Positions 1 to 64,000 are shown, counted from the stretch's first letter. The stretch is DNA of 64,000 bases from Actinomycetota bacterium (GCA_009726125.1 WLIT01000001.1:62001-126000), one strand, 5' to 3'. Translations and numbers: made by a program. The notes: a model not told the origin generated them from the letters alone.

Positions 1-550
1 CGGAACCATCCCAATTAATTGCATTTGCAATCAAAATTAACGAATTGTTTATATGGTCGAAGACCGCGAGATCACTGCACAATAAAAATTCATACATTGG
101 AAGACCAAGATCATCTTTCGCCAGGTTATCTATACGCTCTAAAATTCGCACTGCGTCATAACCTAAATATCCAACCAAGCCACTTGTTAGTGGGGGCAAT
201 CCTTCAATACGAGGTGAGCGCAACTGGGTTGAAGTTTTTCTTATTGCATCCAAATTCTTTTCGCCCTTTGGTGCTCCATCTGGAACGCTGCCAGACCAGG
301 TTCCGACACCGTTCTCTTCGCGAAGCGTTGCGACTGCTGGTAAACCAATAAAAGAGTATCTCGACCATTTGCCATCATTCTCAGCTGATTCGAGAAGGAA
401 TGTTCCCTCTCGGCTCATCGCTAATTTCTTATAAATTGTTAGCGGTGTTTCAGAATTAGCAAAGACTTTTACATGAAGCGGGATTATGTTGTTGCTTTTG
501 GCATGCTTGCGAAATTGCTCGAGCGACATAACCTGATCAAATAACGACAT
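1..550 (-). CDS. trpE: anthranilate synthase component I, N-terminal part (cut by window edge)
   Basis: Reading the minus strand from an ATG at 550 gives an open frame of 183 codons that runs off the window start. The translation begins MSLFDQVMSLEQF and contains LLESAENDGKWSRYSFIG, the GLVGYLGYD block and the segment PMYEFLLCSDLAVFDH, all characteristic of the TrpE N-terminal (substrate and feedback-site) domain. The catalytic chorismate-binding half lies outside the window. The enzyme makes anthranilate from chorismate with ammonia supplied by TrpG. GGAG sits 8 nt before the ATG. An in-frame ATG at 589 would add 13 residues. The gene is divergent from trpD-trpG. PabB is the main alternative, but the DGKWSRYSFIG segment and the trp neighbours favour TrpE. 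Confidence 0.88.
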   Translation of the reverse strand, partial: MSLFDQVMSLEQFRKHAKSNNIIPLHVKVFANSETPLTIYKKLAMSREGTFLLESAENDGKWSRYSFIGLPAVATLREENGVGTWSGSVPDGAPKGEKNLDAIRKTSTQLRSPRIEGLPPLTSGLVGYLGYDAVRILERIDNLAKDDLGLPMYEFLLCSDLAVFDHINNSLILIANAINWDGS

Positions 551-597
551 CAGCGCGCTCCGATTGAGCTTCGTGAAATGGGGAGGCATGCCAACAT
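550..597 (-). CDS. possible 15-codon leader ORF upstream of trpE
   Basis: On the minus strand an ATG at 597 lies 6 nt after a TAGACT hexamer and opens a frame of 15 codons (MLACLPISRSSIGAR) whose TGA overlaps the trpE ATG by one base (TGATG). The geometry would suit a leaderless leader peptide translationally coupled to trpE. It has no tryptophan codons, so classical trp attenuation is not supported. It may equally be chance, because trpE could start at the in-frame ATG at 589. Confidence 0.2.
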   Translation of the reverse strand: MLACLPISRSSIGAR

Positions 598-662
598 TTG
601 GACAGTCTACACTGACACCTATTCTTGATAGCGGGTGATTAATAAGTTCGAAGAGGAGGAAC
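551..662. promoter_or_regulatory. divergent trpE / trpD promoter region
   Basis: This 112-bp gap separates trpE (minus) from trpD (plus). On the plus strand TTGGAC (598-603) and TATTCT (620-625) are 16 bp apart and could be -35/-10 boxes for trpD, followed by a strong AGGAGG (654-659) three bases before the ATG at 663. On the minus strand TAGACT (608-603) is a candidate -10 for trpE. The two candidate promoters overlap, so the two transcription units may interfere with each other. No Trp-rich leader was found on either strand. Confidence 0.4.
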
Positions 663-1709
663 ATGTCCATCGGTATTGAATCCTTGATAAGCGATTTAAA
701 AATTGGCCGTGATCATTCTGCGGAATCTGCTGAATGGATTATGAGTGAGATCCTTCAAGGCAAGCTAACTGATGAACAAATTGCAAATTGGATAACTGCA
801 CTCAGCGCTAAGGGTGAGACGCCAGAAGAAATCGAATTCTTTATCAACATTATGTATCGATACGCACTTCCAATTGATATTTCACAGCGTGCAGTAGACC
901 CTGTTGGCACTGGAGGCGATGGCTTCAATACGATAAATATTTCAACAACTTCTGCGATTATCGCTGCTGCTGCAGGAAGTATTGTTGCAAAACACGGATC
1001 TGTTGCCGCAACCTCGAAATCAGGTTCCGCGGATGTACTCGTTGAACTTGGAATAAATATTGATTTAGATGGCAAGACCAATGAGGACTCAATCAGCAAA
1101 TTTGGAATTGCTTTTATGAAGGCGACTAAATATCACAGCTCTTTGCGATATGCAGCTCCAGCACGCCGCGCAATTGGAAAGCCAACTGTATTTAATGTGC
1201 TTGGACCGCTTTCAAATCCAAGTAAGCCAAAAGCATTTGCCCTGGGAATTGCGCCGCAAAATCGCTTTGATTTAATGAGCGAAGTAATGCGCAATCGAGG
1301 TGCCGATGGATTTATAGTTCGCGGTAATGATGGAATGGATGAGATAACTATTGTTACGTCAACAAAGGTTCGAGAAATATTTGATGGCAAGCAAAAAGAT
1401 TATGAAATTACCCCAGAGGATTTTGGATTTAAAAGAGATTCAATTGATACCTTGCGTGGTGGATTGCCGGCAGAAAATGCCGCAATTATTCGAGATTATT
1501 TAGCAGGCAAGCAAGGACCAATCAGAGATGCGCTTTTATTGAATTCGGGTTTAACAATTGCCGCTTATAACGGAAAACATGAGAAAGATATTCATGAGCA
1601 GATAAAGGTTGGGATTGAAAGTGCAACCGATGCAATCGATTCAGGAAGCGCACTTAATTTATTAAACGATTGGGGAAGTTATACCCAAGAAGTAGGTGGC
1701 AAGGCATGA
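663..1709 (+). CDS. trpD: anthranilate phosphoribosyltransferase
   Basis: Transfers the phosphoribosyl group of PRPP to anthranilate, the second step of tryptophan synthesis. The 348-residue length is normal. The N-terminal helical domain is followed by the PRPP loop GTGGD (82-86), NIST (92-95), KHG (110-112), the SKSGSAD segment, the anthranilate-contacting RYAAPARRAIG stretch, FNVLGPLSNP, and a metal-associated GMDEI. These separate it from the related pyrimidine nucleoside phosphorylases. The ATG is preceded by AGGAGG. Its TGA overlaps the start of trpG (ATGA), so the two are probably translationally coupled. TrpE is encoded divergently, and the remaining trp genes are not in the window. 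Confidence 0.95.
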   Translation: MSIGIESLISDLKIGRDHSAESAEWIMSEILQGKLTDEQIANWITALSAKGETPEEIEFFINIMYRYALPIDISQRAVDPVGTGGDGFNTINISTTSAIIAAAAGSIVAKHGSVAATSKSGSADVLVELGINIDLDGKTNEDSISKFGIAFMKATKYHSSLRYAAPARRAIGKPTVFNVLGPLSNPSKPKAFALGIAPQNRFDLMSEVMRNRGADGFIVRGNDGMDEITIVTSTKVREIFDGKQKDYEITPEDFGFKRDSIDTLRGGLPAENAAIIRDYLAGKQGPIRDALLLNSGLTIAAYNGKHEKDIHEQIKVGIESATDAIDSGSALNLLNDWGSYTQEVGGKA

Positions 1710-2284
1710 GCGCACCCAATATTCTCGTAGTAGATAACTTTGATTCATTTGTCTTCAACTTAGTAAATTATTTGAATGAGCTTGGCGCAAAGACAACTGT
1801 CATTCGTAACGATGAATTGAATAGTATTAATTTCTCAGACTTTGATGGAATTTTAATCTCTCCCGGACCGGGGCACCCAAGTGAGGCTGCGGGCACCCTT
1901 GATGCAATCGCATATGCAACCCAAAATAGTATGCCGTTACTTGGAATCTGCTTAGGTCATCAAGCCATCGGTGAAGCATTTGGAGGAACTGTAGATCGAG
2001 CACCAGAACTTTTGCACGGAAAAATTTCACATATTCACCACACCCAAGCTGGAATTTTTAAAGATATTCCGCAGAATTACGTTGCAACTAGATATCACTC
2101 ACTCGCAATCAAAGAAGAGAATTTTCCAGAAGTTTTAGAAATTACAGCACGTTCAGAGTCAGGCGTGATTATGGGTGTTCGGCATAAATCTCTACCAATT
2201 CAAGGGGTGCAATTCCACCCAGAATCAATTTTGACCGAGCATGGCCACAAATTATTACAAAACTGGTTGGATGAAATTAAGTAA
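1706..2284 (+). CDS. trpG: anthranilate/aminodeoxychorismate synthase glutaminase subunit
   Basis: A class I glutamine amidotransferase of 192 residues that releases ammonia from glutamine for anthranilate synthase. In many bacteria the same subunit also serves p-aminobenzoate synthesis. It shows the N-terminal DNFDSFVFNLVNYL, the ISPGPGHP oxyanion region, the nucleophile in GICLGHQAIGEAFGG (Cys82), and HPES (His171, Glu173) completing the triad. I chose the ATG at 1706 that overlaps the trpD stop, because the frame upstream (from 1670) encodes non-homologous residues. No other pabA is visible near the fol genes at 54 kb, so an amphibolic role is possible (inference). Its 3' end overlaps kynureninase by 8 bp on the other strand. 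Confidence 0.9.
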   Translation: MSAPNILVVDNFDSFVFNLVNYLNELGAKTTVIRNDELNSINFSDFDGILISPGPGHPSEAAGTLDAIAYATQNSMPLLGICLGHQAIGEAFGGTVDRAPELLHGKISHIHHTQAGIFKDIPQNYVATRYHSLAIKEENFPEVLEITARSESGVIMGVRHKSLPIQGVQFHPESILTEHGHKLLQNWLDEIK

Positions 2285-3551
2285 CTTTTGAGTTGGTGTT
2301 CTGTACTTTCTCGTACTGACGCGTTGAAACTAAATCACGCAAGCGCTGGAATCCATCCCAGATTTCGACATAGGAATTTTGCAACGGTGAAATTGCGAGC
2401 CGAACCGAATTCGGCGCTCGGTAATCTGGAATAACGTCAGCAAATTCTCGAAGTGCAAAAGCAATTCGCTTTGCCTCTGGATGTACCAATGAAAGATGCC
2501 CACCACGCTCTTTAGCGTCGCGTGGGGTATTTAGCGTAAAACCCAATTCAACTAACCAAGCGTCAAAAAGGGCGACCATCATCTCGGTTCCTTTTGCGCA
2601 CTTCGCTTCGATATTTTTTATGCCAGCTTCTTCAATAATTCCAAATGATGTTTGGATTGATCGAAGTGCAATTATTGATGGTGTTGCAATTTGAAAACCG
2701 GCTAGCCCCTGCGCCTTATTAAATGTTGAACCCATTGCAAACATATTCTCTTGGGCGTGCCATCCTTGAATCGGAACTTGCAACTCACTTTGAACCCGCT
2801 TAGAAACATACATCCATGCTGGTGCGCCCGGCCCAGAGCTTCCATATTTATAAGTGCAACCAACGGCAAGATCAACACCATCTCGATCAAATTGTAAATC
2901 TAAAGCGCCAACCGCGTGGCTGCAATCCCAGATAGTAAAAGCACCATATTTGCGAGCCAGATCTGTTATCGCTTTTACGTTATTTCTAGCGCCGGAGCGA
3001 TACTGGATTACTTCAAAGGAGACAAGTGCAACATCATCACTGAGATATTTCTCTAGAATTTCTGGAGTTATCTGCTCGTGTTTTGAAATAACAGGATCTT
3101 CATTATTTATCGTAATTAAATTTAATCCGCGCTCTTTGGCATATCCTTGCAATATATATCGATCTGTTGGAAAGTTGGCTTCATCAATAATTATGGTTTT
3201 GCGCCCAGGTCTTGCAGTAAGAGCAGCTCCGACTAATTGATAAAAATTTACCGATGTCGTGTCAGTAGCAATAACTTGGCCGGGTGCGGAACCGAGAGTT
3301 GCTCGTCCGATTAAGTCACCGGTTGTAAAAGGCTCCTCAATCCATTCATTCCAACCCTCGACCACCTTTGCGCCCCAACCATTAACTAAATAATCATTGA
3401 TTGCTTTAATCGTTTTATGAGGCAGGCGGCCTAAGGAATTACCATCTAAATAACAGATATTGGAATCAGGAATAACAAACTCGGCGCGATACTTTCCAAG
3501 TGGATCATTTGCATCTAATTCCAGCGCATAAGCTCTATCTGTAACGTCCAT
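2277..3551 (-). CDS. kynU: kynureninase
   Basis: A PLP enzyme of 424 residues that splits kynurenine (or 3-hydroxykynurenine) into anthranilate (or 3-hydroxyanthranilate) and alanine. It shows the kynureninase start LDANDPLGKYRAEF, the YLDGNSLGRLP block (34-44), DTTSVNFYQL, the cofactor Asp and His in WDCSHAVGALDL, and the Schiff-base lysine in GCTYKYGSSGPGAP (Lys235). The gene ends head-on against trpG, so anthranilate made here could feed TrpD. A kynurenine formamidase-like hydrolase lies at 20.7 kb. No tryptophan 2,3-dioxygenase is seen, so the source of kynurenine is unknown. The ATG is 6 nt downstream of a TAGAGT hexamer with no Shine-Dalgarno, suggesting a leaderless transcript. Confidence 0.92.
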   Translation of the reverse strand: MDVTDRAYALELDANDPLGKYRAEFVIPDSNICYLDGNSLGRLPHKTIKAINDYLVNGWGAKVVEGWNEWIEEPFTTGDLIGRATLGSAPGQVIATDTTSVNFYQLVGAALTARPGRKTIIIDEANFPTDRYILQGYAKERGLNLITINNEDPVISKHEQITPEILEKYLSDDVALVSFEVIQYRSGARNNVKAITDLARKYGAFTIWDCSHAVGALDLQFDRDGVDLAVGCTYKYGSSGPGAPAWMYVSKRVQSELQVPIQGWHAQENMFAMGSTFNKAQGLAGFQIATPSIIALRSIQTSFGIIEEAGIKNIEAKCAKGTEMMVALFDAWLVELGFTLNTPRDAKERGGHLSLVHPEAKRIAFALREFADVIPDYRAPNSVRLAISPLQNSYVEIWDGFQRLRDLVSTRQYEKVQNTNSKVT

Positions 3552-3587
3552 TTACGTACTCTAGCAATCGTCAAATACTCTTGGGCA
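3552..3587. promoter_or_regulatory. 36-bp divergent promoter with two facing -10 hexamers
   Basis: This is the whole space between the kynU and ABC-F start codons. A minus-strand TAGAGT (3563-3558) lies 6 nt from the kynU ATG, and a plus-strand TACTCT (3576-3581) lies 6 nt from the ABC-F ATG. The hexamers are 12 bp apart. Each -35 region would fall in or near the opposite gene's start. Neither gene has a Shine-Dalgarno, which fits leaderless mRNAs. Promoter function is inferred from position only. Confidence 0.5.
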
Positions 3588-5369
3588 ATGGCCAGCCGAA
3601 ACTTATTAAATCTTGAATCAGTTTCAAAGGCATTCGATATCCGTGCACTCCTAGATAGCGTCTCACTTGGCGTTAATGAAGCTGAACGAATTGGAGTTGT
3701 TGGTCGCAATGGTGGTGGCAAGAGCACGCTCTTGAAAGTAATGGCGGGAATAGAACCGCCTGATGAAGGGCGAATAGCGAAAGCTGGTTCGGTAAATATC
3801 GGAATCTTGAGCCAAGTAGATGACTTGAGTGAAACTTCATTAGTAAAAGATGTAGTCCTCGGAAATTCAAAGGTCCACGAATGGGCGAGTGATGCAAAAG
3901 TTCGTGAGGTATTAACGGGTCTATTTGGTGGATTTAGCGAGGAACTTTTAAACCGAAAAATCTCACACCTTTCTGGTGGTGAACGACGCCGAGTGCATCT
4001 TGCGAAACTACTAATCGCAGACTTTGATTTAGTGTTACTAGATGAACCGACAAATCATTTGGATGTCGAAGGTGTTGCTTGGCTTGCAGAATACATAAAG
4101 CGAAATACCAAGTTAGCCGTAGTAGTTATTACCCACGATCGATGGTTCTTGGACGAAGTATCAGAACAAATTTGGGAAGTTGTTGAGGGGAAAGTCTTGG
4201 CTTACGAAGGCGGATATTCCGCATATGTACTTTCAAAGGCAGAGCGGGCTCGCCAAATAACTGTCGAAGATGGCAAGCGAAATATGTTAATCCGTAAGGA
4301 GTTGGCTTGGTTGCGTCGCGGTGCACCCGCCCGAACTGCGAAACCAAAATTTCGAATCGAAGCTGCAAATACTCTTATTGCAAACGAACCCCCACCAAGA
4401 AACGAATCCGAACTCTTAAACTTTGCTGCAAATAGATTAGGTAATACCGTCTATGAAATTCACCAAGCAACAATTAAAGCTGGCGAAAAACTTATTCTCG
4501 AAGACCTTTATTGGAACGTTGGGCCAGGAGATCGAATTGGGATTGTGGGCATAAATGGCGCTGGCAAGACAACTTTAATTCGCGCCCTGCTAGGTCAGAT
4601 AGCAGCAAGCGCTGGAAAGATAACAACTGGAGTAACAGTTAAATCAGCCTTCTTGTCACAACATTTAGAAGAGTTGGATCCAACTTGGCGCGTTTTAGAA
4701 GCGGTAGAGAAGGTAGCAAACCAAGTACAACTAGGAAATGGCAAAGAACTTTCAGCAAGCCAATTATGCGAACGGTTAGGTTTTAATACCGATTCACAGT
4801 GGACTCCAGTCGGGGATTTATCTGGTGGTGAACGACGTAGATTGCAATTAACCAGGTTACTAATGGATAGTCCCAACGTTTTACTTCTAGATGAACCAAC
4901 AAATGATTTTGATGTTGAAACTTTGACCGCGCTAGAAGACTTATTAGATTCTTTTGGTGGAACGCTCTTAGTTATTTCACACGATAGATACTTTCTAGAA
5001 CGAGTCTGTGATCGCTTTGTTGGACTGCTGGGTGATGCAAAACTTCGCGATCTGCCAGGCGGAATTGAAGAGTATTTGAAACTGCGCGCAAATAGTGGGC
5101 AACTCAATAATTCATCGGCTCCAAAAGGCAAGACATCAAATATCATCGAGATTAAAGAGTTAAAAAAAGAGATTGCAAAATACGAGCGACAGATCTCAAA
5201 AATTGATATTGAAATTCTTGGACTAGAAAAGAAGCAGGAAGAGTTGGCTTTTGACCATGAGAAGCTCAGGAGTACCATGGAAGAATTAACAGCAAGTATT
5301 AGAAAGAAGAGCGAAGCAGAAGAGCTTTGGCTTGAAGCAAACCACAAGTTAGAAGGGCTCGAAAATTAA
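3588..5369 (+). CDS. ABC-F family ATPase (Uup-like, two nucleotide-binding domains)
   Basis: A cytoplasmic tandem ABC protein of 593 residues without membrane segments. NBD1 has Walker A GRNGGGKST (39-47), signature LSGGERRR and LLDEPTNHLD. NBD2 has GINGAGKTT, LSGGERRR and LLDEPTNDFD. A charged, heptad-rich tail of about 75 residues, rich in K and E, resembles the C-terminal coiled coil of Uup. ABC-F proteins of this layout act on the ribosome or DNA rather than in transport; some give antibiotic resistance, but nothing here identifies the substrate. The first NBD has G-G-G instead of the usual G-S/A-G in Walker A. The start lies 6 nt after a TACTCT hexamer with no Shine-Dalgarno. Confidence 0.88.
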   Translation: MASRNLLNLESVSKAFDIRALLDSVSLGVNEAERIGVVGRNGGGKSTLLKVMAGIEPPDEGRIAKAGSVNIGILSQVDDLSETSLVKDVVLGNSKVHEWASDAKVREVLTGLFGGFSEELLNRKISHLSGGERRRVHLAKLLIADFDLVLLDEPTNHLDVEGVAWLAEYIKRNTKLAVVVITHDRWFLDEVSEQIWEVVEGKVLAYEGGYSAYVLSKAERARQITVEDGKRNMLIRKELAWLRRGAPARTAKPKFRIEAANTLIANEPPPRNESELLNFAANRLGNTVYEIHQATIKAGEKLILEDLYWNVGPGDRIGIVGINGAGKTTLIRALLGQIAASAGKITTGVTVKSAFLSQHLEELDPTWRVLEAVEKVANQVQLGNGKELSASQLCERLGFNTDSQWTPVGDLSGGERRRLQLTRLLMDSPNVLLLDEPTNDFDVETLTALEDLLDSFGGTLLVISHDRYFLERVCDRFVGLLGDAKLRDLPGGIEEYLKLRANSGQLNNSSAPKGKTSNIIEIKELKKEIAKYERQISKIDIEILGLEKKQEELAFDHEKLRSTMEELTASIRKKSEAEELWLEANHKLEGLEN

Positions 5370-5400
5370 AAGTTCGCATTCGAATATTGCCAAACTGGAA

Positions 5401-6315
5401 TTGCTTGCCGCAATCTCTGGAGTAATGATTGCTCTGCAATCTAGAGCGAATGGCGAGCTCTCACACATACTTGGCAATAGCACGGAAGCTGCGCTGGTCT
5501 CTTTTGGATCTGGGCTAATAGTTATCACCTTGATTACGCCATTCAACAGCGCAATTAAAAATGGAATTCGCAATCTTCAAAGAGCAGTCAAAGCAAAAGA
5601 GATTCCAAGATGGCGTTTGTTTGCCGGTGTTCTAGGTGGAAGTTTTGTTGCTCTTCAAACCCAAGTCGTTCCGCTTATAGGAGTCGCTCTTTACTCCGTT
5701 GCGTCAATTGCGGGACAAACTGCGACATCTTTAGTGGTCGATCGGATCGGGCTAACCGGCGGCGGCAAAAAACTTATTTCTAAACGTCGGGTTACCGCGG
5801 CTCTCATAACGGTTTTTGCAGTACTTATTTCAGTTTTAGATCGAATTTCAATTTCCTCATTCTCACTATTTGCAGTTCTGCTCGCAGTTCTTGCAGGAGC
5901 GTTAGTTGGAGTGCAACGAGCGCTAAATGGTCAGATCAATGAGCATTCCAAAGCCAGCTTTACGACATCGCTTTTGAATTTTGTTATGGGAACTTCAACT
6001 CTTGTGATTCTATTGTTTGCACTGCTTATTTTTAAAGGTGATGCCATCGTTCCATTGCCGAGCGGGCCATGGTGGGTCTATACCGGCGGCACGATTGGTG
6101 TTGTCTATATTGCATTTACATCAACAATTGTTCAACACCTTGGCGTTCTTACCTTCACGCTATTTAGTGTTGGTGGAACGTTAATTGGTTCGCTATTGAT
6201 TGATATTTTCTTACCGACAAAGGGCAATACCGTTTCTTGGTACTTAGTTTCTGGAATTATTATGACTTACTTAGGAGTGATAATTGGTGGGCAATCTAGA
6301 ATATTTAAGCGTTAG
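5401..6315 (+). CDS. DMT-superfamily membrane transporter (YdcZ/DUF606-like, duplicated)
   Basis: An integral membrane protein of about 304 residues with roughly ten hydrophobic segments in two similar halves. ALQSRANGELS near residue 14 and VQRALNGQINEHS in the second half are matching repeats, the hallmark of the two-repeat YdcZ-type DMT family. The substrate is unknown. The start is uncertain: no ATG or GTG exists between the upstream in-frame stop and the first membrane segment, so TTG at 5401 is used, with CTG at 5395 and ATT at 5365 as alternatives. It follows the ABC-F gene by 31 bp, probably in one transcript. Its end overlaps the convergent malic enzyme gene by 11 bp. Confidence 0.8.
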   Translation: MLAAISGVMIALQSRANGELSHILGNSTEAALVSFGSGLIVITLITPFNSAIKNGIRNLQRAVKAKEIPRWRLFAGVLGGSFVALQTQVVPLIGVALYSVASIAGQTATSLVVDRIGLTGGGKKLISKRRVTAALITVFAVLISVLDRISISSFSLFAVLLAVLAGALVGVQRALNGQINEHSKASFTTSLLNFVMGTSTLVILLFALLIFKGDAIVPLPSGPWWVYTGGTIGVVYIAFTSTIVQHLGVLTFTLFSVGGTLIGSLLIDIFLPTKGNTVSWYLVSGIIMTYLGVIIGGQSRIFKR

Positions 6316-7693
6316 TTTTCCCAGCAAGCTTTACCGCTTCAGCAACCTTTGAAACAACTTGTACATCAAAAACACTTGGAATAATGAAGTTTGCATTCAG
6401 TTGTTCAGAGTTAACACAAGACGAAATCGCATCGGCCGCTGCAACCAACATCGCATCAGTGATTTTTGTGATTCGGCCATCTAGAAGTCCACGGAAGATT
6501 CCAGGGAATGCTAGAACATTATTAATTTGGTTAGGTTGATCACTTCTGCCGGTTGCGACAACTGCAGCGTATTTTCTAGCAATAGTTGGGTCAATTTCTG
6601 GATCTGGATTGGCAAGTGCAAAGACGATTGCTCCTGGAGCCATCGCAGCGATATCAGCTTCTTTTAAGACATTTGGCGCACTTACGCCGATAAAAATGTC
6701 AGCGCCTACCATTGCTTGCGCAATATCGCCTTTAAATTTGCCGGGTGCGCAATTATCAACAAACCAGGTACGCATCTCTTCATCGCCTTTTTTATGTTCA
6801 GAGACCAAACCATCTTTGTCGTATCCAATAATATTTTTTGCACCACGCGCAACAAGTAGTCTGGCGATTGCAGTACCTGCTGCTCCAGCCCCGCTCATAA
6901 CTATCTTCGCGTTAGCGAGATCTTTCTTAACAAACTTAAGAGCATTTGTTAGCGCTGCCAATACAACAATCGCAGTTCCATGTTGGTCATCATGAAAAAC
7001 TGGGATATCTAATAGGTCACGGAGTCGACGTTCTATTTCAAAACATCTTGGCGCAGAAATATCTTCAAGATTTATACCGCCATAAACTGGGGCAATAATT
7101 TGTACCGTTCGAACAATCTCATCAACATCTTGGGTATCTAAACAGACCGGCCAAGCGTCAACATCCGCAAAGCGCTTAAATAGCGCAGCCTTTCCCTCCA
7201 TGACAGGAAGCGCTGCTTCGGGCCCAATGTTTCCAAGACCTAAAACGGCTGAACCATCTGTAACAACAGCAACTGTATTTCGCTTAATTGTTAAACGGCG
7301 CGCATCAGATTTATCAGCGGCAATTGCCTGAGAAATTCTGGCAACACCAGGCGTGTAGGCGCGAGATAAATCATCGCGAGTTTTTAGCGGGACCTTTGAT
7401 TGAATTTCTATCTTTCCACCCAAGTGCAATAGAAAAGTTCTATCACTAACTTTGCGAACAATCAGATCAGGATGTCTCGCAATCGAAGCGGTGATTGCTT
7501 CGGCATGCTCGGCATCAATTGCATCGCAAGTTACATCTATTACTACGTGATCTAAGAAAGATTCAACAACATCAAGCGCAGTTATTGCTGCTCCGGCTGC
7601 AGTTATTGCTGTTGTAACTTCAGCAACAGGCTGGGCAGAAGGTGGACCCTCAACCCGAATTGTTATTCCATAACCAGGGCTAGTTGATGCCAT
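6305..7693 (-). CDS. NAD(P)-dependent malic enzyme with N-terminal ACT-like domain
   Basis: Oxidatively decarboxylates malate to pyruvate, linking the TCA cycle to pyruvate and NAD(P)H. It has 462 residues. Residues about 7-85 form an ACT-like regulatory domain (YGITIRVEGPP onwards). The catalytic part begins with SRAYTPGVARISQAI, followed by VTDGSAVLGLGNIGPEAALPVMEGKA, DDQHGTAIV, and the Rossmann loop SGAGAAGTAIARLL. The end PNQINNVLAFPGIFRGLLDGR is typical of the bacterial short form, which lacks the phosphotransacetylase domain of MaeB. It follows upp by 3 bp on the same strand, so the two are co-transcribed. Cofactor preference cannot be told from the sequence. Confidence 0.93.
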   Translation of the reverse strand: MASTSPGYGITIRVEGPPSAQPVAEVTTAITAAGAAITALDVVESFLDHVVIDVTCDAIDAEHAEAITASIARHPDLIVRKVSDRTFLLHLGGKIEIQSKVPLKTRDDLSRAYTPGVARISQAIAADKSDARRLTIKRNTVAVVTDGSAVLGLGNIGPEAALPVMEGKAALFKRFADVDAWPVCLDTQDVDEIVRTVQIIAPVYGGINLEDISAPRCFEIERRLRDLLDIPVFHDDQHGTAIVVLAALTNALKFVKKDLANAKIVMSGAGAAGTAIARLLVARGAKNIIGYDKDGLVSEHKKGDEEMRTWFVDNCAPGKFKGDIAQAMVGADIFIGVSAPNVLKEADIAAMAPGAIVFALANPDPEIDPTIARKYAAVVATGRSDQPNQINNVLAFPGIFRGLLDGRITKITDAMLVAAADAISSCVNSEQLNANFIIPSVFDVQVVSKVAEAVKLAGKTNA

Positions 7694-7696
7694 GGT

Positions 7697-8335
7697 TTAT
7701 ACAACTCCGTAAAGTCGGTCACCAGCATCGCCGAGACCAGGCACGATATATCCCTTTTCATTTAATTTTTCATCGAGTGCGCCAGTGACAATTGTGATTG
7801 GCAAATTCTTTCCGCCAAACTCTTTTTCTAACAGTGCAATTCCTTCAGGAGCAGCCAAAATTGTTATCGCGGTTATATCTGTTGCACCACGTTCAAGTAG
7901 GTAGTTAATAGCAGCGACAAGAGTTCCACCTGTGGCAAGCATTGGGTCAAGGATGTAGCACTGACGCCCAGTTAAATCATCAGGCAACCGGTTTGCGTAA
8001 GTGGATGGTTGAAGTGTGTCGTGATCACGAATCATGCCAAGAAAACCAACTTCAGCCGTCGGCATTAGCCGCGTCATTCCCTCAAGCATTCCAAGCCCCG
8101 CGCGCAAAATTGGGACAACTACAGGTTTTGGTTTTGTGAGTGCTACACCTTCCGCAATCGCAACTGGGGTTTTAACTTTTATTGGAGTTGTGCGCACCTC
8201 TCGAGTGGCTTCATAAGCGAGCAAGGTAACAATTTCCTCAGTCAATTGGCGAAAGGTCGGTGAGTTTGTTTTCTCATCCCGAAGAACGGTCAACTTATGT
8301 GCAAGTAATGGATGGTCCGCAACATGAATCTTCAC
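7697..8335 (-). CDS. upp: uracil phosphoribosyltransferase
   Basis: Salvages uracil to UMP using PRPP. The 212 residues match the family length. Conserved features are [16 protein letters not shown] near the start, [15 protein letters not shown], the PRPP-binding loop [15 protein letters not shown], and the C-terminal uracil-binding [16 protein letters not shown]. The start is a GTG at 8335 with AAGG about 9 nt upstream; no in-frame ATG gives a family-like N terminus. It is the first gene of a unit with malic enzyme and is divergent from the tadA pair. Confidence 0.95.
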
Positions 8336-8403
8336 GACTCATACCTTACTCGCGCGCAGTGGGCTTGTCGCTTGCCCGCTTTAGTGTCAGTATGAAGCCT
8401 TCA

Positions 8404-8430
8404 GAACATAGGAAACATGGGAAACATAGG
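8404..8430. repeat. three tandem 9-bp repeats, consensus AAACATRGG
   Basis: Units at 8404-8412, 8413-8421 and 8422-8430 differ at one or two positions. They lie just upstream of the GGGAGG Shine-Dalgarno (8435-8440) of the TadA-associated gene. If that gene instead started at the in-frame ATG at 8392, they would encode a basic HRKHGKHR stretch. They may be regulatory or merely a local duplication. Confidence 0.55.
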
Positions 8431-8448
8431 GTTCGGGAGGTGAGCGCA

Positions 8449-8907
8449 ATGGCTGAAGATTTTGGAATCATTGCGTGGCACGAAGAGGGTCGTTGGAATG
8501 TGGCAGAACTTACACATGCCAGAGATCTCGGTTCAATTATGGATCAACTTAATTTGCAGGCGACTAACGGTGGCGCAATCGCTCTGATTGCAATTGAAGA
8601 AGATTTTTTCTTAGTAGTACGAGCTCTTGGTTCACATATGCAGATGATGATTAGTGATGTTACATATGCACTTGAATCTGACCTCGCATCTGATTTGATC
8701 GAAGCTTTAGATTTACCGTTCCCTGAAGAGGATGATGATTCACAACCTGGTGGGGATATTGATTTACTCTCTGATTTAGGAATGAGTGCGATGGAACTTG
8801 AAGCGCTCTGTGATGACCCAGAACTTTTCCCTGATGAACAGCTGGATGCAATTGCTTCAAAGTTAGGGTTTGGAAATCAATTTGCCGAACTTTATGAAGG
8901 TCAATAG
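8449..8907 (+). CDS. tRNA adenosine deaminase-associated protein
   Basis: A small acidic protein of 152 residues beginning MAEDFGIIAWHEEGRWNV. It resembles the actinobacterial family encoded directly before tadA and named for that position; its biochemical role is not known to me. The middle contains a strongly acidic linker (PEEDDDSQPGGD), followed by a conserved helical end, LLSDLGMSAMELEALCDDPELFPDEQLDAIA. The ATG at 8449 is preferred because GGGAGG lies 8 nt before it. In-frame ATG codons at 8392 and 8260 would add non-conserved residues. The stop is 3 bp before the tadA start, indicating an operon. Confidence 0.82.
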   Translation: MAEDFGIIAWHEEGRWNVAELTHARDLGSIMDQLNLQATNGGAIALIAIEEDFFLVVRALGSHMQMMISDVTYALESDLASDLIEALDLPFPEEDDDSQPGGDIDLLSDLGMSAMELEALCDDPELFPDEQLDAIASKLGFGNQFAELYEGQ

Positions 8908-8910
8908 AGA

Positions 8911-9375
8911 TTGTCTTTAATTTCTAACTCTTACGAAGTAAAAATGCAGCAAGCGATTGAAGTTGCTAAATCTGCGCTCGCAACTGGCGATGTCCCAGTA
9001 GGAGCACTTGTATTCAATGCAAGTGGAAACTTAGTTGGTACTGGAAGCAACCGTCGTGAAGTTGATAAAGATCCAAGTGCGCATGCTGAAATTATCGCCC
9101 TTCGCGCCGCTGCACTTGCAAATAACTCTTGGCGCTTGGATGACCACACGATTGTTGTAACCCTTGAACCCTGCGCAATGTGCGCTGGTGCTATTGCACA
9201 AGCTCGGATTAAAACCTTAGTCTTTGGAGCATGGGACGAAAAAGCAGGAGCGGTAGGTTCAGTTTGGGATGTATTGCGCGATCCAAGGGCGCCGCATCTT
9301 GTTGAAGTAATTTCCGGTGTATATGAAAGTGAATGCGGCGCGCTATTAAGCGAGTTCTTTAAAAAATATCGTTAA
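8911..9375 (+). CDS. tadA: tRNA-specific adenosine deaminase
   Basis: Deaminates A34 to inosine in tRNA-Arg(ACG). Cytidine-deaminase fold, 154 residues: zinc ligand and proton shuttle in HAE (His58, Glu60), and PCAMC with zinc ligands Cys88 and Cys91. It also has the TadA-type segments GDVPVGALVF and ARIKTLVFGAWDEKAGAVGS. Its substrate, a tRNA-Arg with ACG anticodon, is encoded at 20278 in this window. The start is taken as TTG at 8911 with GAAGG 10 nt upstream. An ATG at 8944 would remove 11 residues and remains possible. It is coupled to the preceding TadA-associated gene. Confidence 0.93.
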   Translation: MSLISNSYEVKMQQAIEVAKSALATGDVPVGALVFNASGNLVGTGSNRREVDKDPSAHAEIIALRAAALANNSWRLDDHTIVVTLEPCAMCAGAIAQARIKTLVFGAWDEKAGAVGSVWDVLRDPRAPHLVEVISGVYESECGALLSEFFKKYR

Positions 9376-9408
9376 CAAGCAGCGCGAAGGCTCGGTTACT
9401 CTTATCTC

Positions 9409-10245
9409 ATGACAACTTACGCATACCTGGGTCCTGCAGGGACTTTCACAGAGGCAGCGTTGCGCCAGATTTCAAAGGCCGAAGATATTTTGGTTCCCTA
9501 TTCAAATGTCACCGCTGCGCTTGATGCAGTGCGTGAAGGCAAAGCTGAAAAAGTATTAGTACCAATTGAAAATTCAGTTGAAGGGGTTGTCTCAAGGACG
9601 CTTGATGAGCTCGCTGTTGGTACACCTTTAGTTGTCACAGCAGAAACAACGCTTCCGGTCTCATTCTCCCTAATGATTTTGCCAGAGAACGCCGGTAAGC
9701 CAATTACAAAGATTGCAACTCATCCACATGCCGAAGCGCAGTGTCGGTCATATGTTGCAAAAAATTATCCGCAGGCAGAAATAATTGAAATGTCATCGAC
9801 CGCCGCCGCAGCTAAAGGTTTAAACGATGGTAATTATGATGCGGCTATTGCCTCTGAAATTGCTGCAGCAAATTATGGCTTAAAGGTTATTGCCAGTGAT
9901 GTCGGTGATAACAATGGCGCAGTAACAAGATTCGTCATCGCCCAAAAACCTGGTGCAACTCCAAAACCAACTGGGAATGATCGCACCTCACTTGTTGCTT
10001 TTATCGGGATTGATCATGCAGGTGCGCTTCTTGAAATTCTCACTGAATTTGCAAAACAAGATGTGAATTTAACTTTTCTTCAATCTCGCCCAACTGGTCG
10101 CGAACTTGGCCATTACCATTTCATAATTGACGCCGAAGGCCATATTGATGAACCTAAAGTTGCTACCGCCGTTGAAGGCGTTCGCAAAATTTGTGAAGAC
10201 ATTCGTTTTCTTGGTTCATATCCCCGTGTTAGCAAAAGTAACTAG
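9409..10245 (+). CDS. pheA: prephenate dehydratase
   Basis: Converts prephenate to phenylpyruvate in phenylalanine synthesis. It has 278 residues and no chorismate mutase domain. The catalytic domain starts [15 protein letters not shown] and has [11 protein letters not shown] and the [10 protein letters not shown] segment holding the conserved TRF catalytic motif. An ACT domain from about residue 190 ([22 protein letters not shown]) carries LQSRPTG, corresponding to the ESRP feedback-inhibition motif with Q replacing E. The ATG sits 6 nt after TACTCT with no Shine-Dalgarno, so a leaderless transcript starting here is likely. serS follows after 14 bp. Confidence 0.94.
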
Positions 10246-10259
10246 GTAGGCTTGAACAC

Positions 10260-11525
10260 GTGATTGATTTAAAAATACTGCGCGAAAATCCTGATGCAGT
10301 ACGCCACTCCCAAAAAGTCCGTGGTGAAGATCAGGCGGTCGTTGGTCAACTTCTAGAAGCAGATGCGATAAGCCGCACAGCGCTAAGTGAATTTGAAACC
10401 TTACGTGCGCAACAGAACGCACTATCTAAATCAGTTGGTGCTGCAAAGGGCGAAGAAAAAGCGGCTCTGTTAGAAAACGCAAAAGATCTTGCTGACCGAG
10501 TTAAAGCCGCCGATTCAAAACGGAGCGAACTTGAAGAGGTTGCACGTGGGTTACTGTTAAAAATTTCTAACCTTATTGATTTAGAGGCACCAGTTGGTGG
10601 CGAAGCAGATTTCAAAGTTATCGAAGAGATTGGGAAGCCTCGAGATTTCAAGAGTGAGGGCTTCCCGCCGAAAGATCACGTTGAGCTCGGAAAAATCTTA
10701 AAGGCAATTGATACCGAGCGCGGCGCTAAGGTCGCAGGCTCTCGCTCCTATTATTTAACTGGCCCAGGAGCCATGTTGGAATTCGCACTAGTTAATTTTG
10801 CAATTACATCTGCAGTGAAAGCCGGATTTATTCCAGTTATTCCACCCGTACTTGTAAATCCAGCAGCGATGGAGGGCACAGGCTTTCTTGGCCAAGCAGC
10901 AGAAAATGTTTATCACTTAGAAGAAGATGATCTTTATTTAGTTGGAACTAGTGAAGTCCCACTCGCTGCGTATCACATGGATGAAATTGTTGAGAACTTA
11001 CCAATTCGATATGCCGGTTATTCTTCATGTTTCCGCCGCGAAGCCGGTACTTACGGCAAAGATACCCGCGGAATTATTCGCGTACACCAATTCGATAAAG
11101 TTGAAATGTTCTCATTCATTAAACCTGAAGATGCAAAGGCCGAACACCTTCGACTTCTTGAGTGGGAGAAAGATTTCCTAAGAGCAATGGAAGTCCCATT
11201 CCGCGTAATAGATGTTGCATCTGGTGATTTAGGTTCAAGTGCGATTCGTAAGTTTGATTGTGAAGCTTGGATTCCTACCCAAGGCGCTTATCGTGAAGTA
11301 ACGAGCACCTCTAATTGCACAGAATTTCAAGCTCGCCGCTTAAATATTAGATACCGAGATGAGAGTGGAACCAAGCCTGTGGCAACGTTAAATGGCACCT
11401 TAGTCGCAGTACCAAGAATGATTGTTGCGATTCTTGAAAATCACCAGAATAAAGACGGCTCCATAAATATTCCAAAGGCACTTCGTCCTTTCTTGGGCGT
11501 GGATACTTTGGTGCCTTCTCTATGA
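10260..11525 (+). CDS. serS: seryl-tRNA synthetase
   Basis: Class II synthetase of 421 residues charging tRNA-Ser; two tRNA-Ser genes occur nearby at 12366 and 18856. The N-terminal [22 protein letters not shown] is typical, followed by the long antiparallel coiled coil (about 30-105) that grips the tRNA long arm. Motif 2 is [22 protein letters not shown] and motif 3 is [18 protein letters not shown]. The start is GTG at 10260, preceded by AGGTAGG. The stop overlaps the next gene by ATGA. Confidence 0.96.
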
Positions 11526-12340
11526 TTTCCGGTAAACGCCCTAAGTTAATTGCAACTGATTTAGATGGAACGATTGTTCCGCACCTAGGCCCAATTTCAG
11601 ATCGCACAATTGCCGCATTTAAAAAAGCCCATGGGCTTGGTATCGAAATATTTTTTGTGACTGGCCGTCCACCACGTTGGATGGTTGATATAAGAGAAGC
11701 TTTCGGTTTCGGTGATGCAATATGTGCAAATGGCGCACTCTTATATGATTTAATGAACGATAAAGTATTAGAAGAATGGCTGATGCCAACTGAGATTCAA
11801 TTAGAAATTATTAAGCGCTTGCGAATTCGTCTTCCAGGAATCCAATTTGCCCTTGAATATGGCGATGAATTTCACCGTGAAAAGCACTACACAACTAAGT
11901 GGGATATTGGCCGAGATAACGTTGGCGTAGATTCGATTGAAGAGAAGATAACTGAGCCAGCATTTAAGATGTTGGCCCGTTGTGTAAATAATGAATTTAC
12001 CTCAGATCAAATGTTAGAAATTGCAATACGGGAACTTCCTGGAATTGCAAACATCACTCATTCAAATTCAGATGATTCCCTTATTGAAATCTCCGCACTT
12101 GGTGTAAGTAAAGGTGAAACTCTTGCGAAGATGGCAGAACGTGCTGGCTTAACTGCTGATGATTGCGTCAGTTTCGGTGATAACCCAAATGATTTCTCGA
12201 TGTTGCAATGGACTGGGCGATCATGGGCGATGTCAGATGGTCATCCCGACGGCCCGAAGTATGCAAAATTTGTGGCCGATGCCCATCACCACGATGGCGT
12301 TGCAATCGTCATCGAAGCGCTGCTCGAATTGCCCGCTTAA
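11522..12340 (+). CDS. HAD-superfamily (Cof-like, type IIB) phosphatase
   Basis: A 272-residue soluble hydrolase with motif [10 protein letters not shown] (nucleophile Asp), motif II in FFVTGRPP, a cap domain of the IIB type in the middle, the lysine in SKGETL, and motif [13 protein letters not shown]. Proteins of this group dephosphorylate sugar phosphates or cofactors such as FMN or PLP; the substrate cannot be named. The ATGA overlap with serS indicates co-translation. Actinobacterial serS genes are commonly followed by such a HAD gene. Confidence 0.87.
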
Positions 12341-12365
12341 CTATTTAGAGGGTAAGTTTGCCCAC

Positions 12366-12451
12366 GGAGGGCTCGCATAGTGGCCGAGTGCACCGGTCTT
12401 GAAAACCGGCAAACGAAAGTTTCGTGGGTTCAAATCCCACGCCCTCCGCCA
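12366..12451 (+). tRNA. tRNA-Ser (anticodon TGA)
   Basis: The acceptor stem GGAGGGC (12366-12372) pairs with GCCCTCC (12441-12447), followed by discriminator G and an encoded CCA (12449-12451). The anticodon arm CCGGT-CTTGAAA-ACCGG presents TGA. A long variable arm and the GTGGG-TTCAAAT-CCCAC T-arm fit tRNA-Ser. It lies between the HAD gene and sdhC. Confidence 0.96.
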
Positions 12452-12544
12452 GATTTTTAAGAGAATTAAGCGTGTGGGGGAATTCATAACTCATACGCGC
12501 AAACACATCTAGCGCTATTTAACGGTCCAGACCAAAATTAAGCC

Positions 12545-13345
12545 ATGGCTACCGGCGTATTTTCAGAATTAAGAGCAAAGATAAAAGAGCGCACTCTTCG
12601 AACTGATAAGTGGTGGCTACAACCATTGATCACTTTTGCAGTTCTATTTAGCTTCATAATTTATGCAACATTTCGGGCATCCGAAAACAAATATTATTAT
12701 CTAGAACCGCTAGTTTCACCGTTTTATTCACCTTGCCTTTCAACTGCATGCGTTGAAGGAAGTTCACCTTTAGGCCAACCATTTAATAATGAATATTTTG
12801 GAATCGGAATTTCGCCAGCATTATTTATTCTAATTTTCCCACTTGGTTTCCGCATGACTTGTTATTACTACCGTAAGTCTTATTATCGGGCATTCTGGAT
12901 GTCACCACCTGCTTGCGCAGTTGCTGAACCACACGCAAAATACACAGGTGAAACTCGTGCGCCGCTAATTCTGCAAAATGGGCATCGCTGGTTCTTCTAT
13001 GCTGGATTAGTTTTCAATGTTTTGCTTACCTATGATGCAATTATTGCTTTTAGAAATGAAGAAAAAGAGTGGGGCCACATGAGTATCGGAACACTGGTAC
13101 TTGTTTTTAGTGCAGCAATGCTCTGGATGTATTCACTTTCATGCCATACCTGCCGTCACACAATCGGTGGACGCCTAAAGCATTTCTCAAAGCATCCCGT
13201 TCGATATAAGGCGTGGACCTTTATATCTGCTTTAAATCATAAGCACCCAACATATGCCTGGATTTCACTATTTGGTGTTGCTTTCGCCGATATCTATGTT
13301 CGCCAAGTTGCATCTGGCGCCTGGACTAATTTCTACTTATTCTAA
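12545..13345 (+). CDS. sdhC: succinate dehydrogenase membrane anchor subunit (actinobacterial type)
   Basis: A 266-residue membrane protein with about five hydrophobic segments (near 25-44, 87-103, 148-168, 180-198, 235-253). It is encoded 12 bp before sdhA. The length and layout match the large anchor found in actinobacterial Sdh1-type complexes rather than the small SdhC/SdhD pair. It is unusually rich in possible metal ligands: Cys106, Cys124, His147, and a CHTCRH cluster (200-205). Mycobacterial Sdh1 has been described with a membrane-embedded Rieske-like 2Fe-2S centre, so some of these residues may be cluster ligands (inference). The protein anchors SdhAB and passes electrons to menaquinone. 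Confidence 0.85.
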   Translation: MATGVFSELRAKIKERTLRTDKWWLQPLITFAVLFSFIIYATFRASENKYYYLEPLVSPFYSPCLSTACVEGSSPLGQPFNNEYFGIGISPALFILIFPLGFRMTCYYYRKSYYRAFWMSPPACAVAEPHAKYTGETRAPLILQNGHRWFFYAGLVFNVLLTYDAIIAFRNEEKEWGHMSIGTLVLVFSAAMLWMYSLSCHTCRHTIGGRLKHFSKHPVRYKAWTFISALNHKHPTYAWISLFGVAFADIYVRQVASGAWTNFYLF

Positions 13346-13357
13346 AGAGAGATAACA

Positions 13358-15241
13358 ATGACATCGCTAGAAAAATATAAATATGACGTCGTAGTTATTG
13401 GCGCGGGCGGCGCTGGTCTGCGCGCTGCAGTAGAAGCACGCGAAGCAGGGTTAAGTGTTGCAATCGTCTGCAAATCTCTATTCGGCAAGGCCCACACTGT
13501 TATGGCTGAAGGTGGCGCCGCTGCATCAATGGGTAACGTGAATGACAATGACAATTGGAAGGTGCACTTTCGCGACACAATGCGCGGTGGTAAATTCTTA
13601 AATCACTACCGAATGGCTGAACTTCATGCGAAAGAATCACCAGATCGCATCTGGGAGCTTGAAACTTGGGGCGCGCTCTTTGATCGCACCAAAGAGGGAA
13701 AGATTAGCCAACGTAACTTTGGTGGCCACGAATATCCTCGCCTCGCACACGTCGGAGATCGCACCGGCCTTGAACTTATTCGCACAATGCAACAACGCAT
13801 TGTTGCTCTGCAACAACAGGATGCAAAAGATCACGGCAGTGCCGAAAGCCATATGAAAGTATTTGCAGAGCTAACAATTACTGAAATTCTTAAAGAGAAC
13901 GGCAAGATCGCTGGCGCATATGGTTACTGGCGCGAAAATGGAAAAGAAGTTTTATTCGAAGCCCCTGCGGTAATTGTCGCAACCGGTGGTGTTGGAAAGA
14001 CTTTCAAAATTACTTCTAACTCGTGGGAAGGAACTGGCGATGGCCACGCCCTCGCACTTAAAGCCGGCGCAAACTTAGTTGATATGGAGTTCTTACAATT
14101 CCATCCAACTGGAATGGTCTGGCCGCCATCAGTTCGCGGAATTTTAGTAACAGAATCTGTTCGTGGTGAAGGTGGAATTCTCACTAACTCTCTTGGTGAG
14201 CGATTCATGTTCAAATACATCCCAGAAGTTTTCAAAGATAAATACGCGGATAACGAAGCGGAATCTGATCGTTGGTACCTTGATCAAGATAACAATCGTC
14301 GCCCACCAGAACTACTTCCTCGTGACGAAGTTTCTCGCGCAATTAACTCTGAAGTTAAAGCAGGTCGAGGCACCGAACATGGTGGCGTATTCCTAGATGT
14401 TTCAAAGCGGTTGTCAGCTGAAGTTATTAAGAAGCGCCTTCCATCAATGTGGCACCAATTTTACGAACTAGCTGGCGTTGACATCACTAAGGAAGCAATG
14501 GAAGTTGGTCCTACTTGTCACTATGTAATGGGTGGCGTTGAAGTAGAACCAGATAACGCTGCTGCAATCGGTGTCCCAGGTTTATTTGCTGCTGGTGAAG
14601 TTGCTGGCGGAATGCATGGTTCAAATCGCCTTGGTGGAAATTCGCTCTCGGATCTCTTGGTATTTGGTCGTCGCGCCGGGATGGGCGCAGTTGCTTATGT
14701 TAAGAACAATCCAACTGCATCGGTCTCCGAAAAAGCCATTGCTGACGCTGCTGCAAGAATCGAAGCGCCTTTCCGTCGCGCTGGTGGCGAGAATTCATAT
14801 TCACTTCATGCCGAATTACAGGAAGTAACTCATAACCTAGTTGGCATTATCCGTACTGGAAAAGAAGTTGAAGAAGCGATTGAAAAGATTGCGGCAATTC
14901 GCGCTCGCAGCGCAAACGTTGCGGTTGCTGGTGATCGTAAATTCAATCCAGGTTTCCACTTAGCTTTCGACTTAGACAATATGTTGTTAGTCGCCGAGAG
15001 CACTGCAAAGTCAGCGCTTCTTCGTGAAGAGTCTCGCGGTGGACATACACGTGATGATTTCCCAGGCATGAATTCAAAGTGGCGCCAGGTGAATCACATC
15101 TCTAGCTTTGACGGCAATAAAGTAAATATTAAAGCCCAACCTCTTCCGCCAATTCCTAAAGAGTTATTCGATCTCTTCGATATTCACGAGCTTGAAAAAT
15201 ATATGACGCCCGAAGAAATTGCGAAAGGTGGTTCCAACTAA
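13358..15241 (+). CDS. sdhA: succinate dehydrogenase flavoprotein subunit
   Basis: Oxidises succinate to fumarate with covalently bound FAD. It has 627 residues. The FAD loop VVIGAGGAGLRAAVEAREAG lies at the start, and HTVMAEGGAAASMGN carries the presumed flavinylated histidine. Substrate and active-site segments include LEFLQFHPTGM, TESVRGEGGIL, GPTCHYVMGGVEV and GGNSLSDLLVFGRRAG. It lies between the membrane anchor and sdhB, and its TAA overlaps the sdhB ATG by one base. NadB at 57 kb belongs to the same flavoprotein family but is much shorter. Confidence 0.96.
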   Translation: MTSLEKYKYDVVVIGAGGAGLRAAVEAREAGLSVAIVCKSLFGKAHTVMAEGGAAASMGNVNDNDNWKVHFRDTMRGGKFLNHYRMAELHAKESPDRIWELETWGALFDRTKEGKISQRNFGGHEYPRLAHVGDRTGLELIRTMQQRIVALQQQDAKDHGSAESHMKVFAELTITEILKENGKIAGAYGYWRENGKEVLFEAPAVIVATGGVGKTFKITSNSWEGTGDGHALALKAGANLVDMEFLQFHPTGMVWPPSVRGILVTESVRGEGGILTNSLGERFMFKYIPEVFKDKYADNEAESDRWYLDQDNNRRPPELLPRDEVSRAINSEVKAGRGTEHGGVFLDVSKRLSAEVIKKRLPSMWHQFYELAGVDITKEAMEVGPTCHYVMGGVEVEPDNAAAIGVPGLFAAGEVAGGMHGSNRLGGNSLSDLLVFGRRAGMGAVAYVKNNPTASVSEKAIADAAARIEAPFRRAGGENSYSLHAELQEVTHNLVGIIRTGKEVEEAIEKIAAIRARSANVAVAGDRKFNPGFHLAFDLDNMLLVAESTAKSALLREESRGGHTRDDFPGMNSKWRQVNHISSFDGNKVNIKAQPLPPIPKELFDLFDIHELEKYMTPEEIAKGGSN

Positions 15242-16002
15242 TGGCCCGCAAACTTAAACTTCGGATCTGGCGTGGCGATGCTACTGATGGCGCTCTTAAG
15301 AGCGTAGAAGTAGATGTAAATGAAGGTGAAGTTGTTCTAGATGTAATCCATCGCGTGCAAGCAACTCAGATGGGCGATCTTGCAGTTCGCTGGAATTGCA
15401 AAGCCGGTAAATGCGGATCTTGTTCGATGGAAATAAATGGCAAGCCACGTCTTGCTTGCATGACACAAGTCTCTTCATTCCCAGAAGATTCAGAAATTAC
15501 AATTACTCCGCTCCGCGCTTTCCCAGTGATCAAGGATCTTGTAGCTGATGTCTCCTTTAACTATAGAAAAGCGATGGAGATTCCGTCATACGAACATCCA
15601 AAAGATTTAGCTCCAGGCGCGGCTCGAATGCAGCAAGTAGATGTCGAGCGCAGCCAAGAATTCCGTAAATGTATTGAATGTTTCTTATGCCAAGATGTGT
15701 GCCACGTGGTTCGTGATCACGAAGAGAATAAGAAATCATTTGCTGGACCACGATTCTTTATTCGCATTGCTGAATTAGATATGCACCCACTTGATATATT
15801 GAAGAACCGCAAACAAAAGGCGCAAGAAGAGCATGGCCTTGGAATGTGTAACATCACCAAATGCTGTACTGAAGTTTGTCCAGAGCACATTCGCATCACC
15901 GATAACGCAATCATTCCGATGAAAGAGCGTGTTGTTGATGTTAAATATGATCCAGTTCGCTGGTTAGGCTCCAAGATTCGCAAGCGCGAGGGTATTGTTT
16001 AA
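15241..16002 (+). CDS. sdhB: succinate dehydrogenase iron-sulfur subunit
   Basis: Carries electrons from FAD to the membrane quinone site. It has 253 residues. The plant-type 2Fe-2S cysteines lie in CKAGKCGSCSMEINGKPRLAC, and the C-terminal clusters are held by CIECFLCQDVC and CNITKCCTEVCP. The longer C-terminal end (NAIIPMKERVVDVKYDPVRWLG) matches the actinobacterial form. No fourth sdh gene follows; the two crcB genes come next. Confidence 0.95.
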   Translation: MARKLKLRIWRGDATDGALKSVEVDVNEGEVVLDVIHRVQATQMGDLAVRWNCKAGKCGSCSMEINGKPRLACMTQVSSFPEDSEITITPLRAFPVIKDLVADVSFNYRKAMEIPSYEHPKDLAPGAARMQQVDVERSQEFRKCIECFLCQDVCHVVRDHEENKKSFAGPRFFIRIAELDMHPLDILKNRKQKAQEEHGLGMCNITKCCTEVCPEHIRITDNAIIPMKERVVDVKYDPVRWLGSKIRKREGIV

Positions 16003-16005
16003 TAC

Positions 16006-16359
16006 ATGGCTCCACTGCTGCTCGTCTCTATTGGCGGAGTAGCAGGAACTTTAGTTCGATATGGAATTGGAATTCTGATTCCGCAAGATAGATCGGGAAC
16101 TCTTACCGCTAATTTGATTGGCGTTGCACTTGCATCCGCGCTACTTGTCTTAATGGAACGCCGCGGAATTACCCAATTACGTCTACTTCTTCTTCCAGGC
16201 TTCTGTGCTGGTATGACTACATTTTCTGCTGTAACGGTTCACTCGATTGAACCCGCAAAGGGTGGGCTTCTTTATTTAGCAACCAACGTAGTTCTAAGTT
16301 TAATTCTTGTTGCGGTAGTTCTTCCCATAGCTCGAAAGATTATTCCGGTGCGCAAATGA
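16006..16359 (+). CDS. crcB: fluoride channel CrcB/Fluc, first subunit
   Basis: A four-helix membrane protein of 117 residues of the fluoride exporter family. GGVAGTLVRYGIG at the start, GTLTANLIGVALA with the pore Asn, and CAGMTTFSAVTVHS near residue 65 are the family blocks. Paired genes of this kind form a heterodimeric channel in antiparallel orientation. The ATG comes 4 bp after sdhB and 7 nt after a TATTGT hexamer, so it may have its own leaderless promoter as well as sdh read-through. It overlaps the second subunit by 4 bp. Confidence 0.92.
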   Translation: MAPLLLVSIGGVAGTLVRYGIGILIPQDRSGTLTANLIGVALASALLVLMERRGITQLRLLLLPGFCAGMTTFSAVTVHSIEPAKGGLLYLATNVVLSLILVAVVLPIARKIIPVRK

Positions 16360-16694
16360 ATACCCTGCTCATAATAATTGGTGCCGCGATCGGCGCTCCA
16401 TCCCGATATGCAATTGATCAATACTTAAGAAGATTTACTACAAAACCATATGGAACATTTACGGTAAATATTCTTGGGTCTTTCCTAATTGGCTTAACCT
16501 TCAAATCAACTGAAAGCTGGAAGGATCTACTTGCAATCGGCTTTGCTGGTGCCTTCACGACCTGGTCAACTTTTATGCTTGACCTTTACCTTGCTTACGA
16601 ATTAAAACGATATCGTGATGCGCTAATAAATGTAAGTGCTTCGCTGGTATTTGGCCTGCTTGCCGCTTGGGTCGGTGTGCAATTAGTTAATTAG
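16356..16694 (+). CDS. crcB: fluoride channel CrcB/Fluc, second subunit
   Basis: The partner of the preceding gene, 112 residues and four membrane segments, with GAAIGAPSRYAID, GTFTVNILGSFLIG and the TM3 break GFAGAFTTWSTF. The sequence is clearly divergent from the first copy, which suits a dual-topology-derived pair that assembles as a heterodimer. No fluoride riboswitch was recognised upstream of either gene. The 3' end overlaps the convergent aminopeptidase gene by 8 bp. Confidence 0.92.
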   Translation: MNTLLIIIGAAIGAPSRYAIDQYLRRFTTKPYGTFTVNILGSFLIGLTFKSTESWKDLLAIGFAGAFTTWSTFMLDLYLAYELKRYRDALINVSASLVFGLLAAWVGVQLVN

Positions 16695-18129
16695 TTTTAC
16701 TCAGGTTTGAGATCCAGACTTCAACTTCGTCAGGGTGGCTTGGCAATTTATTTGAAAGAACTCGACAACCAGTTTCAGTAACTAAAACGTCATCTTCGAT
16801 GCGCACACCAATCCCGCGATATTCGGCTGGGAAGAGTTCATCATCAGGATGAATATATAAACCTGGTTCAACGGTAAGAATCATGCCAGCCGCTAGGACA
16901 CCATCAGAATACTGTTCTTTTCGCGCATCATTGCAATCATGGACATCTATGCCAAGCATGTGACTTACCCCGTGCACTGTCCAGCGTCGGTGCAGACCAA
17001 CATCTGGTTTCAGTGATTCTTCTGCAGAAATTGGGAGAACACCCATCTCTTCTAAACCTTTAGCCAGAACTGCATGCGATGCAGCAGTTATATCTTTAAA
17101 TTTTGCGCCGGGCTTAACTGCAGCGAAGCCAGCTTTCTGGGCTTCATATACCAACATATAAATCTTTCGTTGGGCTGGCGAAAATTTTCCATTAATTGGC
17201 AGAGTACGAGTTATATCTGCGGTGTAAAGCGTATCAACTTCAATACCGGCATCGATAAGAATCAAGTCACCGCTCTTTACATCGCCATCATTTCTAATCC
17301 AATGCAAAATACAGGCATGCGATCCAGATGCTGCGATTGTGTCATAACCTAAATCATTTCCCTCTAATCGGGCCCGACCAAAGAAGGCAGCTTCGATTAT
17401 TCGCTCTCCACGTTTTGTCGAACTTGCTGCACCAAATACTCGAACCATGTCTGCGAACCCTCGATTGGTTGCATCGACCGCTCTCTGCATTTCAGCAATT
17501 TCAAAAGAATCTTTTACTAATCGGATTTCAGATAAATAAGTTAAGAATTCTGCTTGCCCGTCCTTATTTTTGGCAATCGCCTTATCTACTATTTTATTTT
17601 CGCCACGAACATAAATTGCTGGCTTCTCATCGCTCAAAAACTTTCCCAGACTTTCAAGCTGTCGTACTGCAAAGCCATATTTACGCTCCGTTTCATCAAG
17701 CGTCATCCGGCGCCCAACCCAGAACTCACCATGCTTGGCATCGCGATAAAACTCTTCAGTGTCACGTGGTGATCTTGGATGTATAAATAAGAGCGCCTCA
17801 TGGCCATTGCCTTTAGGTTCAAGAATAAAAACTGAATCAGGAACCGCATCACTTCCAGTTATTCCAGTGAAATAGGAAAATCCGGAGTGTGGCCTAAAGC
17901 GATAATCCGTGTCATTGCTTCGAACTTTCAAGCCACCAGCAGGAAGAACTATTCGCTTCCCAGGATATTTCTTTGAAAGCTCCTCTACTCGTTCCTTGCA
18001 AAATTTCATTGCTGGGTTTGCAACGATTCCTTCAAGTGGCGAAGGCGCCCACCCAGTCTTCATAAAATCGGCTAACGGTTTTGGATTAGCAGCGTCATAT
18101 TTGCGGCTGCCATCCTTATCCTCACTCAT
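16687..18129 (-). CDS. pepP: Xaa-Pro aminopeptidase (aminopeptidase P, M24B)
   Basis: Removes N-terminal residues preceding proline. It has 480 residues: an AMP_N-type N-terminal domain (about 40-170, with LPAGGLKVRSNDTDYRFRPHSGFSYFTG) and a pita-bread metallopeptidase domain. The dinuclear metal ligands appear in order: DAGIEVDTLYTADITR (two Asp), the His of HGVSHMLGIDVHD, the Glu of TVEPGLYI and the Glu of GVRIEDDVLV. Cytoplasmic, with no signal peptide. The ATG lies 6 nt after a TACGAT hexamer with no Shine-Dalgarno. Confidence 0.93.
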   Translation of the reverse strand: MSEDKDGSRKYDAANPKPLADFMKTGWAPSPLEGIVANPAMKFCKERVEELSKKYPGKRIVLPAGGLKVRSNDTDYRFRPHSGFSYFTGITGSDAVPDSVFILEPKGNGHEALLFIHPRSPRDTEEFYRDAKHGEFWVGRRMTLDETERKYGFAVRQLESLGKFLSDEKPAIYVRGENKIVDKAIAKNKDGQAEFLTYLSEIRLVKDSFEIAEMQRAVDATNRGFADMVRVFGAASSTKRGERIIEAAFFGRARLEGNDLGYDTIAASGSHACILHWIRNDGDVKSGDLILIDAGIEVDTLYTADITRTLPINGKFSPAQRKIYMLVYEAQKAGFAAVKPGAKFKDITAASHAVLAKGLEEMGVLPISAEESLKPDVGLHRRWTVHGVSHMLGIDVHDCNDARKEQYSDGVLAAGMILTVEPGLYIHPDDELFPAEYRGIGVRIEDDVLVTETGCRVLSNKLPSHPDEVEVWISNLSKTN

Positions 18130-18194
18130 GCCAATATCGTAACCGCTTGCACAGAATAGTTCTATGAAGCGCAGATTTTAGATATATTCAACGC

Positions 18195-18815
18195 GTGAGC
18201 ATAAATCTTCTCTTTGATCAGATTCAATCTCTTCTGCAAAGCACAAGCCCGAGATCAATTATCGGAATTGTGGGTAAGCCAGGTGCAGGCAAATCCACCG
18301 TAGTTTCAGAGATAGAAAAGCGATTTGATCCAAGTCAAGTATGTGTAATCCCGATGGATGGATATCACTTAAGTAATGAAACACTAATTGAACTCGGTCG
18401 CCGCGATCGTAAAGGTGCACCAGATACTTTTGCTACCAAAGCATTTATTTCTCTTATATCTAAGGTGAAGAACGACCACACATCAGAACATAGATTTCCA
18501 ATTTTCCATCGCGAGATTGAAGCTTCAAAAGAAGATGAAGGAATTGTCCCAAGCGGTGTGAAGGTAATAGTTGTTGAGGGTAATTATCTATTCTCAGAGG
18601 AACATAATTGGAACGGTGTCTTTCCATTGCTTGACCACACCTGGTGTATTGAAATTGATAATGAGGTAAGAATGCAGCGACTTATTGCCCGCCACATTAA
18701 ATATGGGAAGACTCCAGAAGAGGCAGAAGATTGGTCACGGGGATCTGATGAAGCCAACGCTCGATTTATTGAATTGACCGCCCATCGGGCCGCGAGCATT
18801 ATCAAACTTACGTGA
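18195..18815 (+). CDS. P-loop nucleoside/sugar kinase-like protein (uridine kinase/PRK superfamily)
   Basis: A soluble protein of 206 residues with Walker A GKPGAGKST (27-35), the substrate-side MDGYHLSN, RRDRKGAPDTFATKAF, and VVEGNYLF as the Walker-B-like strand. The set resembles the YggC/FrcK-like branch of the uridine kinase-phosphoribulokinase-pantothenate kinase superfamily. The phosphate acceptor is not known. The GTG start is 6 nt after TATATT with no Shine-Dalgarno, so the mRNA is probably leaderless. A tRNA-Ser gene follows. Confidence 0.78.
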   Translation: MSINLLFDQIQSLLQSTSPRSIIGIVGKPGAGKSTVVSEIEKRFDPSQVCVIPMDGYHLSNETLIELGRRDRKGAPDTFATKAFISLISKVKNDHTSEHRFPIFHREIEASKEDEGIVPSGVKVIVVEGNYLFSEEHNWNGVFPLLDHTWCIEIDNEVRMQRLIARHIKYGKTPEEAEDWSRGSDEANARFIELTAHRAASIIKLT

Positions 18816-18855
18816 CTCGGAACCCAATTCACACTGTAAACTTTCCACACCACTT

Positions 18856-18947
18856 GGAGACGTCGCATAGCCCGGTCGAGTGCGCCTCACTGCTAACGAG
18901 GTAAGGGGTAAAACCCTTCAAGAGTTCAAATCTCTTCGTCTCCGCCA
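18856..18947 (+). tRNA. tRNA-Ser (anticodon GCT)
   Basis: The acceptor stem GGAGACG (18856-18862) pairs with CGTCTCC (18937-18943), then G and an encoded CCA. The anticodon arm CCTCA-CTGCTAA-CGAGG (first pair opposed C-G, last pair mismatched) presents GCT. The long variable arm (AAGGGGTAAAACCCTT) and AGAG-TTCAAAT-CTCT T-arm are seryl features. Confidence 0.95.
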
Positions 18948-18968
18948 GTTAAATAGTTAGGAGTTCTG

Positions 18969-20249
18969 GTGCCGCATTACAAGATTGCGATTGTCGGCGC
19001 TGGACCCGCGGGTTACTTTGCGGCGCAAGCTCTTCAGAATTCTGTAACGGAAGATTTAACTTTTTCTATCGACATGATTGAACGCTTACCAACTCCATGG
19101 GGACTTGTTAGATCTGGCGTCGCGCCTGATCATCCAAAGATTAAGACTGTTTCAAAGGTATTTGAAAAGGTCGCGTCCCAACCAGGATTTCGGTTATATG
19201 GGAATGTGGAACTTGGCAAAGATATTTCGCTCGAGGATTTAACTAATAAGTATGACGCAGTAGTTATGGCGACTGGTTCTTCCATCGGCAAGAAACTTGG
19301 GATCCCTGGCGAAGATTTACCGAACTCTATTTCAGCTTCAGAATTCGTGCCTTGGTATAACGGCCATCCTGATTTTAAAGATTTCAAAATTAATCTATCG
19401 GGGAAAGTTGCAGTCGTAATTGGTGCTGGAAATGTTGCGATGGATTGTGGTCGCATGCTTGCAATTGATCCAAAAGAATTGGATGAAACAGATACTGCAG
19501 ATCATGCTTTAAGTGCATTACATAAAAGCAACATCCGAAAAGCATTTATTACTGGCCGACGCGGTGCGGAGTTTGCTGCATTTACGTCACCTGAACTTCG
19601 AGACTTGCCAAAGCTTGAACATACCGATGTTTACATTAGCGCCGAAGCAATTGCACTTGCCTACAAGAACGCCGAGGCAAAGGGTGAAGTAGAAAAGCAT
19701 TTAGCTAGCAATCTAGAGGCTATGAAAGCAGTTATAGAGGTTCCAAAACAAGGGCATGAACGCTCATTGGAATTTCTCTTCTCGCATACACCGAAAGAGA
19801 TTTTGGGCGAAGAAAAAGTTGAAGCTATTGTTTATTCAACTCCAGATGGCGATGTAATTATCCCTTGCAATTTAGTGATTACCGCAATCGGATATATTCC
19901 TGAGGTCATTCCTGGGATCAATTATGAAAGCGGAAAGATTGCAAATATTGATGGCCGAGTGATTGGCTCAAATATTTATGTAGTTGGCTGGGCAAAGCGC
20001 GGACCGTCGGGCGTTATCGGCACAAATAAAAGTGATGCAGCAGAAGTAGTTCAATTATTAATTTCTGACTTAAAAGAACCCAAGGAAAATGGCGATATTT
20101 CTGAACTCTTGAAGAGTGATCATAAAATAGTTGACCAGCCATATTGGGTTCGTATTAATGAAGCCGAAGTTGCCGCAGGAGAAGCCCGTGGAAAACCACG
20201 TGTTAAAGCAGTTTCAGTCCCTGATCTATTACGTTTGGGGCAACCTTAA
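18969..20249 (+). CDS. fprA: ferredoxin/flavodoxin-NADP+ reductase (FprA, adrenodoxin-reductase type)
   Basis: A two-dinucleotide flavoprotein of 426 residues, slightly shorter than mycobacterial FprA. The FAD loop is IVGAGPAGYFAAQAL. ERLPTPWGLVRSGVAPDHPKIK is the signature of this family, VIGAGNVAMDCGRMLA the NADP loop, and GWAKRGPSGVIGTNKSDA the conserved C-terminal FAD contact. It transfers electrons between NADPH and ferredoxin. The start is GTG at 18969 with GGAG 5 nt before it; the gene lies 21 bp after a tRNA and is followed by another. Confidence 0.92.
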   Translation: MPHYKIAIVGAGPAGYFAAQALQNSVTEDLTFSIDMIERLPTPWGLVRSGVAPDHPKIKTVSKVFEKVASQPGFRLYGNVELGKDISLEDLTNKYDAVVMATGSSIGKKLGIPGEDLPNSISASEFVPWYNGHPDFKDFKINLSGKVAVVIGAGNVAMDCGRMLAIDPKELDETDTADHALSALHKSNIRKAFITGRRGAEFAAFTSPELRDLPKLEHTDVYISAEAIALAYKNAEAKGEVEKHLASNLEAMKAVIEVPKQGHERSLEFLFSHTPKEILGEEKVEAIVYSTPDGDVIIPCNLVITAIGYIPEVIPGINYESGKIANIDGRVIGSNIYVVGWAKRGPSGVIGTNKSDAAEVVQLLISDLKEPKENGDISELLKSDHKIVDQPYWVRINEAEVAAGEARGKPRVKAVSVPDLLRLGQP

Positions 20250-20277
20250 TCAACGGGTAGTATTCACCAGCACGCCT

Positions 20278-20353
20278 GCGCTTGTAGCTCAACGGATAGA
20301 GCATCTGACTACGGATCAGAAGGTTAGGGGTTCGAATCCCTTCAAGCGCACCA
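20278..20353 (+). tRNA. tRNA-Arg (anticodon ACG)
   Basis: The acceptor stem GCGCTTG (20278-20284) pairs with CAAGCGC (20343-20349), followed by A and an encoded CCA. The anticodon arm TCTGA-CTACGGA-TCAGA presents ACG. A34 needs conversion to inosine by TadA, which is encoded at 8911. Confidence 0.96.
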
Positions 20354-20389
20354 GATTAAACTCATAATTCCATCAACATAAGGAGCGTT

Positions 20390-20677
20390 GTGAGCAAAGT
20401 TTATTTATTCGTTGAGATTGATGTTAAGCCAGGCATGCGAAGTGCCTTCGCGGAACATATTAGAAAACATGGCGCCCATATCCGTACTGAAGAGGGCTGC
20501 GAAACTTTAGAAATACTGCTTGATACAAAGAACGAAAATCAGGTTTGCGTCTGGGAAGTTTGGACTAATCGCGAGCTATGGGATGCTCACATGGTCAATG
20601 ATGCAAGTAAGGCTTGGCAGAAAATCGCTGCCGAATTTGTTAATGGTGAGAAAATAACAGTTATGGACTTGATTTAA
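20390..20677 (+). CDS. antibiotic-biosynthesis-monooxygenase (ABM) fold protein
   Basis: A soluble protein of 95 residues with the dimeric alpha-beta barrel pattern of ABM/YgiN-like proteins: YLFVEIDVKPGMRSAFAEHIRKH, GCETLEILLDTKNENQVCVWEVW and a C-terminal helix. Members include quinol monooxygenases and heme-degrading enzymes, but many have no known substrate. The GTG start has AAGGAG 7 nt upstream. It is 3 bp before the following hydrolase gene, so the two are co-transcribed and may share a pathway. Confidence 0.75.
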   Translation: MSKVYLFVEIDVKPGMRSAFAEHIRKHGAHIRTEEGCETLEILLDTKNENQVCVWEVWTNRELWDAHMVNDASKAWQKIAAEFVNGEKITVMDLI

Positions 20678-20680
20678 CTG

Positions 20681-21400
20681 ATGGAAGTTGAAGATCGATC
20701 AGTTTTTGATTTAGAAGTAGTTCAGCCAACAAATAGCGTCTCATATGGAAATGCTAGCGACCAAGTAATTGATTTTTACTTGCCAGAAAAAACAATGAAA
20801 CCAGTAATTGCATTGATACATGGTGGGTTTTGGCGCTCGGAATTTGATAGTAAACATTTATCACCGCTTGCAAAAGCACTAGCGGATTCTGGTTGGCCGG
20901 TTGCGTTGATTGAATACAGAAGAATTATTGGTAACCCAGATGCAACTCTTCAGGATGTTCATAGCGCAATTGAAAAATTAAGTGAAGATTTCGGTGCCAC
21001 TATTTTGTTAGGGCATTCGGCTGGTGGACACCTCGCACTATTGGCTGCGGGTAAATTCGACGTGCTCGGTGTAATTGCTCTAGCTCCGGTGACTGATTTG
21101 ATTAGATCTGAAGAGATGGATTTAGATGAAGGTTCGGTCTCAGATTTTTTGGGAGCCCCAGCAAAGCTACGCCCAGACTTGAATCCAATTGAATTACCAC
21201 CGTTAAAAGTGAAGGTTCATGTAATTCACGGGAGCAGTGATATCCGGGTACCTGTTCAATTTTCTAGAGATTACGTCTTGAAAATGAATAATAAATTAAC
21301 GGATTTGCTCGAACTAGGAAATATTGGGCACTTTGAACTGATTGACCCCAGGAGTGATATTTTTAGCAAAATTTGCCGAGAACTAACGGCTTTGAGTTAA
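20681..21400 (+). CDS. alpha/beta hydrolase, kynurenine formamidase-like
   Basis: A cytoplasmic serine hydrolase of 239 residues. The oxyanion-hole motif is HGGFW (47-51), the nucleophile elbow is GHSAGG (Ser113), and GSSDIRVPV and GNIGHFELID supply the likely Asp and His. HGG[FY]W with GHSAGGHLA is the pattern of bacterial kynurenine formamidase and related esterases. That function would supply substrate to the kynureninase at 2.3 kb, but substrate specificity cannot be proved from motifs. It is probably translated with the ABM-fold protein. Confidence 0.75.
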   Translation: MEVEDRSVFDLEVVQPTNSVSYGNASDQVIDFYLPEKTMKPVIALIHGGFWRSEFDSKHLSPLAKALADSGWPVALIEYRRIIGNPDATLQDVHSAIEKLSEDFGATILLGHSAGGHLALLAAGKFDVLGVIALAPVTDLIRSEEMDLDEGSVSDFLGAPAKLRPDLNPIELPPLKVKVHVIHGSSDIRVPVQFSRDYVLKMNNKLTDLLELGNIGHFELIDPRSDIFSKICRELTALS

Positions 21401-21423
21401 GTTCAACAGGTAAAGTTTCAGCC

Positions 21424-22596
21424 GTGGCTAAAAAAATAATTGTGCATGCTGGTTTCCATAAAACTGGCACGACTGCGATTCAATCTAGTTTCTTCGCTGC
21501 CACAAAAGCTTTGGAGAGTGCGGGAATTACTTATCCGCACGTTGGAGGAAAGGCACACCATAAAGCGGTGTATTCCTTTATGGGAAAGACTTGGGGCTGG
21601 GAAGATCGTGGTGGAATTACCGCAACAGATAAGAAATGGCGCCAATTCTTAAAGCAGATAAAAAAAGCCAAATCAACGGCCCTGATTAGTTCAGAGTTCT
21701 TATGCGAATTAACTGAAGAGCAGATAATAAAATTTAAGAGAGATCTTGGAAATTCTGATGTAACAATTTATTTCACGCTTCGCCCACTTCTAAAGATTAT
21801 TCCTTCGGCATATCAACAACATCTTAAAATTGGAATAAAAAGCAGTTATGAGACGTGGCTACATTCAATCTTGGATGAACCTGGGGTTTCGACCATCACT
21901 CCATCATTCTGGGTTCGCCACATGCATAGCGAAGTCTTAGCAAAGTGGATAAAGCATTTTGGTAAAGAGAATGTGGTCTTACTTGTGGTGGATGAGAAGA
22001 AGCCAGAGTTTATGTACGAGCAATTCAATCTATTACTAGGGCTGAAGCCAGGATTCTTAACGCCGCAAACTGATCAAGATAGCAACCGGTCACTTACTCT
22101 CGATGAAATTACTTTACTTAATACAATAAATAAGAAATTTTCAAAGAAACGTAGTTGGCATGATTATGAAACCTTTATCCGCAACGGTTCGATAAAATAC
22201 TTAACGAATAAGGTCACGCCACCGATTGATGCCGTGCGATTATTGACGCCACAGTGGGCGGTAGATATTGCTAAAAGAGTGTCCAGCGCGAGTGTTGCAG
22301 AGATAAAAAGGCTCGGAATCAAAATTATCGGGGAGATTGATTCTTTTGAGAGCGCGGAGATCCCTGTTGGTGAGAATCCTGAAGTAACAATGATTCCAGT
22401 TGAACTAGCTGCCAAAGCGCTAGTGGCAATGGATCTGCGGGTTGTTGAAAAACTTCCTACTAGGTATGTGGCAAGAATTCTTTGGAAGATGACTAAACGA
22501 GATTTAAAGAGGCTTTTGCGCAATCAATTCAAGATTTTCTCGTCACCGAAACTTCACCTTCAGTCCTTTTCGAATTTCCTATCCGCTTGGCCTTAG
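21424..22596 (+). CDS. sulfotransferase-family protein
   Basis: A soluble protein of 390 residues. The N terminus KKIIVHAGFHKTGTTAIQ contains the 5'-phosphosulfate-binding loop (H-K-T-G-T-T) of PAPS-dependent sulfotransferases, and the stretch from STALISSEFL through IYFTLRPLLKIIPSAYQQHLK fits the 3'-phosphate-binding region with its conserved Arg and Ser. The C-terminal half has no recognised motif. A GTG at 21424 is chosen because it sits directly before the conserved first strand; TTG at 21373 would overlap the previous gene. It opens the envelope locus that runs to 30.5 kb. The acceptor is unknown. Confidence 0.75.
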   Translation: MAKKIIVHAGFHKTGTTAIQSSFFAATKALESAGITYPHVGGKAHHKAVYSFMGKTWGWEDRGGITATDKKWRQFLKQIKKAKSTALISSEFLCELTEEQIIKFKRDLGNSDVTIYFTLRPLLKIIPSAYQQHLKIGIKSSYETWLHSILDEPGVSTITPSFWVRHMHSEVLAKWIKHFGKENVVLLVVDEKKPEFMYEQFNLLLGLKPGFLTPQTDQDSNRSLTLDEITLLNTINKKFSKKRSWHDYETFIRNGSIKYLTNKVTPPIDAVRLLTPQWAVDIAKRVSSASVAEIKRLGIKIIGEIDSFESAEIPVGENPEVTMIPVELAAKALVAMDLRVVEKLPTRYVARILWKMTKRDLKRLLRNQFKIFSSPKLHLQSFSNFLSAWP

Positions 22597-22623
22597 TTAA
22601 TAAGAGCTCTCTATTTTTCTCCT

Positions 22624-24465
22624 ATGAGCACACTGGATTTTCAAGGCAAGGAAGTTATTGCCGCCCTTGAAAGCCAGTTCCAGCCAAAGATAAAAGCCCA
22701 AGAAAAGCCAGAAATACGAATCACCAACGCAATTGTCTGCTCTTTCTTCACCAGCGATGAATATTACAAAGCGCATGGGGCTCGACTTCAATCAAATTTG
22801 GAAGAGCTTGGAATTGAATACGACCTCCGTGAAATAACAAAAAAAGAGGGCGAAGATTGGGCCGCTATATGTCGCAGGAAAGTTGGGTTTATCGCAGAAG
22901 TATGTGCGAAGAACCCAGATAAAAAAGTATTCTGGATTGACGTTGATTGCGAACTATTTTCTATTCCTGATTTTATTTTGAATTCCACTGCGGACCTGAT
23001 CGGATTTCAACGAGGATTTAGCAATCCAACAAAAATTGGATATCAAAACCGAGGCCGATTTTGGGAACCTTGCTTCTGGGGAATAAATAACACTGACCAA
23101 GCACGCAAGATGATTAGCGCAGCAGCAGAATTCGAAGAGATCGCAACAGTTCGCGCAACCGATGACTATTTCTTTGAAGAGGCATGGCGCGCAACTTCCG
23201 GAAATATGACCTTCCAAATAATTCCATCAAATTGCGCAGTTGATAAGGGCGCAGGATCACTCGAAAGCCATGAGGTCTTCTTTAGATTTGGATCGAGTGG
23301 ACAAGTCGAAAACTTTAAGAGCGTTGTTGAACAACACAAAGGCAACACCGCTAAACGCTTCTTGAATCCAAAGCGAGAATTACTTAGGTTTGCAAAACTA
23401 GTTGAAGAGAAATTGCCCTTAGGAATTTCTACCAAATTACGGTTAGTCATCGATGCCTCAGGAATAACCGGCTTCTTGACTGGCAAAAGCCACAATAATA
23501 TTAATAATCAAACAATTACGAAATTAGTTACAGCTGGGAAAACTGGCGATCTCGCTGGATTTAACTCTTCACTAACTCACTTTAAGCGCAAAGCTCTGCC
23601 AAATAGATATGAACAGGCGGCGATAAAAGTTGCATCAAGTTACCTTTCATATTCCGCTAAACCAAGTAAGAACGAAGTATTTCTATCTTGGTGGGAAAAT
23701 CCTTATCCAGGAAACTTTGGCGATTGGTTGACTCCCTTTATTTTTAATCATTACACCGAAAATAAAATAATTTTCCAGAGCCTCACAAATCGGACTAATA
23801 AAAACCACATTGTTAGTCTTGGGTCAGTTGGAAGATTCGTTAAATCAAACTCAATAGTTGTTGGAACTGGCGTTAGTTCATATAAGCATGCGCTAAATCC
23901 AAAGGCTGACTACATTTCAGTACGTGGACCGCATACCGCCAAATTGTTAGCGGATTCTGGCGGCCCACAAGTTACTAGTTTCGGTGATCCAGGCGTTGTT
24001 CTATCACGAATATTGCCCTTTAGTCGTGGTAAGACAAATGGTCGTATCGCACTTGTTCGACATTACACACATGTCCAAGCACCAGTTAGATTGCCAGATA
24101 ATTTTGATGAATTATCAATTCAAATTTCTCATCCAAATGATGTGATTGCATTTTTCGAAAAATTGAATGAATATGAGAGCGTTGTTACAAGTGCTATGCA
24201 CGTAATGATTACCTGCCAAAGTTATGGAATTCCTTGTGCACTTATCGTGTTTAAGGGCTTTGAAGAGTACGTTCACGGAACCGGCATTAAATATTCTGAT
24301 TATGCGCTGGGCGCTGGCGTTCCAGTAATGGATCCAACCCCGATCAACCCTAAATTAGATATGGCAGAAATTGAACCTATAACTTTCACTCACAAGGTTT
24401 CGGAAGCGAAGATTGATGAAGTCGAGGCGGCGATTCGCGAAAGTTTGAAGAGATTTAAAAAGTAA
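22624..24465 (+). CDS. fusion protein: GT-A-like glycosyltransferase plus polysaccharide pyruvyltransferase
   Basis: A 613-residue protein in two parts. Residues about 33-260 look like a nucleotide-sugar transferase fold: VFWIDVDCELFSIPD places a DxD metal site at 106-108, with RATDDYFFEEAW downstream. Residues about 350-590 resemble the polysaccharide pyruvyltransferase family: WWENPYPGNFGDWLTPFIF, VVGTGVSSY, SVRGPHTAKLLADSG, FGDPGVVLSRILP and VVTSAMHVMITCQSYGIP. The protein could add a sugar and then a pyruvate ketal to the same glycan (inference). The ATG lies 6 nt after TATTTT with no Shine-Dalgarno. It ends exactly against the convergent cytidylyltransferase gene with no spacer. Confidence 0.75.
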   Translation: MSTLDFQGKEVIAALESQFQPKIKAQEKPEIRITNAIVCSFFTSDEYYKAHGARLQSNLEELGIEYDLREITKKEGEDWAAICRRKVGFIAEVCAKNPDKKVFWIDVDCELFSIPDFILNSTADLIGFQRGFSNPTKIGYQNRGRFWEPCFWGINNTDQARKMISAAAEFEEIATVRATDDYFFEEAWRATSGNMTFQIIPSNCAVDKGAGSLESHEVFFRFGSSGQVENFKSVVEQHKGNTAKRFLNPKRELLRFAKLVEEKLPLGISTKLRLVIDASGITGFLTGKSHNNINNQTITKLVTAGKTGDLAGFNSSLTHFKRKALPNRYEQAAIKVASSYLSYSAKPSKNEVFLSWWENPYPGNFGDWLTPFIFNHYTENKIIFQSLTNRTNKNHIVSLGSVGRFVKSNSIVVGTGVSSYKHALNPKADYISVRGPHTAKLLADSGGPQVTSFGDPGVVLSRILPFSRGKTNGRIALVRHYTHVQAPVRLPDNFDELSIQISHPNDVIAFFEKLNEYESVVTSAMHVMITCQSYGIPCALIVFKGFEEYVHGTGIKYSDYALGAGVPVMDPTPINPKLDMAEIEPITFTHKVSEAKIDEVEAAIRESLKRFKK

Positions 24466-25161
24466 TTACTTCAAGCCTTCATTTGCGCGATCTAAATCCG
24501 CCTGAAAATCAACTTCAACGGCGAAGAGATCAGAGATATCAACTGGTTCTAGCTTAATACCATCTTTTTCGATTGCTAACTCGAGTCCGCGTTCAAAGTA
24601 ATCTTGATCGGCACAGGCTTCGAGTTGCTTGATTACATCTGCTTTTTCAGATGCAGAAATAAAGTTTATGCCAACAGCCTCACCTAAAGCGTTCTGAACC
24701 GTCTTTGAAAGTTCTTTGATGAAACCTTTTTCATCTACGGTGTATTTAACTTCCTCTTCCGCGGTTGTAGAAGTATTTACGCAAACAAAAGATTTCTCAG
24801 ATTTAATGCGATCTGCAATGCGTTCTAATACTTTGGCATCAAAAACTACATCACCATTTAGCCATAAAACTCCAGATTCTTGGCTTGCACGAAGTGCCTT
24901 TAATAAACTTTTCGAGGTATTTGTTTGATCATAAACTTCGTTGTAAACGAAAGACGCAGTTGGATGTGCTTCAATAATCATTTCTAATTTAAAACCAACT
25001 ACAACAGTGATTCGAGCTTTATCGCCAAATACTTTTGAAACATTTTCCATTTGTTGCTGCATGATTGAACGGCCATCAGATAAAACAGTAAGAGGCTTTG
25101 GCCAAGGTTTACCCAATCTAGTTCCCATGCCAGCTGCCAGAATTACAACTTGAATTGCCAT
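24466..25161 (-). CDS. sugar/polyol-phosphate nucleotidyltransferase (probable cytidylyltransferase)
   Basis: A 231-residue GT-A-fold nucleotidyltransferase. The nucleotide-binding start VVILAAGMGTRLGKPWPKPL (catalytic Arg15 and Lys22), NTSKSLLKAL and WLNGDVVFD (metal Asp) resemble choline- or inositol-phosphate cytidylyltransferases. Its likely product is a CDP-alcohol for the two CDP-alcohol phosphotransferases encoded divergently at 25.2-27.6 kb; the exact alcohol is unknown. The ATG at 25161 is chosen because GAAGG lies 5 nt before it; the GTG at 25173 would place that site inside the gene. A TATAGA hexamer (25185-25180) is a plausible -10. This is the only gene of the locus on the minus strand. 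Confidence 0.8.
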   Translation of the reverse strand: MAIQVVILAAGMGTRLGKPWPKPLTVLSDGRSIMQQQMENVSKVFGDKARITVVVGFKLEMIIEAHPTASFVYNEVYDQTNTSKSLLKALRASQESGVLWLNGDVVFDAKVLERIADRIKSEKSFVCVNTSTTAEEEVKYTVDEKGFIKELSKTVQNALGEAVGINFISASEKADVIKQLEACADQDYFERGLELAIEKDGIKLEPVDISDLFAVEVDFQADLDRANEGLK

Positions 25162-25223
25162 CTCTACCTTCACAACCCATCTATAGCTAAAGAATCCCTG
25201 TTAGGCACGATAGATTACCGCTT

Positions 25224-26849
25224 ATGGCCGTAAATCTTAGAACTCTAGAAGTTAATCGGGGAACCAGGATTGACGATGTATTGAAAGCCTTCGAATCAGG
25301 GAACCAAGATCTGTTACTGGTTGATGAAAATACAGTAGTAACTAAGCCTCATATGGAGTTACTAACCGATTATCCCCGAAGTGTGACGACAGCCTTAGTG
25401 ACCAAAATAAAGGATGGCGATACTCGCGTAGGTGGTTCTCGGATTACTGGAGCGAGTTCCGGATTTCATGAAGTTGGATACGGTAATCACAATTTTCTTG
25501 GCGCAATTCGACTCTCACAATCCCAGCGAGTCGAAATCATCAAAACACTTTCAGATATTTCAAATACAAGCCATTCTGGATTAGCTATCGACCTAATTTT
25601 GGTTGGCTTAGTTCGTGACACAATTTTGGTGGCTTCGGCCGAAGTTGTGGGAGCTCCTTGCGCTAGAAGTACTGAAAAATTAGAGCGCGATCGAGTAGCT
25701 GGAGAAATCGCAGCGCTAAACGATGCCAGGCTTCGGCTGAAGATTGCTAATCGAGCGAATGATGGGTTCTACTCAGTCTTCTTTCTTCGCAAGATATCCA
25801 AGATTTTTACTGGGCTTGCAGTGCGTTTAAAAATGACACCGAATCAGGTAACTCTAATTTCCTTTGCCATCGGGCTATTTTCGGCGTATGAATTCAGCAA
25901 AGGAACTTTTTGGACAATATTTGCTGGCGCAGTACTTTTACAACTCAGCATCATTATCGATTGTGTCGATGGCGAACTTGCAAGGTACACCCGGCAATTT
26001 TCACAGCTAGGCGCTTGGCTTGATGCAATTACGGATCGGATAAAAGAGTACTTAGTCTTTTATGCACTCGCTTATGGCGCTGCAAAACAAGGTCGAGATT
26101 TATGGATTCCTGCAATTGGAATGATGATTTTTCAAACCTTCAGACATCTTTCCGATTACAACTTCGCCCGGATAAATAAGTTCAGAACTCCAGAGCCAGT
26201 GGCAATATCTTTTGATCTTAAATCTGATGGCTACATTGTTGTAGAACGCGAAAAGCGCTCGCGCTTTGAATATTGGTCTAAAAAAGCGGTGCAATTTCCA
26301 ATTGGTGAACGTTGGCTGGTCATAAGTGCTTCCTCAGTTATAGGGGGCGCCGTCTTTACCTTCACGATAATGCCGATTCTCTCGCTGATTTCAGTAGCTT
26401 TAGTCTTTAGAGCCCGAGTACGTAAAACGCTAACTTGGCCAAAATTTAGAGTTAATAAAGAATTTATTGATGATCAATTAGATTCAATTAAGAATAAAAA
26501 TTCAACAAATCGCTTTGATTGGCTTGAGCCATCAATCCTGCGCCTTGTTGAAGGCCTGATCTTCGTCGAGCTCGCTATCATCAGTGATATAGATCGTTCA
26601 CAAATTTTCCTACTTGTCTTCGCAATTATCTTCAATCATTACGACAATATGTATCGTGCACTACAAGGTGAACGAAAGCCCAAATGGATAGCAATAGCAG
26701 GCGGATTTATCTTTGGCCGTTTACTAGTAACTCTAATTTGGGTCACGCTCGGTTTATCAATAACGATTCTCGTCTATTATTTCTCAATACTTTTCTTTCT
26801 TATTTCTTCAGTACAGTGGATTCAAAGCCACAGAGTTAAGGTGGCCTAA
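25224..26849 (+). CDS. CDP-alcohol phosphotransferase with extra N-terminal domain (DUF5941-like)
   Basis: A 541-residue protein. Residues about 1-145 form a soluble domain without recognisable catalytic loops, perhaps a degenerate nucleotidyltransferase. From about 185 onward it is a membrane enzyme with the complete motif D246-x2-D249-G-x2-A-R254-x8-G263-x3-D267-x3-D271, followed by several membrane segments. The C-terminal third has a further group of hydrophobic helices. The family transfers a phosphoalcohol from CDP-alcohol to a second alcohol, forming phospholipids or phosphodiester glycans. Bifunctional cytidylyltransferase-phosphotransferases exist for inositol phosphate; here the active cytidylyltransferase seems to be the separate divergent gene. 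Likely leaderless: TAGATT ends 7 nt before the ATG. Confidence 0.8.
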   Translation: MAVNLRTLEVNRGTRIDDVLKAFESGNQDLLLVDENTVVTKPHMELLTDYPRSVTTALVTKIKDGDTRVGGSRITGASSGFHEVGYGNHNFLGAIRLSQSQRVEIIKTLSDISNTSHSGLAIDLILVGLVRDTILVASAEVVGAPCARSTEKLERDRVAGEIAALNDARLRLKIANRANDGFYSVFFLRKISKIFTGLAVRLKMTPNQVTLISFAIGLFSAYEFSKGTFWTIFAGAVLLQLSIIIDCVDGELARYTRQFSQLGAWLDAITDRIKEYLVFYALAYGAAKQGRDLWIPAIGMMIFQTFRHLSDYNFARINKFRTPEPVAISFDLKSDGYIVVEREKRSRFEYWSKKAVQFPIGERWLVISASSVIGGAVFTFTIMPILSLISVALVFRARVRKTLTWPKFRVNKEFIDDQLDSIKNKNSTNRFDWLEPSILRLVEGLIFVELAIISDIDRSQIFLLVFAIIFNHYDNMYRALQGERKPKWIAIAGGFIFGRLLVTLIWVTLGLSITILVYYFSILFFLISSVQWIQSHRVKVA

Positions 26850-26852
26850 CTT

Positions 26853-27635
26853 ATGACATCTCAACCAATCAGACCTTTAAAACCAACCATCGCGCAAATT
26901 CGCGAGATTTCACAGCCAGTTTCAGTAACTGGCCGATCAACTTCAGAACATTGGGTAGCCGATCTTTATCAGAGAAAAATTTCTGTTTACTTAACGCGCT
27001 TATTCTTGCGGACACCGATTACTGCAAATGGCGTAACTTGGTTGATGGTAATTGTCGCTGCATCTATTGGACCCGCACTTCTAATCCAAGGGTGGGTTGG
27101 AATAGCACTCGCCTTATTTTTAAGCCACCTTCAAATGCTTATTGATTGCTGTGACGGTGAAGTTGCAAGATGGCGAAATACAAAATCACCAATGGGAATT
27201 TTTCTCGATAAATTGGGACATTATGCTGCAGAAGGCTTAATTCCAATTTTCTTTGGCTTACGACTGGCTGGCTGGCCAGAGCGCCCAATAACTGGATCGA
27301 TTTATCCTTACCTTGGAGCGTTGTTAGCTGGAATTATTATTGTAAATAAAGGTTTGAATGATGCAGTTCATGTTGCGCGAGCTTTCTCTGGGTTAACAAA
27401 AATCCAGGATACAAAGGACGCAAACCTTCCACTAAAAGGGGCGCTTCGCACTGCCCGCAAAATATTCAAATTCATCCCAATTCAAAGAATTTTTCATTCC
27501 ATTGAATTCACCATTTTCATAGCGCTCTTTGGTTCTTACCCACTCTCGCTTGAAATTGCGCTTGGGCTAGCGCTTTTTGTGACAGTTGGGCATATCGCAG
27601 CAATCGTTTCTTCGGCAAAGTTAAGGAATAATTGA
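26853..27635 (+). CDS. second CDP-alcohol phosphotransferase, with His at the fourth acidic position
   Basis: A 260-residue membrane enzyme 3 bp after the previous gene. The motif reads D98-x2-D101-G-x2-A-R106-x8-G115-x3-D119-x3-H123: the last aspartate of the family motif is histidine. The following hydrophobic helices fit the six-helix fold. In the structurally known family members the fourth Asp is thought to act as the general base, so the change may alter the acceptor or mechanism, or mark a subfamily. The pair of related enzymes suggests two successive phosphoalcohol transfers or a heteromeric enzyme (inference). Confidence 0.8.
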   Translation: MTSQPIRPLKPTIAQIREISQPVSVTGRSTSEHWVADLYQRKISVYLTRLFLRTPITANGVTWLMVIVAASIGPALLIQGWVGIALALFLSHLQMLIDCCDGEVARWRNTKSPMGIFLDKLGHYAAEGLIPIFFGLRLAGWPERPITGSIYPYLGALLAGIIIVNKGLNDAVHVARAFSGLTKIQDTKDANLPLKGALRTARKIFKFIPIQRIFHSIEFTIFIALFGSYPLSLEIALGLALFVTVGHIAAIVSSAKLRNN

Positions 27636-27638
27636 GAT

Positions 27639-28409
27639 ATGCGCGCGATACTCGGTCAACTCAAATCAGCTTTGCTACAACTATTTCCAACGACAAAACA
27701 TCGTTTGATCTTGATAAGCCTAGTTTTGATTGCTGCATTTATATCAGTATCTGAACTTGCTGTCGCAAAGTTGTTTACCCAAATAATTTTGCACGAGGGC
27801 GATATGTCTCGCTCGCAATTAATAATTTTCATTGTTGGCTTCTTTGTATTTTTCGGAGCTACAAGAGCGGGCCATTATTTCCAAAGAATTTATCGTGTCA
27901 ATGTCTTCGACCGTGCTTTTAAAGCTTCAGAAGTAGAAATTCATCGGAGCAAAGAGAATTGGCGCTGGTCACTGGCATTTGAACTAACTACGCTCCTAAG
28001 TATTTTTACTCAAATGGGAGTAATTATTATCTTTTTCACATTTCTAAATTGGAAGTTTGGCTTACTTAATATCTTTGTTGTTATGGTAATTTTCCAAATA
28101 CTGGGCCGTATCTTTCGAAAGCAGATGAAAACTCAACGCGGATTTGTTAAAGCAAAGGTAAGAAAAGAGCACATTCCAAGTTCGGTAAAGATTGGAACTC
28201 GAATCAAATCCGGAGAGATCGGTATTTTGTTATCTGGAATCGCAATGTTGACGCTCTTTGCTGCTCTAATATTTCTGAGCTATAACGGGGAAATTACCCC
28301 ATCAAATACCATCGTCCTATTCTTTGGACTTAGAATGCAGAATTCAAACCTCTCAAATATTTCAAGTGGTTTGATGAGATTTGCAAGGGCCAGAACACAT
28401 AGTGAATAG
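27639..28409 (+). CDS. membrane protein resembling an ABC-exporter transmembrane domain without ATPase
   Basis: A 256-residue protein with about five or six hydrophobic segments (near 21-42, 61-82, 115-155 as a pair, 198-235). The overall length, the loop QRIYRVNVFDRAFKA and the end FGLRMQNSNLSNISSGLMRFARARTH resemble an ABC exporter transmembrane domain up to the point where the nucleotide-binding domain should begin. No Walker motifs follow in any frame; the next gene, a glycosyltransferase, overlaps the end. It may be a transporter half using a separate ATPase or a relic repurposed as a scaffold. Function not assigned. Confidence 0.6.
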   Translation: MRAILGQLKSALLQLFPTTKHRLILISLVLIAAFISVSELAVAKLFTQIILHEGDMSRSQLIIFIVGFFVFFGATRAGHYFQRIYRVNVFDRAFKASEVEIHRSKENWRWSLAFELTTLLSIFTQMGVIIIFFTFLNWKFGLLNIFVVMVIFQILGRIFRKQMKTQRGFVKAKVRKEHIPSSVKIGTRIKSGEIGILLSGIAMLTLFAALIFLSYNGEITPSNTIVLFFGLRMQNSNLSNISSGLMRFARARTHSE

Positions 28410-29154
28410 TGAAAATCTCTTAACAATTGGGTATTCAACACTTTCAGATAGAGCACAAAACATTAAATTCATTGCAGGTGTAACAAATTTAGTTATTGTT
28501 CAGAATCCAAAATCAGATCTAATGCCAACTTTCCCTTCCGAAGTCTCAGTAACTGAATTAAAGAGCCAAGGGGTAACTAAGAGTCGCAATGCCGCAATTA
28601 CCAATGCAACTGGGAAGTACTTACTTTTTGGCGACGATGATCTGGAATTCAAGCCATCGGGTATTCAGGAAGTAGTTATATATCTAGAAGCAAATCCACA
28701 GATTTCGATTGTTTTGGCACAGGCAGTAAATGAGAAAGGCGAATTACGTAAGGCGTATCCCAAGAATTCACACTCTCTTAAACTTCGAAATTCAGCTAAA
28801 GCTGCAACCTATGAGATGTTTATCCGGTTGGCGGATTTCAAAAGGTTAGATATCAAATTTGATGAAAATTTTGGCGCAGGATCAGAAAACTACTTGGGAG
28901 ATGAATACATTTTGATAGCAGATGCACTCCGTTTGGGATTAAAGGGAACGTTCCTTCCAATAATTGTTGCGATGCATCCAGCAGATAGTTCCGGAAATCT
29001 AAAAAATACCAGAAAAGATATATCTGCTCGCTCACAAGTTTTCACCAGAGTTTTTGGCATATGGGCGATTCCCATGAGGTTAGGATTTCTAGTTAAACCA
29101 CCATTTAAGAAATTTGGAATCCTAAATTCAATTCGATTCATAATTGGTAAATGA
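28402..29154 (+). CDS. family 2-like glycosyltransferase
   Basis: A soluble protein of about 250 residues. The GT-A core is visible in LTIGYSTLSDRAQNIKF, GVTKSRNAAITNATGKYLLFGDDDLEF (the substrate helix and the D-D-D metal site) and the C-terminal GSENYLGDEYILIADALRLG with the likely catalytic acidic residues. The sugar and acceptor are unknown. The GTG at 28402 overlaps the end of the previous gene by 8 bp; a TTG at 28381 is an alternative start. It overlaps the next gene by ATGA, so 26.8-30.5 kb is one tight unit. Confidence 0.75.
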   Translation: MNSENLLTIGYSTLSDRAQNIKFIAGVTNLVIVQNPKSDLMPTFPSEVSVTELKSQGVTKSRNAAITNATGKYLLFGDDDLEFKPSGIQEVVIYLEANPQISIVLAQAVNEKGELRKAYPKNSHSLKLRNSAKAATYEMFIRLADFKRLDIKFDENFGAGSENYLGDEYILIADALRLGLKGTFLPIIVAMHPADSSGNLKNTRKDISARSQVFTRVFGIWAIPMRLGFLVKPPFKKFGILNSIRFIIGK

Positions 29155-29825
29155 AAGTATTCGCTCATCGTGGAGCATCGGGTCGATCGCCCGAGATGTC
29201 TTATGCTGCATATCTCGCAGCAATCGAAGATAAAGCTGATGGTTTTGAGTGTGATGTTAGATTAACTCTCGACCAAGAAATTGCCTGCTTTCATGATGCG
29301 GATACCGCGAGAATTGCTGGCATAAAACACAAGGTTTCAAAGAGTCAATTTAGTAAGATGCAGAACTTAGTTGCGGCTATATCTTTAGACCAACTCCTTA
29401 CCCTCGCTATTATTAATAAGAAGGATCTATTAATTGAAAGTAAGCACCCAGTTGCATCTGGTGGGGCGGTTGAAAGGAAAATATTAGAACTTCTTTATCG
29501 TCGAAGTTCAGAAATATCCGAATCTGGAATTGAAGTCATTTGTATGTCATTTTCCTGGTTTGCAGTTAAGCGATTTAAGAAATCACACAAGGCTTGTACT
29601 GTTGCAAAGTTCTATCTTCAAGCACTTGTTGCTCCAACTCAGATTGTCGCGCTTCATATTGAGCTCATAAAAAAATATCCCAAGTTGGTGACTCGATTGC
29701 AAAACCGAGGTAAGCGGCTATTTGTTTGGACCGTTAATGCCAGTAGCGATCTAAAATTTTGTAAGGATCTAGGTATTGAAGGAGTAATAACTAATTACCC
29801 GGATAAAGCGCGGAAGTATGTCTAA
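29151..29825 (+). CDS. glycerophosphodiester phosphodiesterase family protein
   Basis: A 224-residue TIM-barrel hydrolase without signal peptide. KVFAHRGASGRSPEMSYAAY has the catalytic HRG, FECDVRLTLDQEIACFHDAD supplies the E-x-D metal site and second His, and LLIESKHP and FVWTVNASSDLKFCKDLGIEGVITNYPD complete the family pattern. It cleaves glycerophosphodiesters to glycerol-3-phosphate and an alcohol. In this locus it may recycle or trim a phosphodiester product of the CDP-alcohol enzymes (inference). Its end overlaps the next gene by 8 bp. Confidence 0.88.
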   Translation: MKVFAHRGASGRSPEMSYAAYLAAIEDKADGFECDVRLTLDQEIACFHDADTARIAGIKHKVSKSQFSKMQNLVAAISLDQLLTLAIINKKDLLIESKHPVASGGAVERKILELLYRRSSEISESGIEVICMSFSWFAVKRFKKSHKACTVAKFYLQALVAPTQIVALHIELIKKYPKLVTRLQNRGKRLFVWTVNASSDLKFCKDLGIEGVITNYPDKARKYV

Positions 29826-30492
29826 AGAGCAGAGCCGCTTTTTACTTGGTGTAATTGCCTATCTATCATTAGTTTTCTATATATTTGGCTTAGCCGGAAC
29901 TGGTTCAGTCCAGGATCCAGTTTCAGCGCCTGCTCCTGCTCCTGCTCCTGCGACAGAGCTTCTCTGCTTTAATTTGGAATCCAAGGTTCTAAGAGCGAGT
30001 GATTCGAATTTGGGCTGTTTACTTGAGGAAGAATCTTTAGGGGATTCACCAATTAAGCATGAAGATATTCGCCCAAACGCATTAAATCCTATTGTCGAGG
30101 TTCGCTTTTTGGCAGCCCAGGCGGCGGCGAAAGCAGCTGGTTTTTCAATAAGAATTACATCTGGCTTTAGATCACAAGCGTTACAAGAAAAGTTATTTGG
30201 AGATGCGATAAAAAAATATGGGAGTGAAGAGGAAGCCTCAAAATGGGTATTACCTAAAGATATTTCGCATCATCCATGGGGTACCGCAATCGATGTAAAT
30301 TATCCCGGAGATAAAACCGCTGTTAAATGGTTAGAAGATAATGGCTCATTATTTGGACTTTGCCGCGTTTACGAGAATGAATGGTGGCATTTTGAACCAA
30401 TAATCGCACCTGGAGATACTTGTCCAGCAATGATGGTTAACGCTCTAGAAAGTTTAGAGCAATCACCTACTGGCGCGAATGATTCAAATTAA
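29818..30492 (+). CDS. VanY-type D-alanyl-D-alanine carboxypeptidase, membrane-anchored
   Basis: A 224-residue protein with an N-terminal membrane anchor (about 9-27) followed by an APAPAPAPA linker (37-45) and an extracytoplasmic VanY/peptidase M15 domain. The zinc-site blocks are present: ITSGFRSQALQ, SHHPWGTAIDVN (His and Asp ligands) and NEWWHFEP (catalytic Glu/His). It trims D-Ala from peptidoglycan stem peptides or cleaves a related substrate at the cell wall. As the last gene of the envelope locus it suggests that the locus product is attached to, or made near, peptidoglycan (inference). Confidence 0.87.
   Translation: MSKEQSRFLLGVIAYLSLVFYIFGLAGTGSVQDPVSAPAPAPAPATELLCFNLESKVLRASDSNLGCLLEEESLGDSPIKHEDIRPNALNPIVEVRFLAAQAAAKAAGFSIRITSGFRSQALQEKLFGDAIKKYGSEEEASKWVLPKDISHHPWGTAIDVNYPGDKTAVKWLEDNGSLFGLCRVYENEWWHFEPIIAPGDTCPAMMVNALESLEQSPTGANDSN
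29926..29952. repeat. Pro-Ala hexanucleotide repeat in the VanY linker
   Basis: About four copies of a 6-bp unit (CCTGCT) encode alternating Ala and Pro directly after the membrane anchor. Such linkers hold an extracellular domain away from the membrane; the exact DNA repeat can change length by slippage in steps of two residues without frameshift. Confidence 0.75.
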
Positions 30493-30504
30493 TATACTTA
30501 CAAC

Positions 30505-31386
30505 ATGACAATTCAAATTCCAAATAAATTAGGTGTTCATGCTCTTGTATGGGTTGGTGGCTGGTCCCACGCAGAATGTCGCGAGGCAATTCAAAATACC
30601 GTTGAAGCGGGATACGATTTAATCGAAATTCCTGCACTCGACCCTTCGCTTATCGATACCAAACACACACTTGCAACTCTAAAAGAATTTGGAATTAAAG
30701 CCGCTTGCTCACTCGGCCTCTCATTTGATGCAGATATTAATAACGAAGATTCAGCAATTGTTGCTAAAGGTGAAGCGAAATTAATGGCTGCGCTAGATGT
30801 AGTTGCAGCTATCGAGGGAGATTACCTAGGCGGCGTATTATTTAGCGCCCTTGGAAAATATTCACATGCTGCTACTGAAAAATCTCGTGCGAATTCGGTG
30901 GCCTCATTAAAGCGCCTAGCAATTGCGGCACAGGCAAAGGGAATAACAATTGGGTTAGAGCCAGTTAACCGTTATGAATCAAATTTGATTAACACAATCG
31001 ATCAAGCAGTTGCCATGATTAAAGATATTGGTGAGCCAAACGTTAAGGTTCATATCGATATTTACCATATGAATATCGAAGAGCAGGATCTAGCATCACC
31101 AATCATTAACAACGCTGAACACATTGGTTATGTTCATATTGGGGCAAGCCACCGAGGCGGACTTGGAACCGGAAACGTTGATTTTGATGAACTATTTGGT
31201 GCCCTCGCAAAGATCAACTACAAAGGCGTTATTACCTTTGAGAGTTTCTCATCCGCGATTGTTCATCCAGACTTATCTCTTGCCTTGGCGATTTGGCGTA
31301 ACCTTTGGACTGAGAACAAGCCAATGGCGCTAAGTGCTCGCAAGTACATGGTGGAACATATTGTTCGTGCCAATAAACTTGCTTAA
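30505..31386 (+). CDS. sugar phosphate isomerase/epimerase (ketose 3-epimerase-like TIM barrel)
   Basis: A soluble 293-residue protein of the xylose-isomerase-like TIM-barrel family. Metal ligands are visible as Glu152 (GLEPVNRYESN), Asp185 (VHIDIYHMN), His211 (YVHIGASHRG) and Glu246 (TFESFS), the arrangement of D-tagatose/D-psicose 3-epimerases. The exact sugar is unknown. The ATG is 6 nt after TATACT with no Shine-Dalgarno, so it starts its own, probably leaderless, unit and is separate from the envelope operon before it. It is convergent with manA, with one base between the stops. Confidence 0.82.
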   Translation: MTIQIPNKLGVHALVWVGGWSHAECREAIQNTVEAGYDLIEIPALDPSLIDTKHTLATLKEFGIKAACSLGLSFDADINNEDSAIVAKGEAKLMAALDVVAAIEGDYLGGVLFSALGKYSHAATEKSRANSVASLKRLAIAAQAKGITIGLEPVNRYESNLINTIDQAVAMIKDIGEPNVKVHIDIYHMNIEEQDLASPIINNAEHIGYVHIGASHRGGLGTGNVDFDELFGALAKINYKGVITFESFSSAIVHPDLSLALAIWRNLWTENKPMALSARKYMVEHIVRANKLA

Positions 31387-31387
31387 A

Positions 31388-32413
31388 TTAAAGAGCTAGC
31401 GGAGCATCTTTAGCAAGTGGTGGGCGACAAACCACACCGCTGGCACCGTTTAAAGTCCAACTTCCAGCGGAATGTGGAATCAGAATTGCATCGCCCTTAA
31501 CGGCGCTAATTTCTGAATGGTTTTCAAAAGTAATATTTCCGCTACCTTCTAAGATCAGCGCAATACTAAATCCAGCAGCAACCTTGCTTACATTTCCAGC
31601 GAGATAGTCAGCGCGGAAATATGGATCAGCAACAGCGGTAAATACAGATTGATCTGAGCCACTAAATAACCGATTTGAGAAGACGAGTTTGCTCGCCTCT
31701 TCCTTATCAATTGGTGTGTAGCGAAGTGCATCTAAAACCGTGTCGAAACCTAATCCGAGGTGGCCATCTTTAACGCCATCAACTGCAAAATCATTCCATT
31801 CAAGGAGTGCAGACAAATCTGTTGGCTCTTGAAGTTCAAGAACAAATATTCCAGCACCGATTGCATGGGGTGTTCCAGCAGGAACAAAAACAGTATCTCC
31901 AGCTTTCACATCAAATTTTTGAAGTGATGCAAGCAAACCATCAGCATCTCTTGCATCTACCATCTTTGAAACATCTGATTTTTTTAACTCGGTATTGAAT
32001 CCCAGGCCGACATTTGCGCCAGCAGGTGCTTCCAAAATAATCCAAGCTTCAGTCTTTCCATGTTTTAACGAAAGATGTTCTTTAGCAAACTTACGATTTG
32101 GATGGTAATGAACTGGAAGTCGTTGATCTGGATCAAGCAACTTCATTAACAATTCAGTACTTGCGCCAAAGGTATTTAAATGTTCTGCGCCAAGCCATTT
32201 CTCTGGATTAGCTAATACTGAATCTCGCAAGTAACTTCCATCAGATAAAACTGACAACCCCATAGTTTTTTCACCAAAGCGTGTGGTCATAGAACCAATC
32301 CACTCTTCTGGTCGCATTGGACCACCTGGACCATTACGTAAGGCTCCGATGCGGTAGCCGCCCTTATAGAAGTGATCGAATTGGTTGGATGCGAGTTTCT
32401 GAGGTGTAATCAT
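31388..32413 (-). CDS. manA: class I mannose-6-phosphate isomerase (cupin type)
   Basis: Interconverts fructose-6-phosphate and mannose-6-phosphate. The 341 residues fit the class I family. LLMKLLDPDQRLPVHYHPNRKFAKEHL carries metal-binding His residues, TEAWIILEAP the following Glu, and VFVPAGTPHAIGAGIFVLELQEP the second His block. It would supply mannose-type precursors for envelope sugars. It is 12 bp from the upstream MFS gene on the same strand and may be co-transcribed, although a TAGTAA hexamer 9 nt before its ATG could be a separate promoter. Confidence 0.87.
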   Translation of the reverse strand: MITPQKLASNQFDHFYKGGYRIGALRNGPGGPMRPEEWIGSMTTRFGEKTMGLSVLSDGSYLRDSVLANPEKWLGAEHLNTFGASTELLMKLLDPDQRLPVHYHPNRKFAKEHLSLKHGKTEAWIILEAPAGANVGLGFNTELKKSDVSKMVDARDADGLLASLQKFDVKAGDTVFVPAGTPHAIGAGIFVLELQEPTDLSALLEWNDFAVDGVKDGHLGLGFDTVLDALRYTPIDKEEASKLVFSNRLFSGSDQSVFTAVADPYFRADYLAGNVSKVAAGFSIALILEGSGNITFENHSEISAVKGDAILIPHSAGSWTLNGASGVVCRPPLAKDAPLAL

Positions 32414-32425
32414 GAGCGCAATTTA

Positions 32426-33586
32426 CTATGACAATACTTTTTTCGCACCCAACCCAAAAATTATTGCTAAGGCAGCCGGAACTAGCATCGCCCATCTGAG
32501 CGTCAAGAAATCAGAGAGAAATCCGATAAGTGGTGGGCCTAGTACGAAACCAAAGTAGGCAACTCCGGTAACAAGTGCGACTCCTTCGGCGGCAGATACT
32601 TGTCCAGGATATTTCTCATTTACGAGAGTTCCGGTCGCGCTAATCACCATTGGAATCACGGTTGATAGCCCAATGCCAAATAAGAACCAACCAAGAATTA
32701 CGCCGTAGATATTTCCGATGAGTAATCCACCTGTCAGACCAACACCAGAAATTAGTCCGGACCAAGTTAGAAGTTTAACTACTCCAAATTTATGCGCTAA
32801 ATAATCCCCGGATAATCTGCCACAAACCATAGTGAATGCGAAGAAGACATAGGGAAGTGCTGACATAAATGGAGTTGAACCGAAAGTATCTCGAGCAAGA
32901 ACTCCACCCCAGTCTGCGGCTGAGCCTTCACCAAGTGCAGCGCATAGGCCAAGCAATCCAAGAATCGCGAGCTTGCGTGGAGTTTTTCGCTTCTCATGTT
33001 TTTCAAATTTATGCTGATCTGCAACTGCAGATAAAAACCAATTTCTGGTTATGAATGCGATGATGAAAATAACTAATCCAGCAACAAGTGCATGCACGTG
33101 GATTGAAACATTTGTACTAGCAATCAAGCCACCGACTGCCCCACCGCTAAGGCCACCAAGAGACCACATGGCGTGAAATGTACTCAGGACTCGCTTCCCA
33201 GCTATTTTCTCTAAAGCCGCCGCATGGGCATTCATTGATAGATCATGAATCGATGAGAGAACACCATAAATAAATAGCGAGAAGACAAACCAAGGAAGGC
33301 TAAAAAGTAGCCCAACCAAAGGAACAGCTAGTGCCAAGGTAAATGCAGAGTATTTTGTAACAGGTCCGCTTCCATATTTTGCAGAATTTCTGCTGGCCGG
33401 CCTAAGAGCCGCGAGAACACCAACAGAAGCGCATAACAATGAGGTACCAAGTACACCATTTGAAATATCTAGTACAGATTTGAAGTCTGGAATTCTAGAT
33501 ACAAAGTTGCCGACAGAAAAACCGTTAATGAAGAATGTAATTGAAGTTGCCAATTTAGCCTTGCGGTATTCATCACTCTGAAACAT
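32426..33586 (-). CDS. major facilitator superfamily transporter
   Basis: A 386-residue membrane protein with about twelve hydrophobic segments. FFINGFSVGNFVSRIPDFK in the first helix pair, LSTFHAMWSLGGLSGGAVGGL in the middle and GFVLGPPLIGFLSDF near the end resemble the YbjJ-like branch of the MFS; the substrate is unknown. The position before manA and near an epimerase hints at a sugar or sugar alcohol (inference). The ATG lies 6 nt after TACGAT with no Shine-Dalgarno, facing the promoter of the NCS1 gene. Confidence 0.82.
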   Translation of the reverse strand: MFQSDEYRKAKLATSITFFINGFSVGNFVSRIPDFKSVLDISNGVLGTSLLCASVGVLAALRPASRNSAKYGSGPVTKYSAFTLALAVPLVGLLFSLPWFVFSLFIYGVLSSIHDLSMNAHAAALEKIAGKRVLSTFHAMWSLGGLSGGAVGGLIASTNVSIHVHALVAGLVIFIIAFITRNWFLSAVADQHKFEKHEKRKTPRKLAILGLLGLCAALGEGSAADWGGVLARDTFGSTPFMSALPYVFFAFTMVCGRLSGDYLAHKFGVVKLLTWSGLISGVGLTGGLLIGNIYGVILGWFLFGIGLSTVIPMVISATGTLVNEKYPGQVSAAEGVALVTGVAYFGFVLGPPLIGFLSDFLTLRWAMLVPAALAIIFGLGAKKVLS

Positions 33587-33622
33587 GCGCCAATCGTATC
33601 TTTTACCTCTACTCTTTACCCT
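33587..33622. promoter_or_regulatory. 36-bp divergent promoter with two facing -10 hexamers
   Basis: The minus-strand TACGAT (33598-33593) is 6 nt from the MFS ATG and the plus-strand TACTCT (33610-33615) is 7 nt from the NCS1 ATG, with 11 bp between the hexamers. Length and geometry repeat those of the kynU/ABC-F intergene at 3552-3587. No Shine-Dalgarno is present on either side. Confidence 0.5.
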
Positions 33623-35029
33623 ATGTTGGAAATGAATGGCACTAACTTCATCGCTGAAAATGAACGTAGCGGATCTGCGCGAAGTTTATTCTGGCCTTGG
33701 GCTGCAGCAAATGTTTCCCTGCTTGCACTCTCTTATGGCGCTTTCTTTCTTGGCTTTGGCATTTCATTCTGGCAGGCTACTTTCGCTGCAATTATTGGAA
33801 CTGTAGCCTCATTTGGATTGGTAGGAATAAGTTCACTCGCCGGCAAGCGAGCAAGCGCACCAACAATGACGCTTTCGCGTGCAGCGTTTGGCGTAAAAGG
33901 AAATGTTGTCCCAGGACTTCTCTCGTATTTGATCTTTGTAGGTTGGGAAACTGTGTTGGTTTCACTTGCAACTCTCGCGACCGAAACCGTCTTCACCCGA
34001 GTTGGAAATATTGACCCAAACATTTCGCGCATCCTTGGATTTTCAATTGCCGCAGGGCTAACTATTTTTGGTGGCGTCTTAGGATTTCAAGTAATTATGC
34101 GGCTTCAAAAAGTTTTAACTATTGCGACAATTATATTAACAATCGGCTACATAGCCTTAACAGCAGATCAAGTTAATTGGAGCGCGATTTCAGAGATACC
34201 AAGTGGAAGCGTCCAAGCAGTTATCGGAGCCTTAATCTTTGGCGTAACTGGAATCGGCCTAGGTTGGGTTAACGCTGCCGCTGATTATTCAAGATATCTA
34301 CCCCGAAGTGTTTCTAGCCGTGGAGTAATTGGATGGACGGTATTCGGTGCATCGATTGTTCCAATAGTTCTAGTTATATATGGATCACTCTTGGCTGGAA
34401 GTAGTAAAACACTTGGTGAAAAAATTTCGATGGATCCAATTGGGGCGCTTACAACTCTGGTACCAACTTGGTATTTAATTCCCTTCGCCACAGTTGCAAT
34501 TCTTGGTCTAATTGGTGGCGCAATCCTTGATCTTTACTCATCTGGAATCACTTTGGTTTCAATTGGTTTACCGGTGAAGCGCCACGTTGCTGCTTCGATA
34601 GATGCCGTAATAATGTCACTTGGCACTATTTATATTGTCTGGATTGCTGGAAATTTCTTTGGACCATTTCAAGGCTTCTTAATAACTCTTGGGGTTCCAA
34701 TCGCGGCTTGGTCAGGAATTTTTGTTGCTGATGTTCTTATGCGAAAGCGTGACTATGTTGAAGAAGATCTCTTTGATTCAAGGGGAATTTATGGCGCCTG
34801 GAATGTGCGTTCACTTAGCTTGGTGTTATTTGCCGCAGTTGTTGGTTGGGGATTTGTAACAAATACTTTTGCTAGCTGGCTCTCATGGCAGGGATATTTC
34901 TTAGGGCTTATTGGCGGAAAGAGCGGTCCTTGGGCTTATTCAAATATCGGGGTAATAATAGCTTTGATAATTGGTTTCATCGGTCACATTCTTTTATCCC
35001 ACAAGAAGATTGCGGCACAGGAGAAATAA
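33623..35029 (+). CDS. NCS1-family purine/cytosine-type permease
   Basis: A 468-residue membrane protein with about twelve hydrophobic segments. FWPWAAANVSLLALSYGAFFLGFGISFWQA, TLSRAAFGVKGN, GWVNAAADYSRYLPRSVS and YGAWNVRSL are typical of the NCS1 nucleobase-cation symporters (cytosine permease/Fcy2-like). Cytosine, a purine or a related vitamin or hydantoin is the likely substrate. The presence of upp in the window is compatible with pyrimidine uptake but is not adjacent. The ATG at 33623 lies 7 nt after TACTCT; a second in-frame ATG follows at 33632. A hairpin terminator follows at 35032. Confidence 0.87.
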   Translation: MLEMNGTNFIAENERSGSARSLFWPWAAANVSLLALSYGAFFLGFGISFWQATFAAIIGTVASFGLVGISSLAGKRASAPTMTLSRAAFGVKGNVVPGLLSYLIFVGWETVLVSLATLATETVFTRVGNIDPNISRILGFSIAAGLTIFGGVLGFQVIMRLQKVLTIATIILTIGYIALTADQVNWSAISEIPSGSVQAVIGALIFGVTGIGLGWVNAAADYSRYLPRSVSSRGVIGWTVFGASIVPIVLVIYGSLLAGSSKTLGEKISMDPIGALTTLVPTWYLIPFATVAILGLIGGAILDLYSSGITLVSIGLPVKRHVAASIDAVIMSLGTIYIVWIAGNFFGPFQGFLITLGVPIAAWSGIFVADVLMRKRDYVEEDLFDSRGIYGAWNVRSLSLVLFAAVVGWGFVTNTFASWLSWQGYFLGLIGGKSGPWAYSNIGVIIALIIGFIGHILLSHKKIAAQEK

Positions 35030-35031
35030 AA

Positions 35032-35055
35032 TAGCCCCGCATCTCTGCAGGGCTA
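35032..35055. terminator. bidirectional hairpin terminator
   Basis: TAGCCC (35032-35037) pairs with GGGCTA (35050-35055); inside, GCA pairs with TGC around a TCTC loop, with one C/A mismatch between the two stems. On the minus strand it is followed by a TTTTATTT run, a good rho-independent terminator for the oxidase operon. On the plus strand the following sequence is moderately T-rich, so it can also end the NCS1 transcript. It lies exactly between two convergent genes. Confidence 0.8.
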
Positions 35056-35077
35056 GTTATAATTTCTATTTGACGAT

Positions 35078-35674
35078 TTAGATAAATGAAGTTGTTATCG
35101 CTAAGGCGATTCCAGATACTGCGACCCAGGTAAACCAAGATGCAGCAGTGCGAATTCGCCACGATTCAAGTACAGGATCTACTGTCGCACGGCGACTTCT
35201 GATAACTAAACCAAGAGCAATAAATCCAGCTACGAAATAGTGGAAGAAGTTTGCGCCAGCAATAACTACCCAGCAAGCAGCGTAGGCACCTTCAAAAGTG
35301 CCAGTGTCCTTAACGATGAATGGCATGTTTGCTAATTGATGAAGTTGGTAATAACCACCATAGATATAAGCAACCAATGTAATTAAAGAGAAGCTGCCTT
35401 GATGACTTAGATCGCGTTGGGCAAGTTTATGAACAAGCGCAGCCACGATTAATGGAAGAACTGCCATCCAGCCTGAGGAAGCGCTAAATGTATGTCCATT
35501 CTTTGGAATCCAACCACCGTTCTGGTCGAGGTTTCGCAGATAGAAGTAAGAGAAGATCATTCCGAAGACAAATGCACCATCAGCAACTATTAGTAACCGA
35601 ACACCTAGACGTTCGCGGCGACCTACAGCTTCTGGGGCATCGTGATGGACTTGGAATTTAGTATCGCTTGACAT
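35078..35674 (-). CDS. ctaE: cytochrome c oxidase subunit III
   Basis: A 198-residue membrane protein with five hydrophobic segments. RRERLGVRLLIVADGAFVFGMIFSYFYLRN, GTFEGAYAACWVVIAGANFFHYFVAGFIALG fit the short, five-helix subunit III of haem-copper oxidases. Its ATG overlaps the ctaD stop by one base. It is the last gene of the oxidase operon; the terminator at 35032 follows. In most actinobacteria ctaE lies with the qcr genes, so the arrangement here, directly after subunit I, is different. Confidence 0.87.
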   Translation of the reverse strand: MSSDTKFQVHHDAPEAVGRRERLGVRLLIVADGAFVFGMIFSYFYLRNLDQNGGWIPKNGHTFSASSGWMAVLPLIVAALVHKLAQRDLSHQGSFSLITLVAYIYGGYYQLHQLANMPFIVKDTGTFEGAYAACWVVIAGANFFHYFVAGFIALGLVIRSRRATVDPVLESWRIRTAASWFTWVAVSGIALAITTSFI

Positions 35675-37536
35675 TATTTTGCACTCCTTCCATATCCATA
35701 AGGATCACTTGTTACAACGGGTGGGGTATCAAAGTTAACTAGCGGAACGGGATAAGGAACGGTCCACTCCAAAGTTTTTGCGCCCCATGGATTCATTGGC
35801 GCAATCTTTCCGTGACGCCATGAATGAATTACCGCCCAGAGCAGAACGATAAAGCCGATACCGATTGTGTATGCGCCCATCGTGCTGATCTTGTTTGAGG
35901 TTGCAAATTGCTCGGCATAATCAACTACCCGACGGGGTTGGCCTTCAGCGCCAGCAATAAACATTCCAAGATAGAGAACCTGGAAACCAATCTGTACCAA
36001 CCAGAATGAGATGTAACTTGCGCGTTCGTGCAACATATGGCCAGTCATCTTTGGGTACCAATATGAAAGTCCAGCTACAGCGCCAGTAAGTGCGGCGCCC
36101 ATCAGCGTGTAATGGAAGTGTGCAGTTACATACATTGATCCATGTAGGTACATATCAGCAGGAACATCGGAGAGATAAAGCCCAGTGATTCCGCCAACCA
36201 ACATATTCCAGAGGAATGCGTAAACCGCAAGCATTGGAACCTTAAGCCAAGGTTTGCCGTTCCAGAGCGTTCCAAGGATCACCAAAAAGATAAGTCCAGT
36301 AGGAACTGAAATCATTTCTGTTGTAACCATGAATGGTCCATTTAGCATAGGCATCCAACCAGTCATGTACATATGGTGCGCCCAAACCAGAAAAGATAGA
36401 CCAACGATTCCAGCAAAGCCAACAATCGCAGATGTATATGAGAACAATGGTTTGCGAACAAAGACCGGAACAATTTCCATCAGGATTGCAACACCAGGAA
36501 GAAGAATTACATAAACCTCAGGGTGGCCCATGATCCAGAAGAGGTGTGCATATAGCCAACCGGTACCACCGACATTGGCATCAAAAAAACCAGTTAAGAA
36601 TGAGCGATCCATTGCTGTCATGATCATCGCGAGCATGAAGGTAGGGAAGGCGGGAATTGCCATCGCAACTGAAAGTGTTGCACCAACCACGAAGATTGGT
36701 ACTCGGTTCCAAGTCATGCCTTTCGCGCGCATAGTGATAACTGTCGCGGTGATATTTGCACCAGAGACGGCAGTAGAAATCGCGAAGATAATAATTGCTG
36801 CTATGAAGGCATTCATGCCAGGTCCAGCTTGAACACTTAGTGGAGCATAAGCAGTCCAACCGGTAGGAATTCCACCCAAGAACCAAGCGCTACACAGCAC
36901 TGGAATCGCAGTAAACAGAACCCACCAAGAGAGAGCATTAAGTCTTGGGAATGCCATATCTGCAGCGCCAATCATGATTGGCATGATGTAGTTACCGAAA
37001 GGCCCGGTGGCAACAATAATCAGCGCAATGATCATGGTGATTCCATGTAAGCCAACAAGTGAGTTGTAAACGGATGGCGTGATGAAGTGCCCGCCAGGGT
37101 TAGCAAGGTCGGTACGAATCATCATTGCCATCGCGCCACCAACAGCGAGCAATACAATAACGCCCCAGAGATATTGGATACCGACAACTTTGTGGTCTGT
37201 GCAATATTTGAAGTAGCGCTTGATGCCTTGACCATCACCGGCCAGATAAAGCTGTTCTTCAGCAGTTAAATCTTCTCCAATCAACCAGCGAATTGGTCCA
37301 ATGAAAGCACCGATACCAGCCAAGAATCCGATACTCCACATAAACATGGTTGCCAGTAATACTCGGTTATTTAATTCATAGATGCTGATATCTAAAACTG
37401 TAGATAACCCTCTATAAGTTAAAAGAGCAAAAATTATTCCGACAATTAAACCGGTTCCTGCATTTAATTTGGTGATCAAGCTCTTCTTTGGATTTGGAAT
37501 CGGACGCGTTCCAACGTGTTGGTCGAGTGTTGTCAT
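35674..37536 (-). CDS. ctaD: cytochrome c oxidase subunit I
   Basis: The 620-residue catalytic subunit of a haem-copper oxidase reducing O2 and pumping protons. It has two additional N-terminal membrane segments (about 18-37 and 52-72) before the usual start HKVVGIQYLW. The haem histidine is in GLHGITMII, the Cu-B ligands in GHPEVYVILLPG (with the Tyr linked to His and the Glu of the D-channel) and AHHMYMTG, and AHFHYTLMG holds the last two haem ligands. The Glu in HPEVY marks it as an A1-type oxidase. The ATG at 37536 is preferred, preceded by AAGGAGGT and overlapping the subunit II stop by ATGA; residues encoded upstream of it are not conserved. Confidence 0.95.
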   Translation of the reverse strand: MTTLDQHVGTRPIPNPKKSLITKLNAGTGLIVGIIFALLTYRGLSTVLDISIYELNNRVLLATMFMWSIGFLAGIGAFIGPIRWLIGEDLTAEEQLYLAGDGQGIKRYFKYCTDHKVVGIQYLWGVIVLLAVGGAMAMMIRTDLANPGGHFITPSVYNSLVGLHGITMIIALIIVATGPFGNYIMPIMIGAADMAFPRLNALSWWVLFTAIPVLCSAWFLGGIPTGWTAYAPLSVQAGPGMNAFIAAIIIFAISTAVSGANITATVITMRAKGMTWNRVPIFVVGATLSVAMAIPAFPTFMLAMIMTAMDRSFLTGFFDANVGGTGWLYAHLFWIMGHPEVYVILLPGVAILMEIVPVFVRKPLFSYTSAIVGFAGIVGLSFLVWAHHMYMTGWMPMLNGPFMVTTEMISVPTGLIFLVILGTLWNGKPWLKVPMLAVYAFLWNMLVGGITGLYLSDVPADMYLHGSMYVTAHFHYTLMGAALTGAVAGLSYWYPKMTGHMLHERASYISFWLVQIGFQVLYLGMFIAGAEGQPRRVVDYAEQFATSNKISTMGAYTIGIGFIVLLWAVIHSWRHGKIAPMNPWGAKTLEWTVPYPVPLVNFDTPPVVTSDPYGYGRSAK

Positions 37537-38324
37537 GCTGAGTGACCTCCTTGTGCGACTACCCAACTATTAAAGTCATCTACCGTCATAACTTCACCGG
37601 TCGTCTCCATATATGCGTGATACAGACCGCAAAGCTCGGCGCACTTAACATCAAATTCACCTAGTTTATTTGGGGTTGTTTCAGCAATTGTTTCGGCTAA
37701 TTTATTTGCATCAACTTTTACGCCAAGCTGGACAGGCCAGAATGAGTGATTTACATCTACAGAGTTAATATGGAAAGTCACTGGGTGATTTAACGGAAGC
37801 ATAAGTACGTGGCTGGAAACACCCAACTTTGGATATTCAAAAGTCCAGACCCATTGGCTTCCCGTAACGTTTACCACCATCGCATCTTCAGCGTTCTTTG
37901 CTGAAGCAATTGATGATGAATTAAGTTCGGTGATTCCATAAATAACCGCTGTTAGTGCCAGCAAACTAGTTACTACAGACCAGAGCAGAACAATCGGACC
38001 ATTCGTACGCGTTGCTGGACCATCTGGCGGTTGGGTATCTCCGCTATGGCGATTTAAGAATGTGTAAAGCGCAACACCTAGAACTACTCCGCAAACGGGA
38101 GCCGCAATCCAAGTAAAGACAACCATTAGACGTTCGATGGCTTTCATATCAGTACTCATGACAGTTGGCATCCATTTTGTGTAGAACTTGCCACCGAGTA
38201 TTACGAAAATACCCGTGACTATGACGCCAAAAATTGTTGACTGGATTACATCAGATCTCTTATAGAAATTAGCTAACCGATCTCCTGGAGTTGGTTTTAG
38301 ATCTACGCTGTCATGTTCGCTCAT
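37533..38324 (-). CDS. ctaC: cytochrome c oxidase subunit II
   Basis: A 263-residue membrane protein with about three hydrophobic segments (near 28-47, 66-90, 108-130) and a C-terminal cupredoxin domain facing outside. SQWVWTFEYP is the aromatic electron-entry segment, and the binuclear CuA site is complete: Cys228-x3-Cys232-x3-His236-x2-Met239 in CAELCGLYHAYM, plus the His of VNHSFW. No cytochrome c domain is fused and no lipobox is seen. Coupled by 4-bp overlaps to the cupredoxin gene before and ctaD after. Confidence 0.93.
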   Translation of the reverse strand: MSEHDSVDLKPTPGDRLANFYKRSDVIQSTIFGVIVTGIFVILGGKFYTKWMPTVMSTDMKAIERLMVVFTWIAAPVCGVVLGVALYTFLNRHSGDTQPPDGPATRTNGPIVLLWSVVTSLLALTAVIYGITELNSSSIASAKNAEDAMVVNVTGSQWVWTFEYPKLGVSSHVLMLPLNHPVTFHINSVDVNHSFWPVQLGVKVDANKLAETIAETTPNKLGEFDVKCAELCGLYHAYMETTGEVMTVDDFNSWVVAQGGHSA

Positions 38325-39055
38325 GCTGTGACCGTTACCTTTCCTGACATGTATCCGTAACCGCTCATCGCAGCGCCAAATTTTGCGTATGTGTTATCGC
38401 CGCAAGGGAATTCGCAGTTCCAGACATAATTACCAGCGCCTTTAGTTAGGAAAGAGAAAGTTATTGTGTGGCCCTTGAAGTTTGTAATTGGATCTTCAGT
38501 TGGAACCCAACCAGTCTCCTCATCTTCTTCAACGCGAAGAAGTGGAACACTTACAAAAAGCGGATCTTGAGATGATGAAGGAATTCCATGGAGTGTCCAA
38601 GTATGTTGAATCTTGTTGTATGGAAGTGAAGTTATATCTTCACCATCAATATTTACAGTTCCACCAACAGTTCCAACAACTTTTCCAAAGTATGGGTTAT
38701 TAAGTTCTTCGCCACCGTCGTAACCATGAATTGTCATAGTTATATAGGTATTAGCGGGGAGAATTAAATGATTAGAAGGTCCGTATTGCACCCAATCATT
38801 TTTATTTCCAGTAAAACCATCTGCTGCTGCTTGCTCTTTATCTGCATAAACACCCATTGTTAGCGATGCCTTCGGATAAACTTTTCCATCGAGTGTGATC
38901 GTGCCAGCTTCTTTTGTGGCTACTAGCGTTCCATTCGAGTCGGCGCTAAGTTTGTGAAGCAGGACACCTAATCCAGCAACAGTCGAGACAGAAAAAATGG
39001 TTGCGACAAGAGCGCTCGCCAATCGCTTTCGTGCTGTCATATTTGAACTTGTCAT
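38321..39055 (-). CDS. membrane-anchored cupredoxin-like protein, first gene of the oxidase operon
   Basis: A 244-residue protein with one N-terminal membrane segment (about 12-34) and a large outside domain of the cupredoxin type. HTWTLHGIP and YVWNCEFPCGDNTYAKFGAAM suggest a copper site: Cys214-x3-Cys218-Gly mimics the CuA loop, but the histidine expected four residues after the second Cys is missing. Met230 and other Met/His residues could still bind copper. It may donate electrons to subunit II, deliver copper, or be a lost-function subunit II paralogue. GGGAAAGG lies about 12 nt before the ATG. Overlap with ctaC is 4 bp. Confidence 0.75.
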   Translation of the reverse strand: MTSSNMTARKRLASALVATIFSVSTVAGLGVLLHKLSADSNGTLVATKEAGTITLDGKVYPKASLTMGVYADKEQAAADGFTGNKNDWVQYGPSNHLILPANTYITMTIHGYDGGEELNNPYFGKVVGTVGGTVNIDGEDITSLPYNKIQHTWTLHGIPSSSQDPLFVSVPLLRVEEDEETGWVPTEDPITNFKGHTITFSFLTKGAGNYVWNCEFPCGDNTYAKFGAAMSGYGYMSGKVTVTA

Positions 39056-39207
39056 AGCTACTTAGCCTTTCCCTCAAACTTAGGGGGGTTTATCTACTTT
39101 GTAGATACCCGAATTACTTCAGGTTACGGGCATAATAAGTTTTTAGGAACACTATTCAGAGAATTTATCGGGAAAACTTTGAGAATTGGGGGGGGGGGGG
39201 AAGATAA
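39056..39207. promoter_or_regulatory. divergent intergenic region between the oxidase operon and ctaG
   Basis: The 152-bp gap holds the inverted repeat TATCTAC-TTT-GTAGATA (39091-39107), a run of six G (39083-39088), and the run of 13 G before ctaG. The inverted repeat may be an operator or an mRNA hairpin of the oxidase transcript. No clear -10/-35 pair was found for either direction. Confidence 0.45.
39188..39200 (+). repeat. run of 13 G in the Shine-Dalgarno position of ctaG
   Basis: Thirteen consecutive G end 7 nt before the ATG of ctaG. The tract occupies the place of the ribosome binding site. Homopolymers of this length are unstable by slippage and are rare in an AT-leaning genome, so length variation could change translation or promoter spacing. 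An assembly or sequencing length error is also possible. Confidence 0.9.
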
Positions 39208-39987
39208 ATGGTTCTAAGCCCACTCTGGGAGCTCTTTTTCGCGCTCGCCCTGACCGCAAAGTCAACTTGGTATTTTCGCGAGCACCCATCGAGCCACGGG
39301 ATTTCTAAGATTAGGCAGACCTCGTTTTACCTCGGGATTTTTTTAGCTTTCATCCTGCTTGTTGGCCCCGTTGCACATGCCGCTATAAATACTTTCTGGA
39401 TTCATATGGTTCAACATGTTGGTCTGATGATGTTGATTTCACCGTTAATTGTTTTAGGTTCACCAATAAAAGTTGCTGTTAATTCACGTAATCTGAGGCT
39501 CAGAAAAATAATTATTGGAATTGGCCGTAAATTATTAATCCGCCAATTTTTTCGCCCAGAAGTTGGTTTCATTCTTTTTCTTGGCATCCTAATTGTGACT
39601 CATTTTTCACCACTAGCGGATGCCGGAATGGTTAATCCCAATATTCATGAATTCGAATTGATTATGTTTTTGGTGGGCGGCTTTATTTACTACTACCCAG
39701 TTATGTCAGGAAATCCTCAACCCTTTAAAGTTCCATATGCCGCACGAGTACTTTCATTATTTGCAATGATGCTTCCAGAAACTATGACTGGATTCTTTCT
39801 TTATTCCGGAAATAAGTTGTTACATGAAGTGCCCATGAGTATGTCAACATTAAATGGAATTGCTGATCAACATCATGGCGGCTCAATTATGTGGGCTATG
39901 GGAATGTTGATTGATGTAATCTGGATTTCAATGGCCGCATTTGACTGGATTGAGAATGAAAAGAGAGTCGCGGACGCAGATGACTAG
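39208..39987 (+). CDS. ctaG: cytochrome c oxidase assembly protein CtaG (caa3 type)
   Basis: A 259-residue membrane protein with about seven hydrophobic segments. WIHMVQHVGLMMLISPLIVLGSP and GIADQHHGGSIMWAMGMLIDV are the His-rich blocks of the caa3-type CtaG family, which helps copper insertion or assembly of the oxidase. Its location, divergent from the oxidase operon, supports this role. The start codon is directly downstream of the 13-G tract. The end overlaps a small membrane-protein gene by 8 bp. Confidence 0.87.
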   Translation: MVLSPLWELFFALALTAKSTWYFREHPSSHGISKIRQTSFYLGIFLAFILLVGPVAHAAINTFWIHMVQHVGLMMLISPLIVLGSPIKVAVNSRNLRLRKIIIGIGRKLLIRQFFRPEVGFILFLGILIVTHFSPLADAGMVNPNIHEFELIMFLVGGFIYYYPVMSGNPQPFKVPYAARVLSLFAMMLPETMTGFFLYSGNKLLHEVPMSMSTLNGIADQHHGGSIMWAMGMLIDVIWISMAAFDWIENEKRVADADD

Positions 39988-40210
39988 AGAAGTTGAACCA
40001 AAACGAAAATGGTTACTGGCCTTTATTCCGATTTGTTTAGCGATGGGTGTGATTGAATTAGTAAGAGCATTTGATGGAAATAATCGAAGCTGGCTCTATG
40101 TATTTGAATGGCCATTCTTTGGTTTATTCATCTTTTATATGTATTGGAAACTTGGCCAACCGCAAGAAGAATGGAATGACAGCAACGATCCCAAACGGGA
40201 GATAGATTAA
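39980..40210 (+). CDS. small membrane protein after ctaG
   Basis: A 76-residue protein with two hydrophobic segments (about 11-27 and 37-54), basic at the start and acidic at the end. The ATG at 39980 overlaps the end of ctaG by 8 bp; the frame open further upstream only mirrors ctaG. I do not recognise the family. Co-translation with ctaG suggests an accessory role for the oxidase (inference). The stop is one base from the convergent guaB1 stop. Confidence 0.65.
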   Translation: MTREVEPKRKWLLAFIPICLAMGVIELVRAFDGNNRSWLYVFEWPFFGLFIFYMYWKLGQPQEEWNDSNDPKREID

Positions 40211-40211
40211 A

Positions 40212-41651
<1,440 letters not shown>

Positions 41652-41701
41652 CTATACCCCTTTACGTGCAGAAGGCGGAAGGTATTGCTAGAGTTTTTGA
41701 C

Positions 41702-42634
41702 ATGAGTGATGACGACGATTCAACAGAAGAAATTGTCACCGAGGAAATGCTCTGGGAGCGCATCCCAGAAACTCAAGGGCTCGATCGAGCCAATACTTAT
41801 TACGAATTAAGCGCCCGTATTTATGCGCGTGGCCAATATGACGAAGCGCTCGCACTTGCGGAAACTGCCCGTGATATTTATGCCGAACTCGGTTCAGTAG
41901 TTCCACCCGATGGTTTAGCGCAGGCCTATTCAGCAATCGGTTATAACTTAAATCAATTGAAGCGGATGAGTGAAGCCGCAACAGCCATGAGTAAAGCGGT
42001 AGCGATACTTAGAGAATCAAAATCGCCACTTGCGATTGATTTAGCTTGCACCTTAGGAGAATGGTGGTTCTCATCAAAAGAGTATGAGAAAACTATCGAG
42101 TGCATGAAGCAATGCGTCCAAGAACATTTGGTGGATAGCAATGACAGTGGGGCAGCAAATGATTTACATCTAATCGGATGCGCGCAACGTGAATTGAAGA
42201 ATTATGGCGATGCTTTGGAATCATTCCAGGAAGCTCGAGTGTTATTTAAGAAAATTAAGGAAGTTATTAACGTCGCAAGATGCGATCAGAAAATCGCACA
42301 CTGCTTGGTTGAAATTGGTGATGGTGAAGGTGCGCTTATCGCAGCCCAGAGATCTCTAGATGTTTTTGTCACAGCACATGATCACTATCGCGAAACTTAT
42401 TCACTGCTCGAATTAGGTAAGGCCCAAATCATTGCAGGTCAGGGTGAAGAGGGATTAAATACTTTAGATCGGGTATTAGAAATAGCCACTGATAACGAAA
42501 GTAAAGATTTCGAATTTATACTGGAGATTGAGGGAAGAATGGCTGATGTTCTTCAGACCCTAGGCCGGGTAGATGAAGCAGATGAGATTCGCCGTCGGAT
42601 TAAGGCTGTAGAGGAAGTAGTAAAAGAAGAGTAA
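41702..42634 (+). CDS. tetratricopeptide-repeat protein
   Basis: A soluble 310-residue protein with an acidic start (MSDDDDSTEEIVTEE) and about six TPR-like helical pairs, for example ANTYYELSARIYARGQYDEALALAETARDIYAELG, LAQAYSAIGYNLNQLKRMSEAATAMSKAVAIL, and DALESFQEARVLFKKIKE. No signal peptide. The partner is unknown. The ATG at 41702 is chosen because TAGAGT (41689-41694) lies 7 nt before it and no Shine-Dalgarno exists; a GTG at 41666 gives a longer frame. Convergent with the RNA methyltransferase gene, no overlap. Confidence 0.72.
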   Translation: MSDDDDSTEEIVTEEMLWERIPETQGLDRANTYYELSARIYARGQYDEALALAETARDIYAELGSVVPPDGLAQAYSAIGYNLNQLKRMSEAATAMSKAVAILRESKSPLAIDLACTLGEWWFSSKEYEKTIECMKQCVQEHLVDSNDSGAANDLHLIGCAQRELKNYGDALESFQEARVLFKKIKEVINVARCDQKIAHCLVEIGDGEGALIAAQRSLDVFVTAHDHYRETYSLLELGKAQIIAGQGEEGLNTLDRVLEIATDNESKDFEFILEIEGRMADVLQTLGRVDEADEIRRRIKAVEEVVKEE

Positions 42635-43276
42635 TTATTTAGGGTTATTTAAGTGCTGCATTGCCCAGGCATACATTGCAATTGCACCAGCGGCTGAAGC
42701 ATTCATAGATCTTGTCGAACCATATTGTCTAATAGCTAAAACGGTTTCACATATATCTACCGCTTCATCGGACATTCCGGCGCCCTCTTGGCCGAAGAAT
42801 AGAACGCACTTACTTGGGAGTTTTGTGGTTTCTAACTCTTTGGAGATGGGCAAGTTATCAATTCCGATTATTGGCACGCTATTTTCATCACACCAGAACT
42901 TGAAATCAGCGACAGTTGGGTGATGTAAAACATGAAGATATTTATCTGTCACCATGGCACCGCGCTTATTCCAATCACGCTTGCCAACGATATGTACCTT
43001 TGAAACATTAAAGGCATTTGCAGTTCTAACTACAGATCCGATATTCAAGTCATGTTGCCAATTCTCAATTGCAATCTGTAAGTCGTGCCGCTTGGTATCT
43101 AAATCAGCGACAATAGCTTCGACGCTCCAATAACGATAATGATCTAAAACATTTCTGCGATCTCCGTTTGTTAAGAGTTCTGAATCGAAATGTTTCTCAG
43201 TTGGCCAAGGTTTTGGATGCGGACCTACGCCGACCACTGGATAGAATTCACCAGGTCCTATTTCCGCAGTTGTCAT
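42635..43276 (-). CDS. TrmH/SpoU-family RNA 2'-O-methyltransferase
   Basis: A 213-residue SPOUT-fold methyltransferase: motif 1 NIGSVVRTANAFNV, motif 2 CVLFFGQEGAGMSDEAVDIC and motif 3 IRQYGSTRSMNASAAGAIAMYAW, the last forming the knotted SAM site. An N-terminal extension of about 55 residues precedes the core. The target (tRNA or rRNA) is unknown. The ATG at 43276 lies 6 nt after TAATGT without a Shine-Dalgarno; an in-frame TTG two codons earlier is less likely. Confidence 0.85.
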   Translation of the reverse strand: MTTAEIGPGEFYPVVGVGPHPKPWPTEKHFDSELLTNGDRRNVLDHYRYWSVEAIVADLDTKRHDLQIAIENWQHDLNIGSVVRTANAFNVSKVHIVGKRDWNKRGAMVTDKYLHVLHHPTVADFKFWCDENSVPIIGIDNLPISKELETTKLPSKCVLFFGQEGAGMSDEAVDICETVLAIRQYGSTRSMNASAAGAIAMYAWAMQHLNNPK

Positions 43277-43300
43277 ACCCAAACATTAGAGGGAGTTTGC

Positions 43301-44191
43301 ATGAAGCAAAAATCCTGGCTACCTATTTACTTGGCACTTGGGTTAGTTTGGGGATGCTCATTCATTTTCATCAAGCTTGGTCTTGAATTCCTAACGCCAG
43401 TAGGCGTCGCATTCGGACGCTGTGCACTTGGCGCAATGACGCTGCTATTAATTGCGAAGATAAGAGGTATCTCGCTTCCGACAGAACGCAGAACTTGGTT
43501 AATTCTCTGGATTGTTTCGCTACTGCTTAATGTCTTTCCTGGAATTTTATTTGCATTTGCGGAAGAACGAGTGACTACGATCCTTGCTGGAATCATTAAT
43601 GCTTGCACACCTTTATCTACGCTTATCTTCATCCTCTTTGTTTTTAGGTCTGAGAAGATTTCCAGGCATCAAATATTTGGTCTAATTATTGGTGGTATTG
43701 GTGTTTTAACTGTACTTGGAATTTGGAAGGGCATTGGTACAAATTCTGCTGTTGGAGCAATTGCGTTACTTGTGGCGGTTACTTGTTATGGCCTCTCCTT
43801 CCCAATTATTAAAAAATATTTGATGCCACTTAATTTGAAAGCTGAAGCTCTTGCGGCTAGTCAGGTAACAGCCGCCACCGTTACTCTTCTGCCCTTCTAT
43901 TTAATTGATGGCATTGCAAAAGCTGAATATAGAACTGGACCGATTTTTGCGATGATTGCACTTGGCGTCTTTGGAAGTGGGCTTGCGTACATCTGGACTT
44001 TTCAAATAGTGGAACGCGCTGGAAGTTCTGTTGCAAGCTCAGTTACATATTTGACCCCAGTTGTAGCGGTATTTGTTGGCTGGCTATTCTTAGGTGAACA
44101 CATTTCTTGGCATGAACCAGTTGGTGGCGCGATAGTCCTATTAGGCGCAGCTACATCACAAGGGCGATTTAATAAGAAAAGAACGGCATAA
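43301..44191 (+). CDS. EamA-family (DMT) exporter
   Basis: A 296-residue membrane protein with about ten hydrophobic segments in two EamA repeats: YLALGLVWGCSFIFIKLGLEFLTPVGVAFGR at the start and ATVTLLPFYL onwards in the second half, ending VFVGWLFLGEHISWHEPVGGAIVLLGA. Such proteins export amino acids or metabolites; the substrate is not known. The ATG at 43301 has GAGGGAG 6 nt upstream. The frame continues further upstream into trmH but those residues mirror the other strand. dacB follows after 7 bp. Confidence 0.85.
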   Translation: MKQKSWLPIYLALGLVWGCSFIFIKLGLEFLTPVGVAFGRCALGAMTLLLIAKIRGISLPTERRTWLILWIVSLLLNVFPGILFAFAEERVTTILAGIINACTPLSTLIFILFVFRSEKISRHQIFGLIIGGIGVLTVLGIWKGIGTNSAVGAIALLVAVTCYGLSFPIIKKYLMPLNLKAEALAASQVTAATVTLLPFYLIDGIAKAEYRTGPIFAMIALGVFGSGLAYIWTFQIVERAGSSVASSVTYLTPVVAVFVGWLFLGEHISWHEPVGGAIVLLGAATSQGRFNKKRTA

Positions 44192-44198
44192 TCGGCTA

Positions 44199-45323
44199 AT
44201 GCGCAAAATTATTGCTGTTATAACTTCGATAAGTATGTCGTTGTTTATTGCCACACCAGCAACTGCCCTTAGCGTTCCTGAATCATTTCAGGCATTAGCT
44301 AACTCTCCAGCGCTAGCAAAGCCTGGAATCTTGATTATTGATCCGATTAGCCAGACCGAAGTATTTGAAAGCGAGGCTGATGTACCACGAGCTCCTGCAT
44401 CAATTCTTAAGCTGATTTCGACGGTAACTGCAATCAGGGCATTTGGCGCTGATAAGGTTTTTAAGACGTCAATTAATTCAACTTCAGACCCAGAGCGATT
44501 TGTATTGCTTGGAGAATATGATCCATGGCTAACAACGAGCATTAGCTCCGCCAACAAATTTCACCGCGCGATATCCACGAGATTGATTAGCGCTATTAGC
44601 CAAACCGGAGTTGATCCTAAAACGGTGACTATCGAGTTCAATGGACTCTTTACTAAAGATATCGAAAATTTGCGTACTTTTTACGGGAAGAAGATTAAAT
44701 TTAAGCGAGTTACAAAAGCAGAAGTGAAAACACTTCCTGAATTAATACCGCTCGCTGAAATTTCTTCACCACCTCTTTGTGACATTATTGGATTTACCTT
44801 GCTCTGGAGTGACAACACTTTGGCAGATCGCTTAGCGCGAAATGCATCTGATGAAATGGGTTTCACCCGTGATAGTGATGGAATGAACGAGGCTTTCCAG
44901 GAAACATTGAAAGGTCTTGACGTTAATTACGTAGGGTTAAGTGTTAAAGATGGAAGTGGTCTCTCCCATGACGATCGTGTTTCTGCTCGTACAATCGCAG
45001 AACTTCTATGGAAGATAAGGGTTGAACCAGAATTCCAAGCTATTTATGATGGCCTGCCGGTGGCAGGAGAATCTGGAACACTGAAAGATAGATTTAAGAA
45101 ATATGGAAAATCGGCAAAGGGGCTAGTTAAAGCCAAGACGGGGTGGATAAATACCTCCGTAACCCTGGCGGGATATGTCGAGGTTGGCAATAATGAATAT
45201 GTATTTGCAGTTATTGCAAATTATTTGAAACCAACTGAAACTTCACGCTCCTTAGCACGAAAAACCATAGATAAAGCGTTGGCTATGGTCGCTAAACCTG
45301 CGGGCGAAGAGTCGGTTGGTTAG
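44199..45323 (+). CDS. dacB: D-alanyl-D-alanine carboxypeptidase/endopeptidase, PBP4 family (S13)
   Basis: An exported 374-residue penicillin-binding protein. A signal peptide (1-24, ending ATPATALS) is followed by SxxK in PASILKLIS (Ser68, Lys71), SxN in WSDNTLADRLA and KTG in KAKTGWIN. It trims or cleaves peptidoglycan cross-links. In mycobacteria a protein of this type precedes tilS; here ctaB, metZ, an ABC exporter and an NlpC/P60 gene lie between. CATAAT lies 6 nt before the ATG, so a leaderless start is possible. Its end overlaps or abuts ctaB. Confidence 0.9.
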   Translation: MRKIIAVITSISMSLFIATPATALSVPESFQALANSPALAKPGILIIDPISQTEVFESEADVPRAPASILKLISTVTAIRAFGADKVFKTSINSTSDPERFVLLGEYDPWLTTSISSANKFHRAISTRLISAISQTGVDPKTVTIEFNGLFTKDIENLRTFYGKKIKFKRVTKAEVKTLPELIPLAEISSPPLCDIIGFTLLWSDNTLADRLARNASDEMGFTRDSDGMNEAFQETLKGLDVNYVGLSVKDGSGLSHDDRVSARTIAELLWKIRVEPEFQAIYDGLPVAGESGTLKDRFKKYGKSAKGLVKAKTGWINTSVTLAGYVEVGNNEYVFAVIANYLKPTETSRSLARKTIDKALAMVAKPAGEESVG

Positions 45324-45327
45324 CAAA

Positions 45328-46200
45328 GTGATAAATTTAAAGATTTCGCCTTATATCGCGTTAATGAAATTGCGCGTTGTTGAGCTCTTACTCGTAACAA
45401 CCCTGCCAGCTCTTTTTCTTGCTGCAAAAGGCGTACCACCACTTGGGCTCACAATTGCGACCTTAATTGGTGGAACACTTGCAGCTGGCGCATCAAATGC
45501 TTTCAACATGATTATTGAAGTTGATTCAGATCGCTTGATGGTAAGAACAGCTAATCGCCCAATAGTTAGTGGTGCGATATCTGAAACCCAAGCATTTATC
45601 TTTGCCTCAGCGCTGACAATAATTTCACTAACTATCTTCTCAATCTTCACAACTCTTCTGGCAACAGTTCTAACCGCAGCAGCAATTGTTTTCTATGTAT
45701 TTGGATACACAATTGGGTTAAAGCGTCGCACCTCGCAAAATATAGTTTGGGGAGGAATTGCGGGATGCATGCCGGTCCTAATTGGTTGGGCCGCAATTAC
45801 TAATTCACTTTCACTTACCGCTTGGCTCTTCTTTCTCGTTATATTCTTCTGGACCCCACCACATTTTTGGGCGCTGGCAATTAAATATCGAGATGATTAC
45901 GCAGCCGCTGGGATTCCGATGCTGCCAGTCGTTGCATCAATTAAATCGGTAGAAAAGCAGATGTGGTTTCACACAATCGGGATGGTTATCACATCTCTTG
46001 GCGTGAACTGGAACGAAAGACTACCGTGGTGGTGCTGGGTAATAACTATTGCAATCGCACTTGGCTTTGGACTTGAATTACTAAAGATTGATGGCCCAGA
46101 TTCCAATAAGGCAGCCGCAAAATTATTTCAGTGGTCAATCACTTATTTAAGCGTTTATTCATTACTACTTGTTATCGCAGCGCTTGTTGTAAATCCTTAA
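45328..46200 (+). CDS. ctaB: protoheme IX farnesyltransferase (heme O synthase)
   Basis: Adds a farnesyl group to protoheme for haem-copper oxidases such as the one at 35-38 kb. About 290 residues with eight or nine hydrophobic segments. LMKLRVVELLLVTTLPALFLA opens the UbiA fold, NMIIEVDSDRLMVRTANRPI is the first polyprenyl diphosphate site and KYRDDYAAAGIPMLPV the second. GTG at 45328 is used; a TTG at 45316 would add four residues and overlap dacB by 8 bp. The 3' end overlaps metZ by 29 bp on the other strand. Haem A synthase (ctaA) is not in the window. Confidence 0.92.
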   Translation: MINLKISPYIALMKLRVVELLLVTTLPALFLAAKGVPPLGLTIATLIGGTLAAGASNAFNMIIEVDSDRLMVRTANRPIVSGAISETQAFIFASALTIISLTIFSIFTTLLATVLTAAAIVFYVFGYTIGLKRRTSQNIVWGGIAGCMPVLIGWAAITNSLSLTAWLFFLVIFFWTPPHFWALAIKYRDDYAAAGIPMLPVVASIKSVEKQMWFHTIGMVITSLGVNWNERLPWWCWVITIAIALGFGLELLKIDGPDSNKAAAKLFQWSITYLSVYSLLLVIAALVVNP

Positions 46201-47398
46201 TTAGGTCTGAAGAGTGCTCTAGGCCGATAGATAACCGGGCTAGTGAATCCGTAATTCCCATAGATTCTCTAGTTGCTTCATCTAGGCGGCGATGAGTAGT
46301 TGAAGCTGGATGAGTAATCAATGACTTGCTGTCGCCAAGATTATTAGAAATATCTATTACTTTTAAGGCATCCATGAACTCAAATAACTTTGAAGTTCCA
46401 CCAGGTATTTCAAAACTTAGCGTTGTTCCAGCGCCAGACATCTGCTTCTGAGCAATTTCATAACCCGCATGTGTTTTCAGCCCGGGATAGTTAACAGCTT
46501 TAACCTTAGATTGTTCTGCCAGAAATTCCGCTACAACTTGAGCGCTCTCATTCATTCTATTCACTCGCATTGATAACGTTTCAAGAGATTTAACTAGTAC
46601 CCAAGCATTGAAAGCGCTAAGCGTTGGACCAGTATGCCTAATGAATGGGTTTAAATAGCCTTGGATGTAATCAAAGCTTCCAAGAATCGCCCCACCTAGA
46701 ACACGGCCCTGGCCATCAATATGTTTAGTTGCGGAATACATAACAACATCAGCGCCATGAAGTAAGGGCTTCTGCAAAATAGGTGAAGCCATTACATTGT
46801 CAACGATTACGGTTGCACCCACAGCATGTGCGAGATCGCTAACCATTTTAAGATCAACGATTTCCAACATTGGGTTGCTTGGCGTTTCTATAAATACAAC
46901 TTTCGTCTTTTCGCTTAAAGCCTTCTCCCAAACTTTTTTATCATTACCCTTGACGAACTCAACTTTAATTCCCCATTTTGGCAATATTTCTGCAAGAACA
47001 ACATAGCAAGAGCTAAACATTGAAGCGGCTGCAACAATACGATCTCCGGCCTCAACCATGCAGGCAATCGATGCAAACATTGCAGACATGCCAGAACCAG
47101 TTGCAACACAGAATTCGGCGCCTTCAATTGCCGCAAGGCGTTGCTCAAACATTGAAACAGTTGGGTTCGCAAATCGACTGTAAACAAAGTGATCAACTTC
47201 ATCAGTAAAGGAATGCACTGCTTGTTCGGCGTTGTCATATGTGTATCCACTTGTGAGATACATAGCCTCGCCAGTTTCGCCAAAACCTGATCTTGCTAAT
47301 CCCGCTCTTACTGCAAGTGTTTCTTCATGTAACTGCCAGTCAGGTGTATCTCCATCGGAAGAGTTGGAATATCCCCAAGGTCGATGTTGATGAGTCAT
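46172..47398 (-). CDS. metZ: O-succinylhomoserine sulfhydrylase
   Basis: A PLP enzyme of the Cys/Met metabolism family, 408 residues, making homocysteine from activated homoserine and sulfide. YSRFANPTVSMFEQRLAAIEGAEFCVATGSGMSAMF, the PLP-linked lysine in MYSATKHIDGQGRVLGG and LGDSKSLITHPASTTH are present. ETLSMRVNRMNESA and the N-terminal TLAVRAGLARSGFGETGEAMYLTSGYTYD fit MetZ rather than cystathionine gamma-lyase, though substrate choice (O-acetyl- or O-succinylhomoserine) cannot be proved. Divergent from the ABC exporter. Confidence 0.85.
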   Translation of the reverse strand: MTHQHRPWGYSNSSDGDTPDWQLHEETLAVRAGLARSGFGETGEAMYLTSGYTYDNAEQAVHSFTDEVDHFVYSRFANPTVSMFEQRLAAIEGAEFCVATGSGMSAMFASIACMVEAGDRIVAAASMFSSCYVVLAEILPKWGIKVEFVKGNDKKVWEKALSEKTKVVFIETPSNPMLEIVDLKMVSDLAHAVGATVIVDNVMASPILQKPLLHGADVVMYSATKHIDGQGRVLGGAILGSFDYIQGYLNPFIRHTGPTLSAFNAWVLVKSLETLSMRVNRMNESAQVVAEFLAEQSKVKAVNYPGLKTHAGYEIAQKQMSGAGTTLSFEIPGGTSKLFEFMDALKVIDISNNLGDSKSLITHPASTTHRRLDEATRESMGITDSLARLSIGLEHSSDLIKDLQQALR

Positions 47399-47427
47399 GT
47401 GTGAAGTTTAGTATGTAGGGTATCAAC

Positions 47428-48345
47428 ATGAACAAAACAGGCACAGTTGCCATATCTGCCTCAGATTTAACCAAGATTTATGGCGAGCGAGCCGCGTTAT
47501 CGCATGGAAGTTTTGTAGTCCCATCAGGTTCGGTTTGTGGCTTCGTCGGTCCCAATGGTTCTGGAAAGACAACAACAATTCGGATGCTGCTTGGGTTAAT
47601 TACACCAAGCGGCGGAAGCGCAACAGTTTTAGGCGAGAGTATTAAGCATCCAGAAAAATATCTACCACGAGTTGGCGCGATGATTGAGGGGCCAGCGTTT
47701 TACCCTGCGCTTTCTGGCCGTGAAAACTTAAAAGTTTTAGCCGAACTTGGTGGGTTTCCACTTTCTCGTGTGGATGAATTGCTTGCCAAAGTTGATCTTG
47801 CAGATCGTGGTGGTTCAAAATTTAAGACTTATTCCCTAGGAATGAAACAGCGTCTTGGAATTGCCGCAGCTCTCCTTCCAAATCCAGAACTACTTATATT
47901 AGATGAACCTACAAATGGTTTGGATCCATCTGGGATACAGGAAGTTCGTCGCATCATTAAGGATTTAGCAAATGGCGGAACAACCGTCTTTGTTTCCTCT
48001 CACATACTGAGTGAATTAGAAATGATTTGTGAGTATTTGGTTATGTTGCGCGAAGGCAAAGTTATTTTTTCAGGTCGAACTCAAGAGCTACTTTCGGCAC
48101 AAAAACCGATGATCATTGCAAGACCGGAATATGAAGTTGATTTAACAAAGCTTACGAACACCTTAAGTGAAGCTGGCTATCAAATAACTATTGTTGATGG
48201 AGCTTTACAGATAGCGGCCGCGAAGGAAGCAAGTGCTGAAATTAATCGTTTGGCCTTTGATTCCGGAATAACCCTCTCTTCTATTTCGATTGTGCTGCCA
48301 ACACTAGAAGAAACTTTCTTTGAAATGACAGGGGATAACAAATGA
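47428..48345 (+). CDS. ABC transporter ATP-binding protein
   Basis: A 305-residue ATPase: Walker A GPNGSGKTT near residue 43, signature YSLGMKQRLGIAAALL, Walker B LLILDEPTNGLDPSG and the H-loop VSSHILSE. The C-terminal 80 residues after the ATPase core are typical of the BcrA/NatA-like exporter group. The ATG lies 6 nt after TAGGGT (47416-47421) with no Shine-Dalgarno. It overlaps the permease gene by ATGA; together they form an exporter of unknown substrate, possibly for a peptide or drug. Confidence 0.9.
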   Translation: MNKTGTVAISASDLTKIYGERAALSHGSFVVPSGSVCGFVGPNGSGKTTTIRMLLGLITPSGGSATVLGESIKHPEKYLPRVGAMIEGPAFYPALSGRENLKVLAELGGFPLSRVDELLAKVDLADRGGSKFKTYSLGMKQRLGIAAALLPNPELLILDEPTNGLDPSGIQEVRRIIKDLANGGTTVFVSSHILSELEMICEYLVMLREGKVIFSGRTQELLSAQKPMIIARPEYEVDLTKLTNTLSEAGYQITIVDGALQIAAAKEASAEINRLAFDSGITLSSISIVLPTLEETFFEMTGDNK

Positions 48346-49133
48346 TCCGCGTAGTAATAGCCGAACTTCGCAAACTTCGGCGCCCATCTCTTCTACTTGG
48401 AACTATTGCAACTGTTGGTGGCCTGAGCGCACTATTTACTTCAATCGTTTTCTTGATGATTGATTCTGAGGATGGAAATACCAAGCGCGGTGAGAGTATC
48501 GGACCTAAAGAGTTAAGTGAGGCAATTGGTCTTGTCTACGGATTTAAGTTGGTCGGGGTATTTCTCGGAGTCGTAGCACTTTGCATCTTTGCATCTCAAA
48601 CTGCACAGGAATATTCGCTCGGGACACTTCGCAATCTCCTGGTTCGCCAGCCGTCACGAATGAAAATCCTTGCCGGAAAATTTATTGCGATGAAGTTATT
48701 TGCACTCGTCATGGTCCTATTCGCGGGTGCTCTAAGCATTGCTATTTCATTTGCCTTAGCGGGACGAGCAAAAGTAGATACGACTGAATGGGGCACTTCT
48801 GCCGCAATGCATATCCTCTTTGAGAGCGCTTTGAATATTTTTCTTGCCACCTTATGTTTTGGAACTTTTGGCATGATTCTTGGACTCTTGTTTCGATCAC
48901 CTATTAGCGCCATTGCAGTTGGTGTCTTATGGAATCTAATTTTAGAAAATATTTTGGCTGCGCTAATAAATAGCACTAGAAAGTGGCTCCCAGGAATTAA
49001 TTTTGCCAATCTAGGCGAAGGTGGATATCCCGATTTAACCTACAAACATTCGATTGCTGTGTCACTGAGTTATTTAATTATTGGTGGTGCCATTGCGGCA
49101 ATTTTGTTTAAGAAGCGAGATGTCGCAAATTAG
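48342..49133 (+). CDS. ABC transporter permease (ABC-2 type)
   Basis: A 263-residue membrane protein with six hydrophobic segments. The start VVIAELRKLRRPSLLLGTIATVGGLSAL, the FASQTAQEYSLGTLRNLLVRQPSRMKILAGKF loop, and the last helices match ABC-2 permeases of the BcrB/YxlG kind. It pairs with the ATPase before it. The substrate is unknown. Confidence 0.87.
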   Translation: MIRVVIAELRKLRRPSLLLGTIATVGGLSALFTSIVFLMIDSEDGNTKRGESIGPKELSEAIGLVYGFKLVGVFLGVVALCIFASQTAQEYSLGTLRNLLVRQPSRMKILAGKFIAMKLFALVMVLFAGALSIAISFALAGRAKVDTTEWGTSAAMHILFESALNIFLATLCFGTFGMILGLLFRSPISAIAVGVLWNLILENILAALINSTRKWLPGINFANLGEGGYPDLTYKHSIAVSLSYLIIGGAIAAILFKKRDVAN

Positions 49134-49188
49134 CGACACAGAGCTCTAATTTCCGCTAATTCTCAGGTTCAACCTTTATCCTTTAGGG

Positions 49189-50397
49189 ATGTCCAAGAGA
49201 GTTATTGCCACCTTAATTGCATTTGGCATCTCTCTAACTACTTTAAGTTCTGAAGTCTCACAGGCAAAAACTCCAAAACCTACCGTGGCTCAAATTGAAG
49301 CGGCAAAGAAGGAAGAAGCGGCGAAGGCAGCAGCAGCAAAAAAAGCGGCAGCAGTATTAAATTCGGCAACTAAAACCCTAAATCAACTAACTGCAATTGC
49401 AGACTCTGCTCAATTTGCTTACAACAAAGCGCTCAAGGAATTGGGAGTTGCAAAAGCTAATGCACAGGCAGCGGCTGATCATGCGGCAAAGACCCAAGCC
49501 GAAGTTGGTAAGGCAACACGAGTAATAGGAATGATGGCTTCAAATGCTTACAAACTTGGGGGAGATTTCACAAATATAAACGTTCTACTAAGTGCAAATG
49601 GGCCACAGGATTTAATTGACCAATTAACCACTCTGGACAAAATTGGAAATACAAACACAGTTGCTTTGAAACGTTTTAAGGCGGCTGAGGCAGCAGCAAA
49701 GATTGCAAAAGCAGAAGCAGATCGAACAAAGGCAGCACAAGAAGTTGCGACTGCAAAAGTCGCTGAAGCTAAGAAAATTGCCGATACCGCAAAAGCTGCG
49801 CAGGCAAAAGAGGTAAGTAAGTTGCGTGCAGTTCAAAACAAACTTGCTGCCGATTTAGCAAAAGCAAAGAATCTCCGTGTCACCTTAGAACAGCAACGCC
49901 AACTTGCATTACTTGAAGAATCAAATGCTGCCACCGCAACCAAGACACCAAATCAATTTAAAGTTTGGCCAAATAAGGGATTTACGGGCAGACAAACAAT
50001 TCGCTCAGATGAGGCAATTAGAACCAAAGCGGTTGCATATGCAAAGAAACAAGTCTTAGCGCGCAAGCCATATATCTGGGGCGCACAAGGTCCAAATGCA
50101 TTTGATTGTTCTGGTCTGGTTTATGCCGCGTATAAAGATGCCGGTTTAGGTTGGCCTCAATGGGGACGGCTAAATGCCGCGCTCTATTTCGTCGCTTCAA
50201 AGCGCGTTCCATTTAATGAATTAATACCCGGAGATTTACTTTTCTATTCATATGATGGATCAGTTCAAAACATTCACCACATAACTATTTATGCTGGAAA
50301 TGGCATGATGTGGGAAGCGAATTCTAGAAAAGTAGGCTTGATTTTCTCAAATATGTACAGCATTAAGGGCTTAATGCCATCTGGCGGTCGGGTCTAA
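49189..50397 (+). CDS. secreted NlpC/P60 peptidoglycan hydrolase with coiled-coil region (RipA-like)
   Basis: A 402-residue exported protein. The signal peptide spans about 1-26, then residues 30-250 are Ala/Lys-rich coiled coil, and the C-terminal NlpC/P60 domain (about 280-400) has the catalytic Cys in FDCSGLVYAAY and His in HHITIYAGNG. It likely splits stem-peptide bonds during cell division, with the coiled coil as regulatory arm, as in the RipA and FtsX-partner hydrolases. The ATG lies 6 nt after TATCCT without Shine-Dalgarno. Confidence 0.88.
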   Translation: MSKRVIATLIAFGISLTTLSSEVSQAKTPKPTVAQIEAAKKEEAAKAAAAKKAAAVLNSATKTLNQLTAIADSAQFAYNKALKELGVAKANAQAAADHAAKTQAEVGKATRVIGMMASNAYKLGGDFTNINVLLSANGPQDLIDQLTTLDKIGNTNTVALKRFKAAEAAAKIAKAEADRTKAAQEVATAKVAEAKKIADTAKAAQAKEVSKLRAVQNKLAADLAKAKNLRVTLEQQRQLALLEESNAATATKTPNQFKVWPNKGFTGRQTIRSDEAIRTKAVAYAKKQVLARKPYIWGAQGPNAFDCSGLVYAAYKDAGLGWPQWGRLNAALYFVASKRVPFNELIPGDLLFYSYDGSVQNIHHITIYAGNGMMWEANSRKVGLIFSNMYSIKGLMPSGGRV

Positions 50398-50418
50398 TAG
50401 TTTTATAGAGTGCTCCAT

Positions 50419-51411
50419 GTGAGCGCTAAAAACCCAGCACTACTTGAACTGCGACAGGCGGTTCGTATTCACTTTGAAAAATTAGAAAAATTAGAGCCAT
50501 ATTCAAAAATTTGCGTAGGTGTCTCAGGTGGTGCTGATTCCTTAGCACTAGCAATTGCTGCAAAGCTTGAGAGCAATAATTTTGATATCGATTTGATTGG
50601 TGTAATTGTTGATCACGGATTACAAGAAGAATCTGCAGAGACTGCGGCGACAACACGTAAGAAATTAGAAAAAATTGGATACACCGATGTTTTTTTGGGT
50701 AAAGCAAATGTAATTCTTACCGATGGCCTGGAAGCTTCTGCACGTCGAGCCCGGTATAAAGTTTTTGAACAATCTATGGAAACTTATGGTGCGAAAATAT
50801 TCTTACTAGGGCACACAAAGAATGATCAAGCTGAGGGAGTTTTACTTGGCCTCGCTCGAGGCTCTGGAACAAAATCACTTTCTGGAATGCAAGAAGTCAG
50901 TGGGCCTTACATCAGACCATTTCTAACTATTGATAGAAGCACAACCGAAGAAGCTTGCAATGAAGCCGGAATTAAATTCTGGAACGATCCACATAATATT
51001 AAAAGTGAATTTTTTAGAGTGCGCGTTCGCGAAAATATTCTGCCGTTAATCGAGAGGGAGATTGGCCCAGGAATCATTGATGCACTTTCAAGATCTGCAA
51101 AAATTTTACGTGAAGATGCAACTGCGTTAGATGAGTGGGCAGATGCGGTTTTCTCTCAACTAAACCCAGCAGATATTGAGATTTCAACCCTCATCGATCT
51201 ACCAATCGCAGTTCGGAGCAGGGTGTTGCGACGGGCGATTTATGCCGCAGGGGCACCGGTTGGAAGCATTTCCGCCTCGCATTTGGAACCAATTGAGGCA
51301 TTTGTGAGTGATTGGCGTGGTCAGGGCCACACATCTCTTCCTGGTGGTGTGAAGGTTGGCCGAATTTCGGGCAGACTTTCGCTCTCGAACTCGCAACCAA
51401 CGCAGCCTTAA
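50419..51411 (+). CDS. tilS: tRNA(Ile)-lysidine synthetase
   Basis: Adds lysine to C34 of the tRNA-Ile that reads AUA. About 330 residues: the PP-loop GVSGGADSLALAIAAKL binds ATP, with GVIVDHGLQEES, ASARRARYKVFE and LGHTKNDQAEGVLLGLARGSG as the family blocks, and a short C-terminal half. GTG at 50419 is chosen because TAGAGT (50406-50411) ends 7 nt before it, implying a leaderless start; GTG at 50410 is in frame but would overlap that hexamer. It opens the tilS-hpt-ftsH-fol block. Confidence 0.92.
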   Translation: MSAKNPALLELRQAVRIHFEKLEKLEPYSKICVGVSGGADSLALAIAAKLESNNFDIDLIGVIVDHGLQEESAETAATTRKKLEKIGYTDVFLGKANVILTDGLEASARRARYKVFEQSMETYGAKIFLLGHTKNDQAEGVLLGLARGSGTKSLSGMQEVSGPYIRPFLTIDRSTTEEACNEAGIKFWNDPHNIKSEFFRVRVRENILPLIEREIGPGIIDALSRSAKILREDATALDEWADAVFSQLNPADIEISTLIDLPIAVRSRVLRRAIYAAGAPVGSISASHLEPIEAFVSDWRGQGHTSLPGGVKVGRISGRLSLSNSQPTQP

Positions 51412-51432
51412 AAGTAGAAAGAGAATCGCCTC

Positions 51433-51984
51433 GTGGATCTAGCAACTACCGGAACCGATATTGATCGCGTAATAGTTACTGAAGAACAAATTCGTGCGCG
51501 CCTTAAGGAATTGGCGATACAAGTTGAGAAAGATTATGAAGGAAGAGACTTACTTTTAATTGGAGTTCTTAAAGGTGCCGTGATGACGATGGCAGATTTT
51601 GCACGTGCGTTACAACGACATATTGAAATGGATTGGATGGCAGTTTCTTCATATGGCTCCGGAACAAAATCAAGTGGAGTCGTTCGTATTTTGAAAGATC
51701 TAGATCGTGACATTACTGGCCGCGAAGTTGTAATTGTTGAAGATATCGTGGATACCGGTTTGACGCTTGGTTGGTTAAAAGCAAATCTAGAATCACGTGG
51801 CGCTAAGAGCGTCGAGATTTTAACAATGTTGCGTAAACCCGAGGCCGCAAAGGTCGAAGTGGACGTTAAGTATGTGGGCTTTGATATTCCAACAGAATTC
51901 GTCGTGGGCTATGGACTTGATTTCAATGAAAAATATCGCAATCTTGATTTCATTGGCGTACTAGCGAAACATATGTATTTATGA
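51433..51984 (+). CDS. hpt: hypoxanthine phosphoribosyltransferase
   Basis: Salvages hypoxanthine and guanine with PRPP. It has 183 residues. [19 protein letters not shown], the flexible-loop segment [20 protein letters not shown], and the PRPP motif [17 protein letters not shown] are present, with [19 protein letters not shown] near the C terminus. The start is GTG at 51433, 21 bp after tilS. Its stop overlaps the ftsH ATG (ATGA), the standard actinobacterial order. Confidence 0.94.
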
Positions 51985-54032
51985 CCGAGAAAAATTCAAA
52001 GAAAAAACCGCCAACTACTCCTAAAAAGAAAATTTCATTTTCGAAGGCACGAGTCCGCAAAATCTTACGTGGTCCGCTTTTTTGGATCGTTCTATCTCTC
52101 GTTCTGGTCAGCTTCTTTGGGAAGCTCTCCTCAAGTGGTGATAAATTTACCAAAGTTGAAACCTCAACGATTCTTGCAGCAATTTCTGCGAACAAGGTTG
52201 ATTCTGCACTTGTTATAGATCGTGATCAGAAAATAGAAGTTGTTTTAAAGCCTGGAAATTATGTGAAAGGTTCAAAGAAGATTTACGCCTCATTTGTTAC
52301 TGGGGAAGAGCCACAAATAATTGAACTTTTAACTAGCAATCCACCTCCTAAAAAGTGGGATGTAAAAGTTCCAGCACAATCTCTCTTGGTGTCAATACTT
52401 TTAAGTATTCTCCCGCTTTTACTTATTGGGTTCTTGTTACTCCTCTTTATGGGAAATGCTCAAGGTGGAAATAAAGTTTTCTCCTTTGGAAAATCCAAAG
52501 CAAAGTTGCAGACAAAAGAGATGCCGAAGAACACCTTCGAGGATGTCGCAGGTGCAGATGAAGCAGTTGCGGAACTTACCGAAATAAAAGATTTTCTAGC
52601 CTCACCCCAGAAATATCAAGACATCGGCGCGAAGATTCCAAAGGGTGTGCTTCTTTATGGTCCGCCAGGAACAGGAAAAACACTGTTGGCTCGCGCTGTT
52701 GCCGGTGAGGCAAGCGTTCCTTTCTATTCAATCTCTGGCTCTGAATTTGTAGAAATGTTTGTTGGAGTTGGTGCATCCAGAGTTCGCGATCTATTTGCTC
52801 AAGCCAAAGCAAATGCACCTGCAATTATCTTTGTTGATGAAATTGATGCCGTTGGTCGCCAACGCGGTGCGGGACTTGGTGGCGGACATGATGAACGCGA
52901 ACAAACACTTAACCAATTACTTGTTGAGATGGATGGTTTTGAAGCAAATGGGCAGGTAATTTTAATTGCTGCTACAAACCGCCCTGATGTTTTAGACCCC
53001 GCGTTATTACGCCCAGGAAGATTTGATCGTCAGATTCCAGTAGACCGTCCTGATTTAAAAGGTCGTACTGCAATTCTTGAAGTTCATGCAAAGAATAAGC
53101 CAATTGCAAAGTCGGTTAAATTAGCGGATTTTGCAAAACGCACGCCAGGATTTACCGGAGCCGATTTAGCGAATGTATTGAACGAAGCAGCGCTATTAAC
53201 TGCTCGCGAAAATGCAAAGGTGATTACAAGTGCTGCGCTAGACGAAGCAATTGATCGCGTTATGGCCGGCCCACAACGCAAGACAAGATTGATGACTGAA
53301 GAGGAACGTCGTATCACCGCGTATCACGAAGGTGGTCATGCACTTGTGGCTCACGCACTTCCACATACAGATCCTGTCCATAAAATTACAATCATGCCGC
53401 GTGGTCGCGCACTTGGTTATACGATGATTTTGCCGGATGAAGATCGATATGCCACAACCCGAAATCAAATGCTTGATCAACTTGCATACTCATTGGGTGG
53501 TCGCGCAGCTGAAGAGTTAATTTTCCACGATCCAACAACAGGTGCTTCAAATGATATTGAGAAGGCCACAAACTTGGCTCGCGCAATGGTTACGCAATAT
53601 GGAATGACAGAACGAATCGGCGCAATCAAACTTGGAATTAGTGAAGGTGAACCATTCCTTGGACGCACTTACGGACACCAGAGAGATTATTCTGAGGAAG
53701 TTGCCGGCATCATAGATGGCGAAATCCGAACTCTTATAGAGAATGCACACCAAGAGGCTTATGAAATTCTCGTTGCTAACCGAGATATTCTCGACGATTT
53801 AGTAGAAGTCTTGCTCGAAAAAGAGACGCTATTAAAAGATGAAATTGAGAAGATCTTTAAGAAAGTCAGATTAGTTTCAAAGCGACCAGCGTGGACAGGT
53901 TCTGATGCTCGTAAGCCAAGCGCACTGCCACCGGTTGCGCTTTCACCCGCAAAACCTCAGGCACCTGTAGTTGAAGAAGAGGAAAAAGCTATTCGCAAGC
54001 CAAGAAAGAAAGTAACACCACCAAGTGAATGA
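51981..54032 (+). CDS. ftsH: ATP-dependent zinc metalloprotease FtsH
   Basis: A 683-residue membrane protease that degrades membrane and regulatory proteins. Two membrane segments (about 32-48 and 135-157) enclose a short outside domain. The AAA+ module has Walker A GPPGTGKT (227-234), Walker [12 protein letters not shown], the pore loop [15 protein letters not shown] and the second region of homology [21 protein letters not shown]. The protease zinc site is HEGGH, with the third acidic ligand after [12 protein letters not shown]. The Pro/Lys-rich tail after residue 640 is variable. Coupled to hpt and folE by overlaps. Confidence 0.96.
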
Positions 54033-54648
54033 GATAACTCCAGTTTCAATGGGGCCACATGACGGTGGTGCTAAAGGTGAGTTTGATCAGGAGCGTGCAG
54101 AAAAGGCAGTAACTGAATTACTTCTTGCAATCGGTGAAGATCCAACTCGTGATGGGCTAAGAGATACACCTGCGAGAGTTGCTAGAGCACTTAAGGAGAA
54201 CTTCGCAGGGTTATGGCAGTCACCAGAAGAAGTTCTATCAACAACATTTGATATTGAGCATCGCGAATTAGTCATAGTCCGAGATATCGAAGTATTTTCC
54301 CATTGCGAACATCACCTAACGCCATTTCATGGTGTTGCACATATCGGGTATATCCCAGGAGAAAATGGAAAAATTACCGGACTATCAAAGTTGGCAAGAC
54401 TTGTAGATATGTATGCAAAAAGGCCACAAGTACAAGAGCGTTTAACTTCACAGATTGCTGATGCAATGGTTGAGGTATTGAATCCTGCGGGCGTGATTGT
54501 TGTTATAGATTGCGAACACTTATGTATGTCAATGCGCGGTGTTCGTAAGTCTGAAGCAAGAACTATCACAAGTGCAGTTCGCGGACAATTACGTGATCCT
54601 GCCACTCGCGCTGAGGCGATGAGCCTCATAACTTCCAATAATCGCTAA
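54025..54648 (+). CDS. folE: GTP cyclohydrolase I
   Basis: The first folate step, GTP to dihydroneopterin triphosphate. About 207 residues with the zinc and substrate residues in [47 protein letters not shown], and [17 protein letters not shown] at 54025 overlaps the ftsH end by 8 bp; the in-frame ATG at 54049 is an alternative. It begins the folE-folP-folB-folK set. Confidence 0.94.
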
Positions 54649-54649
54649 C

Positions 54650-55453
54650 ATGCGCAACGAAAGAACTCTCGTAATGGGAATCTTGAATGTTACTCCAGAT
54701 TCTTTTGCAGATGGCGGTCGACATTTTGATTTTGAATCTGCAATCAATAGAGCCAAAGAGATGATTTCTGAGGGCGTAGACATAATTGATGTTGGTGGTG
54801 AATCGACCCGCCCTGGTGCAGATCGTGTAAGTGAAGAGGTTGAGAGAGATCGAGTAATTCCAGTAATAACCGAGCTCGCCGAACTTGGCGTAACTTTAAG
54901 TATTGATACAACACGTTCAAATATTGCGCTTGCAGCGATTGGTGCGGGAGCAACAATCATTAACGATGTTAGCGGTGGCTTGGCCGACACAAAGATGGCC
55001 TCGGTAATTGCCAGCAATCCAGCGATTCAATATGTAGTTATGCATTGGCGTGGTCACTCGAAAGATATGCAGAACTCGGCGAAGTATAAGAGCGTAGTTA
55101 GTGAAGTTAAAGAAGAGTTAGATGATCGAGTTATCGCCCTAACAAAATCTGGCATCGCGCCTGAACAAATAATTTTAGATCCAGGAATAGGTTTTGCGAA
55201 GAGCGCCGAACATAATTGGGAATTGCTAAGAAATATAGATCGATTACAACTACTTGGTTTTCCAATCCTTGTTGGTACCTCACGAAAACGTTTTTTAGGA
55301 GATTTACTGGGCGCAAATTCAGCTGATGATCGTGAGTCTGCATCCATCGCACTTACAACGCATTTAGCAAAGGCAGGGGTTTGGGGAGTCAGAACCCATT
55401 CAGTGAAGCCGCATCGTGATGCAATTGCCGTTGTTGAGGAGATGCAAAAATGA
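54650..55453 (+). CDS. folP: dihydropteroate synthase
   Basis: Condenses hydroxymethyl-dihydropterin diphosphate with p-aminobenzoate; the sulfonamide target. 267 residues. MGILNVTPDSFADGGRHF is the first loop, IIDVGGESTRPGADRVSEEVE the second, INDVSGG and VGTSRKRFLG the later substrate blocks, and RTHSVKPHRDA the end. It starts one base after folE and overlaps folB by 4 bp. Confidence 0.95.
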   Translation: MRNERTLVMGILNVTPDSFADGGRHFDFESAINRAKEMISEGVDIIDVGGESTRPGADRVSEEVERDRVIPVITELAELGVTLSIDTTRSNIALAAIGAGATIINDVSGGLADTKMASVIASNPAIQYVVMHWRGHSKDMQNSAKYKSVVSEVKEELDDRVIALTKSGIAPEQIILDPGIGFAKSAEHNWELLRNIDRLQLLGFPILVGTSRKRFLGDLLGANSADDRESASIALTTHLAKAGVWGVRTHSVKPHRDAIAVVEEMQK

Positions 55454-55812
55454 GTGATCGTATTTCGTTAACTGGAATTTCGGCAACCGGCTTCCACGGG
55501 GTATTTCCAGAAGAACGTCGTGACGGCCAAATCTTTATTGTTGATCTGGAGCTCTCTTTGGATTTAAAACCGGCTGGCAAGAGTGATGATTTAACCAAGG
55601 CAATTAATTATGCAACTGTTGCGACATTGGTAGTAGAAGAGATTACCGGTGAACCACTCTCTTTAATCGAGGCCCTTGCCCACCGAATTAGTAAGAGAGT
55701 TCTTGGTGAATTTCCACAGATTGATTCAATATTAGTAACAGTACATAAACCAGATGCACCAGTTGGGATTAACTTAAAAGATATCTCAGTAACAATCGAA
55801 CGTTCAAAATGA
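55450..55812 (+). CDS. folB: dihydroneopterin aldolase
   Basis: Converts dihydroneopterin to 6-hydroxymethyl-dihydropterin. The length (120 residues) is normal. ISLTGISATGFHGVFPEERRDGQIFIVDLEL contains the conserved start and active-site Glu, followed by INYATVATLVVEEITGEPLSLIEALAHRI and the VTVHKPDAP stretch with catalytic Lys. 4-bp overlaps with folP and folK show tight coupling. Confidence 0.94.
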   Translation: MSDRISLTGISATGFHGVFPEERRDGQIFIVDLELSLDLKPAGKSDDLTKAINYATVATLVVEEITGEPLSLIEALAHRISKRVLGEFPQIDSILVTVHKPDAPVGINLKDISVTIERSK

Positions 55813-56255
55813 GAGTTGTAATCGCGCTTGGTTCTAACTTGGGCGATAGAAGTTTGAATATTGATAGCGCAGTTATGGAGCTTGCAAAGATAATTGAGGT
55901 AACTCATCTATCAACGAATCATGAAACAGATCCTGTCGGGGGACCAGCACAACCAAAATACTTAAACGCCGTGCTGATTGCTGAAAGTGAACTGGACCCA
56001 CATGAGTTGTTAATTGAGGTGCTAGAGATAGAGAATCAACTTGGGCGTACCAGAGAGGTCCATTGGGGTCCCAGAACTATCGATATAGATTTAATTAGCG
56101 CCGGAGATGAAGTAATTAACTCCGAAGTTTTAGTGCTTCCGCATCCAAGAGCGCATGAACGCGTATTTGTTCTTAAACCTTGGCTAGAAATTGATCCAGA
56201 TGCAGCGTTGCTTGGTTACGGTCCAGCCCAAGAAATTTTGGCTGGTTTGGAGTAA
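55809..56255 (+). CDS. folK: 6-hydroxymethyl-7,8-dihydropterin pyrophosphokinase
   Basis: Transfers pyrophosphate from ATP to hydroxymethyl-dihydropterin. 148 residues. VVIALGSNLGDRSLNIDSAV, the loop around DPVGGPAQPKYLNAVLIAE, and the RTREVHWGPRTIDIDLI metal block (Asp ligands) with LVLPHPRAHERVFVLKPW are diagnostic. The last gene of the fol set; panC follows after 48 bp. Confidence 0.95.
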   Translation: MRVVIALGSNLGDRSLNIDSAVMELAKIIEVTHLSTNHETDPVGGPAQPKYLNAVLIAESELDPHELLIEVLEIENQLGRTREVHWGPRTIDIDLISAGDEVINSEVLVLPHPRAHERVFVLKPWLEIDPDAALLGYGPAQEILAGLE

Positions 56256-56303
56256 CCGTTGTAACCTTGCCCCACGAGCCCGGTACCCGGAAAGGACTGG
56301 AGC

Positions 56304-57101
56304 ATGAATTTAAAGTTGAGCCACCCAACCGCCTTTGTTCCAACCATGGGCGCCCTTCACGCTGGGCATGAATCGCTTATTAGAATTGCTAAAGAGTTAG
56401 AGAATGAAGTTGTTGTGAGTATTTATGTTAATCCACTGCAATTTGAGAACCCAAATGATTTTTCAAATTATCCAAAGACTTTGGAGAGCGATACCAAACT
56501 TGCGGAAGCAAGCGGTGCAACTCTTGTATGGGCACCAACTTTTGAGGAAATATACCCAAGTGATCCAGAGATTATTTCTGCTGGAGAAATCGGGAATCTA
56601 TTTGAAGGTGTGCACAGGTTCGGCCATTTTGATGGTGTTCTAACCGTTGTTAAACGCTTCTTCGATTTAGTGCAGCCCAAATATGCGGTATTCGGCGAAA
56701 AGGATTTCCAACAACTCTTCCTAATTAATCAGATGGTCAATCAAATGCAATTGCCAGTTAAAATAATTGCGGCCCCAACAATTCGCGAGGCGAATGGTGT
56801 TGCAATGTCTTCTAGAAATTCCCGGCTATCAGTCTCAGAACAAGGGCAAGCAGCGGGAATCTATTTAGCACTAAAGGCTGCGGCGGCAGCGAATGAATTA
56901 GAGCGAGCTCGCCGACTTCTCGTGAAAGAAATAACTTCAATTCCTGGATTCCTACTCGACTATGCCGAGATTATCGATGAGAACACCTTTGAATTAGCAA
57001 CTGAAGTTACGGCCAAACCTCGGGCAATTGTTGCTGGCTGGATTAATGGGGTTAGGTTGTTAGACAATATGGTTATGTCGAAATTGGAAGTTTCCAGATG
57101 A
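56304..57101 (+). CDS. panC: pantothenate synthetase
   Basis: Joins pantoate and beta-alanine to pantothenate. 265 residues. FVPTMGALHAGHESLIRIA has the HxGH nucleotide-binding site, YVNPLQFENPNDFSNYP, GEKDFQQLFLINQMVNQM and MSSRNSRLS the remaining family motifs. The N terminus is a little shorter than usual. The ATG is preceded by GGAAAGGACTGGAG. It overlaps nadB by 4 bp. In mycobacteria two extra genes lie between folK and panC; here there are none, and panD is absent from the window. Confidence 0.93.
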   Translation: MNLKLSHPTAFVPTMGALHAGHESLIRIAKELENEVVVSIYVNPLQFENPNDFSNYPKTLESDTKLAEASGATLVWAPTFEEIYPSDPEIISAGEIGNLFEGVHRFGHFDGVLTVVKRFFDLVQPKYAVFGEKDFQQLFLINQMVNQMQLPVKIIAAPTIREANGVAMSSRNSRLSVSEQGQAAGIYLALKAAAAANELERARRLLVKEITSIPGFLLDYAEIIDENTFELATEVTAKPRAIVAGWINGVRLLDNMVMSKLEVSR

Positions 57102-58705
57102 AATTACTTTCTGGGAAGCCAGGTTGGACGGTTACTGCCGATGTGATTGTTATTGGCTCTGGTGTTGCAGGTCTAACCACAGCGCTAAATTTACGTTCAA
57201 GTAATTTATCTGTATTGCTCGTTACTAAAGCCAAGATAGATGAAGGTTCGACAAAATGGGCACAAGGTGGAATTGCTGCTGCCCTTGGACCTGGAGATAC
57301 ACCAGATCAACATAAGAAAGATACTTTGATTGCTGGTGCCGGATTATGCGGTACCGACGCGGTAGATGTCTTAGTAACTGAAGGACCAGAAGCTGTTCGT
57401 AAATTAATTGCACGTGGCGCCGTTTTTGATAGATCTGAATCAGGTGAAATCGCGCTTACTCGTGAAGGCGGCCATTTACGCAATCGAATTTTGCATGCTG
57501 GTGGCGATGCAACAGGTGCAGAAGTTTCACGTGCATTGCTCGCAGCCGTTAATGACGATGATGGAATTGAAGTAATTGAAAATGCACTTGCTATTGATGT
57601 ATTAAAAACTGATGAAGGCGCAGTTTGTGGCGTAACACTTCACGTCATTGGCGCCGGAAGTCGAGATGGTGTTGGTCGCGCACTTGCTCGTGCAGTTGTA
57701 ATTGCAACTGGCGGCTTAGGTCAGGTATATGCCCAGACTACTAATCCATCGGTATCGACCGGAGATGGTGTCGCTCTTGCATTGCGTGCCGGAGCCGAAA
57801 TTGCAGATGTGGAATTTATTCAATTTCATCCAACTGTTTTATGGCGAGACGATAGTTTGAGTGGGCAGCAACCACTAATTAGCGAAGCGGTACGTGGTGA
57901 AGGTGCAGTGCTCGTGAATGATAAAGGTATTCACTTTATGGCCGACAAACACCCGCAAGGTGATTTAGCACCTCGAGATATTGTGGCAATCGAAATCTTT
58001 AAGCAGATGAAGGAAAGTAACTCACCACATGTTTGGTTAGATGCAACCAAAGTGCAGGGTTTTGCCGAGAGATTTCCAACGATTTTTGCATCTTGTCTAG
58101 AGAATGGAATTGATCCGAGAAAACAGATGATTCCAGTTTCTCCGGCATCACATTATTCATCAGGTGGTGTGAAGGTTGACTTAATGGGACGAACATCTAT
58201 TCCTGGGCTTTATGCATGTGGCGAAACGGCATGTACAGGCGCACATGGTGCCAATAGATTGGCATCAAACTCTTTGCTGGAAGGCTTGGTATTTGGAACG
58301 AGAATTTCTACAGATATTTCAGAAAATATCGCAGACCAAGGTAAACCAAGTGAAGAGATATCAAAGGATTTCCTATTAAGTCCGGCAATAAAAATGACGC
58401 TACAACTTGCAATGAGCCAAGGCGCTGGTGTTATGCGAAGCGCCCAATCTCTCAAAGAAACACTTCTTACGCTAGAACAATTAGCTACTCGTACAAGTAA
58501 CGCTCCTTGCATCGAAGCATGGGAAGTTTCTAATTTATATTTACTTGCAACCACAATTGCTCGAGCAGCGCTAGAGCGTAAGGAAACTCGTGGCTCACAT
58601 TGGCGAAGTGATTTTCCTGAAACAAGCGTCGATTGGTCTAAGCGGATTGTCCAAAATTACGATGACAATGGTGTTTGGAGTTCAAAATTGGAAGAGGTGA
58701 AGTAA
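57098..58705 (+). CDS. nadB: L-aspartate oxidase
   Basis: Oxidises aspartate to iminoaspartate, the first step of NAD synthesis. 535 residues. It has the FAD loop VIVIGSGVAGLTTALNL, the STKWAQGGIAAAL flavin segment, EFIQFHPTVLW, SEAVRGEGAVLVND and SHYSSGGVKVDLMG, which resemble SdhA, and TACTGAHGANRLASNSLLEGLVFG. No histidine for covalent flavin is present, as expected for NadB. nadA, usually adjacent, is not in this stretch. The gene overlaps nadC by one base. Confidence 0.93.
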   Translation: MKLLSGKPGWTVTADVIVIGSGVAGLTTALNLRSSNLSVLLVTKAKIDEGSTKWAQGGIAAALGPGDTPDQHKKDTLIAGAGLCGTDAVDVLVTEGPEAVRKLIARGAVFDRSESGEIALTREGGHLRNRILHAGGDATGAEVSRALLAAVNDDDGIEVIENALAIDVLKTDEGAVCGVTLHVIGAGSRDGVGRALARAVVIATGGLGQVYAQTTNPSVSTGDGVALALRAGAEIADVEFIQFHPTVLWRDDSLSGQQPLISEAVRGEGAVLVNDKGIHFMADKHPQGDLAPRDIVAIEIFKQMKESNSPHVWLDATKVQGFAERFPTIFASCLENGIDPRKQMIPVSPASHYSSGGVKVDLMGRTSIPGLYACGETACTGAHGANRLASNSLLEGLVFGTRISTDISENIADQGKPSEEISKDFLLSPAIKMTLQLAMSQGAGVMRSAQSLKETLLTLEQLATRTSNAPCIEAWEVSNLYLLATTIARAALERKETRGSHWRSDFPETSVDWSKRIVQNYDDNGVWSSKLEEVK

Positions 58706-59583
58706 TGACATTTAGTAAAGGCCTGAATGAATTAATTCTTAGCGCTGGCTTAAGCGTGGAAAATATTGCGCGAATTGCGCAAGCTGCGATTGATGAGGAT
58801 TTAAATGGTTCAACCGATGTGACTTCTGTTGCAACAATTCCTGAAGAACAATTAGCAGTTGCGCAATTTATAAATCGTAAGTCAGGTGTAATTGCAGGTG
58901 TTCCAGTCGCTGCCGCACTACTTGAAATTTGTGGCATTACGGATTACAAGATTGAACATGGCGATGGCGAATCTGTTCCAGCAAATTCACTAATCATTTC
59001 AGCGCACGGCAAGACGCGAGCAATTCTTCTTGCAGAACGCAGCGCTTTAAACTTTCTAGGCCATCTAAGTGGAATTGCTACATTGACCAGATCTTGGGTG
59101 GATGCTGTGGCGGATACAAAAGTTGCAATACGAGATACTCGAAAGACGACTCCAGGGCTGCGGGAACTAGAAAAATGCGCGGTTCGTGCGGGTGGTGGAG
59201 TGAATCATCGACTTTCTTTAGCTGATGGCGCGCTTATAAAAGATAACCATGTACTTGCGGCAGGCGGCGTTACTGCAGCGTTTAACTTGGTAAAGGCAAA
59301 ATTCCCTGATCTATCGTTAGAAGTTGAAGTGGACTCTCTGCAGCAACTTCGTGAGGTTATAGATGCGGGTGCCGAATTTGTATTACTAGACAACATGTCT
59401 ATCGAAGAGTGTCGGGCTGCAGTAGAGATTGTTTCTGGACGAGCAAAGTTAGAAGCATCTGGTGGGTTAATTTTAGATAACGCGCGCGCATACGCGAAGA
59501 CCGGTGTGGATTATCTGGCGGTAGGGGCGTTGACACATTCGTCTCCAGTTTTGGATATCGGATTAGATTTGAGAATGGAGTAA
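58705..59583 (+). CDS. nadC: quinolinate phosphoribosyltransferase (decarboxylating)
   Basis: Makes nicotinate mononucleotide from quinolinate and PRPP. About 292 residues. AQAAIDEDLNGSTDVTSVATI, ERSALNFLGHLSGIATLTRSWVDAV, RDTRKTTPGLRELEKCAVRAGGGVNHR and SLADGALIKDNH are the substrate blocks. The ATG at 58705 overlaps the nadB stop (TAATG) and has GAGGTG 6 nt before it, favouring it over the in-frame start at 58675. Confidence 0.94.
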   Translation: MTFSKGLNELILSAGLSVENIARIAQAAIDEDLNGSTDVTSVATIPEEQLAVAQFINRKSGVIAGVPVAAALLEICGITDYKIEHGDGESVPANSLIISAHGKTRAILLAERSALNFLGHLSGIATLTRSWVDAVADTKVAIRDTRKTTPGLRELEKCAVRAGGGVNHRLSLADGALIKDNHVLAAGGVTAAFNLVKAKFPDLSLEVEVDSLQQLREVIDAGAEFVLLDNMSIEECRAAVEIVSGRAKLEASGGLILDNARAYAKTGVDYLAVGALTHSSPVLDIGLDLRME

Positions 59584-59585
59584 AT

Positions 59586-60362
59586 ATGTTGCTAGCAATC
59601 GATGTCGGAAATACAAATACTGTCCTTGGGGTATTTGAAGAGAAAGCACTAATTAGAAGTTGGCGAGTCAAGACTGACCCTAGAGACACCGCTGATGAAT
59701 TGTGGGTCCGTTATTCTGCGCTAGTTCAAGGCTTTGAAATAACTGCTCTTTCAATCTGTTCAACTGTACCTTCAACACTGCGTGAGCTTCGAACTATGAT
59801 TGCAGATTTTTACCCAGATCTTAAGACAACAATTGTTGAACCTGGAGTCAAGACTGGTGTGCCGCTGCAGGTTGATAATCCTAAAGAAATTGGCTCAGAT
59901 CGAATCGTTAACACGTTAGCAGCCCACGAACTTTATGGCGAAAACGGACCCTGCATAGTAGTTGATTTTGGAACGTCAACAAATCTTGATGTGGTTTCAC
60001 CAAAAGGCGAATTTCTAGGTGGTGCGCTTGCCGCTGGAATTGAAATTTCAGTTGACGCACTTGCGGAAAGAGCAGCACAATTGCGACGAGTCGAGTTAGT
60101 AGCTCCACGAAATGTAATTGGAAAGAACACGGTTGAAGCGTTGCAATCTGGAACTATTTATGGCTTTGCTGGCCAGGTAGATGGTTTGGTAAATCGAATT
60201 ACAGATGAGCTGACAACTCTTTATCCGGACTCTGGCGAGGTGAGTGTTATTGCAACTGGTGGCTTAGCGCCATTGGTAATCGGGGTTAGTGAAACTATTG
60301 ATTTTCACGAGCCAGATTTGACCTTAATTGGACTTCGCTTAGTTCATGAACGCAATTCTTAA
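59586..60362 (+). CDS. coaX: type III pantothenate kinase
   Basis: Phosphorylates pantothenate, the first step to CoA. 258 residues of the ASKHA fold. MLLAIDVGNTNTVLGVF is the phosphate loop, GSDRIVNTLAAHELYG, VVDFGTSTNLDVV and GGALAAGIEIS the other nucleotide and substrate segments. It starts 2 bp after nadC, completing the panC-nadB-nadC-coaX cofactor group. Confidence 0.94.
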   Translation: MLLAIDVGNTNTVLGVFEEKALIRSWRVKTDPRDTADELWVRYSALVQGFEITALSICSTVPSTLRELRTMIADFYPDLKTTIVEPGVKTGVPLQVDNPKEIGSDRIVNTLAAHELYGENGPCIVVDFGTSTNLDVVSPKGEFLGGALAAGIEISVDALAERAAQLRRVELVAPRNVIGKNTVEALQSGTIYGFAGQVDGLVNRITDELTTLYPDSGEVSVIATGGLAPLVIGVSETIDFHEPDLTLIGLRLVHERNS

Positions 60363-60391
60363 CCCGCCTAAAGGATAGACTTACACACCTT

Positions 60392-61918
60392 ATGAGCGAA
60401 AAAGATAACTCTCAAAATACTCCAGCAGTATCTGATGCAGATGATCTGCCAGAACAGCTTCGGATTCGCCGCGAGAAGCGTGCGGCAATTATTGAGCGTG
60501 GAACTGAGCCATATCCGGTAGAAGTTCCAAGAACAAAGAGTATTAAGGAAATCCGCGAAACTCATAACGAGTTAGCGATTGATGTCGCTACCGGAATTAT
60601 TGAGAGCGTAGCCGGACGCGTAATTTTTAAACGTGATACTGGAAAATTATGTTTCGCAACTCTGCGCGAAGGCGAAGGAACTGAAATTCAAGCCATGTTC
60701 TCCCTCGACAAGGTAGGCCAGGAAGTATTAGACCTTTGGAAATCAGATGTCGATTTAGGAGACTTAGTCAGCGTTACGGGTGAAGTTATAACTTCAAAAC
60801 GTGGCGAGTTATCTATTCTTGCTTCAAGTTGGAAGATGGCTGCAAAATCTCTTCGCCCACTTCCAGTAGAGCATAAGCCGTTATCTGAAGAGACCCGAGT
60901 TCGCATGCGTTATGTCGATCTCATTGTGCGACCAGAAGCGCGTTCCAATGCCAGATTGCGACCAAATGTAATGCGGGCGCTACGTGAAACTTTTCACAAC
61001 CGTGGCTTTGTTGAAGTTGAAACACCGATGCTTCAAGTCATCCACGGTGGCGCAGCCGCTCGACCATTTAAAACACTCAGCAACGCGTATGACATGGAAC
61101 TTTTTCTGCGCATAGCACCTGAGCTTTTTCTTAAGCGCTGTGTTGTTGGTGGAATAGAACGCGTCTTTGAAATTAATCGTAACTTCAGAAATGAAGGTGC
61201 GGATTCAAGCCATTCACCAGAATTTGCGATGATTGAAAGCTATGAGGCTTATGGTGATTGGAATTCAATCGCAGATTTAACGCGTCAACTTGTCCAAGAT
61301 GCTGCGATGGCAACATCTGGCAGTCATGTTGTGACGCACTACGATGGCAGAGAAGTTGATCTCGGTGGCAAGTGGGAAGAAGCATCGCTCTTTGATTTGA
61401 TTTCCAAAGGCGTTGGTAAAGAAGTTACAGCGCTAACTCCTCGCCCAGAACTCGTTAAAATCGCTGAAAAATTAGGAATGAAGATTGATCCAAAGTGGAT
61501 AACTGGAAAGCTAGCAGAAGAGATATTTGAACACGTTTCCGAAGGAAAATTAACAGGTCCAATATTTGTCAAAGGTTATCCAATTGATACCTCACCACTT
61601 GTACGTGCACATCGCGAGATTCCGGGTATCGCTGAAAAATGGGATCTTTATATTGGCGGTTTCGAACTTGCAACTGGATACTCCGAATTGATCGATCCCG
61701 TAATTCAACGTGAACGTTTGACGGAACAAGCAGCGCTCGGCTCTAAGGGCGATCTTGAAGCAATGCAGATAGATGAAGATTTCTTGCGCGCTATGGAATA
61801 TGCAATGCCACCAATGGGAGGCATGGGAATGGGCGCAGATCGATTGCTAATGGCGCTGACAGGTCTTGGTATTCGCGAAACAATTCTCTTCCCATTAGTA
61901 AAGCCGGAAGAATCCTAA
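60392..61918 (+). CDS. lysS: lysyl-tRNA synthetase, class II
   Basis: Class II synthetase, 508 residues. An OB-fold anticodon domain (about 68-165, with GRVIFKRDTGKLCFATLREGEGTEIQAMF) precedes the catalytic core with RMRYVDLIVRPEARSN (motif 1 area), FEINRNFRNEGADSSHSPEF (motif 2) and GMGMGADRLLMALTG (motif 3). TAGACT lies 10 nt before the ATG without Shine-Dalgarno. It is the usual neighbour of clpC in actinobacteria; the Lsr2 gene often found there is replaced by an acetyltransferase gene. Confidence 0.95.
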   Translation: MSEKDNSQNTPAVSDADDLPEQLRIRREKRAAIIERGTEPYPVEVPRTKSIKEIRETHNELAIDVATGIIESVAGRVIFKRDTGKLCFATLREGEGTEIQAMFSLDKVGQEVLDLWKSDVDLGDLVSVTGEVITSKRGELSILASSWKMAAKSLRPLPVEHKPLSEETRVRMRYVDLIVRPEARSNARLRPNVMRALRETFHNRGFVEVETPMLQVIHGGAAARPFKTLSNAYDMELFLRIAPELFLKRCVVGGIERVFEINRNFRNEGADSSHSPEFAMIESYEAYGDWNSIADLTRQLVQDAAMATSGSHVVTHYDGREVDLGGKWEEASLFDLISKGVGKEVTALTPRPELVKIAEKLGMKIDPKWITGKLAEEIFEHVSEGKLTGPIFVKGYPIDTSPLVRAHREIPGIAEKWDLYIGGFELATGYSELIDPVIQRERLTEQAALGSKGDLEAMQIDEDFLRAMEYAMPPMGGMGMGADRLLMALTGLGIRETILFPLVKPEES

Positions 61919-61924
61919 ATAATT

Positions 61925-62422
61925 ATGTCGCTGATAATTCGCCAAGCAAAAACTCCTGATGTAAAAAATATTCGAGCAATTATTGATGAGTATGCTGCTG
62001 GTCATCGCTTACTTACAAAGGAGACGGTTACGCTTTATGAAAGCGTCCAAGAATTTACCGTTGCAGAAATCGATGGCAAAGTTGTTGGTTGTGGTGCGAT
62101 GCACGTTTTGTGGGAAGATTTAGCGGAAGTACGATCTGTTGCAGTAGATGAAAGCGTGCGCGGCAAAGGTGTCGGACACGGAATATTAGAAGTCTTGATT
62201 AAGCGCGCAACTGAACTTGGGATCAAAAGAATATTTTGTTTAACATTTGAAACCGAATTCTTTGGTCGACATGGATTTGTGGAAATTCAAGGAACCCCGG
62301 TCTCGCCAGATGTTTACACCGAACTACTGCACTCTTATGACAGCGGAGTTGCCGAATTTTTGGATCTTGAGAGCGTCAAACCAAATACCCTCGGCAATAC
62401 CCGAATGCTGCTCACTCTTTGA
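61925..62422 (+). CDS. argA: amino-acid N-acetyltransferase, short actinobacterial N-acetylglutamate synthase type
   Basis: A 165-residue GNAT protein. The acetyl-CoA site is in VRSVAVDESVRGKGVGHGILEVLIKRA; the stretch ETVTLYESVQEFTVAEIDGKVVGCGAMHVLWEDLAE and the end HSYDSGVAEFLDLESVKPNTLGNTRML closely follow the short N-acetylglutamate synthase of mycobacteria. It would start arginine synthesis from glutamate and acetyl-CoA, in place of the long ArgA. It begins 6 bp after lysS and has no other arg gene beside it. Confidence 0.87.
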   Translation: MSLIIRQAKTPDVKNIRAIIDEYAAGHRLLTKETVTLYESVQEFTVAEIDGKVVGCGAMHVLWEDLAEVRSVAVDESVRGKGVGHGILEVLIKRATELGIKRIFCLTFETEFFGRHGFVEIQGTPVSPDVYTELLHSYDSGVAEFLDLESVKPNTLGNTRMLLTL

Positions 62423-62581
62423 TAACTCTTTAATATCGGGATTTGACCACTAAATATTGGGCAAAATCTCAGTTTTGCGGGCATAAATTGGGTCGAAATT
62501 GGGTTAGCCCCAGTACAGGCCTTCGCATTAGAGTTGTCCTATTGGCAGACCATAAATAGCAAGAAGAGAGGAAGCCCTGCG
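62423..62581. promoter_or_regulatory. clpC upstream region with short repeats
   Basis: This 159-bp gap contains the inverted repeat GCAAAA-TCTCAG-TTTTGC (62461-62478) and two direct copies of AAATTGGGT (62485-62493 and 62496-62504), with a related AAATATTGGG at 62452-62461. They may bind a heat-shock or Clp regulator. Neither a full HAIR element nor a tandem CtsR heptad was found. GAGAGGAAG before the clpC ATG serves as ribosome binding site. Confidence 0.4.
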
Positions 62582-64000
62582 ATGTTCGAGCGCTTTACAG
62601 ATCGAGCCCGACGAGTTGTTGTGCTGGCCCAAGAAGAGGCACGCATGCTCAACCACAATTACATCGGGACCGAACACATACTTCTTGGTTTAATTCACGA
62701 AGGTGAAGGCGTCGCAGCAAAAGCTCTTGAAGCTCTTGGAATCTCACTCGAAGCAGTTCGTTCTCAAGTTGAGGAAATAATCGGACAGGGCCAACAGGCG
62801 CCCTCCGGACATATTCCTTTTACACCGCGTGCGAAGAAAGTTCTCGAGCTATCACTTCGTGAAGCGCTTCAACTCGGTCACAACTACATCGGAACCGAAC
62901 ACATTCTTCTTGGTTTAATTCGTGAAGGTGAAGGCGTTGCTGCACAAGTGCTAGTAAAACTTGGCGCAGATTTAAATCGAGTGCGTACTCAAGTTATTTC
63001 ACTTCTCTCTGGTTACCAAGGAAAAGAAGCAGCAACTTCAGGAGGACCTGCAGAAGGAACTCCATCAACATCATTAGTACTTGATCAATTTGGTCGCAAC
63101 CTCACACAGGCAGCGCGCGAAGGAAAACTTGATCCTGTTATTGGTCGCGACAAAGAGATCGAACGTGTAATGCAGATTCTCTCTCGCCGAACAAAAAATA
63201 ATCCAGTTCTAATTGGTGAACCTGGTGTCGGCAAGACGGCAATTGTTGAAGGTTTGGCACAATTAATTGTTAAAGGCGATGTTCCTGAAACTCTTAAGGA
63301 CAAGCAGGTTTACTCTCTCGATCTTGGAGCACTTGTAGCCGGAAGTCGCTACCGTGGAGATTTTGAAGAGCGCTTGAAGAAGGTCTTAAAAGAGATTCGT
63401 ACTCGTGGCGACATCATTCTTTTCATCGACGAGATTCATACCCTTGTTGGCGCAGGCGCAGCAGAAGGCGCAATAGATGCAGCAAGTATCTTGAAGCCAA
63501 TGCTCGCGCGAGGTGAGTTACAGACAATTGGTGCAACTACTCTTGATGAATATCGCAAGCACTTCGAGAAAGATGCTGCGTTAGAACGCCGCTTCCAACC
63601 AATTCAAGTTGCTGAACCAACCGTTGAACACACTATTGAGATTCTTAAGGGACTTCGCGATCGCTACGAATCTCACCATAAAGTTTCAATTACAGATGAA
63701 GCACTTGTCGGCGCTGCACAAATGGCTGATCGCTATATTTCAGATCGCTTCCTGCCAGATAAGGCAATCGATCTAATCGATGAAGCTGGTTCTAGACTTC
63801 GAATTCGTCGCATGACTGCGCCACCAGAATTACGCGCCTTTGATGACAAAATTGCCGATGCCCGCAAAGAGAAGGAATCAGCAATTGATTCTCAAGACTT
63901 TGAAGGTGCTGCTGCCTTCCGCGATAAAGAGAAGGTTTTGATCGCCGAGAAGCATGAAGCTGAAAAGAATTGGAAGGCCGGCGACCTAGATGTTGTCGCT
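62582..64000 (+). CDS. clpC: ATP-dependent Clp protease ATP-binding subunit ClpC, N-terminal part (cut by window edge)
   Basis: The frame is open for 473 codons to the window end. Two Clp-N repeats (about 3-70 and 78-145) each carry [17 protein letters not shown]1 follows with Walker [10 protein letters not shown], Walker [25 protein letters not shown] and the arginine-finger region ERRFQPIQV. At the end the middle-domain UVR-like stretch with [28 protein letters not shown] begins, which marks ClpC rather than ClpB or ClpA. It unfolds substrates for ClpP. NBD2 and the C terminus lie beyond the window. Confidence 0.96.

Follow-up and report, generated by a model that had tools for sequence, protein, structure and literature searches.

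The closest described analogue of the locus reported here lies in Streptomyces, where a synteny survey (2026) found a CDP-alcohol phosphatidyltransferase, a family-2 glycosyltransferase (GT2), a nucleotidyltransferase, tagG, tagH and araM together, the duplicated clusters of that region being related to teichoic acid biosynthesis (PMC13118837), a role that is itself a prediction from synteny. The window analysed here, a 64,000-nucleotide stretch from an Actinomycetota bacterium (GCA_009726125.1 WLIT01000001.1:62001-126000), has the nucleotidyltransferase, CDP-alcohol phosphotransferase and GT2 in common with the Streptomyces region, and its deeper relatives share the ABC-2 permease and ATPase as well; however, the window lacks AraM and TagGH and carries a sulfotransferase, an exporter domain without an ATPase and a glycerophosphodiesterase (GDPD). 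Since the matching region is filed under teichoic acid biosynthesis, we place the core of the window's locus near a teichoic-acid-like system. The initial annotation knew of no pathway that had been described with precisely these components. For the exact set this remains true, but its core is similar to the Streptomyces region, and the cassette is therefore a variant rather than unprecedented. Our literature search, partial in its coverage, returned nothing relevant on sulfated teichoic acid.

Wall teichoic acid systems of the tag/tar type offer a second comparison. The locus would share with them the logic of a CDP-activated polyol, its source genome encodes an LCP-family protein, and its deeper relatives have PF04464 and TagGH-like genes. 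It differs in being built around CDP-alcohol phosphotransferases, in having no TagD-type enzyme among the locus genes and in including a sulfotransferase. Our essential contention is that the cassette probably makes and translocates a sulfated, phosphodiester-linked surface product, either a glycopolymer or a glycolipid, with kinship to teichoic acids.

The source genome (G000) comprises about 1.3 Mb in 32 contigs and is 94.8% complete; its relatives include metagenome-assembled genomes (MAGs) labelled Nanopelagicales and Planktophila. All nine open reading frames of the initial annotation, g1 to g9 in order, are present with the coordinates and strands claimed for them. The tight spacing reported for the last part is also borne out: g4/g5 and g5/g6 are separated by 3 bp, g7 overlaps g8 by 4 bp and g8 overlaps g9 by 8 bp, while the g6/g7 overlap is 8 bp if g7 begins at the GTG at 28402, or 29 bp from a TTG at 28381. 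Pfam agrees with the domain identities given for g3, g4, g5, g7, g8 and g9 (NTP_transf_3, CDP-OH_P_transf twice, Glycos_transf_2, GDPD and VanY).

A neighbourhood search, named beforehand as a possible refutation, indicates that g3, g4 and g5 form a unit. With g4 as the query against 251 genomes of the order, clear orthologues were found in about 45, the remainder giving weak matches to other phosphotransferases, and the distribution of the cassette is accordingly patchy. Nearly all of 36 fetched loci combine a divergent g3 with tandem g4 and g5, even where the orthologues share as little as 35% identity. Three loci deviate: in L065 the contig starts within g4, in L066 it stops short of g5, and L064, an own-genome locus, carries an unrelated phosphotransferase. 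Two loci (L042, L043) have the shuffled order g3-g5-g6-g4-g7 with all members kept, and the core set thus survives rearrangement. The association of g3, g4 and g5 exceeds chance, although the genomes are mostly MAGs and related, so that counts are not independent and absence from an incomplete genome is provisional. Two sub-types can be recognised. Sub-type A, that of the window, comprises 24 loci with g6 and g7, of which 18 also have g8; sub-type B differs in its GT2, and some of its genera place a TarF-like gene, assigned to PF04464 on the strength of a homologue, between g3 and g4.

The cassette's location is also informative. In G069, a cassette-free genome of the same genus, the flanking genes (an ABM-domain protein on one side, and PMI, MFS and permease-like genes on the other) enclose unrelated genes in the cassette's place, which points to gain or loss of the cassette at one fixed position. 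The replacing genes encode a secreted-looking protein of 542 aa and a membrane protein of 121 aa (L215:9907-11915). Among the loci recovered, one MAG (G202) combines two loci on different contigs, one of sub-type A in which g4 is split and one of sub-type B (L044, L061), and may represent mixed strains. Four records titled Bifidobacterium breve or Clavibacter (L074, L080, L087, L094) contain Nanopelagicales-type loci, and their titles look mislabelled.

More distant loci show what the core is associated with beyond these sub-types. A scan of genome contigs identified 13 deeper loci with one repeated order, consisting of a nucleotidyltransferase and a TarF-like gene (PF04464) on one strand, and an ABC2_membrane permease, ABC ATPase, sulfotransferase, g4, g5 and GT2 on the other. 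Streptomyces-like loci, meaning those of large, high-GC genomes, and other distant loci combine g4, an AraM-type dehydrogenase (Fe-ADH_2, PF13685), g5 and GT2, often with an ABC-2 permease and ATPase; a nucleotidyltransferase was recognised in three of them (L183-L185), gene calling in high-GC loci being crude.

The nucleotidyltransferase g3 (24466-25173, minus strand) belongs to NTP_transf_3 (PF12804, E 8e-18) and resembles MobA, LicC and PntC. It diverges from g4 in essentially all loci, and the 50 bp between the two genes (25174-25223) probably hold a shared promoter, judging from the flanking coordinates. Among its orthologues the motif LAAGMGTRLG is invariant and YNExxDxTNTSKSL is conserved. 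Several nucleotidyltransferase families match g3 about equally, so that CTP and a polyol phosphate are no more than putative substrates. The best PDB match in profile comparison is PntC (6pd1, E 2e-8), and this is what favours surface tailoring with phosphonate or phosphocholine, in which g3 would be a PntC/LicC-type enzyme activating 2-aminoethylphosphonate or phosphocholine. We consider this very improbable, given that the partner of the nucleotidyltransferase in the deeper loci is a TarF-like enzyme or an AraM-type dehydrogenase; a phosphonate product in particular is rejected, PEP mutase (PF13714) having no match in the source genome.

The first CDP-alcohol phosphotransferase, g4 (25224-26849, plus strand), contains PF01066 and a C-terminal membrane domain, DUF5941 (PF19365), for which our partial literature search found no paper. 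The signature DxxDGxxARx8GxxxDxxxD is complete in the g4 copies recovered by a signature scan. The structural model of g4 combines a cytidylyltransferase-like N-terminal domain with a CDP-alcohol phosphotransferase, and its best fold matches are IPCT-DIPPS (4mnd, the top match) and AF2299 (4o6m) of Archaeoglobus fulgidus, which have the same two-domain fusion. Unlike these, g4 has the additional DUF5941 domain, a separate nucleotidyltransferase in g3 and a place in an envelope locus. Its N-terminal domain retains the cytidylyltransferase fold without the LAAGxGxRL signature, which g3 carries separately; the two are related by fold alone, their profiles aligning weakly (hhalign probability 4).

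The initial annotation had named di-inositol phosphate among the products of such enzyme pairs, and a di-inositol-phosphate or phosphoinositide-type solute would follow if g3 served as a cytidylyltransferase for inositol-1-phosphate and g4 acted as DIPP synthase. The 4mnd match points this way, as does the best NCBIfam match of g4, the bifunctional IPCT/DIPPS family (E 7e-22). However, g4 scores 78 bits against an equivalog cut-off of 580 bits, and inositol-1-phosphate synthase (INO1, PF01658) was not found in the source genome, which is approximately 95% complete, leaving uptake as a possible supply of inositol. The neighbours are also glycosyltransferases, a sulfotransferase and exporters rather than solute genes. 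The comparison is weakened by the low score and the missing synthase, and we regard a solute of this type as highly unlikely. Glycerol is most likely a better candidate than inositol for the CDP-activated polyol: glycerol phosphate is favoured by the likeness of g4 to AF2299, which accommodates CDP-glycerol (PMC4634129), by the GDPD, by the TarF-like and AraM-like partners in relatives, and by a gpsA-like gene read from the sequence of the source genome.

The second phosphotransferase homologue, g5 (26853-27635, plus strand; PF01066), presents a puzzle, in that the fourth aspartate of its signature, the catalytic base, is replaced by histidine in all orthologues of the order and by alanine in three Streptomyces-like loci. 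Replacing this residue with asparagine nearly abolishes the activity of a PIP synthase (PMC4634129). Since the residue is missing from g5, the protein may serve as a partner or regulator, or may itself catalyse altered chemistry.

The sulfotransferase-like gene g1 (21424-22596, plus strand; 390 aa from a GTG start) has no Pfam match of its own; the case for a PAPS-dependent enzyme comes from motifs and co-occurrence. Two motifs are invariant in its family, HxGxHKxGTxAxQ, which is 5'-PSB-like, and TxRxLx5SxxQQxLK, which is 3'-PB-like, and nine of 14 members match Sulfotransfer_1 weakly (best E 4e-4, below the Pfam cut-off), in line with the original description of g1 as sulfotransferase-like. 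Of 80 genomes surveyed, 38 carry g4 and 28 of these have the family, whereas it is absent from all 42 genomes that lack g4 (Fisher p 1.6e-13, kinship ignored). APS kinase, counted at E<1e-60, is present in 27 of the 28 cassette genomes with the sulfotransferase and in none of the ten without (Fisher p 2.3e-8, kinship ignored); the single discrepant genome is 79% complete. Four genera hold both states, and sulfotransferase and APS kinase agree within each, bar one incomplete genome. The kinase also occurs in 12 of the 42 cassette-free genomes, for other reasons.

Physical linkage points the same way. In three loci, cysD, cysNC and TauE-like genes lie directly 5' of a g1-family gene, and on another contig of the source genome, outside the window, cysD, a cysN-cysC fusion, a TauE/SafE-like permease and a second g1-family sulfotransferase form an operon (G000:C2:31581-36069; L202 about 7570-12154). 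CysD is the sole PAPS_reduct-family match in the source genome, in which no separate PAPS reductase was found. Assimilation therefore does not appear to consume PAPS there, which agrees with the reported absence of assimilatory sulfate reduction from four sequenced acI strains (PMC5301498). Compared with known PAPS-dependent sulfotransferases that accompany cysD-cysNC operons, the g1 family has similar PSB/PB-like motifs and the same co-occurrence with PAPS synthesis, but is diverged, falls below Pfam thresholds and is tied to the g4 cassette. Sulfation of the cassette product is well supported as a prediction from these patterns. It is nevertheless a common rather than an obligatory feature, since ten of the 38 cassette genomes keep the core without g1. 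In L043, cysD-cysNC lies immediately 5' of the cassette between two different g1-family sulfotransferases (1009-2124 and 5851-6963).

The membrane protein g6 (27639-28409, plus strand) has no Pfam match. It was originally described as ABC-exporter-like without an ATPase, and this agrees with its AlphaFold model (pLDDT 86), which has the six-helix transmembrane domain of an ABC exporter and for which the best Foldseek matches are all ABC exporters. The reading frame stops after helix 6, before any ATPase, and none is fused to it or present among the locus genes; g6 is conserved with g7 in 24 loci. Together with a phosphotransferase lacking its fourth aspartate, an exporter domain without an ATPase makes a second concrete mechanistic puzzle. 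Three loci of one genus (L050, L053, L065) have other genes with unassigned products downstream of the GT2, namely c60, with an ABC-ATPase-like C-terminus, c61, encoding a membrane protein, and c62, encoding a secreted protein rich in proline and glutamine; no relation between g6 and the ABC-like proteins c60 and c61 was detected with hhalign.

The remaining genes differ in how closely they follow the core. The glycosyltransferase g7 (28402-29154, plus strand, taking the GTG as its start in a frame that opens at 28381; PF00535, E 3e-9) shows kinship with the GT2 that the deeper sub-type carries (hhalign probability 78). The GDPD-like gene g8 (29151-29825, plus strand; PF03009, E 1e-27) adjoins the cassette in 18 loci from two genera, and its product has no evident signal peptide when read by eye. 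The accessory gene g2 (22624-24465, plus strand) was annotated as a fusion of glycosyltransferase and pyruvyltransferase; the latter is confirmed in its C-terminal part (PF04230, E 2e-10, residues 396-541), while the N-terminal half has a DxD-like motif and is possibly a glycosyltransferase, an identity left unconfirmed by the lack of any significant match. The VanY-type D,D-carboxypeptidase g9 (29818-30492, plus strand; PF02557, E 4e-14) adjoins the cassette only in the window's genus group, being found in other positions elsewhere, and is rejected as a core part; it is a neighbour that is probably outside the pathway. The fusion g2 occurs in ten of the 24 sub-type A loci, and pyruvylation is likewise rejected as a core function; it is predicted to be an optional addition. 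The anionic envelope product first proposed is thus retained as a sulfated, CDP-alcohol-derived phosphodiester, on the evidence of conserved gene order, the linkage to PAPS and the TarF-like and TagGH-like genes of relatives, but without pyruvate or VanY at its core.

In proposing a mechanism we start from what is directly observed, that is, gene content, conserved linkage, motifs, co-occurrence and the structural similarity of g4 and g6. First, g3 would combine CTP with a small phosphorylated polyol, glycerol phosphate being the likeliest, to give a CDP-polyol, from which g4 would transfer the polyol phosphate to the hydroxyl of an alcohol or a sugar on the inner face of the membrane. With its metal-binding aspartates kept and its catalytic base lost, g5 may act as a partner subunit or as a phosphotransferase with altered chemistry. 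Sugars or pyruvate ketals would be added by g7 and sometimes g2, and sulfate by g1, with the cysD-cysNC operon on another contig providing the PAPS. Translocation would involve g6 as a membrane component replacing the ABC-2 exporter of deeper relatives. Glycerophosphodiester by-products may be trimmed or recycled by g8, and the one LCP-family protein encoded in the genome (PF03816, G000:C1:54257-54766, E 7e-41) might attach the product to the wall.

We infer all of these enzymatic steps, as well as the polyol, the acceptor and the nature of the product as polymer or lipid head group, from sequences and models. A PF04464 polymerase was not found in the source genome, the window's locus has no TagGH-like transporter, and neither of the genome's two other ABC-2 permeases shows detectable similarity to the permease type found in the deeper loci; a TarF-like polymerase or TagGH encoded elsewhere in the genome was consequently discarded as an explanation, and a long polymer is not established. 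Nor is glycerol-1-phosphate supplied by an AraM-type enzyme in our reconstruction, because the only PF13685 match in the source genome is under the cut-off, so that the polyol would need another route. With neither a PF04464 enzyme nor an AraM match over the cut-off, the product may be short or lipid-bound. The missing polymerase would suit a membrane glycophospholipid, with g4 and g5 making a lipid head group that g7 glycosylates, g1 sulfates and g6 flips. The resemblance of g6 to lipid-flipping ABC exporters such as MsbA, the kinship of g4 with PIP synthases and the membership of g8 in a family acting on deacylated phospholipids are all compatible with this. However, g4 best fits AF2299 and DIPPS, which are described as processing no lipids (PMC4634129), and the fuller relatives contain TarF-like and TagGH-like genes; we therefore think a glycophospholipid unlikely and prefer the teichoic-acid-related product. 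Its most specific form, a wall polymer made by a CDP-alcohol phosphotransferase pair, with one canonical member and one lacking the catalytic aspartate, in place of TarF-type polymerases, exported through an ABC-exporter domain whose ATPase has been lost and decorated with sulfate activated for the surface only, is doubtful as a complete scheme.

Nanopelagicales, or acI, are among the most abundant freshwater bacteria and, to our knowledge, little is known of their surface chemistry. If the proposed pathway is correct, cells described as lacking assimilatory sulfate reduction activate sulfate at the cost of ATP solely for their envelope. The presence or absence of the cassette among close relatives at a conserved site is what might be expected of a trait selected by phages or grazers, although this is speculation. 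The cassette offers direct markers, a sulfate ester and a phosphodiester, together with a natural comparison between strains, through which a hidden surface chemistry becomes testable. One further gene lies 12 bp 3' of g9, at 30505-31386 in the window, and encodes a protein resembling sugar epimerases and hydroxypyruvate isomerases; it is conserved only near the window and is probably unrelated to the cassette.
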